This document shows positions 1 to 64,000 of a stretch of DNA of 64,000 nucleotides, one piece after another (position 1 is the first letter of the stretch; every line of letters starts with the position of its first letter). The stretch covers positions 6,325,878-6,389,877 of the forward strand of contig NC_135174.1 in the NCBI RefSeq assembly GCF_041146795.1, written 5' to 3'. A model generated the notes under the pieces. The model worked only from the letters and a program-made list of their open reading frames with translations, was not told the DNA's origin and did not search any database. The translations under genes and the position numbers were made by a program. This stretch comes from Maylandia zebra. Taxonomy: Eukaryota > Chordata > Actinopteri > Cichliformes > Cichlidae.

Positions 1-800
1 TGCAGCAGGTTAGGGTGATCAAGGATACCGATGGAAATGTCATAAACAAAAGAAGAGAGTGTATTGAGAAGGTGAAAAGAGTACTTTGAGGATCTCATGA
101 ATGAAAAAAATGAGAGAGCAGATGGAGGACAGTTAGTGAATCAAGGTGTGCAGAGGATTAGCAAGGAGGAGGTGAGGCCAGATACGAAGGGTCGAAAAGA
201 GGTTGGCCCAGAAAAACGCTCTGAAGATAATGAACCATACCAGGAGTTGTTGAAGCTAGATTAAGGAGAGACGTGACAATCAGTCAGCAGCATTATGGCT
301 TTTTTGCACTGCAGATGCAATGTTTCCTTCTGAGAGTGTTAAGAGTACAGATCAGAAGGAGCCTCACTGTCTTTGTAGGTCTAAAGAAAGTAAATGGTGG
401 CGTTTGAAGAGAGAAACTGTGATACTGCATGTAAAAGTGGAAGGGAAGTGAGGGTGGTGCACGACATGTATGAGCAAGAAAGATGACAGATGAGCAGGTT
501 TAAGAGAGCTGGAGGTACACTCTCAAGAGAAGAGGAATATTTTGGACAAAAGAATAACAGCAAGAGTAATGGGGAAGGTTTGAGATGGTGAGCTGTGTGG
601 TTTGGACACAGTGACGCTGAAAAAAGAACCACAGAGATCATTCATGAATGTAGTGAAAGAAAGTTATGTGACACAAAAAGGATGCTGGTAATAGGATGAG
701 ATGGAGGCAGATGATCCACTGTTTCATCTTCTCAAGGGAGCAGCCCAAAGGAGAGGGAAACAAAATAGTAGTAATAATAATAATAATAGTAATAATATTC
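1..800 (+). mobile_element. Degenerate non-LTR retrotransposon fragment
   Basis: Translating 15-240 gives a broken reading that resembles the linker upstream of reverse transcriptase in a common fish LINE (VIKDTDGNV, then EDLMNEKNE, then a VNQGVQRISKEEVR stretch). From about 520 to 770 the sequence resembles the 3' end of the same type of element: an FMNVVKE-like segment, then DNA reading close to GGCAGATGATCCACTG and GGGAGCAGCCCAAAGGAGA, followed by a TAA/TAG-rich simple tail (about 768-800). The middle, including most of the reverse transcriptase, is missing or unreadable, and stops are frequent, so it is dead. It lies upstream of the first sap30bp exon visible here, probably in an intron. 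Clade (RTE-like or other) is uncertain. Confidence 0.6.
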
Positions 801-2296
801 CTGCTATTGTAGCAGTGCTGAATGAGTCTGTTATAAGAGGGCAGCCCACATGCTAAAATGCTGCTGCTGCAGAGGCTTGAGTTCAAATCCACTTGGATAC
901 CATTTTCTGTGGATCTTCCACACACAGAACTGTTCCTGGTGAGAAACAGACTGAACCTCATGTTCAGTGGAGTGCTCCTTTTAACGAGGAAGCATATCGC
1001 TTTGTTTATACAGCTGATACAATTAAAGCAATCCGGTCAGTCTTAAATCGTTTTTTCCCAGTTTGCTGGATGTATGCAAAACGCTAACAGCTGATATTTC
1101 ATACAGCTGTCTCACAGAAATCCCATCAAGAAAGAAGAAAATGTAGAGTTAGAAGTAACCCCCTTATGGTGTATTCAACACCATATTCTGTTATTATAAT
1201 AATGTAGCATTGGCCTTTATTACACTGTTTCCAGTAATTAAAACTTAAATGAGTAGATACGTGATCAGCGTCCCTCCAGTGAATAATCTTTTGGTATATG
1301 TGTGGTTACAAGTCCGTGTTTACTCATGCTAGACAGATGGCTTGACGATGTGCACAGTTAGCTGAAATTAGAAGGGCCTGTTGTTGATCTGAAAGGGTGG
1401 TAATATTTTTGGTGTGGCCTTGTGAGACGGCTAAATTTATATTCTCTGTACAAAAGTCCTCAAAAGCTGCTTACTGTGACCTTACTGTGAGGGCGAGCTA
1501 AAAGGGGAAGCCGTGCCAACTGGAGGATCAGTGAAGTGATGAGTGTTTTTTTGTTTTTTGTTTGTTTGTTTGTTTTTTAAATTAATTCGTTTAATTTTAA
1601 GCTCTGTATCAAATAGTCTAATTTTTTTTTGCTGGGGTTCTTTGCTGTATTTACATGTCTTTCTGCCGTCCTCCCTCCTCCACCACCACCTTGTGATTTG
1701 GCCCACTTCAGGACAGTTCTTTGATGTGCCCGTGCAGTTGCTAGGTGACGGCATGATTCCTGTGAATAACAGCGCTGTTCTTTTGTGCTGAACCTGTGTT
1801 ATGCCCAGAATGCTGGCACAATAGGCGGCATATTTTAAGGGCTGTACAAGACTCCTCCTCCTGCTGAGCCAAGTCGTTCTCTGGAATCTTCTCTAAGATT
1901 TACAGTTCAGGCTTCTGTTACTGCTAAGAAACTGCTCTGTAGTGTGTGAAGTCTGCTTCTGGGTTCTGTGATTTTTAGGTTTCAGGTATACAGAGAATGA
2001 GCTTTTGTCTTTAGCTCTCTCTTTTTCACCTGTACAGTTTTCCAATTTCATTGTACCATTGTACTATGTATGACTGTGCAATGACAATAAAGAGTTATCT
2101 AATTATCTAACACCTTTGATTAGATCATTCATCTCACCAACTAAACCCTAGCAGGAATCATGGTCTCATAATATCTATGACTGATGCTGCGTTTATTTCC
2201 CACCATCGAGCACTAATGATAAAAAGAGGCCTAAATGTCCCCTGTTTTTTCATTTTTCTGCCCTCCCACTCTCACCCCTTTTCTTGTGATTTCTAG
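801..2296. other. Presumed sap30bp intron, no gene recognised
   Basis: No exon with convincing similarity was found. The acidic N-terminal part of SAP30BP (roughly the first 90 residues in human) must be encoded upstream; I could not place its exons here and they probably lie before the window start. A T-rich stretch with TTTG repeats lies near 1545-1580. Confidence 0.4.
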
Positions 2297-2531
2297 ATCT
2301 CAGAAGCAGAAAAAAAGGACCCCAAGGAGCTAGTTGGTGAGTATACGCATGAACTCGCACGTGCTCACGCAGAATATAGAGCGGCAATTAAAGGATTAAA
2401 GTAATCCTTGTGCTCAATCTTTAACTTTGAACAATAAACTGACCCTACACAGAAGTATTAGCCCAAGCCTGTGATATATTCCCCACTGTTGTCCACAAGC
2501 TCTTAAAATGGACTTGATTTAATATTTAAAA

Positions 2532-2621
<90 letters not shown>

Positions 2622-5600
2622 TTATTTTTTATTTTTTTTTTTTTTTATTTTAGTGGAACCCGACTTAAAAATTAATTTCTTCCCAAGGGTCTTTCGTAAG
2701 TCGCAAATTTTCGTAAGTCGAAGCACCCATTGCACGTTTTGAGTGAGGCGATGCTGATTGATAGGCTAATTGCTAACTAGAACCACAATGCGTCGTTCAA
2801 GTGGAACAGCGAAGCGCAAGTACGGAAGCCAAGGGGTTGTCACATGATTCGGAAGGCATTGTGGGCATTGTAGGCTTGGCTGAGCCAATCAGAGCCAGCG
2901 GTTTCGTTACTCGGGCATTTTGCCGTAACACGGGCAGAAATATTGCCGTTCAGTGCCTTCATAACTTGAATTTTTCGTGAAACGGGGTATTCGTAAGTCA
3001 GGGTTCCACTGTATATACAGGGTGGGCCATTTATATGGATACACCGTAATAACATGGGAATGGTTGGTGATATTAAAGTCCTGTTTGTGGCACATTAGTA
3101 TATGTGAGGGGGAAAACTCCTCAAGATGAGTGGTGACCATGGTGGCCATTTAGAAGTCGGCCATCTGGGATACAACTTTTGTTTTTTCAATAGGAAGAGG
3201 GCCATGTGACACATCTAACTTATTGGTACTGTCACAAGAAAAACAATGGTGTGCTTGGTTTCAACGTAACTTTATTCTTTCATGAGTTATTTACAAGTTT
3301 CTCTTTGTTCACAGCCATTAACATGTCGAAGAGGTTAACATGTGAGGAGCGGATCGAAATTGTGTTGATATCTGGTGAACGCAGTAACCGGGTCATTGCA
3401 GCAGATTTCAATGCAAGACACCCTACGAGACCACCCATCTCCCATGCTACAGTTAGCAAACTGCTCGCTAAGTTTCGTGAAACTGGTTCAGTGTTGGATT
3501 TGCCAAAATGTGGACGCAAGAAAACTGTCACTAATGAAGAAACATCAGTGGCTGTCCTAGCTTCATTCAGCAAGAGCCCACAGCGTAGCACTCGCCACAT
3601 GTCACTGGAGACTGGCATTAGTCGAACATCCCTTCGGCGGATATTAGCTACTCACAAATGGCACCCTTAGAAACTCCAGCTACTGCAGCATCTCAACGAG
3701 GATGACCCAGATCGGCGCACAGAATTTGCAGAATGGGCAAAACAAAAATTGGAACAGGACCCTCAGTTCACACAGAAGATTTTGTTCAGTGATGAGGCAA
3801 ACTTTTATGTGAATGGTGAAGTTAACAAACAAAACCACCACTATTGGTCTGACACTAACCCACATTGGATGGATCCCTCCAAGACTGTTGGAACAACAAA
3901 AGTGATGGGTTCGACATGTTAATGGCTGTGAACAAAGAGAAACTTGTAAATAACTCATGAAAGAATAAAGTTACATTGAAACCAAGCACACCATTCCTTT
4001 TCTTGTGACAGTACCAATAAGTTTGATGTGTCACATGGCCCTCTTCCTATTGAAAAAACAAAAGTTGTATCCAAGATGGCTCTGAGACTTTGCAGCGACA
4101 TCAGCGGCCACCTTTGAACTCGTAACTATGTAACTGACTGTAAAGATGAATGAATGAATGTAAAGATGCAGACAAGACCAGGAGGCATTCATTGCAGTGA
4201 AATGTGGATGGCTATAATTATACTCCAGTACATTAGCCAAACTTTGTAGAGAAATACAGTTTTAACATAAACTGTATTTGAAATACAGTTTATGTTAAAA
4301 CTGTCCAATATCCAGTGACTGAGTGATTATAAAGATGGTTTTCCAACAACAGCCTTGTTGCTTTGCTGGTTAGCCACATAGAGCTGAGATGGTTATTGCC
4401 TGGTTAAAGTTGTAATCTTTAATAGTTTAGTTTTATCCTTAATGAAGCCCACCTGAAATGAATTTAAAAAGATGTGATGATATATAGATGGCTGCTACGA
4501 TCATCCAGGAGGTACTAAATTGCATTCGATTTACGTTAGAGCTTGATATCTTTGCAGAAAACCTGTGATTCTTTAGCTGAATGTAATCCCCGGGAAATCC
4601 ACAGTTTGCCTTTTTTAGTCAGGTGTAAAAAATATATTTAAAAAAAAAAACAAAACAATTGTTGTAGAAAATTACATTTTTTGGAAAAAGTACAGTAAAA
4701 AGTACAGTATATATTCTGACTTATCCTTTGTAGAACCTAATAGCACTCAAAGCTGAGTGCCTCAGACATGGCTGTAATTATTTGCTTAAAAGGATAATAA
4801 TACATTTGTTGAATTTCTTTCAAAAATATGTGAAAGAATCAGATTTTTTAGCAATGCCAGCTGGGTGTTGGTACAGTAGGTGTATGAATCACTACCTAGA
4901 CCTAGTTGACTTATTCAAGCCTCTTTGTCCACTGACTAATAAATGAAGGACTAACAAGGACCTGGCAGTGGTTAGTGAGTAATGACTGATCTGTACAGGT
5001 GTGTAAGGAAACATCAAATCAGGCAGGATATGAGTGATACAGGGAGTGGCGTTTTATACACCAACCTCTTAGACTGTAAACCTCTGGCACTGACCGTCTC
5101 TCTCTGCTGTTGGTTAATGCAGCCCCCAGCTGGCTGCGGATGATGGCACAGATTAGGCAGTGCGACACCCATTCGACATGTGCTAATGCATTGCCACGAG
5201 GGTAGACAACTCATAATTACAATTAAAATTATGTGATTTCTCATGGATTAAATGTTTTATTTTGAAAGAATGTCTCGCAGAAAACGAGTGTGAGAAGAGT
5301 TGTGTAACATATTTGTTTATAAAATGGATGAAAATCATTTTAAAAGGTGTCAGCACATCTCACTGTGTAATATCTGCCATCACTCTCCACGAGAGGAATG
5401 GCCTCTGCTCACAAATAATTTCCCGCTACCGTCACCTCTTCCAAACTTCTAGCCTGGCTCAGGCATAAAAACAAGTCCCAGAGGAAAAGGAGATGCACTA
5501 GCGCGATTTTAAAGCTTTCAAAGCAGTTGCTATTGCCACGAGTGTACTGTAGTGTCAGTGTGACTCATAGCCTGAGCCCGGACCCTTGGCATTCCTGCAG

Positions 5601-8600
5601 TGGAGCTCGGCTCCTCCGTCTTGTCTGTCAGTAAATGTCACAGAGCATCTGGCTAAAAGCCTTCTGTCAGCAAGCTGAAGATGGCTCTTTGTCTGTTTAC
5701 TGAAGGGACGGACATTGTCTGCCTTTCCCAGAAAAAAACCCCAGGGCACAGACTTTGACTTTCTGTCTGTTTTTAGGAAGACAGATGGTGATTTAGAAAC
5801 AGAATATAATCTTTTCTCTGTCTGTTTATTACTCTCAGATTCTTCCTGTTGTTTGAGAATATTCCTTCCCATGCTGAGCTGAATAATTAGCAGGGATTTA
5901 TTTATTTTTGTATTTATTACACAGGCTGTGATTTATTCACACTCACACTGCTACTACCATCCGACGCACTTTAGTGTTTAGAGTTTGTACAAGGGCACAA
6001 AATTGTGAAGTAAATCTCAGGTTGTTTTAAGTGGATTAGCAGGCTTCCACACTGTTAAACCTTGTTGCAACAGCACTGTTAGACAGTGTTTGCAAGTCTT
6101 TGTGTAGAGAGAGTTTTATAAAATACCAAGCTACCACCTAATGCCTCTGAGTCATCGGACTTGCCTTGTCAGGTTTTTATTGTTTGGTGCTACAGAAGTT
6201 TTCTGTCTCTAATAACTGAGGTTTAGTGCCACAGACTATTTACACAAGACCAGTTCATGTTCACGTAACTGAATATCTCTGTATATCTCTATATATCTCT
6301 AAACTAGTTCACATCTTAGGCATGCGTATGAACCTATGCACATGCATGCTCAGCTTTACTTTTGTGTCTAGCCAACAGAGGGAACGCCCTGCCCCTCCTT
6401 TACTCCAACGGGGGAGGTTAACTATAACCATATCAGTTATCCAACAAAAGGGAAAGAGAGGTGCTCCGCCTCTTAGTCTTCTGACATGCGGGCAATCGGT
6501 GCACCAAAACAGTATAGACATGTGCGCCTCTGTGGACCCATATGATCATGATCAGCAGGCTGATGAAGATAGAAAATGATTAGCATCGTGTCTGCACACG
6601 AGCAGAGTTCAGCTCTGGCACATGTTGCTTAACTGTGTTGCAGTAATGTTTCTGCTCACATAGAGCAGTCTCCATTATTTCCAAACACAGGTTTTCCACT
6701 TTGCCTAAGTCCATTTTAAATGATGGCTTGCTAAGAGAATTGTCTATTTTTAATCCTGTAACACCTGAAGGGGAGCTCAGGTTTGGTTTTTGGTCTTGTG
6801 TCAGGAATTTGAATATATACTCTGATAAATGACTTTGGGTCTAACGGGATTTTTTCCCTTATGTTCCCTGATTGAAAGCTGGGTGGGATGTTTTCTTTTG
6901 AATTGAATAAAAACATTAAATATAAGAATAAAAGTAATTGGGTTGTGCGTATGTGATGATGGGATTTTGCTCTGCTCTGTAAGCTAAAGTGTGAAACAAG
7001 ACACAGTAAGCACGTTCTTTTTGGTCTTTTCATGTCCAGTCAGGTTCTTACTTGTCAGTGTTCTTCACAGAGCTTCAGCAGACACGAGTTCCTCCATCTG
7101 CACATACATGCACACTTGCAGCATCTACTCACCGAAGTACTGACAGCTCTAAATGACTGTGTCTGTGTGATTAAGAGTTAGTGACACAGAAGAATGCCTG
7201 GCCTGCAGTCAGAGAGAGCAGAGGGAGACAAGTCGAGCAAAACAAAGGAGACGAAAGGAGTCTGCCTTCTCTATACAAGCCCCAACAGCAGCCACTCCCT
7301 GCCTGGGACATGCTCTCTTCATACCACACTGCCCTGTAAAACTTACTGGCACACACTTAGGAGTAAGATGAACACAAGGGTGCTCAGGAATTCTCCAGTA
7401 ATACTTTGACGCACATTAATCGAGTTTCTTCTCCAATTCATGTCCGTATTCCACCACCACCTCTCCAATTTCTCATTTGGTGGATGTACTTCTACATTTT
7501 AGCCGTCTAACGTAGCTAATCCTGCATGTAAAGACACGCAGGGAAAAGCCACAGAGGTGAAAGCACATTAGGCTTATGTTTATTTTTCTTTCCTTCCAGC
7601 TCTGTTTTCAGAAAAGGTGAGAAACATGTCACCTGACGAGATCAAGATCCCCTCCGAACCCCCCGGACGCTGCTCCAGCCATCTACAGGTACCCAACACC
7701 ACTGCTAAACGTTCTCTTAACCACATACATTTCACTTGCAGCACACGCTTTAATGCTGTTGTATCATGCAAGCAGCTTTAGTAACACCACTTAGGCCACA
7801 GTTATGCCTGCTAATCAGATTGGGGGGGGTGTGGTTAAAGCTGGGGTTTGGGGTTTTATAAGGGCTTGATTGAATAATCTGGGGTTTTGTAGACTTGTTT
7901 ATGTGCTGGATTTACTACTTTCCAGGTAGTAAATTCATCCTCCTAAAAGAACTTGTCATTAGCTTAAAAAAGAAGAAATTGGTTCCATGGGGAGAGAAAA
8001 CAGTCTGCGTTCACAGCCTTGGCATAAGATCAGATTTAGAAACCAAGACTTGAAACGCTAAAGGTTCGAAGCTGCCTCATCCACACACGAAACATATGGG
8101 ATATTTATGCACTGAAAATAACCTCCTGTTGACGCCAAGCGACTCATTTAGCTTTCACTTGTTCCCTCTCGGGTTAGAAATACATTCTGGTGGCGACATA
8201 AATCCTGAGGCGCACCCCTGTAATTAAACCGGCACACAGTGTCATCCTCAGTCTGCTCAGCATCACCGCCGCTGATTTCTTTTCGTTGCTTTGCATTTTC
8301 GGCGCTTCCAGCTTCAGTCAGTTAGGTTTGTCTTCTGAGGAGCAAAGGCAGGTCAGGACATACAGCTGACTTAGTAAGTGAACAGCTCAGCAGTATCCCC
8401 TCTGGGCTGACACTCCCCCACCTATCAGACGAACAGCTAATGATTCACCTTCACCATAACAGCCTGGATATCCCTGCCCTCTGGGCTCAGAGGAGCTGCA
8501 GCACATGTACTCTCACAGTATGGCTTAATTGGATTTCGCAAATATTCTGTTTTTCCTGTCAATTCACCAGCGCTGGAATGTAGCCACTTTGTGAACTGTT

Positions 8601-11600
8601 TCCAAATGCCTTTTGCAATCATACCGCGACCTTGAGATTAGAGCAGATTAGAGCGATCCACTGGCTGCCAACTCACTGAGCTCAGTCTGAAACTCGGATA
8701 TCTCTGGAAAAGATTTGTGTTTTAGGAAAAGCTGACCACAATATCTGTTTTTATTTTTTATAAGTCTGCATTTGACAAAATTTTGCTGCTGGAAATTCAA
8801 GTGAAACCTTCTGAGGGAGAGGCAGGAAGTGTCCAGACTGGTCCAAAGCAGAGCAGCAGAATCACTATCATGTGTTAGCCTAATAAAAAAACAACAACAA
8901 CAAAAAACACTTGCAACAGCTCCAATAGTTTTATCAGTCACCAGTAGGTTTGTTGGGGCTTTACATCAGTGTAAAGTAGATATTTGACTATTGTACCTGT
9001 TATAGAGAGTGTGTCAAATTGGAAGACTTGTAAAGATGTGTTTTCTTTTGTAGTTTAAAAGTTAAAATGTGACAACATGGTGTAGACAGTCTGCAGCAAG
9101 TGTCACTCACAGTTTCCTCTTGTGCATTTTTGGCTACTTCTTTAATAAAAAGAGAAATAACATCACTGCCAGTGAGTGCTTAAATGCTGACAGTCGTCAG
9201 CTATACTTGTATAGGTTATCTCATAGGATCTACATGCATCAGTGCAGAAGTATAAATGAAGCTTCTAATGTCATTTGTCCAACCAAAGTGGTACAACACC
9301 TAAGGGTTGCTCTCTAACAAATGCATAACTTGTAATTACAATTTAAGTGGGGCATACAGTTACTTTAAGGGTGCAGAGTGTTCATAGTGACAATGCTGTG
9401 AGCATGTTTGTTTTTGCATTTTCTGTGGGAGTTTATAGGGATGGACTCATCCTGGAACAAACTGCATATTTTGGTGCTGATCTATTCGCGACATGCTCGC
9501 TGCTTGCCTTCAGCCATTAACCTTGTTTATTTCACTGTTTATTGACATCCTATTTGTGGTTTTACATGTGGCAGAGGGATGCTTATTGAACCTTGAAAGT
9601 AAATATAATTCATTATAGTCCAGATATGTTTAATATTAGTGTGCTTGTTAATCTCAAGAATCCACACAAGATATTTTAATTAAGTCGGGGATTTATTGTG
9701 CACATTTAAAGAGTTTACTTGAGGAAGGTCAGAAAGTGCGTCTTCAAAAATAATTTTTTGTAGTTGTTTACATCAAATTATCCAGCCAATAGGGATGGCT
9801 TTTTAGAAAACACTAATATTAGAAGCACAGGAATTCGTTTTGTTGCTGTTAACACAGTAACAGTGGACCTAGACATGTAGTGATGATAGAGATACCTCTA
9901 TGGATGAACAAGAGCACTATCCTCTTATTTCTTCTTTTTCTATATTAAGACCTCATGCATCACTGTGGATCTGGGTACATGTGCCAGCTCTATGTGGTTT
10001 AGTTGAACGTGGATGTGAAATATTACTCCGCAAATTCAGGAAACTCATCTACAGTAACTCCATTCCTGGTATAAACATGTTGTTTATTTCCTAAGTGACA
10101 CTGCATTGTGACACAAGTGAAGTGAATTGTAACAGCGGCGTGTGTGTGTGTTCTCTTCCTTCACCAGTTTGTTTGTTTTGTAACAGGAGAAGATTCACAA
10201 GCTGTATGAGAGGAAGCTCCATGGAGATTTTGACACAAACGCCCATATCCAGCAAAAGAAGGAATTTAGAAACCCAAGGTATGCAGCTCAGCTGGAGAAT
10301 GCACCCACACGGTCAAACGCACACATGGGCTGTCAGCTACACGTGACAGCAGATGTACTGTTTGACTCTTATGAAGCTCCTCTTTGTTTTCAGTATTTAC
10401 GAGAAGCTCATTCAGTTCTGCGCCATAGATGAACTGGGAACCAACTACCCAAAAGATATGTTCGATCCTCATGCCTGGTCGGAAGACTCTTACTATGAAG
10501 CTCTCGGTAAGTCTTTTTATTTTCGCTTACTTGTTCTTTGTGATTTCATATCAGCGCTCATAATTGCTTTTAATCCTCCAGCCAAAGCTCAGAAGGTGGA
10601 GATGGACAAACTGGAGAAAGCCAAGAAGGAACGGACCAAGGTGAGCCTAACGACAAAGAAGAGTGGATTACTCTGTCAGTCTGCATCAGGGGCAAGTCTC
10701 CACCAGCTGTACTTCATTTCTACTTTACCTCCATCTGACACACAGAAATCAATGTTGCCAAGTTGAGCTCTCGTAACAGCAGCTCGGGCCCAGCCCAGGG
10801 CAGATGTACTTGTCGGCTTCACCCATTCTGGGTTGCTACATAAAAATCAACTGCTCCCCCCACCCCCCCAGTATGTCTTTCTTTGCTATGGATTCTTTTG
10901 ACTTTATGCTGGGCATCATTTCAGACAGCTAAATGCTGGGGGTGATGGGAGTTTCCAAGGACAATGTTGTTTAAAAACATAGTGATACCTGCTGCCATCA
11001 GCAGCATCATTCCTGCTGTTGCACTGAGCTGGACTTGAATGAACATGTAGAGCACAGCAGCTATTCTGCCTGATGTGAAATGAACTCACTGTTATGTAGC
11101 TACAGTATTCAAGCTAAGAGACATCAGAGCTGTTCACAGTATTTGTAGTTGTGCAAAATGCTTCGCTTACATATTATTGTAACCTCTGCTGTAGATTCTT
11201 AAGTTGAGCTTTTCAGTGACTGCGGTCAAGTTGTTTTTTTAAACAATAATAAATCAAACAATTTAAACCAGTGTTTTAATATATGTGTGTGTGTGTGTTG
11301 TTGTTTTTTTCCAGATTGAGTTTGTCACGGGGACTAAGAAGGGCACCAACCCCTCCAGCACAGCAGCCTCCACCACCAGCAACACCACAACTACATCCAC
11401 AGGTAAAGCACTGCAACATCTGCTAGCTTCAGCTGCTCCAGTAGTAGTGTGATCAGATTGGACCTCAGGTGTACACGAACAAATGAGGCTATTGGGTTAG
11501 TGAGGTACAGTCCAAAAATCTTAAGCCACTTCTTATTTGTTTCTATTTTGCTTCCAAGAAGCTGGCTCTTCTTTTTCTTTGTGCTTTTTCAGGCTTTTTT

Positions 11601-11974
11601 TGTTTGGTAAGCCATTGTTACAGATAACAGACACAGTAGCAAATAAACAATTTTAAAATTAATATCATTTTTAAACGCTTTGTTGCTAGCAGGCGGTCAC
11701 AAAAATGAGATGAATGATGCATCCTGCCAATCGGTTAATCCAGAAAACACAGACCTGCTCTTACTGACTCCTCCCCTGTGTTTACTATGTCACAGATGCC
11801 CAGAAGAGGAAAAGTAAGTGGGACTCTGCACTCCCTGTGACCCTGGCCCAGCCCACCCTCATCACAACCACAGCCACGCTGCCCGCCGTCGTCTCTGTGA
11901 CAACAACAGCAAGCGGTACCAAGACCACCGTCATCTCCGCAGTGGGTACCATCTTAAAGAAAGCAAAGCAGTGA
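2297..11974 (+). CDS. sap30bp: SAP30-binding protein, C-terminal exons (5' partial)
   Basis: Nuclear protein of the HCNGP family. In mammals it binds the SIN3/HDAC subunit SAP30 and acts with the splicing factor RBM17. Seven coding exons: 2297-2336, 7600-7688, 10187-10278, 10394-10506, 10582-10640, 11315-11402 and 11796-11974 (TGA 11972-11974), together 660 nt, giving 219 residues in a continuous frame. The human protein from its EAEKRDPQELV segment to the end has about the same length. Near-identical blocks include VRNMSPDEIKIP, PPGRCSSHLQ, KKEFRNPSIYEKLIQFCAID and ELGTNYPKDMFDPHAWSEDS, then a lysine-rich helix (QKVEMDKLEKAKKERTK), a Thr/Ser-rich linker and the C-terminus ending in LKKAKQ. 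The N-terminal exons lie before the window. Sequence identity to the human family makes the assignment very safe. Confidence 0.96.
2541..2616. repeat. (AT)n microsatellite
   Basis: About 38 uninterrupted AT units preceded by a poly-A stretch and followed by a T-rich tract. Confidence 0.97.
2651..3013. mobile_element. MITE with GTGGAACCC termini (pogo/Tigger-like)
   Basis: Inverted ends read TAGTGGAACCCGACTTA at the left and TCGTAAGTCAGGGTTCCACTGTA at the right, so the tips are near-perfect inverted repeats bounded by TA. Motifs like TTTCGTAAGTCG recur inside both ends. This resembles the CAGTGGAACCTCGACTTACGA end of pogo/Tigger-type non-autonomous elements. No coding capacity. The left tip is slightly degraded by the adjoining T-rich tract. 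Confidence 0.7.
3018..4078 (+). mobile_element. Mariner/IS630-type element with broken transposase
   Basis: The left end starts ACAGGGTGGGCCATTTATAT. DNA at about 3155-3330 is repeated in inverted orientation at about 3915-4078 (for example TTGTTTTTTCAATAGGAAGA against TCTTCCTATTGAAAAAACAA), giving arms of roughly 160 bp. Between them, from ATG 3323, lies a transposase with an N-terminal helix-turn-helix (MSKRLTCEERIEIVLISG), stopped by TAG at 3668-3670; the frame then continues to the first catalytic Asp block (FSDEANFYVNGEVN). After about 3908 the frame jumps straight into the right inverted repeat, so the rest of the catalytic domain is deleted. The outermost right end also looks truncated, since the left tip has no match there. 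Non-autonomous. Confidence 0.85.
4256..4304. repeat. 49-bp perfect hairpin (23-bp arms)
   Basis: The arm at 4256-4278 is the exact reverse complement of 4282-4304, with a 3-nt spacer (TGA) at 4279-4281. The arms are AT-rich. It lies in a sap30bp intron and is not explained by the neighbouring mariner element, which ends about 180 bp earlier. Confidence 0.95.
4305..7599. other. sap30bp intron, nothing recognised
   Basis: Ordinary intronic DNA between the coding exons at 2297 and 7600. Open frames are short and lack family similarity. A run of ATATCTCT repeats lies near 6270-6300. The following introns (7689-10186 and 10641-11314) likewise hold nothing I could name. Confidence 0.5.
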
Positions 11975-12494
11975 GGATGATGAACGGGCTGCAGCGTGAC
12001 CGACGCCCTGTATTGTGCTGCAGCCGTTATATGTGTGAAAAGTGATGGACACATTTTCAGAACCAGCCCACAAATTCTTTCTGCTCCTCGTGGACTCACA
12101 AAGACTAAAAACTGCCTTCTATCTCTGGGATTGTATCTGCAATTATGGCATCACAAAGCCAAACTGACCGCGGGGACAATACTCCTCTGTAAATCTGATG
12201 CATGCAGATCTTTCTAAACAAGCGACTATGTCATTGTGCTTTTTTCTTTTTCTTTATTTGATGGCAACATTTGTTTATTTAAGACAGGAAATTGTTGAAA
12301 CTGTAAAAGGGTCCCTCACAGAACAGATGTAGTTAAAATGTCTGAAGTTTATTTTTCTATACATAGTTGTGGTACAGTATTTTCATGCCTGCTGTAGCAC
12401 TCGATTGTAATCGTTCTTCTGTAGCACTCTGAGCTGAGATGTTTGTTTTTTTGTTTTTTTTTTACTCTTGTACGTATGTATTGATAAGAAGGTG

Positions 12495-12500
12495 AATAAA
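12495..12500 (+). terminator. sap30bp: sap30bp polyadenylation signal
   Basis: AATAAA about 520 bp after the sap30bp stop codon, followed by GT-rich sequence. A plausible 3'UTR end near 12515-12525. Confidence 0.75.
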
Positions 12501-12529
12501 TGGATGAGATGTTGCCTTTTCACTTGGTT

Positions 12530-13974
12530 TCTCGTCATTTGCGCAAACTGTGATCACTCAGTCCTCTGTCATTTCACATATGGCTGCTTCTAGGAGAGCG
12601 TTACGTCTTTGTGCTTTGAAAGGACGCTCCGTGGTTATCCAGGAACAAGCTCTTATTGACTGCACACATTGGCCTGAATCTGGACTGAAGACTCTCTCTG
12701 GCTTTCGTGCAGATGCCGCCAACACATTCAAACAGTTTCTATCTTTCAGGGCGAAGCATCTGCGTTCCAGGTGAGGTTATGCTCACTCTAACCTCACACT
12801 CCTCATCTGACTTCTCTAGAAAGGGGAGTGTCAAGACATTTATGTGATTATGAGGTACTGTAGTGGGTTAAAGCTGGCAAGAATCAGCAGGCTCTGAATT
12901 TTAAAGCAGCAGCACGTCCCATTGAGTTATTTTTAAAAGCTGCACATAGTTTTTCATAACCTTTCATACTTGGAAGGTGGGTGCAGTCCTTTAACTTGCC
13001 TAACTAAATATCTGAAATATGCAAAAGTAAATGTCTTCCTTGTTTTCCGGTTGTTTATCAGAACCTCACCCTGCGATCCCAGTCATGATGTTGTCGTATA
13101 ATCATCCATGATGGCCTGCAATTAGACTGATGTAAATATACCGTGCACAGCTTTGCGATTAACTTTATACTTTGTCCTCAATCACAAGCTGACTTCCTAA
13201 ATTGGCTCTCACTCATTAAACCTTTGGTATTAGAGGCTGGAGAAGACTCTGCGTTCTGAATCTGAGCTGTCGGTGCGACTCCTGAGGGAGGTTTAAAGTG
13301 CAGATTATGGTTTAGCACTGACTCATTTATGACATTCAGTTGAATCATACCCACATTTGGCCACAAGCCTCTATAGAAGTCATGCATTTGGTAGAGTTGC
13401 ATGTTCGTGTTCTTATTGCATCTCAACATGTTTTTGCAGAGCCTGGAATGCAAATGAATGGCTGAAGACTGCTGGTGGCACAACTGTGATTTCTCCAAGC
13501 TTCAGTGATTTAGGATAGAGGAAATACAATTAGAGCCAGACTGGAGCTGATTGGATAGTTGTTTTATCACGTTTGGCTGATGTTATCTGACTTGAAAGCT
13601 TATAACTTGAGCCCTGTGCTTTGGCGGGGCCTGCCCTGTAGTGCTCTGTTTGTCCCATAGTCATGCCTTGCAGGTTCCTGGGAGCACCTGGCAAGTCCTC
13701 CCTGAGCATTTAATAGCTGGAAGTTGCAGTCTTAGATCTCTCCATTGACTCAGCGTTATGCTATTTGCTTCATGGGCTTTACTTCAGCTTTTACAGTTTA
13801 CACCACCAGACTCTTGATACATTTAATATTCAAACAGTCATCCAACTGCTAAAACCCTGATAACACTGGTAGAATTTGGACAGTGAAAAGTTAAAGGCCC
13901 CTTTTTCCTGAAAACTGTCACATTAATTCAGCCATCTAGAAGTTAAAATATACATATGAAAATGGGCATGTATA
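12530..13974. other. Intergenic DNA, nothing recognised
   Basis: Between sap30bp and the Tc1-like element. Open frames at 12550-12774 and 13178-13498 have no recognisable similarity and no supporting splice structure. Confidence 0.4.
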
Positions 13975-13976
13975 TA

Positions 13977-15214
13977 CAGTGGGGCAAAAAAGTATTTAGT
14001 TCCCCCACCTAAAATGATGACAGAGGTCAGTAATTTGCACCAGAGGTACACTTCAACTGTGAGAGACAGAATGTGAAAAAGAAATCCATGAATCCACATG
14101 GTAGGATTTGTAAAGAATTTATTGGTAAATTAGGGTGGAAAATAAGTATTTGGTCACCTCAAACAAGGAAAATCTCTGGCTCTCACAGACCTGTAACGTC
14201 CTCTGTAAGAAGCTTTTCTGTCCCCCACTCGTTACCTGTATGAATGGCACCTGTTTGAACTCATCATCTGTATAAAAGACACCTGTCCACAGCCTCAAAC
14301 AGTCAGACTCCAAACTCTGCCATGGCCAAGACCAAAGAGCTTTCGAAGGACACCAGGAAAAGTATTGTAGACCTGCACCAGACTGGGAAGAGTGAATCTA
14401 CAATAGGCAAGCAGCTTGGTGTGAAAAGCCAACTGTGGGAGCAATCATCAGAAAATGGAAGACATACAAGACCACTGATAATCTCCCTCGATCTGGGGCT
14501 CCACGCAAGATCTCATCCCGTGGGGTCAAAATGATCATGAGAACGGTGAGCAAAGATCCCAGAACCACACGGGGGGACCTGGTGAATGACCTGCAGAGAG
14601 CTGGGACCAAAGTAACAAAGGTCACCATCAGTAACACACTACAACGGCAGGGAATCAAATCCCGCAGTGCCAGACGTGTTCCGCTGCTGAAGCCAGTGCA
14701 TGTCCAGGTCCGTCTGAAGTTTGCCAGAGAGCACATGGATGATACAGCAGAGGATTGGGAGAATGTCATGTGGTCAGATGAAACCAAAGTAGAACTTTTT
14801 GGTATAAACTCAACTCGTCGTGTTTGGAGGAAGAAGAATACTGAGTTGCATCCCAAGAACACCATACCTACTGTGAAGCATGGGGGTGGAAACATCATGC
14901 TATGGGGCTGTTTTTCTGCCAAGGGGACAGGACGACTGATCCGTGTTAAGGACAGAATGAATGGGGCCATGTATCGTGAGATTTTGAGCCAAAGTATTGA
15001 GTTGTATTTTTGTTATTGACCAAATACTTATTTTTATTTTACTAATTTTACTAATTTACAAATCCTACCATGTGGATTCATGGATTTTTTTTTTTCACAT
15101 TCTGTCTCTCACAGTTGAAGTGTACCTCTGGTGCACATTACTGACCTCTGTCATCATTTTAAGTGGAGGAACTTGCACAATCGGTGGCTGACTAAATACT
15201 TTTTTGCCCCACTG
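13977..15214 (+). mobile_element. Tc1-like element, internally deleted, flanked by TA
   Basis: The ends are exact inverted CAGTGGGGCAAAAAAGTA tips, each flanked by TA (13975-13976 and 15215-15216), the Tc1/mariner target duplication. Long inverted repeats of about 190 bp follow, each with an inner copy of the AAATAAGTATTTGGTCA motif. The transposase starts at ATG 14322 (MAKTKELSKDTRKSIVDLHQ); one base is lost near 14420 (expected [11 protein letters not shown]), shifting it into the frame that runs to 15019. The paired-type HTH region and first catalytic block ([12 protein letters not shown]) are present, but after MYREILSQS the frame runs directly into the right inverted repeat. The second Asp (QHDNDPKH-type) and final Glu blocks are therefore missing. 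Non-autonomous. Confidence 0.93.
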
Positions 15215-15216
15215 TA

Positions 15217-17420
15217 GCAGTATATTTGTTTTTATGTTTAGGTGTTTTTATAAACCTTCATACACAATTAAAACCTTAGTAAGGTTGATTATTCATTTCT
15301 ATTTTGTTTTTTCTTTTTAAACCTTTTCCCCTTGGGTTATAATTCAAAAGGAACAAGAGAGGGCACACTTTGGAGGTGAGCCCGCCAGACACACCCAATG
15401 TACAGCTTGTGCTGAGCAGGTTACAACTTTACCCCATTTATCCACTGTCATCACGATATGACTCAAAAATGTGTACACAAAAACCCTTATGTTAATACAT
15501 TTTAAAACTTGTGTTAATGTAGCTAAACCTGATTTAAAAAAAAACAAACCCTGAGCCACTATTTAATAAAACTCCATTTTTCCCCCTAACCCTAATTAAC
15601 AGCTAGCTACAAAGGAGTACACGGCTATAAAGTAAAAAAGTATTAATATTATTTTGAGAAAAAAAAAAGTCAAAATGTGAACATTACAGTTTATTTTCTT
15701 AATGTGGTCCTAATACTCCCTAATACTAGCTAAACCTAATTAAAACAAGTGTTACTTTTTCTGTTAGCATATAGCATTTTACCCCTAAAATGACAGAGTA
15801 GCTGTGTTTTTATTGAGGTAATTATTCACATAGTCTGCGTTACTACATGTCAACCTCATTAACACAGCTTTCTATTACAATGTAAAGGGTAGTTATTTGT
15901 GCTTTTATAGAGATATTTGACATGAGGAAATTTTTGTTGCTACACTTCAACGCACAGTTTTACCAAAGTTATTAATTGGTAGCATGATTGTTTTGTAGCA
16001 TACATGGTTGCAAAGCTGTGTGTGAAATGTGTGCGTAGTAGCAGATTTATTAGTGGGAAGAAGAAGAACGGGGAGACGCCATTATAAGTGGTGAATGAAC
16101 TCAGTGATCCAACAAGCGCAGTTTTTGTCATGTAAATTGGCAAAGAGTGGGCCAGTGACTCAGACTGAAACGTGGAGAGGGGAGCTGGGAAATGGGGACA
16201 TTCTTGTTGGGCTTCTTGTCTGAATCCAAAACTTTACCCCTTTCTTTCCAGCTGCCTGCGGTAGGGAGAAAACCAGCTCCATCAATTCTGCAGATGAGTC
16301 CAATTCACGACAGGAGCATCGTGTAAACAGTAAGTAATGTCTAAACTCATAATCAGCATGTCTGCATATGCAGGAACCAGCAGTGTATTTGTGGTCCTTG
16401 AACGGTTTATTATCAATTTTACCTTTAGTTCCCACTGAGGGTGAATCATGGTAACTGACTGGTATATGTATAACCATGTATGTACATGTATAATTAGCAC
16501 AAAGCTTCTTTCACATGATCCCTTGCTTGATTGTACAAACGATACAGCAGGTGTGCCACACCTTCCCCTTAACTCGTTCAACATCTGAAAGGGCTGTTTA
16601 GATTGGCATCTCTCCTTCAGCATTAGCCAAAATACAAAAAGTGTTGAATAAGAAGAGTTGTTTCTAACAAGTTTTGTTCCCCTGGAGAGTCAGCCATTGT
16701 CTCAAACCAGATCTGGTTGCTAGGAGTGTATGTCCCCATTCAGGCTGCTCATGTTGTGAAAGGGAAAAGAGATGTTTTCACATTTAAGTTTGAGTCCTTA
16801 AATCCCAGATCTGGTCCACGCGTTGGATAAGATGTGATGCGGAGACAGTAAGTGATTGTGAATAACCTTTAACACCTGATGTGTGGTCTGCTGGAGAGCA
16901 GAGGAAAAGGCTTTCCAGATAAATACACATAAAATTGCTCAATTGGACTCTGCCCCTTACTGGAATTTCTGCTACTTCCTTTTGCAAACTTCATGCAATG
17001 CAAGAAATTTATTAAAGAGCAAAAACTTAGACTGAAGCAAAGATTAAAGGGTTAGTTACAGTAAAAGGGCAGAGCGGGGGTTTACTGAGAACGTTTAACA
17101 ACAAAACAGTCCAATGATTAATGAGAATCCTGACATCTAAACAAAAAAGCCTGAGGGGCATGGGTTTTGAAGGAATGTAGGCAAGTAAAAGATAATAGTT
17201 GAAGTGTTTTAAAGTCCAAAACAGACATCTAATATGTGGGTTCTCATAGAACTCAACCGGAACACAAGCGAGCACACAGCAGCACAAGTGCTTTCCTGTG
17301 AAGATCACTCAACACTGCAGCAATATAGTGTTAAAATGGAAATGATTCTCACTCATAGGCAGGGCTGGATAAACATCACAAGGCCTGGTGGCAGGCGAAT
17401 TGCTTTTGGGCCGCCCCCTA
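15217..17420. other. Intergenic DNA, nothing recognised
   Basis: AT-rich sequence without persuasive coding or repeat structure. The antisense open frames at 16160-16623 lack similarity to any family I know. Confidence 0.4.
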
Positions 17421-17424
17421 CGCT

Positions 17425-17845
17425 ATAGAACCCGAGTGACTTTGAACGTGGCATAGCTGTTAGGTCAAAAAATGCCTTGTTGATGCCGGAGGTCAGTGGA
17501 GACATCTTGAAGTTGATATGAAAGTGAGAGTAACCAAAGGAACCAGCCAGATGGCCCCGCCCCTCCCTGAGCCTGGTTCTGCCAGATGTTTCTTCCTGTT
17601 AAAAGGGAGTTTTTCCTTCCCACTGTCGCCAAAGTGCTTGCTCATAGGGGGTCATATGATTGCTGGGTTTTTCTCTGTGTGTATTATTGTAGGCTCTACC
17701 TTACAATATAAAGTGCATTGAGGCGGCTGTTATTGTGATTTGGCGCTGTATAAATAAAATTGAATTTTGAACTCATCTCAAACTGGTTTCTTCAACATGA
17801 GAATGAGTTGTGTGCTTGGATGGCCTTCACAGCCATCAAGTCAAA
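17425..17845 (+). mobile_element. Tc1-like remnant split by another repeat
   Basis: 17430-17510 resembles an internal part of a common fish Tc1 element (GTGACTTTGAACGTGGCATA, then AATGCCTTGTTGATGCC). 17768-17845 resembles a later part of the same transposase DNA (CTCATCTCAAACTGGTTTCTT, then AACATGAGAATGAGTTG). Between them lies the separate dispersed repeat at 17545-17767, so the remnant was interrupted or rejoined around it. Confidence 0.7.
17545..17767 (+). repeat. Dispersed repeat, LINE-3'-end-like, copy 1
   Basis: Begins near GATGGCCCCGCCCCTCCCTG and ends near GCGCTGTATAAATAAAATTG with an ATTGAATTTTG tail. A second copy in the same orientation lies at 39781-39985 in an itgb4 intron. The A/T-rich end resembles LINE 3' ends in fish, but the family assignment is inference. 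Confidence 0.8.
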
Positions 17846-18397
17846 AGAAACACAATTTCAATTTGGGACTTTGGCCAACTGGTCCTGATGTTGCTAACCC
17901 AACCAATAATAAATATTAGGGGTGCAACGATACACAAAATTCATGGTTCGGTTCGGTTCGATACTTTGGTGTCACGATTCGATATTTTTTCGATACAAAA
18001 AAATGTTCATGCCTTTTTAATTTGTCATTTATTAAAATTATAAATATATATTTTAACTCAAAAGTACAGTTTTTAAATTTAATGTTGTTGAAACAACAAA
18101 ATAATAAAAATAAATCTATCTGATCGAGGAATCACTCATCTTTGGAAAAGAGAGTTTATTACAGAGAAATGGCTCTTTCCAAAATAAAAGCTATACTATC
18201 CGCTTCTTCTGGGCTATATTCTCAGCAGCATATTAAACATATCAGGTCCCCATAAGGAGAATCATGTGCTAACGGCTGTCTAAATGACTCGGGTAAAGTT
18301 TGTAGCATGCGTGCTTGTTGTTTTTGTCTGCTTCCACTTGTCTTTGCACTAGGATGATGTCGGAGTAAATGTGCAGTCATATTCATTGTGTTCCCAC

Positions 18398-18539
18398 TAG
18401 TGCTGTCAGCGTTAATCTTGTTAAAATGACGTTAACATCATAACGCGGCAAATCTCCGTTAACAAGTTACCGCGGATCGCCCCGTGCGTGGGGCTGGACG
18501 GCGCCAACACCTTAACAAGCTAACTGCGCTAACGCACTA
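18398..18539. mobile_element. Small hAT-like MITE nested in the larger hAT element
   Basis: A 142-bp segment starting TAGTGCTGTCAGCGTTAA and ending GCTAACGCACTA, with near-inverted termini, flanked by GTTCCCAC (18390-18397) and GTTCCCAT (18540-18547), an 8-bp duplication with one mismatch. The interior is rich in GTTAAC-type motifs. It inserted after the outer element. Confidence 0.75.
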
Positions 18540-18750
18540 GTTCCCATCAATTGAGCATTGCGTGGCACATCCATCACACTGTTTTACTTTTGTCCATGAC
18601 GCGCTTACCATCAGGGTCATGCTTCACATGAAAAACAAGATAGTTCCAAAGGCCAGATCTGAATGAGGGTGGGGGAGGTTCAATTTCGGGTAGCGTTGAG
18701 GCAGTTGCCATGTTGCAATGAGCTTAGCTTCTGTCTTGCTAGCTTGTGCT

Positions 18751-18818
18751 GCGCTCAGTGGATCTGCACTCGACAGTGCAGCCTAGGTGGAGTAGTCGAA
18801 CGCAGATCCACTGAGCGC
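18751..18818. repeat. Hairpin with 17-bp perfect arms
   Basis: GCGCTCAGTGGATCTGC at 18751-18767 is the exact reverse complement of 18802-18818, with a 34-nt loop. It lies inside the hAT element. Confidence 0.92.
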
Positions 18819-18963
18819 TCAACACAGACAGCATCGTCAGAAGAAAAGTTGATAAAATAAATAAATTTTTTTGTTTTGTTCGATACATATGCGTACCGAA
18901 CCGAAAGCACTGTATCGAACGGTTCAATATCGATACGAGTATTGTTGCACCCCTAATAAATAT

Positions 18964-19752
18964 ATGCTTCTTTTACTGACCATTGTCGTGCTGGGCAAAT
19001 GTCACTGCAGGAGTCCTGAGCTGCAAAATCCAAACATGAAAAAAATAAATAAAATTCAAAAGCGTGACCCCCTAAAAGAGAAAAGAAAAAAAGAAAACAG
19101 ATCAAACTGAAAATGTTCCCTTTTTTAAAAAAATGTTTTGTTTCGCACTTTAGAACCTCCATACATGAGTTTGAACAAAATGCGATGTCGTGCAGAGTTG
19201 GAACACGGAGCTCTTACGAGCTGCCCCATCAGGCATTAATATACTTCTTCTTGCTGTTCAGTTGGAAAGATGTTCCAACAAATTGTGAGAATGACACTTG
19301 AATATATTTAAACATTGAAACTGTGAAATTTTCTTTACCTTCAGTTTAAAATGTACCTACACCAAAAAAAGGAAACACAGTGAGGACTGTGAAGTGTGGC
19401 AATCAGTACATTAATATGAAATACTGGAAGATGTAAATACAAGAAGAAAATGTGCCCTGCAAGTATGAGTACACGGTTGTGTAAACACAAATCACAGAAC
19501 TGTTTCCCGTAGCCTGCAGGCAGAGCTGCTCTGTGTGCCACTCCCAAGAGCATGGGAGGAGGCTGCTGAAGGAGGGGACTGACTGCAGAGTGTCAAGCCC
19601 ACACAGGTGAACTCCCGCTGGGGTGGAATGCAACGGGCGGGAGGGGGGGCTGACGCACAGAGGTGTGGACCTTTTAACTTAACAGGGTGGGGAAGATGGA
19701 GGCGGCGGAAGGGAGTTAACTCTATCTGTTAGAACTACTCACCTGGATAGGA

Positions 19753-19754
<2 letters not shown>
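18964..19754. other. Intergenic DNA, nothing recognised
   Basis: No gene or clear repeat. GC content rises from about 19500 toward the itgb4 start. Confidence 0.4.

Positions 19755-19849
<95 letters not shown>
19755..19849. repeat. (GT)n microsatellite
   Basis: About 47 uninterrupted GT units. It lies roughly 2.3 kb before the itgb4 start codon, in the presumed upstream or 5'UTR region, and could form Z-DNA. The Cys-Val poly-dipeptide frames across it are artefacts. Confidence 0.98.
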
Positions 19850-19851
<2 letters not shown>

Positions 19852-22108
19852 CATGCAGGAGCAAAAGGAGGGATCAAGTCACAGCCCTCGCAGTATATTC
19901 AGTCAGCTGCTCTCACTGAGTCTCATATCTCTCCCACATACACTCTGAGACACACACACACTCACTCTTACTTGAGTGAGCGCAGTTTGAGGGCAAATAA
20001 GTCAATATTTGACCAGAGCGGACTGTACAGGAACAAAGAAACAGAAGAGAGTAGAAGCTGGAAGTGCGTCCGTTTCTGTTTGTAAGGGGAACTGTCAACT
20101 TGGTCACAAGGATTTGAAGTTTTTGGTTTTTTTTTTTCCTTTTTCTGCTAACAGGTGGATACAAAAACTCTTCACCAAACTCCTGGGTCAAACAAAGCAG
20201 AGAAAAAAAACGGGGAAATAGTTTTCTTATTTATTGCTGCACCTTTGGACCTGGACTGGGCGAGAACACAGTAACAGGTTTGTTTGATCAGTAATCTCTT
20301 TGTGTGCGGTTGTAAATTGCCTGATGGCTCCATTGTTTTCAGCGTCCTCTTTAAACGATAATCACAGAGCTTCGAGAAATCGACTGGCTACTCTACCTGT
20401 TGGTGTTTGCATGACTTTTGAGCGAAGTGTCTGGCTGTGAAACGTGCGTTATATAACTTTATATCAGGCCACATGGTTTTAGAATTGCATGCAAGACCGA
20501 TGACTGAGGTTTAAACAAAGTTGCTTTAAGTTTACTTGTTATTTTCTTTTTTCTTTGTGTGTGTTTGTGAATTTGGCTTCTCGTTCTGCATGATTGCTCA
20601 CATCAAAACCCAGACTGCAGTGTAGCACAGGTGAAGTGGATCAGCTATGGGGAGAGTAATCCTTCTTCTTTTGCTGCCTGTTGTGTTGCTGCTTGTGTTG
20701 TGCTGTTTGTGGTTTTATGGGAGGAATTTGCAGATAGCAGGGCGGGTTTCAGGTGTCACCCTTCAAACACGTTACAAAAGACCCTCCTGCCCTTTCACTG
20801 ATGATGTCAAGACGAGGTCGGACCCGCACCCAGCGGTGGTATGTTCACCTGGCGGGCATGTTGTTGTCTGTGCAGAAACAAGCCCAGCTTAATGCCCCGC
20901 AGACTCCTTCTGAGCAAAGAAAAAAACAAAAAACAGCACGAATGACTCTGCTCTGTTTTCTGTCCCCTCAAAGCTGTAATTTGTGTCAGTGTCAGTGTCA
21001 TAAATGCCTGCGTGCCTTTGATTTCGCCTGAGCGGGAGCAAAATGCAAAGTTGCACTTTTTTTAGCTCATATTCGACGACTCATGATTAAGTTTGGGGAT
21101 AAGAGCTGGTTTGTTCTGTGTTTCAGGCCCAGCTCTTTATTGCTCACGCACACACCTGCAGCCAGCTCAAGTTCACACCGAGTTGCCAGGTTGGCTTTCC
21201 CATGTGTTTTTCAGGCTGTGTTTTTAACTCGCACAGGTCATTCTCTCGCCCGAAGGAGAAATTCCTTTTCAGGGTTGTAAATCTTCGTGGCGCGAATCAC
21301 CTTCTTTTCTTCCTTTTTTTTCTGCGTGTGCACTCAAATCGCATATGCCCACTGCAGCAATTACAGAGACCTTTCATGCCACACAGCGCCCTTTGTTCAG
21401 TGCCATGTTCAGTGGAGTGTTTTTTGCAGCTTCCATCCAAGATTCCAGAATGAAATTATAAAGTGGTTTTGTTGTGAAGAGTCTGCACAGCGTGCTGCTG
21501 CGAATATTTCCAGGTCCCACCCTGCATCCGCCCTTTCATGTCAGGATTCGATCCATCACTCTGCTGCAAAGATAAAGTTTGCTGGGAACCTTTTTTTCTT
21601 TATTGATCTGTATCTGAGATTTCCACCTACACCGTTACAGTGGAGCTGTATTGAATGTGTGTAGTGCAAGATGTACGGTCCCCAGTATTGGCCACGATCG
21701 ACCTCAGAAGCAGCTTTTTCTTCTGCTGAAGTTTCTTCTAGAGAAGTCAGTTAACAGTTTGAATTAGAGATGACGATTTATTTATTGTAAATGGCTGTAC
21801 TAACATATTCTCTCTTTGCTAACACTCCTAAAAAGTGTCCAGTGTTTTAAAGAGTAGAAATCAGTGAATGTATTTTAATAGGGTCTAGTGTTTGTCTTTG
21901 GAAGCTGCTGTTTTCCCAAACTGAAGTGAAGGTAAGGGGAGCGTCTGGGCCTGGTCTCTCTGTCTGGCCCCGAGAGTGCAGGTGGTTCAAATTACACCAG
22001 AGGGAAGTAGATTCTCTGACCTTCTTTTTTTCTTTTCTTTCCCTAAAAGTGGATTTGAGAATTCTTCTACATTTGATTTTTTTCAAATTTGTTCTGTTTC
22101 TCTTGCAG
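19850..22108 (+). other. itgb4: itgb4 upstream region and presumed 5'UTR exon plus intron
   Basis: The first coding exon at 22109 starts with a good splice acceptor (TCTCTTGCAG), so at least one non-coding exon must lie upstream. Its position cannot be fixed; 19900-20280 is the most gene-like stretch. No clear TATA box or terminal exon was identified. Confidence 0.35.
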
Positions 22109-25100
22109 GAAGGAGATGGGGAGATGGACGTTACATCTCTCGGTAGGGATCGCGCTTGTAGCGGTCCTGTTGACCTGCTCCTATGCTGAAGGTGAGAAAG
22201 ACCAGATACATGTTACCTCAACTAGACACACATTTATTTATTGAGAACATTTATTGTGAAATATTTCTCAGTGCTGTTTGTTTGAAGCTACTGAGGTGTA
22301 GATTGACAGAACCTGTGCTATCTGCAAACTGTCTTGTGCTCATTTGCAGATTTTTCACCAGATTTGTACACTCATTTCATTATGTCGACTAAATTACAAA
22401 TTGATTACTGAAAGCTATAACTGGCGTATTTTTTTTTTTTTTACGAATGAAGAAGTTGGATTTGACCTTAATTTTATAAAAGCTCTATTAAACCTGCTGG
22501 TTTAGCCAACTTTTATGGAATACAGGACCAAAATGAGAGATTTGAAGATGTGCTTGGTGTCAGTTGAGCTGCTGTTCACAGGTTCGGTTCTCACTGCGTT
22601 TCCTCTCTGTGATTCCTTCTGAGAGCGTTTCATTTTCTTTCTGCTCCAACAGAGAACTACTGCTTTGCCTCCAGGGCCAGCTCCTGCTCAGAATGTCTGC
22701 AAGCCGGGGTCGGCTGCGCTTACTGCTCTGAAGAGGTGAGAGTAAAAAACTGCAGAAATACGAAAGAGCAGAAAGACGATTCATTCTCAATGTTCTCATT
22801 CTTAGCATTTTGAATTTCAGGTGACACTGTTGCCTTATGTGAAGTAGTGAAGTTTATCTATTAGGTTGTAGTCAACAACTAATACATAAACAATGACATT
22901 TTAATGACAGAAAAATTCCTGTTTTTCAACTATACACTAAAGAAGTGTCTGGTTTTTTTTTTTCTTGAAGTAAATTCACAGAACAAAGGATATTTTCTGT
23001 GAATTAATGAAAACTTTATGTTTTATAATTACAGGACAGTTTGGGCAATGAACTGCAAAAACCTTTTCTGTGATTTTACACATTTATCATGTAGTTTCAC
23101 TGGTCCGACCCACTTAAGTCTGTTGTGTATGTTCTGTATAATGAGTGTCACGTCCCTGGTCTATAGACTGAATGTATTCCCTTTCCAATCATCTTACCTA
23201 AGTGGTCAAATGAAGATTCTGCAGGAAAGCAGTCTTCACAAATCAATCTTCCTTCTCACTCAGACCTATAATGGCCCTCGCTGTGACCTGCATAAGAACA
23301 TAATTGTCCATGGCTGCCAGGCTGCAAGCATCATTACAGTTAAAAGCAGCCAGGAGATACTAAAGGTAAGTCCTGATCACTCTTCCACCAGTTTGGCCTC
23401 AGATTAATTGTTTTCAGTCAAAAGAATTTCTAGATTTCAACTTTCACATGTTCTTCTTCTTCTATCTCTCCTTCTGCGCAGAAAGAATCAATCAACGTCA
23501 ATCTTGAGAAGTCTCAGGTGTCACCACAGAGTACCATGATGACCTTCCTGCCAGGGGAGGAGAAAAACATGACGGTGCAGGTGTTTGCCCCAGAGAAAGG
23601 CCCTCTGGATCTTTATATTCTTATGGACTTTTCAAATTCCATGGAGGACGATTTGGACAACTTGAAAAAAATGGGGAATCAGTTGGGTGAGCATCCTTGC
23701 AAAGGCGATGTGTCCTGATGAGTGTCGATGTTATACTGACTGGGAATGTATTTCCTGTAGCTTTGCTGGTGGGGAAGCTGTCGAGTGACTACACTATTGG
23801 ATTTGGAGAGTTTGTGGACAAAGTGATAGAGCCCCAGACTGACATGAGGCCCATCAAGTAAGAAAAAATGAAGAAAGTTGAGCACAGTCTGTACGTGCAT
23901 TAACATAGTCAAAACATAATTTCCTCTTTGTCTTTTTTCCATCCTCTTTGTCAGACTTAAACAGCCATGGCCCAACAGCGACCCTCCGTTTGCTTTCAAA
24001 AATGTCATTAAATTGACAAGCGACGTAAGTGAATTCACCGAGAAACTTCAGAAGGAGAGAATTTCTGGCAACCTGGATGCCCCAGAGGGAGGCTTCGATG
24101 CCATATTGCAGGCTGCAGTGTGCGGGGTAAATAAAAATACTAAACCAGTGTTGCTACGCCTACATTTGTGTTAAATTCACAGGTCTAAGACTGTCACCGG
24201 GTCCGTTTTCTGCCGCTTGTCTGGGCCAGGTCGCAGGGGCAGCAGCTTAAGTAGAAAAGCCCAGTCCGTTGAACAATCACCTCCTCCAGCTCATCAACCG
24301 AAACACAGGCATTCCCAGGACAGCAGAGAGATGTAATCTCTCCACTGTGTGCTGGATCTACCCCAGGACCTACTCCTGTTCTACCTCTCCTGGTAGGAAA
24401 TGCCCAGAACACCTCAAACAGGAGGCATCTTTGTCAGATGCCCAACTAGCTCCTTTCTTCCTCAGGAAGAGGCAAAGCCACCTGTCAGAGAAAGCTAATT
24501 TCTACTGTTTGTATCCACAATTGTATTCTTCTAGTTACTTCCCAGGGCTTGTAATCACAGCTGAGGGTAGGTTCATAGACTGACAGCTTCACTTTGACTC
24601 TCTGCTCTCTTCACTACGACGGACCTGTACATCACATCACTGCAGATGTGATACAAGTTGGTCTGTCAATCCCTCTCTTTTCCCTCTCTCCTCGTTTGTG
24701 AGCAAGACCCTGAGATACTGAAACTCCTCCGCTTGGAGCAGCAACCTGGAGCGGGCACTTCACCCTCTTCCTGCTCAGAACTATAGCCTCAGACATGAAG
24801 GTGTTCATTCTCATTCCAGCTCAGCTCTCAACTGTTCCAGTGCTGGAGATCACCACCTGATGAAACTAAGAGAACCACATCACTGTGTCATTCACACTAC
24901 CTCTCAGTATTCTCACATATAACTATACTTTTGTGCCAGTTTATAATTTTTTGTAAACATATTTTTCCCAGCAGTTAAAAAAAGAAAAACAATGTCTACA
25001 ATGCTCCATTCCTCTATCATAATATGAACCAAAGTGTGACATAATGAAACGAACACTAGTTTTTCATGTACAAAAGGTTATTTAGGTCCTTCAGGCCATA

Positions 25101-28100
25101 TTTTGAAAACCCTGGTGGTAATTTTACCAAGTAGCTTATAAACACAATATCTCTTTCCTGTCAAATAGATGCTATTTCCATTACAGTTTAGTTTCTTCTG
25201 TTTCCAAGTGGGCAGATAATGAGGAGTTACTGTTTGAGGAATATTTGGAAAGAAAGGCTTCTGACCAGCAAAGGTTGAACATGCACGTTTTCCCTAAATG
25301 CCCTTGTAATTTATTTACCACATATCTTTTGCGCTACATTGTATTTTGTTATTCTAGGATAAAATTGGCTGGCGACAAGGCAGCACACATCTCCTGGTCT
25401 TTTCCACGGAGTCAGCCTTCCACTATGAAGCTGATGGCGCTAATGTGCTAGCAGGCGTCTTGCCACGCAATGATGAGCAATGCCATCTCAATGAGCAGGG
25501 TTCTTACACAGAGGCTACAAAACAGGATTACCCATCAATACCAACGCTGGTCCGTCTCCTGGGAAAAAACAACATTATCCCAATCTTTGCTGTCACTGAC
25601 CACTCCTACACGCACTACCAGGTTGGTGGGCTTTAGATCTTCATATTTCACTTAAGTCATACCGAAAGTCTGTGATAAATAGATAACTCCTTTTTTATGC
25701 CATGACATTTTTTTGTATTGTGTGCAGAAACTCAAAGAGTATTTTCCCATTGCTGAGGTTGGTCTGCTGCAAGAAGACTCATCCAATATCCTTGAAGTCA
25801 TGGAGATTGCCTTTACGGTAACAGCTCACAGTTGCTAGCACTTTGTACTCTGTTCAGTCAATCTCTGCATGCTGATAGGTTTTTATACTGTGTGTCTTTT
25901 CAGAATATCCGAGCTAAGATGAGCATCCGTGCAGAGGACAGGCCCAAGGCTTTCGAGGCGAAGTTCTTGAAAGAAAGTGGACAGATTGCAAAATACGGGG
26001 AATTTAATTTCCAGCCAGGAAAAATTGTATGTGCCAAAAAAGATATAAACAATTATTTTACTAATAAATGTATTTGTGTAATAGATTATTATTTTTGTTG
26101 GCAACAACTGGGATTTTCAGAATTTAAATGATGTAACACCGCACTCCCTATTTTACTGTAAAAAAAACTGATCTACATAATTAAGACTCACTACAGTTAA
26201 CTGCATGATAAAGCAAACAACAAAAGAGTCATAAAATCAACGTGAGGCTATTCTATCAAACGTAATAACCATTTTACTCTGTTGCCAAATGGTAAATAAT
26301 TATTTTTCACTAGTGGCATGTGGTGACTTTTACAGAAAGGCAAGCAGAGACAATGAGCCCCAGACATTTTGGCCAAAGTGGTTACTAAGAGAAAATTTGT
26401 GTTACAGTGGAAAAGGATACACTGTACAAATCATTTACAAATCGTTAGGTTTTGCTTGCCCTGGCAGAAAACTACTGTTTTGTACACATTTTTGCCCTGT
26501 TAAACATCCATAGATCTATTTTCCTGCTTATCCAACTTAGCTATACATCACCAGTCTTTAACAAGAAAGCAAGAGAGAGACAACCAAACATGCTCATGTT
26601 CATGCCACGGCCAGTCACCAGTTAACCTAATAAGTAATGAATGATGAAACTGATGTAACCAGATCCAAATCAGAGTTATAAAAGGAAACCAGGCCAAAAC
26701 AGTTTTGAATCAGCTTGTAAAAAATGCATTTTAATACTGTAAAGTCTGATATTTTCACATGACAGTCTGTGGGGATTGATTTACTTTTTTAGCCAACCAC
26801 AGGAAGCAGGAACAGGAGGAACTACCTAAATGGATTTGGTGACATGATTTTGTGTGTGTGTGTTTGTGTGATTTCTAGGGCAAATTCGTGATGCAGCTCA
26901 AAGCTCAACGGATGATTGATGAAAACCACGTCTGCAAAATGGACCCGAATGAAAACAAGGGAGTAATGAGAGTCAAACCGACCACCTTTAGCACCGGGGT
27001 CATGGTTGATGCCACAATTTTGTGTCCAACCTGTGACTGTGAGAAGGTTAGAAGCACACAAAAAGCCTAGTTAAAGTCACATTTCTTTATGGCAGATCAT
27101 CTTTAAAAGACTATCTTTAACTCTCCTCCAGTCACCCATTCGTAATGCACCTCGATGCAATGGAAAAGGAGACCTGGTGTGTGGGAAATGTCGATGCCAT
27201 GGTGGCTGGTGAGACTTAATTATTCATTCTATAGAAATAATTTAAAAAAACTTACCAGGATGGCACATATGAAAATGATTTCAGACTTTTTGGTTTAATA
27301 TAGTTTGCTGTCACGTCTCCTCTCCAGGGTGGGTCCTTTCTGTAATTGTTCAGGGAGTGGTTCAGCTGCAGACATCAACCAGTGCAAAGCAAAGGAAACA
27401 GATGAACCTTGTTCCGGACGCGGAGAATGTCAGGAGTGTGGAACCTGCATATGCTACAACCCAAATCAGTTTGAAGGACCCTACTGCGAGTATGACAAGA
27501 CCCAGTGCCAAAGGCATGCAGGTTTCCTCTGCAATGGTACGCCAGACTGTGATGTTTTGTGACTCTTGCCACTGCAAACTAAGAATAATGGATGTAGTCA
27601 CGGTGATGTCACCATATGACTTTGTCATTTTGTGTATTTTACCCTAGAAATTATCGGCTTGGCGCTACTAATTAGTGCTAGGCAGCAGGCTAATAAAATA
27701 CTGGAAATTCACTCATTAATGCTGAAACACAGACTTCTTGAACATTTTTAGACAGCCTCAAGTGGCCACTAGGGGAACTGCAGATTTTTGACACTTTCAT
27801 GTTAGCTTATTTTTTCAGTCAGAAGTCAAAGGGACATTTAGCAGATAAAGACTCAAGTAAATTGTAATTGTGTTTGTTTGCTGGGTTTGTTAGCTTTGTC
27901 ACCTTGATAATATTGATAATAGCGATCTTATTTTCCAGCAGTGTTACTTCCAAAACTCTCTAAATGTACAAAAATGTTACATCTCATTCTTTCCTCTCTC
28001 ATCAGACCGTGGCTCTTGCGTTAAGGGTCAGTGTGCGTGCACTGAGGGCTGGACAGGAAATGCTTGCGAGTGTCCCACGAGCAGCCAGACCTGTCTGGAC

Positions 28101-28748
28101 AGCAAAGGGGTGAGCAGAGCCATTTATATTTGTTAATTAAATTGAATTATCATGTATCTTTAAATATAAGAAGCGCATGACTGTGTCCTTGTGTGTGCCA
28201 GGTTATCTGCGGTGGTCGAGGTAAATGTGTATGCGGCCGGTGTGAATGTTCAGACTCTGGGATGGAGTTGACTTCAACCTGTGAGCCAAATTTCCAGGTG
28301 GGTGGATAAGTAGATATGTAAATACTTTTTAGCCTCAGTTAACATCTGAGTGGTCTTGCTTGAGTTTCTCTTCATGTGTTCGTAACTTTTCTAGGCTCAG
28401 CTAGGTGTGTGTGAGGGCACGAGGAGTTGTGTCCAGTGTCAGGCCTGGAAGACGGGAGAGATGAAGGAAACAGAGAAGTGTGACAAGTGTCCGTTCAAAG
28501 TCATCATGGTGGACGAACTGAAAAAAAGTAAAAACCTACAAATTAACTTAAACAATGATTATCAGCTAGGACACTTTTAGCAGTAATAACACACGCTTAA
28601 TGATCATGATTTGCGTTTTCAGAGGAGGAAGTGTATGAGTCATGCAGTTTCCGTGATGAGGACGATGACTGCACGTACCACTACACCGTTGACAACGCGA
28701 AAGATTCAGAAAAGACAGATTTGGAGGTTCAGGTGCTCAAGAAGAAGG
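22109..28748 (+). other. itgb4: itgb4 ectodomain exons 1-16
   Basis: Exons: 22109-22191 (signal peptide), 22653-22735 and 23264-23365 (PSI, cysteine-rich), 23482-23686, 23761-23857, 23955-24126, 25358-25621, 25728-25817, 25904-26026 (hybrid and beta-I domain), 26879-27046, 27132-27208, 27328-27536, 28006-28109, 28202-28297, 28395-28527 (EGF-like stalk with dense Cys, for example [14 protein letters not shown]) and 28623-28748 (beta-tail, [14 protein letters not shown]). They encode about residues 1-708. The DxSxS metal site and the acidic residues following it (MEDDL) are intact, so ligand binding should be functional. Confidence 0.93.
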
Positions 28749-31700
28749 GTGAGTGTTTGTATTTTACATCTGCTCTGTGCTCTTGTGACAACAGCTTATG
28801 TGTTATAATATGTGATTGCTGAATGTGGAGGAATCCTACATGATCACACAAATTTCTTTAATTTCAAAGTTCTTGTCATGAGTGTGATAAGAGTAGCTTG
28901 GAGAAAATTAACTGCAGGTGTAGTGTGTCGTGTGCAGAGATGGTGTGTACTGTACTGTAATCGGATTACTTTTTTCAAGTAACGAGTAAAGTAAGGGATT
29001 ACTATTGCAAAAACGGTAATTAGATTACCTTTACTTTCCCGTAGGAACGCTGCGTTACTGCGTTACTAAAACCGTGATTTTTTTGCGAGAATGTCTCACG
29101 ACAGTGACGTAAGCGAGTGCGCCGTTAGCGACAACAGCTGTGTGCAGATCAACAATGGATCATATATCGATTGTGGGAGAGAGTATGAGCGTGCAGCGTT
29201 TAAAGCGTGGAAGTACTGACCTTACTTTGAGTTTGATTCCATAAAAAGTGACAAAAACATTAGTGTCCGCTGTGCGTGGGAAGAAAACTTCTTTTTACAG
29301 CGAAAAAAACCCTAAACTTCCGAGCAAGCACCGAGTGCGCAACAATGTAATGGGAAACTCACAGAGAAAGTCGCAGATTCTTCCACTGACCGCGGCACAC
29401 CTGCACCAGGGTAAACCTCCGCCTACCCTACGCCTGCTTTACAGGTGAAAATAGAGCAACAGGACCGCTAGTCTTTGACTTTATTTATTTTCTGCTGTGT
29501 TTTACTTGCATCTATTTGAAAGAGTGAGTGTAAACACAAAAAATATTTTATTTTATGAGCTGGAATGTGCAGAAAATAGGTTTAAATGTTAAACTAATTT
29601 ATTCAAGTCAGAAAATGTTGCATATAATTAAATTTTTACTTGATGCATAAAATTAAAAGATTAAAACTGATAAAACAAATTTTAAAAAGAGACTTTTCCA
29701 TTTGATTGCATTTTGTATGACGGATTATGTAGAAAAAGTAGAATTGGGCTGAAAGATCTATCGCTTTATCACCTCTTCAGGTTGTAAATTGTGTTTTTAA
29801 AAAGTAACTAAGTAACTAAGTAATTAATTACTTTTGAAAATAAGTAATCAGTAAAGTAACGGGATTACTTTTTTGGGAAAGTAATCAGTAATTAGTTACT
29901 GATTACTTTTTTCAAGTAACTTGACCAACACTGGTTGTGTGTTGTAATCTTATTAATAGTAAATAATAATGGATTGGATTTATATAGCACTTTTCAAGGC
30001 ACCCAAAGCGCTTTACAATACCACTATTCATTCACTCTCACATTCACACACTGGTGGAGGCAGCTACAGTTGTAGCCACAGCTGCCCTGGGGCAGACTGA
30101 CAGAAGCGAGGCTGCCATATCGCGCCATCGGCCCCTCTGGCCAACACCAGTAGGCAAGTAGGGTAAAGTGTCTTGCCCAGGGACACAACGACCAGGACAG
30201 AGAGCCCAGGGATCGAACCGGTGCCCTTCCGGTTACAGATGCGATTCCCAACCCCCTGAGCCACGGTCGCCTAATAACTTCAACCTAATAATAACCTTAG
30301 GATTAATTGTTCTTTAACTTTATGCGCTCTTTATTTAGGCAAACGTATTTAACGACACTAAGAAGTGCAGTGAATCTTATCAGGCTTGAAAAAATGAACC
30401 TCATACACACCGCCAGCTCTTCTGGTAAAACACCGAGGCTCCGGGACGCAAACTCCAGAGTGTCCCGGATCTGCCCCAAAGGCCTCCTTCCTGAAACCCC
30501 CAGTAGGCAAGCTAGTGAGTTACCTGAATGACAACTAGCACCTTTTGATGTAGCGAAGTAGTGGCTTTGGCACTGAGCGTGTCCCAATTGCCCAAGCTCT
30601 TAACCCTGTCTCAAAGTGAAAACCATGTACAACCTTCAGAGGAAGCAACTCCTGTTTTACCTCTCCTGGATTGCAGTCACTATGGCCCCACCAATGCAGC
30701 GAGCCAGATAAGGTCCTTTCTTAAAAAAAAGAGGGTTAATCACAGTTAGCAGTTGGATAGAACTTCCTCCAGTATGTTACGGCGAATGAGCTCTGAGCCC
30801 TGGAGTAGATGGCTTCACTCCACACTTTGTAATCCAGTCTTGATGTTAAGAAATAAAGATTTTCAGCAGTATTCTGTGACTGCTCATAAACCGATATCCA
30901 TAACTGTTTTCAACAAAAGATTTAATGATATCACACAGACTTTAGAACAACAAAGCTGCAGCTCTAGCAGCTGTGCTTTCTATGATTTTGTTTCTAACTT
31001 TATCAATTTCTCCTGACGACTCTTCAGACTGCCCCCCTGGGAGCCTCTTGTGGTTGCTTCCCCTCATCCTGTTCCTCTTGTTGCTGTTGGCTCTTCTGCT
31101 GCTTTGCTGCTGGAAGTATTGCGCCTGCTGCAAGGCCTGCTTTCAGGTAATAAACACTCACATTTGGAACTGTAAATAATTAATTTTTTATATAAGTCAC
31201 AGGGGAGGTAATGGTTTCTGTCTTTTCTCAACACAGAGCTGTCTGGCTCTGCTGCCTTGCTGTAGGAGAGGTAAGATGTTTATCATGTTGTATATTATTC
31301 ATCATTTCCAGCAGGGGTTTGTGTTGAAGGTGAGCGACCTCATGTTGAATTCTATTTTCAGGCCGCATAGTTGGATTCAAAGAAGATGAATATTTGCTCC
31401 GTCAGTCTCTGCTTACCTCAGATCATCTTGACACACCGATGGTGAGGACCGGTCCACCCAAAGGTACTGATGTGGTTCGCTGGAAGGTTACAGACAATGT
31501 CCACCGTGGACCCAATCACACCCAGGCTCTAATAAAGCCAAACCCTAAAGAGACCAGTGAGTTCTTTCAAAAGCAGAAAAATTGAAGAAAAAGTCAAATG
31601 GAGTTTTGGAGTAAAAAAAACTTTTACACACATTTTTTCTTTCTTTTCAACTTTTGTAGTCCCATTCCCGATCTCACTTCGACTGAACAGGCTCTTCTCT

Positions 31701-34700
31701 GAGAGCCTGACACACCCCGATTCCAGAGAGGGTGACCAGCTCCGCAAGGAAGTTGCAGATAATGTGAGTCTTTTGGATTGTTTGTGGGCATGTATCAGTG
31801 TAGGAACAGTTTCACTTAGCTGTTTGTTTTTCCATTTAGCTAAATGAGTTGTACAAGCAAATTCCTGGGGCGCAGAAGGTGCAGAAGACCTCCTTCAGGT
31901 AAGATGGACTAAATGTCCAGTAACACCAAAATATGTGTGCTTTTTTGTCATCAAAGCTAGAAACAAATGGTTGATTTTCTCAGTAATTGTTGCTTTTTCT
32001 TTGCCCTTGCAGAACACAGAGAAATGCTGGAAAAAGGTATCATTAATATTGTAATAATGCAAGAAAACGGTACAGGTTTTGTCTTCTTAGGGAACCTAAG
32101 GTGATTCATGTCTAACTTCTCTGGCCCTGCTGTGCTCTTTAGGCAGGACTACACCATCATGGACACCGTCTTGTCTGCTCCTCGCAGCAGCTACCCAGAT
32201 ATCGTCAAACTTACTGAAAAGAACGTCCAGTCTGGAAACTTCCACGACCTGAAAGTGGTGCCGGGCTACTACACAGTAGCTACAGATAGAGGTGTGTGTT
32301 ATTTGCGTGCCCAAATGGTTAAAATGGATCTTTTGTTTGCAGCAAAGCCAAGCTATACTCTTATTACTGCCTGCCATAAATCTGCTCTTCTTCTGCAGAG
32401 GCTGCTGGAGCCATAGAGTTCCAAGAAGGTGTGGAATCAGTAGACGTCCATGTGCCGCTCTTTGTCAAAGATGAAGACGATGACAAGAAACAACTGCTGG
32501 TGGAGGCTGTAGATGTGCCTTTGGGGATTGCAGAGATTGGAAAACGTTTGGTTAACATCACCATCATCAAAGAGCACGGTGAGGAATGTTGAGTTAAAGT
32601 TCGAGAGGCCCTGTGGTTTGAACAGTGTATGATGTTTGATCGTATAAACTGATTCTTTCCTCTGTTCCTCCACCAGCCACCAGTGTCTTTTCATTCCTCC
32701 AGCCGTCTTACACCTACAGCAGGAAGGATGGAGTGGCCAACATCCCAGTCAGCAGAGAGATCATTGAGGACGGACGCACACAAGTCGCATACCGCTCACG
32801 AGACCTCACTGCCAAGGATAAGAAGGTGAGCTGCTGCGTACTGGTAGCATGTGCGGCTTTTTATGTATGATATGGATGGGACTGAAAAATGAAGCCAACA
32901 TGGCCACATTAAGGTGTCTCCGAAAAGTGAGTAAGCACTCACAGACGTCCATGTTAAGACATTAACACGTTTACAGTCCGAAAACTGTATCATCTCTACA
33001 ACTTGTTAATAACAATTGTACACTGGGTGAGTGTTTTATAACTCATCCATTTGGATGCTGTTGGGACTTTAAATTCAAAAGATTTTATTTTATTTTTATT
33101 TATATACCAAAGGTGGATGCAGCTTGTTAACCATCATCCAAATATGGTCACGATTACCTCTAAAAATCCAAGGACGTGACCAAAACACTAAATGTATTAT
33201 TTTCAGCCAGATTTAGAAAGCAGGGGTCTCCAACTCCAGCCCTCGAGAGCTACTGTCCTGCAGCTTTTAGATGCATCCTTGTTCCAACACACCTGAATCA
33301 AATGAACGGCTTTGCCACACTTGAGGTAATTCGCGCATTTGATTCAGCTTGCTGGAGTAGCTGACACTAAAAGCTGCAGGACAGCAGCTCTCGAGGACTA
33401 GAGTTGGAGACCCCTACTTTAGAGCCTTTACAGGCTTGTGCCAACTTCTAATCACAGTCAGCGTGTGTGGTATAGGTCAGTGGGTTTTCCACATTACCAA
33501 ACGGTTCCTCCATAATGTATTTCAGGACTACTTGACTGTAGAAGGAGACCTGACCTATGGTCCAGGTGAGACTCAGAAGATAGTTCCTGTTCGTCTCCTG
33601 GAGCTGAGTGAGAAAGATGGTCTACTAGAAGACAAACAGGTCAAACAGTTTGTCATGGACCTCAGTAATCCAAGGCAGGGTGCCAAGCTGGGACGCTACC
33701 CGAGAACCACTGTTACCATCGCAGACCTGCCAGGTAAATGGATGCACAAGTGTTCTGATCACAGCCTTGATTCTAAGAGAAGAATTGATCGCTAAAGTTG
33801 CTCCTCTTTCCCACATTATCGCTCTTTATCACACAGAACCCAGTGTGATGGCGTTCAAGAAGGCCACCCAGAACTTCACCACAACAGATCCAACCTACAC
33901 CATTCCAGTGGTCCGCACTCGCAGCCCCGAGACCCCTGCCACAGTGAAATGGCGCACCAAGAAGGCCCAGCGCTTTGAGTTATCTGGCCCTCTGAAGTTT
34001 TCTCCCGGAGAGACAGAAAAGAACATTGTGATTGATCCAAAAGCCTACCCCGGACCCATCCAGCCTGAGACCTTCCAGCTTGAGCTATTTGACCCAAGTA
34101 CCAACGCTTCTATTGGAGACAAGAAGACCACCGTTGTCAATGTCACAGATGGAGGTAAGTGTGTTGAGGTGATGTTGAGTGAACTGTTAGTTCCACAAAC
34201 ACATTCATCCAAAGATTTACTGAAATGGCATTTGAGAAGTTTCAATCATTGTGAAACAAAATTACTGCAAGTTTGTTTATCTGGTAATTCCTTCCAATCC
34301 CCACAGTTCCAAGATCTCCTGAAATAGCACAGATGGCACAGAAGGGCTTCATAAACAGGAAAGCTGCCTCACCTGGTGGTCACCTCCTCTCCCCAGAAAA
34401 CCCTAAGGCTGTAGCAACTGGACCCAGAAGCATCCGCCTCAACTGGGAACCTCCACCTGGTAACCCCATGGGGTACAAGGTACGCGAAATATCGCTGATA
34501 AGGCCTTGAAACAATATTTATCAAACTCACTGACTCCTAATCGGCCATTCACACTGCAGAAGCGAACAAATTTCTTTAAATCACGCTTGATTTTTCTGAT
34601 TGTTATGCACGAAAAAAACAGGTCTCACCAACCACATCACTGCATTTGGCAGCTTTTTTTTAGGACAGATTTTCTGCAAATCACGCACGACTTTCAGTCA

Positions 34701-37700
34701 AGTTCAAAAAAATTCAGGATTTTATTTCATTTTTTCGCAACGCGCTTGGTGTGTAGAGGGCTTTAGTTTAAGAGCTGAATCCCATCAAGAAGATTTTTGG
34801 AATATTTATCAAGTCAGTGTTTTCTTTTAGGTCAAGTATTGGATCTATGGTGATCCAGAGAAAGATGCCCAGGTCTTAGATGTGAAGACTCCACATGCTG
34901 ACTTGACCAACCTGTATCCCTACTGTGACTATGAGATGCGAGTGTGTGCCTACAATTCAGTGGGAGATGGCTACGATACTGACGTCGTCACCTGTCAAAC
35001 ACTGGAGGATGGTAATTACTGTAAACCCAGTCAATTTCTGTTAAATGCAACTTCTTTTTTTTAACATTAAAGCCCAGATTCCTCCAGCTTATAGCTAATA
35101 AGGATGCCGTGGTTCAATGCAATCATGTTACGATACAATTTACCCCCCACGTTAGAGCTAGTTTGTTTGGAACAACCTGTCTCAAGGCTAAATTTAAACT
35201 CACAAGTGGCTGCTGTGGCATTTTCCCGTAGTGCCCGGAGAACCTGGTCGTTTGGCCTTCAATGTCATCAGTCCAACTGTCACTCAGCTCAGCTGGGCAG
35301 AGCCTGCAGAGACCAACGGCAACATTACGGCTTACGAGGTCATCTACACGCCCATCGATGACGATATGAGTAAGAGACCCGCTCGTAAAACACAAAAGTT
35401 CTCCATATGCGCTGGGAGCGCCAAAGTTTGATTCTATCCTGTTGCTTCTCGCAGAGCCAGTAGGACCAGCTAAGAAAGTGAAGATCGACAATCCTAAAAA
35501 GCGAATGCTGTTGATCGAGAACCTCCAGAACGCACAAACCTATCAGTACAAGGTCCGTGCCAAGAACAGCGTGGGCTGGGGTCCCTTCAGAGATGCAACC
35601 ATCAACTTGGCATCGCAGCCAGCCAGACCGCTGTCCAGTAAGTCGGTGACAAAGACCTCCCCAGAGCGCTCAGCCTCCATGAAAAATCATTTACCCCTTT
35701 CTTTTTCTTTCTGCCCCCAGTTCCCATCATTCCAGATGTCCCCATTGTGGATGCCGAGGCGGGAGATGAGTATGACGGCTACCTGATGTACAGCAACGAG
35801 GTGCTGAAGTCACCTGTAGGCTCCAAGACACCCAGTGTGTCTGGTGACGGTGGGTATCCAGAGCCAAAAGCACAACCTCCTCTTGAGAGCTGATAGTGTC
35901 AGAGAACGAGCTGTGACTGTAACGTGGATCCAGTGATTTCAATTCATACTCTTGATGCTCCGAGGCATCGTGTGTTAGGCAACGTGTTCTTTATGCAAAA
36001 TATGCTGGCCCTTCTGAAAGAGAAGGAACATACATACTTTTCCTTTTTTGGGTTCTTTCTAATTTTTTCAGGTTTTTAGTATAAAACGTCTGAAAACATA
36101 AAAAAGACCCACCAGAGCTCTGAGACTCTGTGTTATTCTCAAGGCTCTGTCATGCTTTTTTGATACCACTTCCATCTGGCGGCCTTTTCCTACAGGCAGC
36201 GCCCCAGTCAAGCAGCAGCAAAAGTCTGCTTCCACTGCATCCGCAGAAATATGCAGTAGATGTCTCTGTGATCACAAACCAAAATGTCTTCAGTCTGCTG
36301 TCACTCTCCTGCTTTTTGCAGCCATTGTGTTGCTCTCATTTTTCTCCAGTAGTGCTAAAGTTGCTACTCACTTCCAAGACAGTTTGCACTTAAGCGATAT
36401 ATAATCACATCTACAGTACATGCATGCAGTTTGTCTTGTAAAGTACTCTATAGCAAAACAAACAAACCCACCCTTGGCCTGCTTGCTTCTCCACTGTAAC
36501 CACCAAATCAAGGCTGGAAATATGTCAAGTTGGTGGGGTCCAACCTGGATCTCCGTAAGGTGTCGTGGAAAAGGCGAGTGGATGTCATCCCCAGTCGGCT
36601 CAGCACAGACACAGAGACGAGCTCAGATGAGACCCCCAACCCCAGCTACACCAAAACACCCCTGCCAGGTGAAGAACACTCCATCCGACCCCGCAGATAG
36701 GCAGCCGGCATGCCAGCTGTTACGCACGGCCAGTCATGCTCCCAGCAAGGCAACAACGTTTCTCTCTGCTTTCGTGGTTTAACTCATACTCAAATGTTAC
36801 CACTTGTCCTTAGTCGGCACCTGCCCCATCTATCCTGCCCAGAGACGAGCACTGGCATCAACTGCTGCACCTCCAGTTGATGATCGGGTCTATTCTCTTT
36901 GTGTCCCACTGGGGAGGTTGTGATCTGGAGGCAGCTTGCCTGCGGTATAAAGCTGTATTACAAGCTTAGTTAGTGTGCAGAAGCACAGAATAAACAGACT
37001 TTTTGGGGGGTTTATTAATTAAAATACAGTTTCATCTCTGCAGAGCACTTTTCTCGCAGCTCTTTTTCCTTTTATTTTCGAATGTGCTTTTACATACGCG
37101 GCTCGGTTATTCACATTGGGGAGGCTGCCAGTATTTGATATGTTTTCTGCACATTAAGCAACAGCATTTACAGTTTTGCTTCTGTAGATGAAGACATGCT
37201 CACTTCTCTACTTGCTTATAGAGAAAGTACTTTAGTTTCATCATGGGATACTTTATCCACAGGTCAATGAAATATCTCAATATTAACTACATTAATTTGG
37301 AATGGCTAAACTTTAAGACTAATAATATTTCTTATCAGCCTAAATGGTAAATGGCCTGTATTTATTTAGCGCTTTACTAGTCCCTAAGGACCCCAAAGCG
37401 CTTTACATATCCAGTCATCCACCCATTCACACACACATTGGTGATGGCAGCTACATTGTAGCCACAGCCACCCTGGGGCGCACTGACAGAGGCGAGGCTG
37501 CCGGACACTGGCGCCACCGGGCCCTCTGACCACCCCCAGTAGGCAACGGGTGAGGTGTCTTGCCCAAGGACACAACGACCGAGACTGTCCGAGCCGGGGC
37601 TCGAACCGGCAACCTTCCGATTACAAGGCGAACTCCCAACTCTTGAGCCACGATCGCCCCAAGCCTAAGGGGAGTGTTGTAACACTAAGAAGTTATGTGT

Positions 37701-40700
37701 ACCAACATGCCGAGATTATATAATAACTGTGTTTGGTAGTGTGTGTTAGCTTCCTAGCCTTTAACCCGAGTTCTATTTTGCTGTTTTATTTCTGTGATTT
37801 TTATGTTTTTATTTTTACTAACCAGCTTAAACAAAATCAGTAAAATTTCTATGCTGTAAAAAAAATTTTCTGACTGGCTCTTCCTTACCTGGCTTCCCCA
37901 AGTTGTTGTACACCTGGATACTCGCTGGTGTTGCAATACAATGACCATATAAGGAAATCTGCGCCGTCTCCGAGTTTGGCTCACATCGATTATTTGTACA
38001 TACTGTGACATTATTTGTTACTTTGGCCATGTTTAAGGTGAGCGTCCTTTAAAATATGACTCTATGACCTGCTGCAATACAAGTAAGCATAACATGTGAT
38101 TTGCTTGGAGAAAAATACAGTCTTCTAGCAATAAAAAAGAAGTGATTTCAGCTTGATTGAATGAAAAAGTGCGGTTGTAGTGTTCACTGCCCTATTGCAC
38201 ATAAGCGGGACTGAAACTGTTGCTGCTTTACTCTCCGCGTTCTGGCTGAGGCTGCTTCCCATCAGTGGCACTGAGAGTGAATGAACGCTTTAAATGTTGC
38301 AGATTGTGTACTGTGTTATTAACAACCCCGGCTCTCGCTGTCGTGCATCACAGATTATATGAACGGGAAGTGGGAACAGAATTTCCTTTTCCCCGGAGGG
38401 TCAGGAACACGTAACCTGTCAGCATCGTCCTCCCCCATGTCCACTCTGAGCTCAAACTACAGAGGGGCGGGCGGCTCCTATACCACGGAAACAACCACCA
38501 CCTACTTGTCTGGGCCAGGTATGATGGGAGGGTGGGAGCAGCGCTGAGAAAAAGTAAAGTAAAACTTCATAACGCCGCATGTCTTTATCCTTCATCTGTC
38601 TCTCCTTCCATGCAGGAGGCTCTCGCAGACAGGATTTGATCGGAGGTGTCCACACCTCTGACGTTATCCTGAGGAAGCGTTCGGAGAACCGAGGCTACAT
38701 GGAAGAAAATATCCGTGATTCTATCGTCATGGGGGACCTGTCAAGCAAATTCCCAGATCTTGGTAAGTTTTCACAGAGGTTTGAATTAATTTAGAGAAAT
38801 TGAGAATGAATTATTTCTGTTCTTCTGGCCACGAGAGACGCTTTTCTATTTTTTTGGAGTGCAACAGTAAAGATGCCGTGGCAGGTAAACTATGCAAGAG
38901 CATGAGCCCATTGGTTTGGACATCTGTTAGCAGGGTTGGGGCTGTTGGCTGCACAGCAGACTTTGCAGGAGCTAAGCTGACTATCGCTGTTTCTCCCTCC
39001 CTCCCCTCGTTTCTATTCTACTTCTTTTTTCTTCCCTCCTTATGCGCTTTTCCTCCCCCTTCTGTTTTGCTTCCATCATTTTCTTTACCTCCTGGTGTCC
39101 TGCTCCCCTCTACCCCTCCCTCCTTTCCCCTGCTCAATGCGCCATCAGGTGGGTTCGGCTACACTGGGATGCAGAGCAGCTCTCAGAGTCACTTCAGCTA
39201 CAGCCTGTCTCAGGGCTCGAGGGCCAGGAATCAGTCTTCAGACGTCAATGAAGCCTTGTATAGTCTGGACAGGGTTCTCCATGGTAAGTCTGCAGCATAC
39301 AAGCATGGAAGCACTGGAAGGGTTTGCTGGGTGTGATGCATAAAGCACCCCTCTGCAGTCTTCGCTGCTTCTTTAAACGTGTGGAACTTTGCCTCGCTCT
39401 GAGATCCGATGTTCTAACAACTAGAAATCCCTTTTGTTTTAGATTAACACAATATTTCATTCATGTATACACATCACATCATTATTTCAAGGGGAACACA
39501 CTCATAAAACAGACTTGATGCTAGCAATTGATATCATAAATTCAATCACCAGCCTCACCGACAAAGGGAATCGAGACCTTAGATTTTCATACAAACTGAC
39601 TCCTTGTTGCAATCAGAGTAGTCGCCTCCTGCTGGCCGTTAGAAAGAATTGTGCCTTGGCATCACTTTTTTCAGACCTAGCAGGGATGCTAATAGTCAAA
39701 CACATTACAGTTTTGCTTTTTATTGAATTTATTCATTTGCTTAACAGCTAGACTTTCTCCCACCCCAACCTGTCACAGCAGATGGCCCCGCCCCTCCCTG
39801 AGCCTGGTTCTGCTGGATGTTTCTTCCTGTTAAAAGGGAGTTTTTCCTTCCCACTTTTGCCAAAGTGCTTGCTCATAAGGGGTCATATGACTGTTGGGTT
39901 TTTCTCTGTATGTATTATTATAGGGTCTACCTTACAATATAAAGCACATTGAGGCGACTGTTGTTGTGATTTGGTGCTTGAATTAGTTTCAGGAGTTGGT
40001 GGAGATGAATATTGGGTTTATTATATTTTTCTTGTAGCCAAAACCACCAAAACTCGTATGTCATAAAAGGTCTGTGAGGGAATTTGATGTTAAATACAGT
40101 TTATCCTGCTGCCTTTAATCGCAGTGCTATTAGGACTACGCAAGAGCTGTAATGTATAATGCAATATATAATCTGTGACAGTCTTAAAATCAGTTCCATC
40201 GCTGCAAAGCACTCAGAGTAATGGAGATAAACGGCTTTGTGAAATTAGAAAAGTCATTTAAATCTAATCTGTCCCCTCTCTGATCTGAAGACGCACCACA
40301 CATCTGTTAGGATGCTCATGTTTTTGTGTGTTATCTCTCAGATGCACGACTCGCCCCCGGCATTCCAGACACCCCGAGCAGACTGGTGTTTTCTGCACTG
40401 GGACCAACGGCCCTCAAAGTCAGCTGGCAGGAGCCCCACTGTGAGAAAGACATCCTCGCATACTGCGTCCTCTACCAGCTCCTCAACGGAGGTAAGTGCA
40501 AGGAGCACAACGTTAATGTGGAAGAGCGAGAACAGGATGTGCGTGTATTCACTTCCTGTTTATGGAGGCAGTTGACATCTTCTCCGATGGTGATGCTGAC
40601 CACGCTCTGCTCCCTGTAGGTGAGATGAAGCGTATCAACGTGACAAACCCGGCAGAGAACTCGGTGATCATCCAGGACCTGCTGCCAAATCACTCCTACC

Positions 40701-43290
40701 TGTTTAAGGTGAAGGCTCAGAGCCAGGAGGGCTGGGGTCCGGAAAGAGAGGGCGTCATCACCATCGAGTCTGCTGTCGACCCCAAGAGCCCCCTCAGCCC
40801 TGTGCCAGGTGCTCATTCACTTATCAGTCCACAAAAACAACGTCTGCTTATCTTAACAAAGGCACTCGATCTAATATTTCTCCTTCCTCATGCTGTCGCT
40901 TGTCACTTCTTCCTCCAGGTTCGCCTTTCACTCTTAGCACTCCCAGCGCTCCAGGACCTCTGGTGTTCACAGCTCTGAGTCCTGATTCGCTGCAGCTCAG
41001 CTGGGAGAAACCACGCAAGCCCAACGGAGAGATCCTGGGATATGTAGTCACCTGCGAACAGCTGCATGGCGGAGGTGAGGCTTTCTGCACAAAGGTCACT
41101 TGCAGTAAAGCTGTTACATTTTAAATTGTGCGAATTTGGTTTGACCTCTGTTTCCTGTTTCCTGCAGGTGATATGCGTTCCTTCGAGGTGAACAGCGATG
41201 GCGCTGAAACCAGTCTGACCGTTCCCAACCTGACTGAGAACATGCCCTACAAGTTTAAGGTCCAGGCTCGAACCACACAGGGCTTCGGTCCGGAGAGGGA
41301 GGGCATCATCACCATTGAATCTCAGGATGGAAGTAAGATAAAGCCCGTACTGACAGATTGGCGTCTGATATTAATTTTAAAAATACAACAAAAAAACTCC
41401 CAGCGGTTATTGCTAGAAGCTGAAATAGACAAAAAGCTGATCCCCTCGGAGGGATGAGCGTAAATGTCAGTCTCTTTGTCTGTATTGGAGTGCAGGGCAG
41501 CTTCTGTCCAGAGTTGACATTTTAGACTGAGGCTATGCAAGAGCAAACATTTTGGAGTTATGTAACAGGAATATGCTCGATGAATTTTAAAGCTGGTACC
41601 AAAAAAGATCCATCTTCTGGGAACCTCTGGGGTAATTTATGATCCTCTCAGTCAAGGAGAAATATTGGCATGACTGTGGCGCAGCAAAGGTGCAGAGGTC
41701 TCTGTAATCCATCAAGAATTAATAGAAATTTGTCCAGCGATTCTTACTTTTAGCATAAATTGACAGAAATTATCATTTCCATGAGTTAATATGCATTTTT
41801 AAATGTTAAAAACTTAGATTCAACATTAAGAAAGCAAGCTTTTGTTGTGCTGCTTTGCACAATAGAAGTTATTGAGTTAAATCTGAAGATTGACAGGTGC
41901 TTGTTGACCTCAGGGTTCCGCTTACAGATAGGGAACCTTACATGACACCCAAAAGAGGAACGCGATCCAGCCCACTGGAAGGCTTTACAAAAAAAACTCC
42001 CATCATTAAAGGTACCGTTGAGGTCACCAAATGTCGTCTTTATGGGGGAATGAGTTACAGGGCGTCCACACAGGAAGCAGTTGGCTAGTTGCACATCTTG
42101 TTGTGCTCGATGGTTAGCTAGAGGACATTGTAGAGTCAGATTGCCTAGATAACTTTCTGAGGTGTTCATTCTTTTTGGCTTTAGTCGCTCACCTTGAAGT
42201 TGCAGCGTTATTTTGGTAGCTGTTCAAAGTCACTGACGGTCTCTTCAGAGCAGAGCAGCGGTAACTGTCAGATTTGATCAGCATTTCCTGTTTGGCGATC
42301 AACATGTGGATGTCCTTATTTGAGGAACTAAAAGTAGATCCTGATTTGGGTTATTTTAAAATATAAGCTGAAACAGTTTTTAAAGAGGCGTGAGACATGC
42401 TCTTCTTTGTACTACTGTTTGGGCGCCATTTACATTTTTTTGTCTACATTTTCTGGGGTTTGAGGTTTGCGTGTGCTCCTGGGTTTTATGAATTTTTACA
42501 CAGTGTAAATACCTGTATTTCAAAAAAAGTTATATGTCTTATGTTGAGGAGATATCAGCTAGGTTGATCCTAGAGTTGGGCTTTGCTTTTGTGTAATATC
42601 ACTTTATACCACAAGATGGTGCTGTTAATTATTATAACCTTTATTTAACCAGGCAAGCCATTAAGATAACATTTTTGTTCATAAAGGCAGCCAGCCAAAG
42701 CATAACACCTCCTAATATTTCAGAAATTAAACAACAGCGCACATTTCAGCTACATTTCAACACCACTTGTAGAATGCTGCCCCCTGGTGGTGAAGGTTTG
42801 GTTAAAATACCTTTAAAAGCTCATGTAGGATGAAGCATTGCAAATTAGCTTAAGCTTATATGATAATGTATTGCTCAACGCATTTCTGTCACTCCTTCTT
42901 GGAGATAACAGACTTCTCATCCATCTGTTTTTGTCCTTCCTTGCCTGTAGGTGCTTTGTCCCAGCACAGCAGCCAGTCGATGACACGGCGGGAGGTTTTC
43001 CACATGCCAACGGAAGTCAGCACACGAACTAACATCTCCCACACCGTGCTCGACGACCCCTTCTTCTCAGGTACAAAAATAATAAACTAAGCTTCATTTC
43101 TCTTCTTTTTAAAATAGGATGTGTTCACTGACTGTTATGTACCACTGTCTGTCCAACAGATGGGATGATGATGACTACGCAGCACACAGAGACTAGCGGC
43201 ATGGTGACTCGTCAGATCACCAAGGAGGTGGTTCAGAGGGGCGTCATGGGAGCAACTACTGTCACAAAGAAGATGTTTTATGAATCTTAA
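22116..43290 (+). CDS. itgb4: Integrin beta 4, complete
   Basis: Beta subunit of the laminin receptor alpha6-beta4, which anchors epithelia through hemidesmosomes by linking laminin outside to plectin and keratin inside. I resolve 42 coding exons totalling 5,982 nt, a continuous frame of 1,993 residues plus TAA (43288-43290). The human form has about 1,822. The start ATG 22116 opens a typical signal peptide ([19 protein letters not shown], cleavage likely near TCSYA). In order: PSI domain, beta-I domain with MIDAS motif DFSNS (about residues 136-140) and the beta-4 block [17 protein letters not shown], cysteine-rich EGF-like stalk, one transmembrane helix (about 715-738), and a very long cytoplasmic tail with Calx-beta, two FnIII repeats, a connecting segment, two more FnIII repeats and a C-tail. 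The long tail is unique to beta 4. The extra Calx-beta-like exon (33837-34154) and exon 36513-36668 are unusual points. Exons are listed in the sub-features that follow. Confidence 0.97.
24182..24905 (-). mobile_element. Non-LTR retrotransposon 3' part, antisense in itgb4 intron 6
   Basis: On the minus strand 24480-24182 reads like the 3' end of a widespread fish LINE (GGCATCTGACAAAGATGCC, GAGGTGTTCTGGGCA, then CTTAAGCTGCTGCCCCTGCG and CAAGCGGCAGAAAACGG). 24905-24640 resembles an earlier block of the same type (ACTCCTCCGCTTGGAGCAG read on the plus strand). Stops and gaps show it is dead. Rex-type family is my best guess. Confidence 0.65.
28935..29933. mobile_element. hAT-type non-autonomous element in itgb4 intron 16
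   Basis: Both ends carry inverted AGTAATC/GATTACT-rich sequence with a shared TTACTTTTTTCAAGTAAC motif; tips are CAGAGATGGTGTG (left) and AAGTAACTTGACCAACACTG (right). Flanks are GTCGTGTG (28927-28934) and GTTGTGTG (29934-29941), an 8-bp duplication with one mismatch. The 999-bp body has no transposase; the open frame at 29248-29448 lies inside it and is not a gene. Confidence 0.82.
29950..30275 (-). mobile_element. tRNA-derived SINE copy 1 in itgb4 intron 16
   Basis: On the minus strand it starts with a tRNA-like head containing an A-box-like GTGGCTCAGGGGGTTGGGAA and a B-box-like CGGTTCGATCCC, followed by a body with CTTGGTCGTTGTGTCCCTGGGC-like sequence and ending in AT-rich DNA near 29950. 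It is closely related to the copy at 37340-37660 in the same orientation. The SINE family name is not known to me. Confidence 0.75.
31028..32291 (+). other. itgb4: itgb4 transmembrane and juxtamembrane exons 17-23
   Basis: Exons: 31028-31146 (transmembrane helix, leucine-rich, followed by the [13 protein letters not shown] cysteine cluster), 31237-31270 (34 nt), 31362-31556, 31660-31763, 31840-31898, 32013-32036 (a 24-nt micro-exon, eight codons' worth) and 32143-32291. The juxtamembrane cysteines are conserved in human beta 4 and are candidates for palmitoylation (inference). The segment [20 protein letters not shown] closely follows the human sequence. Confidence 0.92.
32399..33733 (+). other. 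itgb4: itgb4 Calx-beta domain exons 24-26
   Basis: Exons 32399-32578, 32677-32825 and 33526-33733 cover the region before and within the single Calx-beta domain known from mammalian integrin beta 4 (about residues 937-1115). Typical features are [36 protein letters not shown] and [16 protein letters not shown] ending in TTVTIAD. The intron 32826-33525 contains a foldback hAT-like element. Confidence 0.9.
33220..33417. mobile_element. Foldback hAT-like MITE in itgb4 intron 25
   Basis: Long inverted arms: GCAGGGGTCTCCAACTCCAG at the left against a right end whose reverse complement starts GTAGGGGTCTCCAACTCTAG, and both arms continue through TCGAGAGCT and CTGCAGCTTTTA. Flanks TTTAGAAA (33212-33219) and TTTAGAGC (33418-33425) match at 6 of 8 positions. 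Confidence 0.78.
33837..34154 (+). other. itgb4: itgb4 exon 27, extra Calx-beta-like module
   Basis: A single 318-nt exon with phase-1 borders on both sides, encoding about 106 residues (1116-1221). It has the Calx-beta layout: [20 protein letters not shown], an arginine-rich strand ([19 protein letters not shown]), [17 protein letters not shown], then [16 protein letters not shown] and TTVVNVTDG, parallel to the preceding domain. The human protein goes from its Calx-beta domain to the first FnIII repeat without a comparable module, as far as I recall it. Open frame and good splice sites (ATCACACAG / GAGGTAAGT) argue that it is a real exon. Confidence 0.8.
34307..35637 (+). other. itgb4: itgb4 FnIII repeats 1-2, exons 28-31
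   Basis: Exons 34307-34479, 34831-35011, 35232-35369 and 35455-35637 (about residues 1222-1446). FnIII hallmarks are [57 protein letters not shown] and [15 protein letters not shown]. In human beta 4 this pair binds the plectin actin-binding domain. Confidence 0.94.
35721..39283 (+). other. itgb4: itgb4 connecting segment, exons 32-36
   Basis: Exons 35721-35849, 36513-36668, 38354-38518, 38616-38762 and 39149-39283 (about residues 1447-1690). The exon 36513-36668 is easy to miss: it begins with [19 protein letters not shown], which parallels the human GWKFEPLLGEELDLRRVTW, and keeps frame (phase 1 on both sides, 52 codons). The rest is Ser/Thr/Tyr-rich and poorly conserved, fitting a flexible phosphorylated linker. 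The human region is alternatively spliced. Confidence 0.85.
37340..37660 (-). mobile_element. tRNA-derived SINE copy 2 in itgb4 intron 33
   Basis: On the minus strand: GGGGCGATCGTGGCTCAAGA head, B box GGTTCGAGCCC, body with GTCGTTGTGTCCTTGGGCAA, and a GCTAAATAAATACAGGCCAT tail. Same family and orientation as 29950-30275. Confidence 0.8.
39781..39985 (+). repeat. Dispersed repeat, LINE-3'-end-like, copy 2
   Basis: Nearly the same sequence as 17545-17767, from GATGGCCCCGCCCCTCCCTG through GAGGCGACTGTTGTTGTG, ending at TTTGGTGCTTGAATT. It lies in itgb4 intron 36. Confidence 0.85.
40342..43290 (+). other. itgb4: itgb4 FnIII repeats 3-4 and C-tail, exons 37-42
   Basis: Exons 40342-40491, 40620-40808, 40919-41074, 41168-41332 (FnIII 3-4, about residues 1691-1910), 42951-43070 and 43160-43290 (C-tail). 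Marks are [59 protein letters not shown] and [18 protein letters not shown], all nearly identical to human. In mammals these FnIII repeats contact BP180 and BP230. The intron 41333-42950 contains a stretch near 42635-42680 resembling a dispersed fish repeat (CCTTTATTTAACCAGGCAAG). Confidence 0.94.
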
Positions 43291-44383
43291 AGGGCGCGTT
43301 TGACAAACTGGCATCCAAGTGTTCGACATAATGAGAAATCATATTTGAGAATCTCTTTTAAAAAGAGTCGACTTCACAGTGCTGAGAGTGTTTTTGTATA
43401 TGTGCGAGGGGGTGTAGCTTTCACTTTGCAACCAAAATTACATTCCACATAAGAACTCGTGTCTGTTACAATCTGCCGTCATTTTCTTCTATAAGTTCAG
43501 TTTGTTTTAACATATCCATACGTATCAAATATCAAGCTAGGTCTATGAACTCACTTTGTGTTGCACATTTCCTGCTAACGAGGAAAAAGCCTGATTCTCT
43601 ACTGCAGGCACATGATCAAAAATATACAGGATGTAACATGTTTTTGTATCTCATACATTTGAATTAAGTTGGTATTTTTCATGCTTAAAGTTTTTCTTCT
43701 CCCCGTGTGTTTAGCATTTTAAGAAGTTTTTGACAGTAAGATATGTGTACGGTCGTCCTGAGTTACAAAACAGATGCACACACAAAAAAATAACAAGAAA
43801 ATAAAACCATTTCACTTTGCCTAAAAATTTTGGGACACCATTTTTTAAATGGAAGGAGTCCTAGCCCTTGAAACAGCGGAAGATATTGCAGTTATTAGGG
43901 AATATTTTCACAAAGGATATTTACCATTCAAACCCTGAAATCAAGAATTAGGCCTGAGCATAGAGGCATGAGGAAATCTGCATTTGTAAGAAAGCAAGGT
44001 GCTCCCTATAAACAGTAAAATAGTATTTGTTGCATTTAAGAGTGATAAGGATTTTTAACTATCCATACTGCCTGTTGCCTGTTGTTTTTTGCTTTATTTT
44101 GTATTTTGCATCTTCAGGCCCCCGTACAAATGTGTGTAAAGACAGAAAGATTGTATTTGCTTCTACTGCAAGTGCTACTATGTTTGGCTTTATATTTTCT
44201 TTGAAAATGCTTTTGTGAAACATTTTTGAGGGAAGCTCCTTGGTAGGAAAATGGATAAGTGGATAAACGTCTCACCAAAAAACATTTTCAGTAGTTTTCC
44301 TGTTCTTTCGATCAATTATGTATCTCTTACTTTTTAACAGTTGAACTTTTATTATTTTATTTTTCAACTATTTTATTGCACAT

Positions 44384-44389
44384 AATAAA
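44384..44389 (+). terminator. itgb4: itgb4 polyadenylation signal
   Basis: AATAAA about 1.1 kb after the itgb4 stop codon, with TG-rich DNA following (TTTTGTGCTGGCTGATGG). The stretch 43291-44384 is then the 3'UTR and holds no other gene. Confidence 0.7.
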
Positions 44390-44459
44390 GATTTGAAAGG
44401 ATTTTGTGCTGGCTGATGGTTTGTGCAAACTTGTGCAAAAATAAGTGAACCAAAAATAA

Positions 44460-44620
44460 TACAAATGCAACTCCTGCAGGTTTAGATCTCACCCTGGGTC
44501 AACCTGAATCAAATGCTTAATTCATTACCAGGCCTCTGGAGAACTTCAAGACGAGGTGACGTGTCTAAAATCTGCAGGACACTGGCCCTTGAACGCCTTG
44601 AGTACCCCCATCCCTGCTCT
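44460..44620 (-). repeat. hAT-like dispersed repeat fragment
   Basis: Contains CTGCAGGTTTAGATCTCACC at one side and TCTGCAGGACACTGGCCCTTG at the other in inverted arrangement, plus GCCTCTGGAGAACTT. It resembles a common fish repeat with long inverted ends, broadly similar to the 33220-33417 element. Exact limits are not clear. Confidence 0.6.
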
Positions 44621-44624
44621 AGAG

Positions 44625-45452
44625 GAAACAGTGGGTAACAGGGAAGAACTTATAGTCAAAATTTGAGAACCCTTCATCCAAATTAGGTCAAAATCAGCAC
44701 TAGACTTGCTTGCATTCATAGCAGCACACCCACCAAGTCTGAAGCAGATCAGATCCACTGCTGTTCGCACGAGCAAAGAAGAGACAACACACTTTCAGAG
44801 ATTTCTGGAATTAATAGTAAGATTTATTGAGCTAGAGAGAGGAAAGCATTGCCATGTCTTATATAGCACAAATAAACAAAAACACAGCTGCAAAAACAAG
44901 CTCATGCCTGAAAAATGTTTGCAGGAAGCTTGAGACAAAGAATCAAATAATCTATAATTCAACTAGAGGCATGCGTCAGCCCGCTCTGCAAATATCTGCC
45001 TCGTCAGCGGCACTGTTTCACTGCACTGAAGCTAAAAGTATCATCATTCACAGTGCGCTCATGCTGTAACTTTTTAATGTTTATTTGTCATCAACAATTA
45101 AAAAAAATGTAAAAAAAAAAAATGAATGGATGTAACATTACAGGTTTAAACTGATCCCCAACTTTATCCAATGAAGTTTGAGAGGAGTTTAAACCCATGG
45201 GGAAAAACGTTGTTCATTCTTTAAATGCTCATTTTTAAAATATAAAGAATCAGATACTGTATGTTTCTATGAAGGCAGAGTAACAGGAAAGTGTTTAGCA
45301 GATGGACATGTCGAAAGAAGAGCAGTTCCTGTTTGGGATTTGACGAGGCACCTCACAGAAAGACTTTTAGTCCAGAAACAGCCACGCGATTCTAAATCAG
45401 TAGAATAAAAGCGTGAGCTCTGTGAGCTGCCGAGGATTAGGACTGATCCGTT
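44625..45452. other. Intergenic DNA or 3'UTR of the PRY-SPRY gene, nothing else recognised
   Basis: Between itgb4 and the stop codon of the minus-strand PRY-SPRY gene. No polyadenylation signal for the minus gene was fixed with confidence. Confidence 0.4.
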
Positions 45453-48400
45453 TCAGTTCCAGAGGCAGGGCCCCGGGCACAGGCACCGCTGTTTCGCATC
45501 AGCAGGCCTGATCACCAGGTCTTTGACCACCTCCACAGTCCCAAAAACAGGGTACAGTTCCTCTGTGAACTTCTCGGTATAGGTGTACAGGTGGGAGCGC
45601 TTCTCCACGTCGTAGAAGGACAGCTGGCCCTGCTCATAGTCCAGATAAATGCCGACTTTCCTGGGCACCAGGCTTTGAGGTAAAGGCGTAGCGGGTACCG
45701 TCAGGGCTTTCAAATCTGTGCCTCTCTCCAGACGGAGGGTCAGGTATCCCGTATCTGTGTTCAGCGAGCGGAAGCCCTGCCTCACGGCCGAGGCTTTGGC
45801 CACTCCCAGCCGCCAGTCCCGCTCGCCCACCTCCACCTCCCAGTAGTGGCGTCCAGAGGCGTAGCCCTCCTGGCCCACAGCACACCACCAGCCATCGAAG
45901 CGTCGGGGGCATCGTGGGATGTCGCGGCGCTCCAGGCCGCACCGCATTCGTTTTTCATCATCTGAGATGAGCAGGCCTGAGTGGGCCGATTCGGAGTCCA
46001 GGGTGACGTCCTCTGTGGAATAAAAGGGCGGGATTACAAACTGCAAAATGATGTCACAGTAAGGTGAAAAACAGAAAAGAGATTTTCATACCTGCTGCAT
46101 CACAAATCCAGTTCCACACTGCAAAGAAAAAGAAGAGAAACTCCGTTAGCTCATTGTTTTGTACAGTAGTTTAAAGAAGGCATGCAAAATTTACCTTCAC
46201 ACGATAACACACAAGCAACTTACATCCACCCCACTGTACTCAAAGCCCTGAAGTACAAAGGGGGCTGAAGTACTTGTGAAGTATTACTTTATAAGTATAA
46301 ATATAACTACATGTAATTTCAAGAGCTGAAAAACACATTAATGCTTTGTACAAAAAAAATGCAACCAAATGAATTTTACGCCCACTCCCCTCACAGCCGC
46401 TGTGATCCACAGCCTTCTGTGTGCCCACTGGAAACATTTTGAAAACTAGTCCACGGCTTAAAGTTGTTCAGTGTGATCGGTCCCAACTATTATACAGAGC
46501 ATGAAAAGTCCAATGTATGCATGAGTGTTCAAATATGACTATATGTGCAATTTCTTTTGACAAAAAGAAGAATAACAGCTACAAAATGAGCCCAATATCA
46601 ACATGGAGGTAAAAGGAAAACTCTTTCTTGTCACAGCACTTTGTTAGGTTTACCATTATTATTCTCATTATTTGTTTCTGTTATTCTGTGCCATATTTAC
46701 ATTAAAATGGTGCAGTTTTTAAACTAATATATATTCTATGATACAGGTGCTCCAAGGTGGTTGTAGGAAAAAAATCCTGCTGAACATAAGCTAGAGTTTT
46801 GGATCTAGTTTATGACATTTGGCATAAACATTTTTTCAGTTAATGTTATGTGTCTGAGGATTTCAGAAAGAGCTGAGGCTACAGTTCACACAGACTGCTC
46901 AAAATTGTAAAATAGAAGAAAGGGAAAATGTTGCCTGGTCTGATAAGTCTCCAAATTTGAGTTAAGCAACATAAAGGATGGATCAATCCTGCCTTGTATC
47001 AACAGTTCAGGTTGTTACTGGTGGTGTAATGTTTTCTTGTCACGCTTTGGGCCACTTTGTGCCAACTAAGCAGCCTGTCAACCTGAGGATGGGTGGCTTC
47101 CTCTATGACTACCCTATACCCATCTTCAGACGACTGCCTCCATGTCAAAACGCTCAAATCATCTCAAATCTGTGTCTTGAGCATAGCTTCACTGTACTCA
47201 AAGGCCTCCACAGTCCCCAGCCAACAGTCAGACTGTACTGACATATAGTAAAAGTGCATAATCCAGTGGCGAACCATTAAAAAAAGACTGCATTTGCTAA
47301 TAATCGAGTTTAAAGTTTATCGTTACATACTATAGATTTCAGATCATATAATCCAGCCCCACATGTCTGTATACAGCTATACAGAGACATTAAAGGGGTC
47401 ATTCATTTATTCATTACAGTGAGCTTCTGGACTTACCGCCGTGGGGAATGTAGCGCACAGCGTCTGAAAGAACAAACAAAGACTGATTAAAGACAGACAA
47501 GTGTTCCACTCACAACTCAAACCCTCCTACCAGCTTGTTTCCTAACATGCTTCCAATCACATTTTTATAGATTAATTCTAATTAAATATTCAGTGGAGTG
47601 TATTCTGTTACCACACACAACAGCCACATCACCGAGTGACTCGTTTCACATCCTGATTTTGCCAAGTGGTTTTTGTGCTGACACCAACATTTTGTATGTC
47701 ACCCACTCAGTCGTCTGTGAGGCTTTATAGCTGCGCCTCACTTCAGCCTAGTCGGCTACGTTTTATTTTGGCCTTAGCTCTGAAGTCAGGGTTAGTCAAA
47801 CTATGATCATCAAATGTTATTTTCGCATTATTTTAATTACATAGAGAAAGATAAAAAGGTCATCAGTTTTAGCTGGTTGTAACCCGGGCAACTGAGCCTA
47901 TGAAAAGTAAGACTGCCTCATCATGGAAAAATGCTAATCCTATGAGCTAATATGTAATTTAACAAAAGCCACTTTCAGCTGCTCCTTTATTCACATGGGG
48001 TCACTTTTCTGGCCCTTTCCTGTTGGAACCTCTCAAGGATTTATGTCTCACCATGATAATAAATGTGTACTAGTGATAAACAGGTCTGAACACCTTCACA
48101 CTGGTCTAAGCTTTAAACTGACCATTAGACTAATGGTAGAATTACTGCAAAGCTAGAATATTCTTTATTTATTTGATGAACTTCTTGTTTTAAAATGTGA
48201 AGTAAGTGACTAAGCCCATAAATTTATTAGGAAAATAATTACTGAGGTCTTGGGCTGTGATATATAATATAGACACTAATAATATCTGTGTCGTGTCAGC
48301 CTCCGATGACTTCTTTCACCGCTTCAGGCAAAAACTGGATAAACTGAGGAAACTGGATACAATGCTGCTGCTGCTGCTGCACCGTGTTTCAGCAGACTCA

Positions 48401-50938
48401 CACTTCTAATTAGGTAGTGTGTCATTAGTGACAGTAGCTCATTGGAAACTGTTCTTCAGTTATTAATATTTATAAATGCCGCAAAGCTGCAAGCATCAAA
48501 GAAACATTCAGTATTTTTTCTGTATTGTCAGAAATGTCGGTATCACAAATGTTCTGGAAACTTTGTGATATAGTTTTGAGGCTATAACGCTGAGTCCTAC
48601 CCAGACTCTGCTTCTTCTACAGAAGGCATGTCAGTGTGACTGAGGAGACCCTCAAAGTATTCCTCAACTGCAGCGGTGTGAGCAGAGCGGAATTCCTTCA
48701 AGGCCAACCAAAAATCTTGTTCCATGGCCTCGCCGGACTCCTCCCACACCTGAGAGTTTGCTTGAACTGCTGCCAGAGCCACACTCTGCTTGGCGTGCCA
48801 CTACATGACAGCTGCCTCTGGAGTCCCGCAGGAGAACCAAGCATCAATCACTGACCTGCGACCAGGTTTGTTTGAGTGTCACCTGCACTTGTGAACACGG
48901 TGTTTGTTATGGACAAACTGTGATTTGTCCAGAGAACATAACAGAGAACAGGCGGTTCCTCCCAGTCATGCTCCTCCAAGTCTCACTGTCCATGCCCATG
49001 TGAACATTAGTAGCACAACGGAGATTCCAGGTGGGGCACTCAGACACACTAAGAAGACTAGGTACTCTGAAATGTCACTGAGTAAATAAGGGCAAAAGGC
49101 AACCAGGACCTGTTTACTGGCCCAAGGACAGGAGGAAGTAACCCTCTCATCCACTGGGATGAGAGGGTTGAGCCTGAGCTAGTGCACGAGGCTAAAAATA
49201 TCCCAATATTTTTTTTCTTTCAGACGAACAAAACAAAAACAGATTTATCTAACATTTGTCAAGCATATTTATCTACTTGTTCACTTTCTGCTTGACTCAG
49301 TAGTGGTATACTTTTACAATACCACCAGAATAACATGTAAAAAAGATAAAGACCCCATTCTTCATAATTTAATTAATTAAACCAAATGTATTGTCATTTT
49401 ATTCCCTACTTTATTTTCATTGGCAAGGATGGGGAGAATCCCTTTTTTCACATGTGCAGAACAAGTTTTTGGTCGAAGCAGCAACAGGTATTGTACAAAT
49501 GTTGGTTTCTGACTCATGACCACTTTGCAAGATCAGGATGTTTTGTTTCATATTGTTAAACTGGATGAGATCCACTCACCAATGTTCTGACTTTTCTGCT
49601 TCTTCACCAGCCACTGCTTTGTCACATCCACCTACAAAGACACGCACACACATACAGAGTATGTCAAGGTAGACAGTGGACACATTCAGGACAAGGTGAG
49701 CTGAACAAAGAGATAAACAGATTAGCATGATTGTCGTGCAGCCTATATGCAGCATGCTTGACACACTTAGCCCAGATATCGAATGTGAGAATGTCATGCA
49801 AGTGTCGTTCATGTTTCGAATCACCTAAGTTAGCATGCTTCTTATCCCATAAATTACACCACAGAGTACAAAAACATTTAATGACGATCTCTTAGCGACA
49901 GATATCAAGACCTTTATGGGGCTGTCGGCGTTCAGCACGGCCAGCATGACGAGCTCCATGGCCGGGAACAGGTTGGGCAGACGGCCCCTCTTCCACTGGA
50001 ACTCCAGGTCATCCAGCATCATGAGCACAGGCTCACCTGGCCACACAGTGGGCTGAAAAAAGAGGTTTAGAAACAGTTGCTTCGAATTTATGGCCAGAGC
50101 TCAAGCACAGTCCGATTATCATGAGATCATTGTCAAGGGCACGATTAAGCCTAATCATCTTTATCAGATGCAACGACGGAACTGGGTCAGACTTTAATAA
50201 CCATCCATGTCCCGTAAGAAAGTCACCTGAGGTCTGCCTTTAATATTCCGGGTCCAATCCATGATGACCCGTTTATGGGGGCCCATGTCGTACTCGCCGC
50301 CTCCCTCAAGCATGCAAAGAAGGTGTCCCTTCCAGTCCTTCTTCTCAGACTTCTCATACTGGTAGTCTGATGTGATTGTCCTTGGCTGAATAAAGAATAG
50401 AGACTTTTAAGAACATCCATAAAAAACACAATTTATTTCTGTAAATGGCTGCTATCTCGTACCTGCACTCTTTTCTCCAGCACAGCAGCCCATTCCACGA
50501 TGAACTCCCGGCACACGCTGGCTGTCCAGATGTCCTCTCCGGTCCAGATGTGACACAGGATATTTGATCTCTGAGGTACAAAGGCAATGCGAATAAATGC
50601 AGAAGACTCTAAGTAATAAAGAGCAAAAAGGGAGAGAGGAGAAGAGCTTACCTGGCAGATTCTGTTGAGTTCCCGGGCCAGCTCCATAATAAACAACTGA
50701 CTTTCCACCAGAGGCTCCTTCTTCTCAAGCTTCACTTTTTTGCGAGACTCCTGGAGCAAAGAAACAGAAAATTAAAAGGGAAAAGAACATCATGACTTCC
50801 AGAACATTTAGCCCCCGCAGCAATTACTGTGGGAGGATTTGTATACCTTGAGTCGGATCTTGAGCTTTTTGGCTGGCTCGATGAGGAACTGCAGGCACTC
50901 TTTCATCATGCTGGCAGCTGGAGTGCGGGGCCGATGCC
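45453..50938 (-). CDS. PRY-SPRY domain protein lacking a RING finger
   Basis: Minus-strand exons in transcription order: 50938-50847, 50750-50652, 50570-50463, 50385-50227, 50052-49912, 49631-49580, 47463-47437 (27 nt), 46118-46092 (27 nt), 46012-45453 (TGA 45453-45455). Starting at the Met-Met codons at 50909 (MMKECLQFLIEPAKKLKIRL) the frame closes at 411 residues. The first ~275 residues are helical and charged (KKVKLEKKEPLVE, then WTASVCREFIVEWAAVLEKR) with no motif I recognise; the last ~190 form a PRY-SPRY domain (VTLDSESAHSGLLIS, HYWEVEVGERDWRLGVAK, VGIYLDYEQGQLSFYDVE, LYPVF). SPRY domains bind peptides, often in TRIM E3 ligases, but no RING, B-box or obvious coiled coil is seen. The 50938 exon starts in phase 2 of a codon, so an earlier exon exists or the start is internal. 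Genes of the TRIM47/TRIM65 group lie near UNK in human; whether this is related is unknown. Confidence 0.8.
46855..47241 (+). mobile_element. Degenerate Tc1-like transposase fragment
   Basis: In an intron of the PRY-SPRY gene, opposite strand. It resembles Tc1 transposase DNA: GTTGCCTGGTCTGATAAGTCTCC (first catalytic block, translated WSDKS), ATCCTGCCTTGTATCAAC, ATGTTTTCTTGTCACGCTTTGGG and CACTGTACTCAAAGGCCTCC. Frameshifts and stops throughout. Same family as the remnant at 17425-17845. Confidence 0.72.
48595..49060 (-). mobile_element. Non-LTR retrotransposon ORF2 fragment
   Basis: On the minus strand a partly open reading gives SLDKSQFVHNKHRVHKCR, GRRSVIDAWF, then AVQANSQVWEESGEAMEQDF and EGLLSHTDMPSVEEAE, closely like the endonuclease-to-reverse-transcriptase linker of a common fish LINE. 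It contains stops and ends before the reverse transcriptase. It lies in an intron of the PRY-SPRY gene in the same orientation. Confidence 0.75.
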
Positions 50939-53466
50939 CTGTGGTATGATAATAAAAAAGCTTTAGCACGCTGGCACTCATTCTGTCAAGAGCTGGAGCT
51001 GACTGCACTCCGTCGCCCACACAAATCGATGAGGGTGCAGAAATGGCTAACGCGCGAGAAGGTGGCAAAAAGGTGAGGTGGCGGAGAGAGGAGCACTCAC
51101 TGCAGAACTTTTATCACAGCTCTGCACTCAGAGTCCACAGAGAGCTCATTAAGATCCCCACCGAGCTATCATTAGGTGTTGAGCCCACTCGCTCAGCCCA
51201 CTCACTCCGCATAGATATATATATATCCATGAGACCACACAGTGGGTGGCAAACAGAGATGTAGCAACATTAAAAAAAATATTGCACAGTAACAGGATTT
51301 CCTGCATGCGTGTGGATCGATGCATCCTGAAAGTGGGAATTTATTCCCATGGAGACGTGAGCACAGCAGAGCGCTTTTAATAAAAACACTGTGGAGCCAT
51401 GGTGGGGGTGGAGGAGGAGGAGGGGTGGGGGGGGGGGGGGGGGGGTCCTTGGACCAGTTTGCTGTTGAATCAGCAGTCAGTCTGACAAGCAGAGGGGATT
51501 TGCTGTTCTTGCTGTGATGTAGAGGCAGCAGGAGAGCTACAAAAAAAAAGAAAAAGAAAAGAAAAAAGGAGGCAACAAACACTGAGGAGCACAAACTCAG
51601 GACTGAGTTGACCTTTTAGAGAGTAAATTCTGACATTCATAGGTATGCCTGCTTTCTGCCTATTGAGTATGCATATGAATTTCTTCCACCCGCATCCCTG
51701 AACTGTTAGAAACGGTTTTATGGAAAGGGGGTTGGAATCAGTTATACAGTGTTATTAAACTATAACTTCCAATCAACTCCCTTCTATAATTTTTAAACAT
51801 TTATTTACACCATCATGAGTTTGCGCATGTCTGATACCAACACCAACCACACTAATGCATCTTGATTTGTAGTATTTATTAATCTCTCTTTCACTATATA
51901 TGAGGGCAGCAGATGTCAAAGCGTTGCTTGTCTGTAACTGACTCATGTTTGGATGGTGGGTTTATTTCTGGCAGCGGAGGCTGAGCGTGTAGGTGACAGA
52001 GGAGCTGCAGGATTAGAGGAAATCCGGGATTATCGGTGCTGTACAAACGCAGGTAGTGACTTTCTATATTGGGAGTGAGTGACAAATCACTGCATGCAAG
52101 TTGGCATCAGAACAAACACACTGCACAATAACAGGCTCACGTTACCGTACAACAGTGTATCCATACACACCGAATTTAATTATTTGTTCCCAATTTGTAA
52201 AATATTATTCTTAATAATAAATAGAACAGAATTTCGAAATGCCAGTGTTGTAAGGTTAAAAAATGAGGCCTCTTGCACATGAAGCGATGTTTACAAAAAA
52301 GGACATAATCAAAGCAAGCGCACACATTATTCCATGTAATTAGGCCCTGTGCACTGGCAAAATGCAACCAGTTTACCAGTTGTTTTTTTATCACCTCGCT
52401 CTAGAGGGAAATAAATAACACCTCACCTTGTAACGGATAAATTCCCTTCAGGAAGAAAACTCTACGCGGCTTTTCTGTGATGCTTTCGCGAAACTCGGTT
52501 TAATTTTTTAGTGCTCCGCCATCCTCCACAGCCTCACCGCTTCCTTCACCCATCCACAACTGCGGCACGAGAGACAGCGCGCGTGCTCTTATCAACCACC
52601 GCCTCCACTGAGCGGCAGTTCCAAAGGCGGGCCGCTAGAGGCCGCCAACTAGCTTTACAGAAACGGAAGCGTCGCAGAGTTTTTCTATTTAAAGATTAAT
52701 TTACTTTTTTTTTTAGCCCGAAAATACATTTTATTTATTTATTCCAATTTAAGTAAGTCAGCGTTAAATAGTCTAGAAAGAGCACTGCGACAGCAAACAG
52801 CCTGAGGTGGACTCGAACACACGCCTTTGTTTACCAACGGAGATATTATAGGCGAGAGACGCAAAGTACTAAGGCTGCAAGATCACCGACCAAATAACTA
52901 ATACTTGTCTGCCAAATGGTGAGCTTCGCTTCTAGAAGGACCTTGACTATATAAACTCGCTGGGTCTTTATTATGGTGTCCATAAAAATCTTAAATTAAC
53001 GACTAAGATTCCGTTTGTCTGTTTTCTTTTCTTCCTTTATATTCCCGTAGCCTGTATAGCTTCTGTCACGTTTGAAAATATAAATATTAGCTACTGAAGT
53101 GAATGGTTGTAAACACGAACCTACAGTTTGTTTGGTCAACAAGGCGGGGTCTCTGAAGGCAGCACGACAGGTTTACTGTCAGTCAGTGCGCAGGTGTACG
53201 TGGTTATTATTTCAGGCGCTTGTGTTTGCAGGTTCAATATTCCTTCGCTATTTATTTAAAATAATAACTTAATGACAGCAACACATCGCCCGTCCTCGCT
53301 CACGGTCTCGGGCAGGTACAGTGGAACTGGAAGGTGTTTCTCGATATGTTAGCTTCACGGAAGTGTGTACACAGCGCGCGTCCCCAGAGCGTGCTTAAAT
53401 GACAGGAGGATAGAAGCGGCGCGTCTCTTATCAAGGACAGGCTCTGATCACAGCTGGACGATCAAC
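50939..53466. other. Upstream region between divergent PRY-SPRY and RUN-PDZ-PTB genes
   Basis: A possible non-coding first exon of the minus-strand gene lies around 52427-52580, with a good donor (CAAG then GTGAGG on the minus strand at 52427) and a GC-rich flank near 52560-52680. The rest, including 51450-52420 and 52690-53400, holds no gene I can support. GC-rich and CpG-rich sequence near 53370-53460 marks the likely start of the plus-strand gene. Confidence 0.45.
51427..51445 (+). repeat. Uninterrupted run of 19 G
   Basis: Preceded by further G-rich sequence (GGTGGGGGTGGAGGAGGAGG from about 51400), so the whole 51400-51445 stretch can form a G-quadruplex. It lies in the 5' part of the minus-strand PRY-SPRY gene or its upstream region; on that gene's sense strand it is C-rich. 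Confidence 0.9.
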
Positions 53467-56400
53467 ATGGCACCCAAAGACCCTCTCCTTGGCTCCCTCA
53501 AAGGTAAGCATCAATAATAGATGAGTGATGGTACGATGCCATTGGATCACAATTTCAGTAAGCAGCTGATCGTGACGTACTCATAATAAAACGTACAACT
53601 AGAATTGGGTTTAATTTCTGACCCTGCAGCGCGCTATTTTTACGCCAAAAAAGCTTCCGCTACGTTTTTTTATCATCAACACAGTCTCTGTTTTAGTGTT
53701 GATGAGTGAAATGGCGATGATCACATGGCTTGCAAAAATGCAGTTATGTCATGCTGATGACAACAGATTCAATGTGTGTTGCGTGTTTTTTCCCCTTCCC
53801 ACTCAGTGTGTGTCCTGAACCTGCAGTCAGATGGAGAGACGGTGACAGATTCCAACCCTCACCTCGCCTCCTGCTGTGAGCTGCTGGAGCTGGTCCTCAG
53901 GAAGGGACTCCAGCGTCAGTATCATTATTTTGTGTAGCTGAATTCATTTTGAAGGAGACTTCTGCAGTATTCACTCAGGGTGTGTTTCATTTCTCTCCAG
54001 AGCCCGTTCTTAGTCTGGTGCACAGAGATTACTGGCACTGCTTCGAACAGCTACCCCATCAAGATGCCTGTGGCAGGTAACTACATCCTGCTTAGTTTAG
54101 CAGATGGGGAAGGTTTTTTTGTTGTTTTTTTTAGTGACAGCTTCACTCATTAATGCCCGTCACCTCTCTGTCTGTCTTCTCCTGTGCAGTCTGTCTGCTC
54201 TGTCCTTGGCAGTTGAGCAGACCAGAGTTTGCAGGAAGCTGCTCTCAGCTCAGGGCCGAGGGCGCTACCTGCTCAGGCTGGCCCTCAGCCGCAAGGTCCT
54301 GCCGCAGTTCTTCACACACCTGCTGCACACTGCCAGACTCCTGGAGGTCTGATACATGGACAGATGCATTGTTCCCCAGTGTTGAGCACACAAAAATGGG
54401 ATTTTAGAAAGTGTGTTTCTCTAACAGACTTGCATAGTTGTGATTAACATTGTTTCTCTTTCCTTCAGTGGTACAGCCCAGATTTATCAATTCTCAGGAA
54501 TGAGGAATTTGTGGGTGAGGTTACAGCAGCTTGAACAAAACTGAGGAAGTTCTTGTCAACAACAAAATCTTAAGAGCTGCTGTTCTTCCTCTTCCAGAAC
54601 CTTTCATGTCGCTGCTGCTGGTGCTCTCACACATGGACTTCAAACTGGACATGGAGGTCAGAGCTGCTACTGTGATTTTTTCCAATCACTTTGAACTCCA
54701 ATCTAATAAGAATTTTCTTTTCTTGTATACAGAATTGCAGTTTTCTGGATGAGAGCTGGCTCCTGCCGGTAAGAGCATCACAGTAACACTGTTATTATGT
54801 TATTTGTCTTTGGATATTATATAAATCCATAGAAGGAAAAAAAAACTACAATCTTAAGGAGGTGAAAGACTGACTGCTGGCTGTTTGTTTTTAGGTGTGT
54901 GAGATATACGAAGTTGTGCCCTGCCGGGAGGTAGGGTTGGTTCTGAGGTTAGTATGTTCCAGTCTACAAATATTTCCATTACACTGAGCACGTGGGCTAG
55001 TAAAAAAACATCTATGGATCTGCTTCTTAGGTATCTCAGCGGGCGCGTCTTTGTTCTTGACCTGATTCCCGGCAGTCAGGCTGACGTCGACAAGTTCATC
55101 GGTGCTGGTGACATCCTCGATGAGATCAATGGGACGTCGCTGAGGAATTCTAAAAGTGGACATGTGAGAAATCCCTCAGATATACAGTGCCGTACTGCAT
55201 TAGGGCTGTTGTGATATTGCATTTTCATGACACAATTATCCAGCAAAACGAATTCATGTTAAATATATCATGCAATATCCGTGGATATTTCGTGTTTGTG
55301 GATCATCTATATTTTGATAAATGCCTTAGATCCAGGTGGGGCAGTCTCCGTGAATTATGTTTTGCAGATGATGACATTGTGACCTATAGTGAGAGTCTGG
55401 AAAGATGGAGGTACGCACTATAAAGGAATGAAAGTTGGTGGGAGCAAAATGGAATACATACATGTGATGAGAGGGAGACAGATGGAAAAATAGTGCACAA
55501 GGGAGGTGAAGAAGACAGTGCAGGCAGGGTGGAGTGGGTAGAGATGAATGTCGGGGAGGGATTTTTGACAGGATAGCAGCAAGAGAGTATTGATAGATAA
55601 ATATAGATAGATGTAGATATTTAAGCTTGAGCTGCCAGGCGGGATGCAAAGGTGCTGCATATATATACACTTCTTTACCAGACCTTTTTTACTTGCACTC
55701 CCAGGCCGGTGCAGTTCTGTCTCGGTTTAAAGGCTGCCCTTTGTCCATCCGTGTTATAAGATGGAGGGCCCACGACGGAACAGTGTATAGACCCCTTATC
55801 AAATTCCTGCGGGCCCTGAGGACAGAGAACCCCACCCTGCAGCTGGGTCCTGCTCCCTCCCAGGAGACAGCAAGCAGAGACCAGAAGCCTCCTCCATCAC
55901 AGTGTCTCAAAGAGGGAAGGCAAGTGTTAACACGCCATCGCTGCGATCTGTATTCAAGCTGCCGTCATGATGTGACATTTGAGAAATACATTCTGAACAA
56001 CCTCTGTTCCACAGGATTGTTTACATAGTGCAATTCTTGGGAAAGGCAAACATTGGAATGGTAAATGACAATTTGTTTTTACAGCATTTTCAAACATTCT
56101 GCACACACCTCCTGTAACTGTCATTTGTCTGCCTCTCTCAGTTTGGAGGAAAGGAGGTGCTCCAGCATGCAATCCCACAGGTGTTGCAGAAAAACCTACC
56201 TAGCAAGGTAATGAAAGCTGTTTCCCCAATTTTCTGCAAAGCACTTATATATGCATAACCCATTTAATTTTCCCTGCAGGAAGTGCTTTTAGATTTGAAG
56301 GAAACACATTTGACGTGCACAGACAGAAACAGTAAATTGGTAAGTAGATCTCTCTCACAAAGATTTGCCTGTACTTTAATTCTCCTAAAGTTTTGTCTTC

Positions 56401-56952
56401 ATTTCTCTCATCAGGAGTTGTTTGAGCACCATTATCCCGAGATTTCATGTGTAGGGAGATATGCACAGCCAGACTACACAGCATTTGCCTTCTGTGTGGC
56501 GTAAGTATCACATTTTATATGAAAGCCCTTCACTGATATTGCAGTACATCCTGGCAAAATACCATAATCTAAGCTATTTTATTATTAAAGGCTTTTCCAC
56601 ACATCCCTGTTAAACTAGGCTGCTTGTAGTTTAGATCGCACTCCTCCTACGACAGGATGTCATGATGCAATATACAAGCCTAGTCATTGGCTGGGCCCCC
56701 ATGTCATCTAAGCACATGATTGGCTGTGTTCACAGAGACTCCCCAGAAACCCCTCAGTCCACAGGCTTTTGCTGTGTGGTGCTACGAGCCAGCAGCATCA
56801 AGGAGTGCGAAGACATCGTCTGCAGGATTGGTGAGGCATCACAGCTCTCAGACGCAGTCATGTGCTTACAGGCGTGTCACTCAAACACTAAACACTTGTA
56901 TTTTCCCCCACCTACAGCCACTGGGTTCAAGCATACGGAATGGTTTGTATGA
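53467..56952 (+). CDS. RUN-PDZ-PTB domain protein, complete
   Basis: Sixteen coding exons: 53467-53503, 53807-53914, 54001-54076, 54190-54346, 54469-54514, 54598-54656, 54733-54768, 54895-54947, 55031-55163, 55705-55919, 56015-56060, 56142-56207, 56280-56339, 56415-56500, 56736-56830, 56918-56952 (TGA). They sum to 1,308 nt, 435 residues. Residues ~13-173 are a RUN domain (CELLELVLRKGL, GRYLLRLALSRKVLPQFF, LLVLSHMDFKLDME), used by Rab/Arf-linked adaptors. About 176-255 are a PDZ domain (GLVLRYLSGRVFVLDLIPGS, IGAGDILDEINGTSLR). After a Pro/Gln-rich linker, ~305-435 are a PTB/PID domain (VQFLGKANIGMFGGKEVLQH, HHYPEISCVGRYAQPDYTAF, GFCCVVLRASS). It looks like a cytoplasmic adaptor with three interaction modules; the partners are unknown. 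No signal peptide or membrane segment. Exon 10 uses a GC donor (AAG then GCAAGT at 55920). I cannot match it to a named mammalian gene. Confidence 0.9.
55325..55600 (+). mobile_element. Non-LTR reverse transcriptase fragment
   Basis: In the intron between exons 9 and 10 of the RUN-PDZ-PTB gene. Translation gives CFADDDIVTYSESLERWRYAL, the FADD catalytic box of a LINE reverse transcriptase, followed in another register by GMKV(S)-like and KMEYIHV-like sequence. Degenerate and not functional. It is the same kind of element as at 1-800. Confidence 0.75.
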
Positions 56953-56982
56953 CAAACCAGCTGTGACCAACTTTGTGTTGTA

Positions 56983-56988
56983 AATAAA
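56983..56988 (+). terminator. Polyadenylation signal of the RUN-PDZ-PTB gene
   Basis: AATAAA only about 30 nt after the stop codon, implying a very short 3'UTR. The next gene is convergent and its 3'UTR begins or ends within the next few hundred bases. Confidence 0.75.
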
Positions 56989-57009
56989 AGATGTGTATTG
57001 ACCATATAG

Positions 57010-58033
57010 ACCTCTTCACTGTCTGTATAGTAAAAAAACAAAACAAAAGGACACACCTCTTACTACTCATAAAGACCTTTAATAGAAAGACATGTGACAA
57101 CATTTCATAAATAGTATTAAATGTAGCTGCCAAGATTTTATGTTGGAAAAAAACATGTTAAAAAGCCATCGATATATGCAGGGGTTTGCCATGCTCTTTG
57201 TTACCAAGTATAGAGAATCAACTGAGGTAGCCAACACCCTGACACTAGGCCTTACTGAGCATGACACGCTGGCATTTTGTGGTAAATGGATTAAAAATCC
57301 TGCCCCCCATGGAAGATGGACCCCACAAGTTTAAAGTCAAGTGATGTTACATCTTATGATATGACCCACAATGGATAATCTGAAGCCCCCTTCAGACAAA
57401 CTGTCTCCATTGATGGTACTTTGAGTGAGCACAAGTTTGTGTAGTGACATGTAAGTCTCATTCTCAAAGTGAACTTTGTGATCAGATGGGCGCACAAGAG
57501 TACAACTGCTTGTGCATCTTTGTGATTTGCTCAGCTGCCGAGAAGAATGCCGCGACCCAATCTCACCACAGCAAGGTACAATGAGAATTCCTAGTGATGC
57601 GCTCCAACTGAATAGAAGTAGGATGCAGAGCAATTGGCTATAGGAGGATATAGTTGGGCTTCGCCCCTTTGTGACAATGGAGAACTTATTGTTTCAAACA
57701 GTAGCTACACTTTTGTCAATGCTGATAGTTCATACTGCATTTGTGGCAACAACCCTTTTGCTCAGAGGACAATTATATGCATGATAGCTTGCTCTCAACC
57801 ATTGCTTGCATTAATGAAGCTTAGACATTAGAGCAAACCTAGCCCATATCTAATGATAGACAATTGTATGTCTGCAAGGGGCTCGCACTTGCGGAATGAT
57901 TGATTTGTGTCAAGTAAAAAAAAAAAACAAAAAAACAACTGTTTAAAAAAAAAAGCCAAGAAAATAAAAGTCCACAAAATGGTTAAGTATGATAAATAGG
58001 ATCATTTGTCATGACAATGGAGTCATTAGCCAC
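57010..58033 (-). other. h3f3b: Presumed long 3'UTR of the H3.3 gene
   Basis: No coding exon is found. Vertebrate H3-3B messages have long, conserved 3'UTRs, which would fit this stretch. The exact end is not fixed. The open frame on the minus strand at 57337-57633 has no recognisable similarity. Confidence 0.5.
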
Positions 58034-58621
<588 letters not shown>

Positions 58622-59379
58622 CTAGCTTTTAGGATAAACGAAAAACAAAAGTCCAGGTCAGAAACTGCTACATCAATAAAGCAGCTCGGCAGAAACGGGT
58701 ACGACACCAATTAGTCAAGCTAGCGTGTTAGCCTAGCCTACATGGCTAGCACCGTCGGTTCCCCCTCCCCCCCAAGGCGGCCAACACCAACATAAGCAGC
58801 GCTACTTTTATACGCCACCGCAGCTTATGTAACAGTTTCCACTAAAGCGAACTAGTGATTATGTCCTTTAACACGTTTCGCTTAACGCGTTTATTAACAT
58901 ACTGACATGAACGATTAAAAATCTTTTAACGGCCCAAGGTAGCCGCAAACAATGGCGTCAAAACAGTGGGAGCCCAAAACAGCCCAGCCAGTTTCTGGTT
59001 TTCGACTTCGCCATTTTCAGTTTCTCGTTGTACCTCAAACAACATTGCTTTAACTCAACTCTACAAATGTTAGCACAAACGGTTATATAAGCTGTTAGCC
59101 ATTTCGTAAAGATATCACGCTCAAATTTCACGTAACATTTAAACAATTTTAGCATCGTTTGTGAGTTGTAACTTCACTTTATCGAGTCAATGGTGACATT
59201 AAACGACGAACCGCAAGACACTCCATTGTTCTGTTTTTAGCTAAGGCTATCGTTAGCAAGCCGACACTTAAACCCTAAAACAAAAATCACAACACATGTC
59301 ACAGCAAAGACAATACAATCATTAGACGTATTATTAGCAAGAAGAAATACTCACGTTACCTTTTCGACTTTAGTTGAGC

Positions 59380-59545
59380 GTGAAACTAATCACGAAGACA
59401 ACACCGGAACCTCCGAAAGCGTTTTCTATGATAGAGGGCAACGAGGCCGACTATTAATACTTTGTCGTGACGTCATACTTGTAAAACGCTACACACTGAT
59501 TGGGTCAATGGATATAAGGTACAGCCAATGGAAGCAAGCAAATAA
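59380..59545 (-). promoter_or_regulatory. h3f3b: H3.3 gene promoter with CRE and CCAAT boxes
   Basis: A perfect palindromic CRE, TGACGTCA, lies at 59468-59475. CCAAT boxes lie at 59499-59504 (GATTGG) and 59523-59529 (GCCAATG). The first non-coding exon of the H3.3 gene starts close by, near 59400-59450. The mammalian H3.3B promoter is known to use a CRE, so the site is credible. The unk start codon is about 400 bp away on the other strand, so the region may serve both genes. Confidence 0.7.
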
Positions 59546-59860
59546 AAAAATAAACGTGACCTCGATTCCTTATTTTCTTCAGTTTCACATTTGTGCAAAT
59601 GCCATAACTCTGTGACAATGTGACAGTTAATATCTTGAGTGTTTTATGACTTTCACTTTAGTTTTGAATCACAGCTTTAGTCACGTTATAACTGAACTTC
59701 AAATCCCATAGTTCCGTGTTATTAGTTGTCCCTTTGCTATTACTTCCTCTTGCCCTGCGCAGGCTCACATCGCCACAGAATGCGGATTTCGAAGCTAATG
59801 AGAATAGCTAGCCAGTAAGCTAAAAACAAGCTTCTTGTTGTTAGGGTTTAGAAGGGTACA

Positions 59861-60305
59861 ATGTCTAAAACGTATCCACAGCCCCCGTCATCTTCGGTAG
59901 CGACGAGTGCCGGAGGACACTCTTCGTCCTCTTCGTCTTCGCCTGCAGGGGGGTCAACATCTCCTGCAACCGTGTTGAACGTGCAGCCCGAGAAACCTCA
60001 ACATTACACGTACGTAGCTAGTTAGCGGGATTAGCTTGTGTACACAAGTGTACACAACCTCACGTGCACTTAAACACAGAAAACAACTGTTAAAATGTAT
60101 TTAAGGAAACTCCATGAATAGTAAACCTGCGTAAAATGGACAAAGCAAATAATGTGCTTATTTAGCGCTGTAGGTCTCCATAAAGAGGCCTAACGTTGGA
60201 CATTAACAGTAGCCATTTCTTACAGGCTGTGCGGTGGAGCATCGTTTAAGTGCTTTGTTGTGTGTGTGTCACGGCAGCATTCATTAAGTCTTTGTGTTGT
60301 GAAAG

Positions 60306-60338
<33 letters not shown>

Positions 60339-63300
60339 AAAATCTCCGTGAGGAATTTTGCTCACTGCTGCCGAGACTGTGTTGCGCTAAAACAGTAATT
60401 ATTTTTATGAGATTATCTTCGTGAAAAACTCAATGATATCAATATATTCCTATTTGTGTAGGCCACTTCAAAATATGGTGACACCGTACAACAACATATT
60501 TCAGTCTCTTTGGCTGCTCACCTCTTTCCCAGATATCTGAAGGAGTTTAGAACGGAGCAGTGTCCCCTGTTCGTGCAACATAAATGTACACAGCACCGTC
60601 CTTTTTCCTGTTTCCACTGGCACTTCCTGAACCAGCGACGCCGCAGGCCAATACGCAGACGGGACGGAACCTTCAACTACAGCCCAGATGTTTACTGTAC
60701 CAAATATGATGAGGGAACAGGCACCTGCCCCGACGGAGATGAGTGAGTGTAACAAAGGCTTCAGTTTAGCACAAGATACTTGCCTTGATTATACTTACAA
60801 CAGAAACAAAAATAGGGATTTGTGTAAGGGGGAAGTTTTGTTTTTGAATGGCATAACTGGCCACACCATGTCTGGGAAGGTCTATATTAGTGGTATGTAT
60901 AGTCTCTGTAAGGTTAATTTAAACAGAAAGACATAGTATTTAACTAAATGTCCACATTTTCAGGTTTGTTGTTGTTTTAGCAGCCCTTTCAAGTTTAATC
61001 TGGCAGGAGAATGTCAAATTCAAGTTCTTTATGAAGCGTATTGTGCAATTGTGTAGGTCTCTGAATGTCAATAGACCTTTATTATCTCCATTAAAAGCAT
61101 CAAAGTGGTAATTCGGAACACAAATGGGCCAAAACTGTATGGATGTATGTCTAGTAGATGCTTTAGCACCTGTACTGTCACTCTGAGGGTCTTCCTCCAG
61201 TGAAATGTGCTGTACAATCCTCACAATGACCTATTTTAATATTAACAAAGAAAATGGAGATCTAAAGGATGCAACATGATTCCTGTTCTGTGACATTTTT
61301 GGTTCAGGCAGCCCACCATATAATGGCATCTTAGTTGTGGTTAGTTATGGTCAAAGTAGCCCATTTATTTAATTAATTATGTCCCTCCATCTATTTTCCT
61401 ACCACGGACCCCTTCTTCTGTCTCTTCATAAGTCTCTTTTTGGGACTGATGTCCCTCCTCCTGCACTTCTCCAAAGCTTGCAGCAGCAACTGTTTGTGAC
61501 TGCGACTTCTTACTAGTTTTTGCTGGTACTACTGACGGTGCAGCTGCTAACATATTGCTTACTTTGGCACATTTTGTTGCATTTATTTCTTGTTTCTCTT
61601 TCTTTTTCTCTCTCAGCTTTTCAGTTCCATGCTTTACCTTTTGTTTAGCCATCTTTATCAACCACTTCTTCCACACTAAACTCTATTCTACAAGGTGCAT
61701 GACTGCACAGGGAAGGTAGGGGCGAGCCAGTGATGGGGCAATCCAAATTCTAATACAAATGAACCAATGGGCTGCTGTCAGTGCTTGTAGGGTAGTGTTA
61801 GAGTGCACAGCGGCCCATCAAGCCGACCTGTATGCTGTGTGCATATGGACACAAAAAACATAAAAAATTATATTTACATGTCATGTCTGATTACCAGTAC
61901 AGTCCTGGTTGGCACCTATGGATAAAGGTGCAAAGGGTATATATTTTGTGATTTGAGCTTCAAATCAGAATACAAAAGTGTCCTTTAAATGTTGTGTGCT
62001 TAAAACATCTCACAGTCCTATTTACATCAGCAGTTGCCACAAACAAAGAATTATGAAGTGTGTTTTTCTTTACCTTTTTTTTTTAAATACTATCCATACA
62101 AAACAGTTCATAATTTAAAAAAAACATTGAAATGTATGCATGATTTGCATGCCTTTAAATAAATAATTTAACATTTTTGAATTTTATTTTTCTACATTCC
62201 AGGTGCCCATTTCTGCATCGAACAGCAGGTGACACAGAGCGCAGGTACCATCTCCGCTACTATAAAACTGGATCGTGTATCCATGAAACTGATGCAAAAG
62301 GCCACTGCAGCAAGAACGGCTCCCACTGTGCATTTGCTCACGGATCACATGACCTACGCAGCCCCGTTTATGACATCAGGTACACCAAATAAAACATGGA
62401 AGCGATCTTTGAAGTAGTTTCTATGTGTGTGGCTGTGTGTTGACAAAGTTTTTTTTCTCATTACGTGCTACACAGGGAAATGCAGGTGATGGAGTCTCAA
62501 GGAGGCTCAGGGACCACAGACGGAGGTGGAGGAGATGGGCAGTCGGGACAGGCAGCGAGTACAGCCCTCATAGAGAAGATCTTGAGTGAGGAGCCACGCT
62601 GGCAAGGTAACATCTGGAACACCACTTCAGGAGGAATTCAGGCAGAAAAACAGCTCACTGCTCAATCTTTGCTATGTACTATCGGCTTTGTGTTCCTACC
62701 TAAGTACTAAGAGAAAGATCATATGTGTGTAGTCATTAGGATATGGATTGCGTTGGTGTGTGGGGATGTAGCTAGTAGCTGTAGATCGTTTCTTAGTAGT
62801 ACACAAAAACTCTCTTAATAGAACACAAAGCAAAGATGAAAACCAGGACATGGAGTCTTAAAGCGATCACCACAGTGATTCTAGAAACATGAAGACGTAG
62901 AAACAGAGGCTGTAGCCTGACTGCTCATCAGTTTACTTGTTGAAGCTTAGGGTCTGGCTGGTGGGCTGGGGTCAGCACTCACTCTGCTTTAACGTCACTG
63001 TGGGTTCTTAGCTAGCTTAGCGTTAGCATGCTGTCTGTGCAGATGGTTGCAAAGAGCTGAAGTTGTGTTAGCAGCATAATGCAAATATCCATGCTGTAGA
63101 CTGCCACTATTTTCCTCCAACACATGAACTGAAATCAGCTGATTGTAGCATCAGTGCAAGTGGAACTGATAAGCAAGATTGATAAGCAGACAGACTAACA
63201 GTTACAAATAACTGGACTACTAGGAGCTGGATCTCTACATTTCTTTTCTAATAAGAACATGAAAAATTGTTAGTCTTCCTACACTGACAAACACAGTAAT

Positions 63301-63969
63301 ACAGGATTACCTTAGCTTGCGTACATTTATTAACATATGTTTGCTATAGCGTTTTTGCAACAATTCAACTTGGTTGGAGTTATGCATGTTTGCATGAACC
63401 TATTCTAATGTGTTAGTCTGAGTTACAGCACAAACTGATTTCTAATCCTCTGCAGAGATTTCAGTTTCCAAAACTCTGTTGTATCCTTTTAGAAATCTGA
63501 TATGATGCCGTTTGTTAAACAGTGCTTACAGGTGTGAAGTAAATTAGGTTGTGTTTTTACAAAACCTCTTAAATGTTATTTAAAAACATGTTTTTTGCTT
63601 TAATTAAATGTATATATCAGTTTTTCAAAGGTTGTGATAACGTACAAGTTTGAACAAGTCTTGAATCTTTTCAGGTCCAATCACCATCCATATTGGGCTG
63701 TATTTTGAGATTGTCTGTTTATATAGATTTCCAGTTGCTGTAAGGTCAAATATTTTTACCTAATTTCCCTTGATCTGCCCTTACAGTCTGCCTGCCTCAC
63801 TGTGTCTTTCCTCTCTCCTCTGTGTCTCCTCAGATAATGACTACGTGCTGTCCCATTACAAGACGGAGCTCTGTAAGAAACCACCTCGCCTGTGTCGTCA
63901 AGGTTATGCCTGTCCGTATTATCACAACAGCAAAGACAGGAGACGCAGCCCACACAAGCACAAATACAG
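59861..63969 (+). CDS. unk: Unkempt CCCH zinc finger RNA-binding protein, N-terminal exons (3' partial)
   Basis: Sequence-specific RNA-binding protein that represses translation and shapes early neurons in mammals. Exons 59861-60009, 60533-60742, 62203-62379, 62476-62606, 63834-63969; the frame is continuous (803 nt, about 267 residues so far) and continues past the window. The start ATG 59861 opens MSKTYPQPPSSS, a Ser-rich disordered stretch ending in VLNVQPEKPQHYTYLKEF, which is nearly identical to human UNK from QPEKPQHYT on. CCCH fingers follow: EQCPLFVQHKCTQHRPFSCF, YCTKYDEGTGTCPDGDECPF, YYKTGSCIHETDAKGHCSKN and YKTELCKKPPRLCRQGYACP. The C-terminal RING-like region and the last fingers are outside the window. 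Introns 2 (60743-62202) and 4 (62607-63833) hold mobile-element debris or nothing recognised. Confidence 0.97.
60305..60333. repeat. Short (AT)n microsatellite in unk intron 1
   Basis: About 14 AT units followed by a poly-A run. Confidence 0.9.
61377..61800 (-). mobile_element. hAT transposase N-terminal fragment in unk intron 2
   Basis: The minus-strand open frame 61676-61377 reads MAKQKVKHGTEKLREKKKEK, then a TKCAKVSNMLAAAPS stretch and a Lys/Ser/Glu-rich tail. Lysine-rich starts of the form SGAEKLREKKKKxxEEDAAKCxKLxDxF are typical of hAT (ZMYM-like) transposases. The downstream zinc finger and catalytic domain are missing. The adjacent DNA at 61720-61800 also looks repetitive. Confidence 0.5.
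62607..63833. other. unk: unk intron 4, nothing recognised
   Basis: No open frame with similarity and no clear repeat structure. Confidence 0.4.
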
Positions 63970-64000
63970 GTGCTGTGTTTCATTGTGCTAAAGAAAGAAG

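Follow-up and report, generated by a model that had tools for sequence, protein, structure and literature searches.

The plus strand of the stretch of Maylandia zebra DNA analysed here (64,000 nucleotides; the window) carries, between positions 53467 and 56952, a series of exons that a preliminary description had read as an adaptor with a RUN, a PDZ and a PTB domain. The locus raises the question of whether such a gene exists, what its three domains would do together, and what is to be made of its place at the site presumably held by GALK1 in human.

Joining the 16 exons in silico gave a coding sequence of 435 residues plus stop codon, running on the plus strand from the ATG at 53467 to the TGA at 56952. 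The start codon lies in exon 1 (53467..53503). The RUN domain begins in exon 2 (53807..53914), continues through exon 3 (54001..54076), exon 4 (54190..54346, holding residues R97, R99 and R103) and exon 5 (54469..54514), and ends in exon 6 (54598..54656). Exon 7 (54733..54768) is followed by exon 8 (54895..54947), to which the first PDZ strands were assigned by eye, by exon 9 (55031..55163), also PDZ, and by exon 10 (55705..55919), which holds the end of the PDZ domain and the linker and closes on a GC donor. The PTB domain begins in exon 11 (56015..56060), extends over exons 12 (56142..56207), 13 (56280..56339), 14 (56415..56500) and 15 (56736..56830), and ends in exon 16 (56918..56952) together with the stop codon.

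Intron ends are GT-AG in 14 of the 15 introns and GC-AG in intron 10, where the donor reads AAG/GCAAGT (55919-55924, plus strand). GC-AG introns typically have a strong donor context of this AAG/GCAAGT-like kind. Splice sites were ranked with a simple home-made consensus matrix against local GTs and AGs, the GC donor of intron 10 being scored at its remaining positions only. Against 558 local GTs, 13 of the 15 donors reached the 92nd percentile or higher, the weaker ones being those of intron 2 (73rd percentile) and intron 4 (84th percentile); against 717 local AGs, the acceptors of all introns except intron 14 (85th percentile) likewise reached the 92nd percentile or higher. The joined exons have a GC content of 0.53 and a GC3 of 0.61, and the introns a GC content of 0.40. 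When the exon set was slid along both strands of the window, an open frame was obtained at none of 121021 placements, and at any placement no more than 4 of the 15 introns had G[T/C]-AG ends. A likely poly(A) signal, AATAAA at 56983..56988 (plus strand), starts 31 bases past the stop codon and is the sole AATAAA or ATTAAA within the approximately 100 bases 3' of the stop, the one stretch scanned for such signals. In silico splicing thus confirmed the 16 exons and the 435-residue frame of the preliminary description, as a predicted splicing pattern, and the existence of a protein-coding gene can be regarded as nearly certain.

The RUN domain occupies residues 36-161 (genomic span 53875..54656, plus strand). 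It matches PF02759 with E 5e-16 and 59.5 bits, for a curated cutoff of 22, over profile positions 3-130 of 131, so that on sequence grounds its presence is certain. The best matches among solved RUN domains were PLEKHM1 (E 0.0011) and RUFY3 (E 0.025). A local alignment with a human PLEKHM1 sequence that agrees in residue numbering with PMC5379943 scored 97, the best of 1000 shuffles reaching 58. In this alignment R97, R99 and R103 face PLEKHM1 R117, R119 and R123, and K45 faces H60; these four PLEKHM1 residues are reported to be important for Arl8b binding (PMC5379943). Three of the four Arl8b-binding basic residues are hence identical and the fourth is changed from H60 to Lys45, the arginine motif being general among RUN domains. 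RUFY1, which is reported to bind Arl8b through its RUN domain, carries an RxRAWL motif (PMC9597352), and the same position reads RxRYLL here (AWL to YLL). The GRGR of this motif likewise occurs in the solved-structure match RUFY3.

The PDZ domain covers approximately residues 174-255 (genomic span 54895..55764, plus strand). Its limits derive from a Pfam match at residues 195-235 and a match to a solved PDZ domain at residues 194-259, the remainder being placed by eye. The match to PF00595 (E 1.3e-4, 22.7 bits) falls half a bit short of the cutoff of 23.2. The same region matches many solved PDZ domains, the best being the PATJ/InaD-like chain 6ird_C, with E 1.6e-7 for the whole chain, a value that sums two PDZ repeats, and an i-E of 0.0073 for the better single stretch. 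These matches make a PDZ domain very likely. Helix B starts with His235 when a two-residue gap is introduced and with Ser233 when it is not; alignments show both registers, and the ligand class to be expected of the domain depends on which applies. The PDZ and PTB domains are separated by a Pro-, Ser- and Gln-rich linker of approximately 50 residues.

The PTB domain (residues 309-429; genomic span 56019..56931, plus strand) matches PF00640 with E 0.0077 and 16.7 bits, below the cutoff of 20.9. A profile assembled by hand from six known PTB domains, and able to retrieve the solved GULP1, NUMB, LDLRAP1, DAB1 and SHC chains, gave 20.0 bits over residues 309-429 and profile positions 3-124 of 131, and 1000 shuffles gave at most 9.7. 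A single hhalign run returned a probability of 46% and E 2.1e-4; a phmmer search against solved structures gave five hits to E 10, none of them a PTB chain. Taken together, a PTB domain is likely. The protein ends in EWFV, which we considered as a candidate PDZ ligand, as we also considered a putative assignment by eye of the ligand residues of the PTB domain.

About three quarters of the protein is covered by the three matched regions, and the Pfam search to E 1, which returned four families, gave no FYVE, PH, SH3, RGS or TBC domain. The order RUN, PDZ, PTB given in the preliminary description was borne out by profile and structure matches. The comparison with Pfam profiles that it had proposed gave a divided outcome: RUN alone scored above its cutoff, and PDZ and PTB were matched at scores below theirs.

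Several known adaptors share parts of this architecture. PLEKHM1 and PLEKHM2, RUN-PH effectors of ARL8, also have an N-terminal RUN domain, that of PLEKHM1 being the best solved match and having its R117, R119 and R123 kept here; they differ in having a PH domain, which was not found in the fish protein, where PDZ and PTB stand instead, and H60 is replaced by Lys. The RUN-FYVE adaptors RUFY1-4 likewise have an N-terminal RUN domain with the RxR motif, whereas here FYVE was not matched and PDZ and PTB are present in its stead. With neither FYVE nor PH turning up in the Pfam search to E 1, the protein falls outside both the RUFY and the PLEKHM families. At its other end, the PTB domain is C-terminal and of the same general kind as in GULP1, NUMB, DAB1 and LDLRAP1, which to our knowledge have no RUN or PDZ domain. 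RGS12 and APBA/X11 are alike in joining a PDZ to a PTB domain. RGS12 also has an RGS domain, and APBA has two PDZ domains after its PTB domain; in the fish protein, in contrast, a single PDZ precedes the PTB, a RUN domain is added and RGS was unmatched. We know of no human protein in which RUN, PDZ and PTB occur together, which fits the statement of the preliminary description that no mammalian name could be assigned.

What such a protein might do can be approached through its domains, RUN being a reader of GTPases and PDZ and PTB being, as a rule, readers of protein tails. These can be read from the sequence, and the binding steps that we infer from them would be as follows. The RUN domain would bind an active small GTPase on the endosome or lysosome membrane, with ARL8 as the first candidate and a Rab or Rap as the second; the other two domains would hold a membrane protein, PDZ by its C-terminal tail and PTB by an NPxY-like motif. 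The adaptor would thereby couple its cargo, a receptor or a transporter, to vesicles marked by the GTPase, and sort or position it. The RUN effectors known to us reach their cargo via coiled coils, PH or FYVE domains, or motor partners. RUN structure alone does not fix which GTPase is bound, according to a review (PMC7431699), and the arginine motif is found in RUN domains at large; we therefore word the reading as that of a GTPase effector adaptor, with ARL8 as the first candidate. That the protein is a cytoplasmic three-domain adaptor, recruited by a GTPase to the endosome or lysosome and capturing membrane-protein tails there, has in our judgement an even chance of being right.

Instead of a GTPase, the partner of the RUN domain might be a motor or a signalling protein (kinesin-1, dynein light intermediate chain or a TRAF6-like protein), and the encoded protein would then be a transport or signalling scaffold. 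Such partners have precedents, as kinesin-1 binding and a role in TRAF6 signalling are both described for RUN domains (review PMC7431699) and the RUN region of RUFY1 is reported to be needed for binding to dynein LIC1 (PMC9597352). However, GTPases are bound by most RUN proteins according to the same review (PMC7431699), and three of the four basic residues of the Arl8b set are retained in the fish protein; we consider a motor or signalling partner unlikely, although still deserving of attention. The doubt may equally fall on the other two domains. As both PDZ and PTB score under their Pfam cutoffs, they could be remnants in a degenerate adaptor, unable to bind peptides and serving only, as folded units, to keep RUN in position. 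The intact splice sites and frame over 16 exons speak against such decay, as does a PTB match that extends from position 3 to position 124 of the 131-position profile, and the degenerate adaptor appears improbable.

A mistaken gene model, with two genes or misjoined exons and the RUN domain belonging apart from PDZ-PTB, would undo any three-domain reading. The exon joins are predicted, introns 2 and 4 have weaker donors and intron 14 a weaker acceptor, and a GC donor is required at intron 10. This donor is, however, otherwise of ideal consensus; the frame has no internal stop; the donors of introns 7 and 8, located between RUN and PDZ, are strong (99th and 97th percentile); and in the stretch scanned, 3' of the stop codon, there is one AATAAA-type signal. 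We regard a wrong model as very improbable. If the three-domain adaptor is expressed and binds as read, it would unite GTPase recognition and two modes of tail reading in one small protein. As far as can be told, this would be a new combination of known domains and not a new kind of system.

To place the gene, the remainder of the window was compared with the order SAP30BP-ITGB4-GALK1-H3-3B-UNK, which we take to be that of the human genome. Upstream lie an HCNGP/SAP30BP-like ORF (10347-10763, plus strand, E 8.3e-14) and plus-strand ORFs with Calx-beta and fn3 domains resembling integrin beta-4, ITGB4 (33361-33792, E 4.1e-7; 40517-40975, E 6.1e-7). Downstream lie H3.3 (58037-58615, minus strand) and Unkempt (UNK; 60462-60743, plus strand, E 7.9e-21). 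The flanking genes thus match the human order on both sides, SAP30BP-ITGB4 upstream and H3.3-UNK downstream. A search for a GALK1 hidden in the window, run with a human GALK1 sequence and without a fish GALK1 as positive control, gave three weak matches, of which the best (E 0.69) is at the level of chance. With the flanks in agreement and GALK1 without a credible match in the window (again without positive control), the placement at the human GALK1 site given in the preliminary description is right as to the flanks, and the gap holds a further gene.

This further gene, which the preliminary description did not contain, is a PRY-SPRY ORF or exon at 45456-46085 on the minus strand (SPRY E 1.2e-20, PRY E 8.7e-16), situated between the ITGB4-like exons and the RUN-PDZ-PTB gene. 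A TRIM protein was considered, and neither RING nor B-box was found in seven other minus-strand ORFs at 48600-51110, whose only matches, OLF (E 0.052) and MAP1B_neuraxin (E 0.072), did not reach their cutoffs. The ORFs at 49579-49824 and 48969-49178, scanned for TRIM parts, were blank, and further exons of the PRY-SPRY gene were not found. Because RING and B-box are lacking in the scanned ORFs, we name this neighbour PRY-SPRY and not TRIM.

Relatives of the RUN-PDZ-PTB protein were sought by tblastn in 16 viral and 21 prokaryote stretches chosen by pattern matching, and none was found, a result that is silent on vertebrates. Among the open-licence papers listed, none described a RUN-PDZ-PTB protein in its title or abstract opening, which does not imply absence from print, and it is quite possible that public fish annotation already lists the gene as a prediction without a name. 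More tentatively, and with the weight of our expectation on the other side, the gene could represent a vertebrate RUN-PDZ-PTB family that fish have retained next to ITGB4 and H3.3 and mammals lack, and that would link ARL8- or Rab-marked endolysosomes directly to receptor tails. If true, this would be a class of cargo adaptor dispensed with in mammals; if the gene is absent from mammals, where the preliminary description suggested that it may have been lost or displaced, a component of vesicle sorting would have been lost or replaced there.

The window also contains a Tc1/mariner-type transposase ORF (14396-15016, plus strand; HTH_Tnp_Tc3_2, E 1.1e-22). An ORF at 3194-3667 (plus strand), with the helix-turn-helix matches HTH_32 (E 4.2e-4) and DUF4817 (E 0.0024) both below cutoff, is possibly another transposon.
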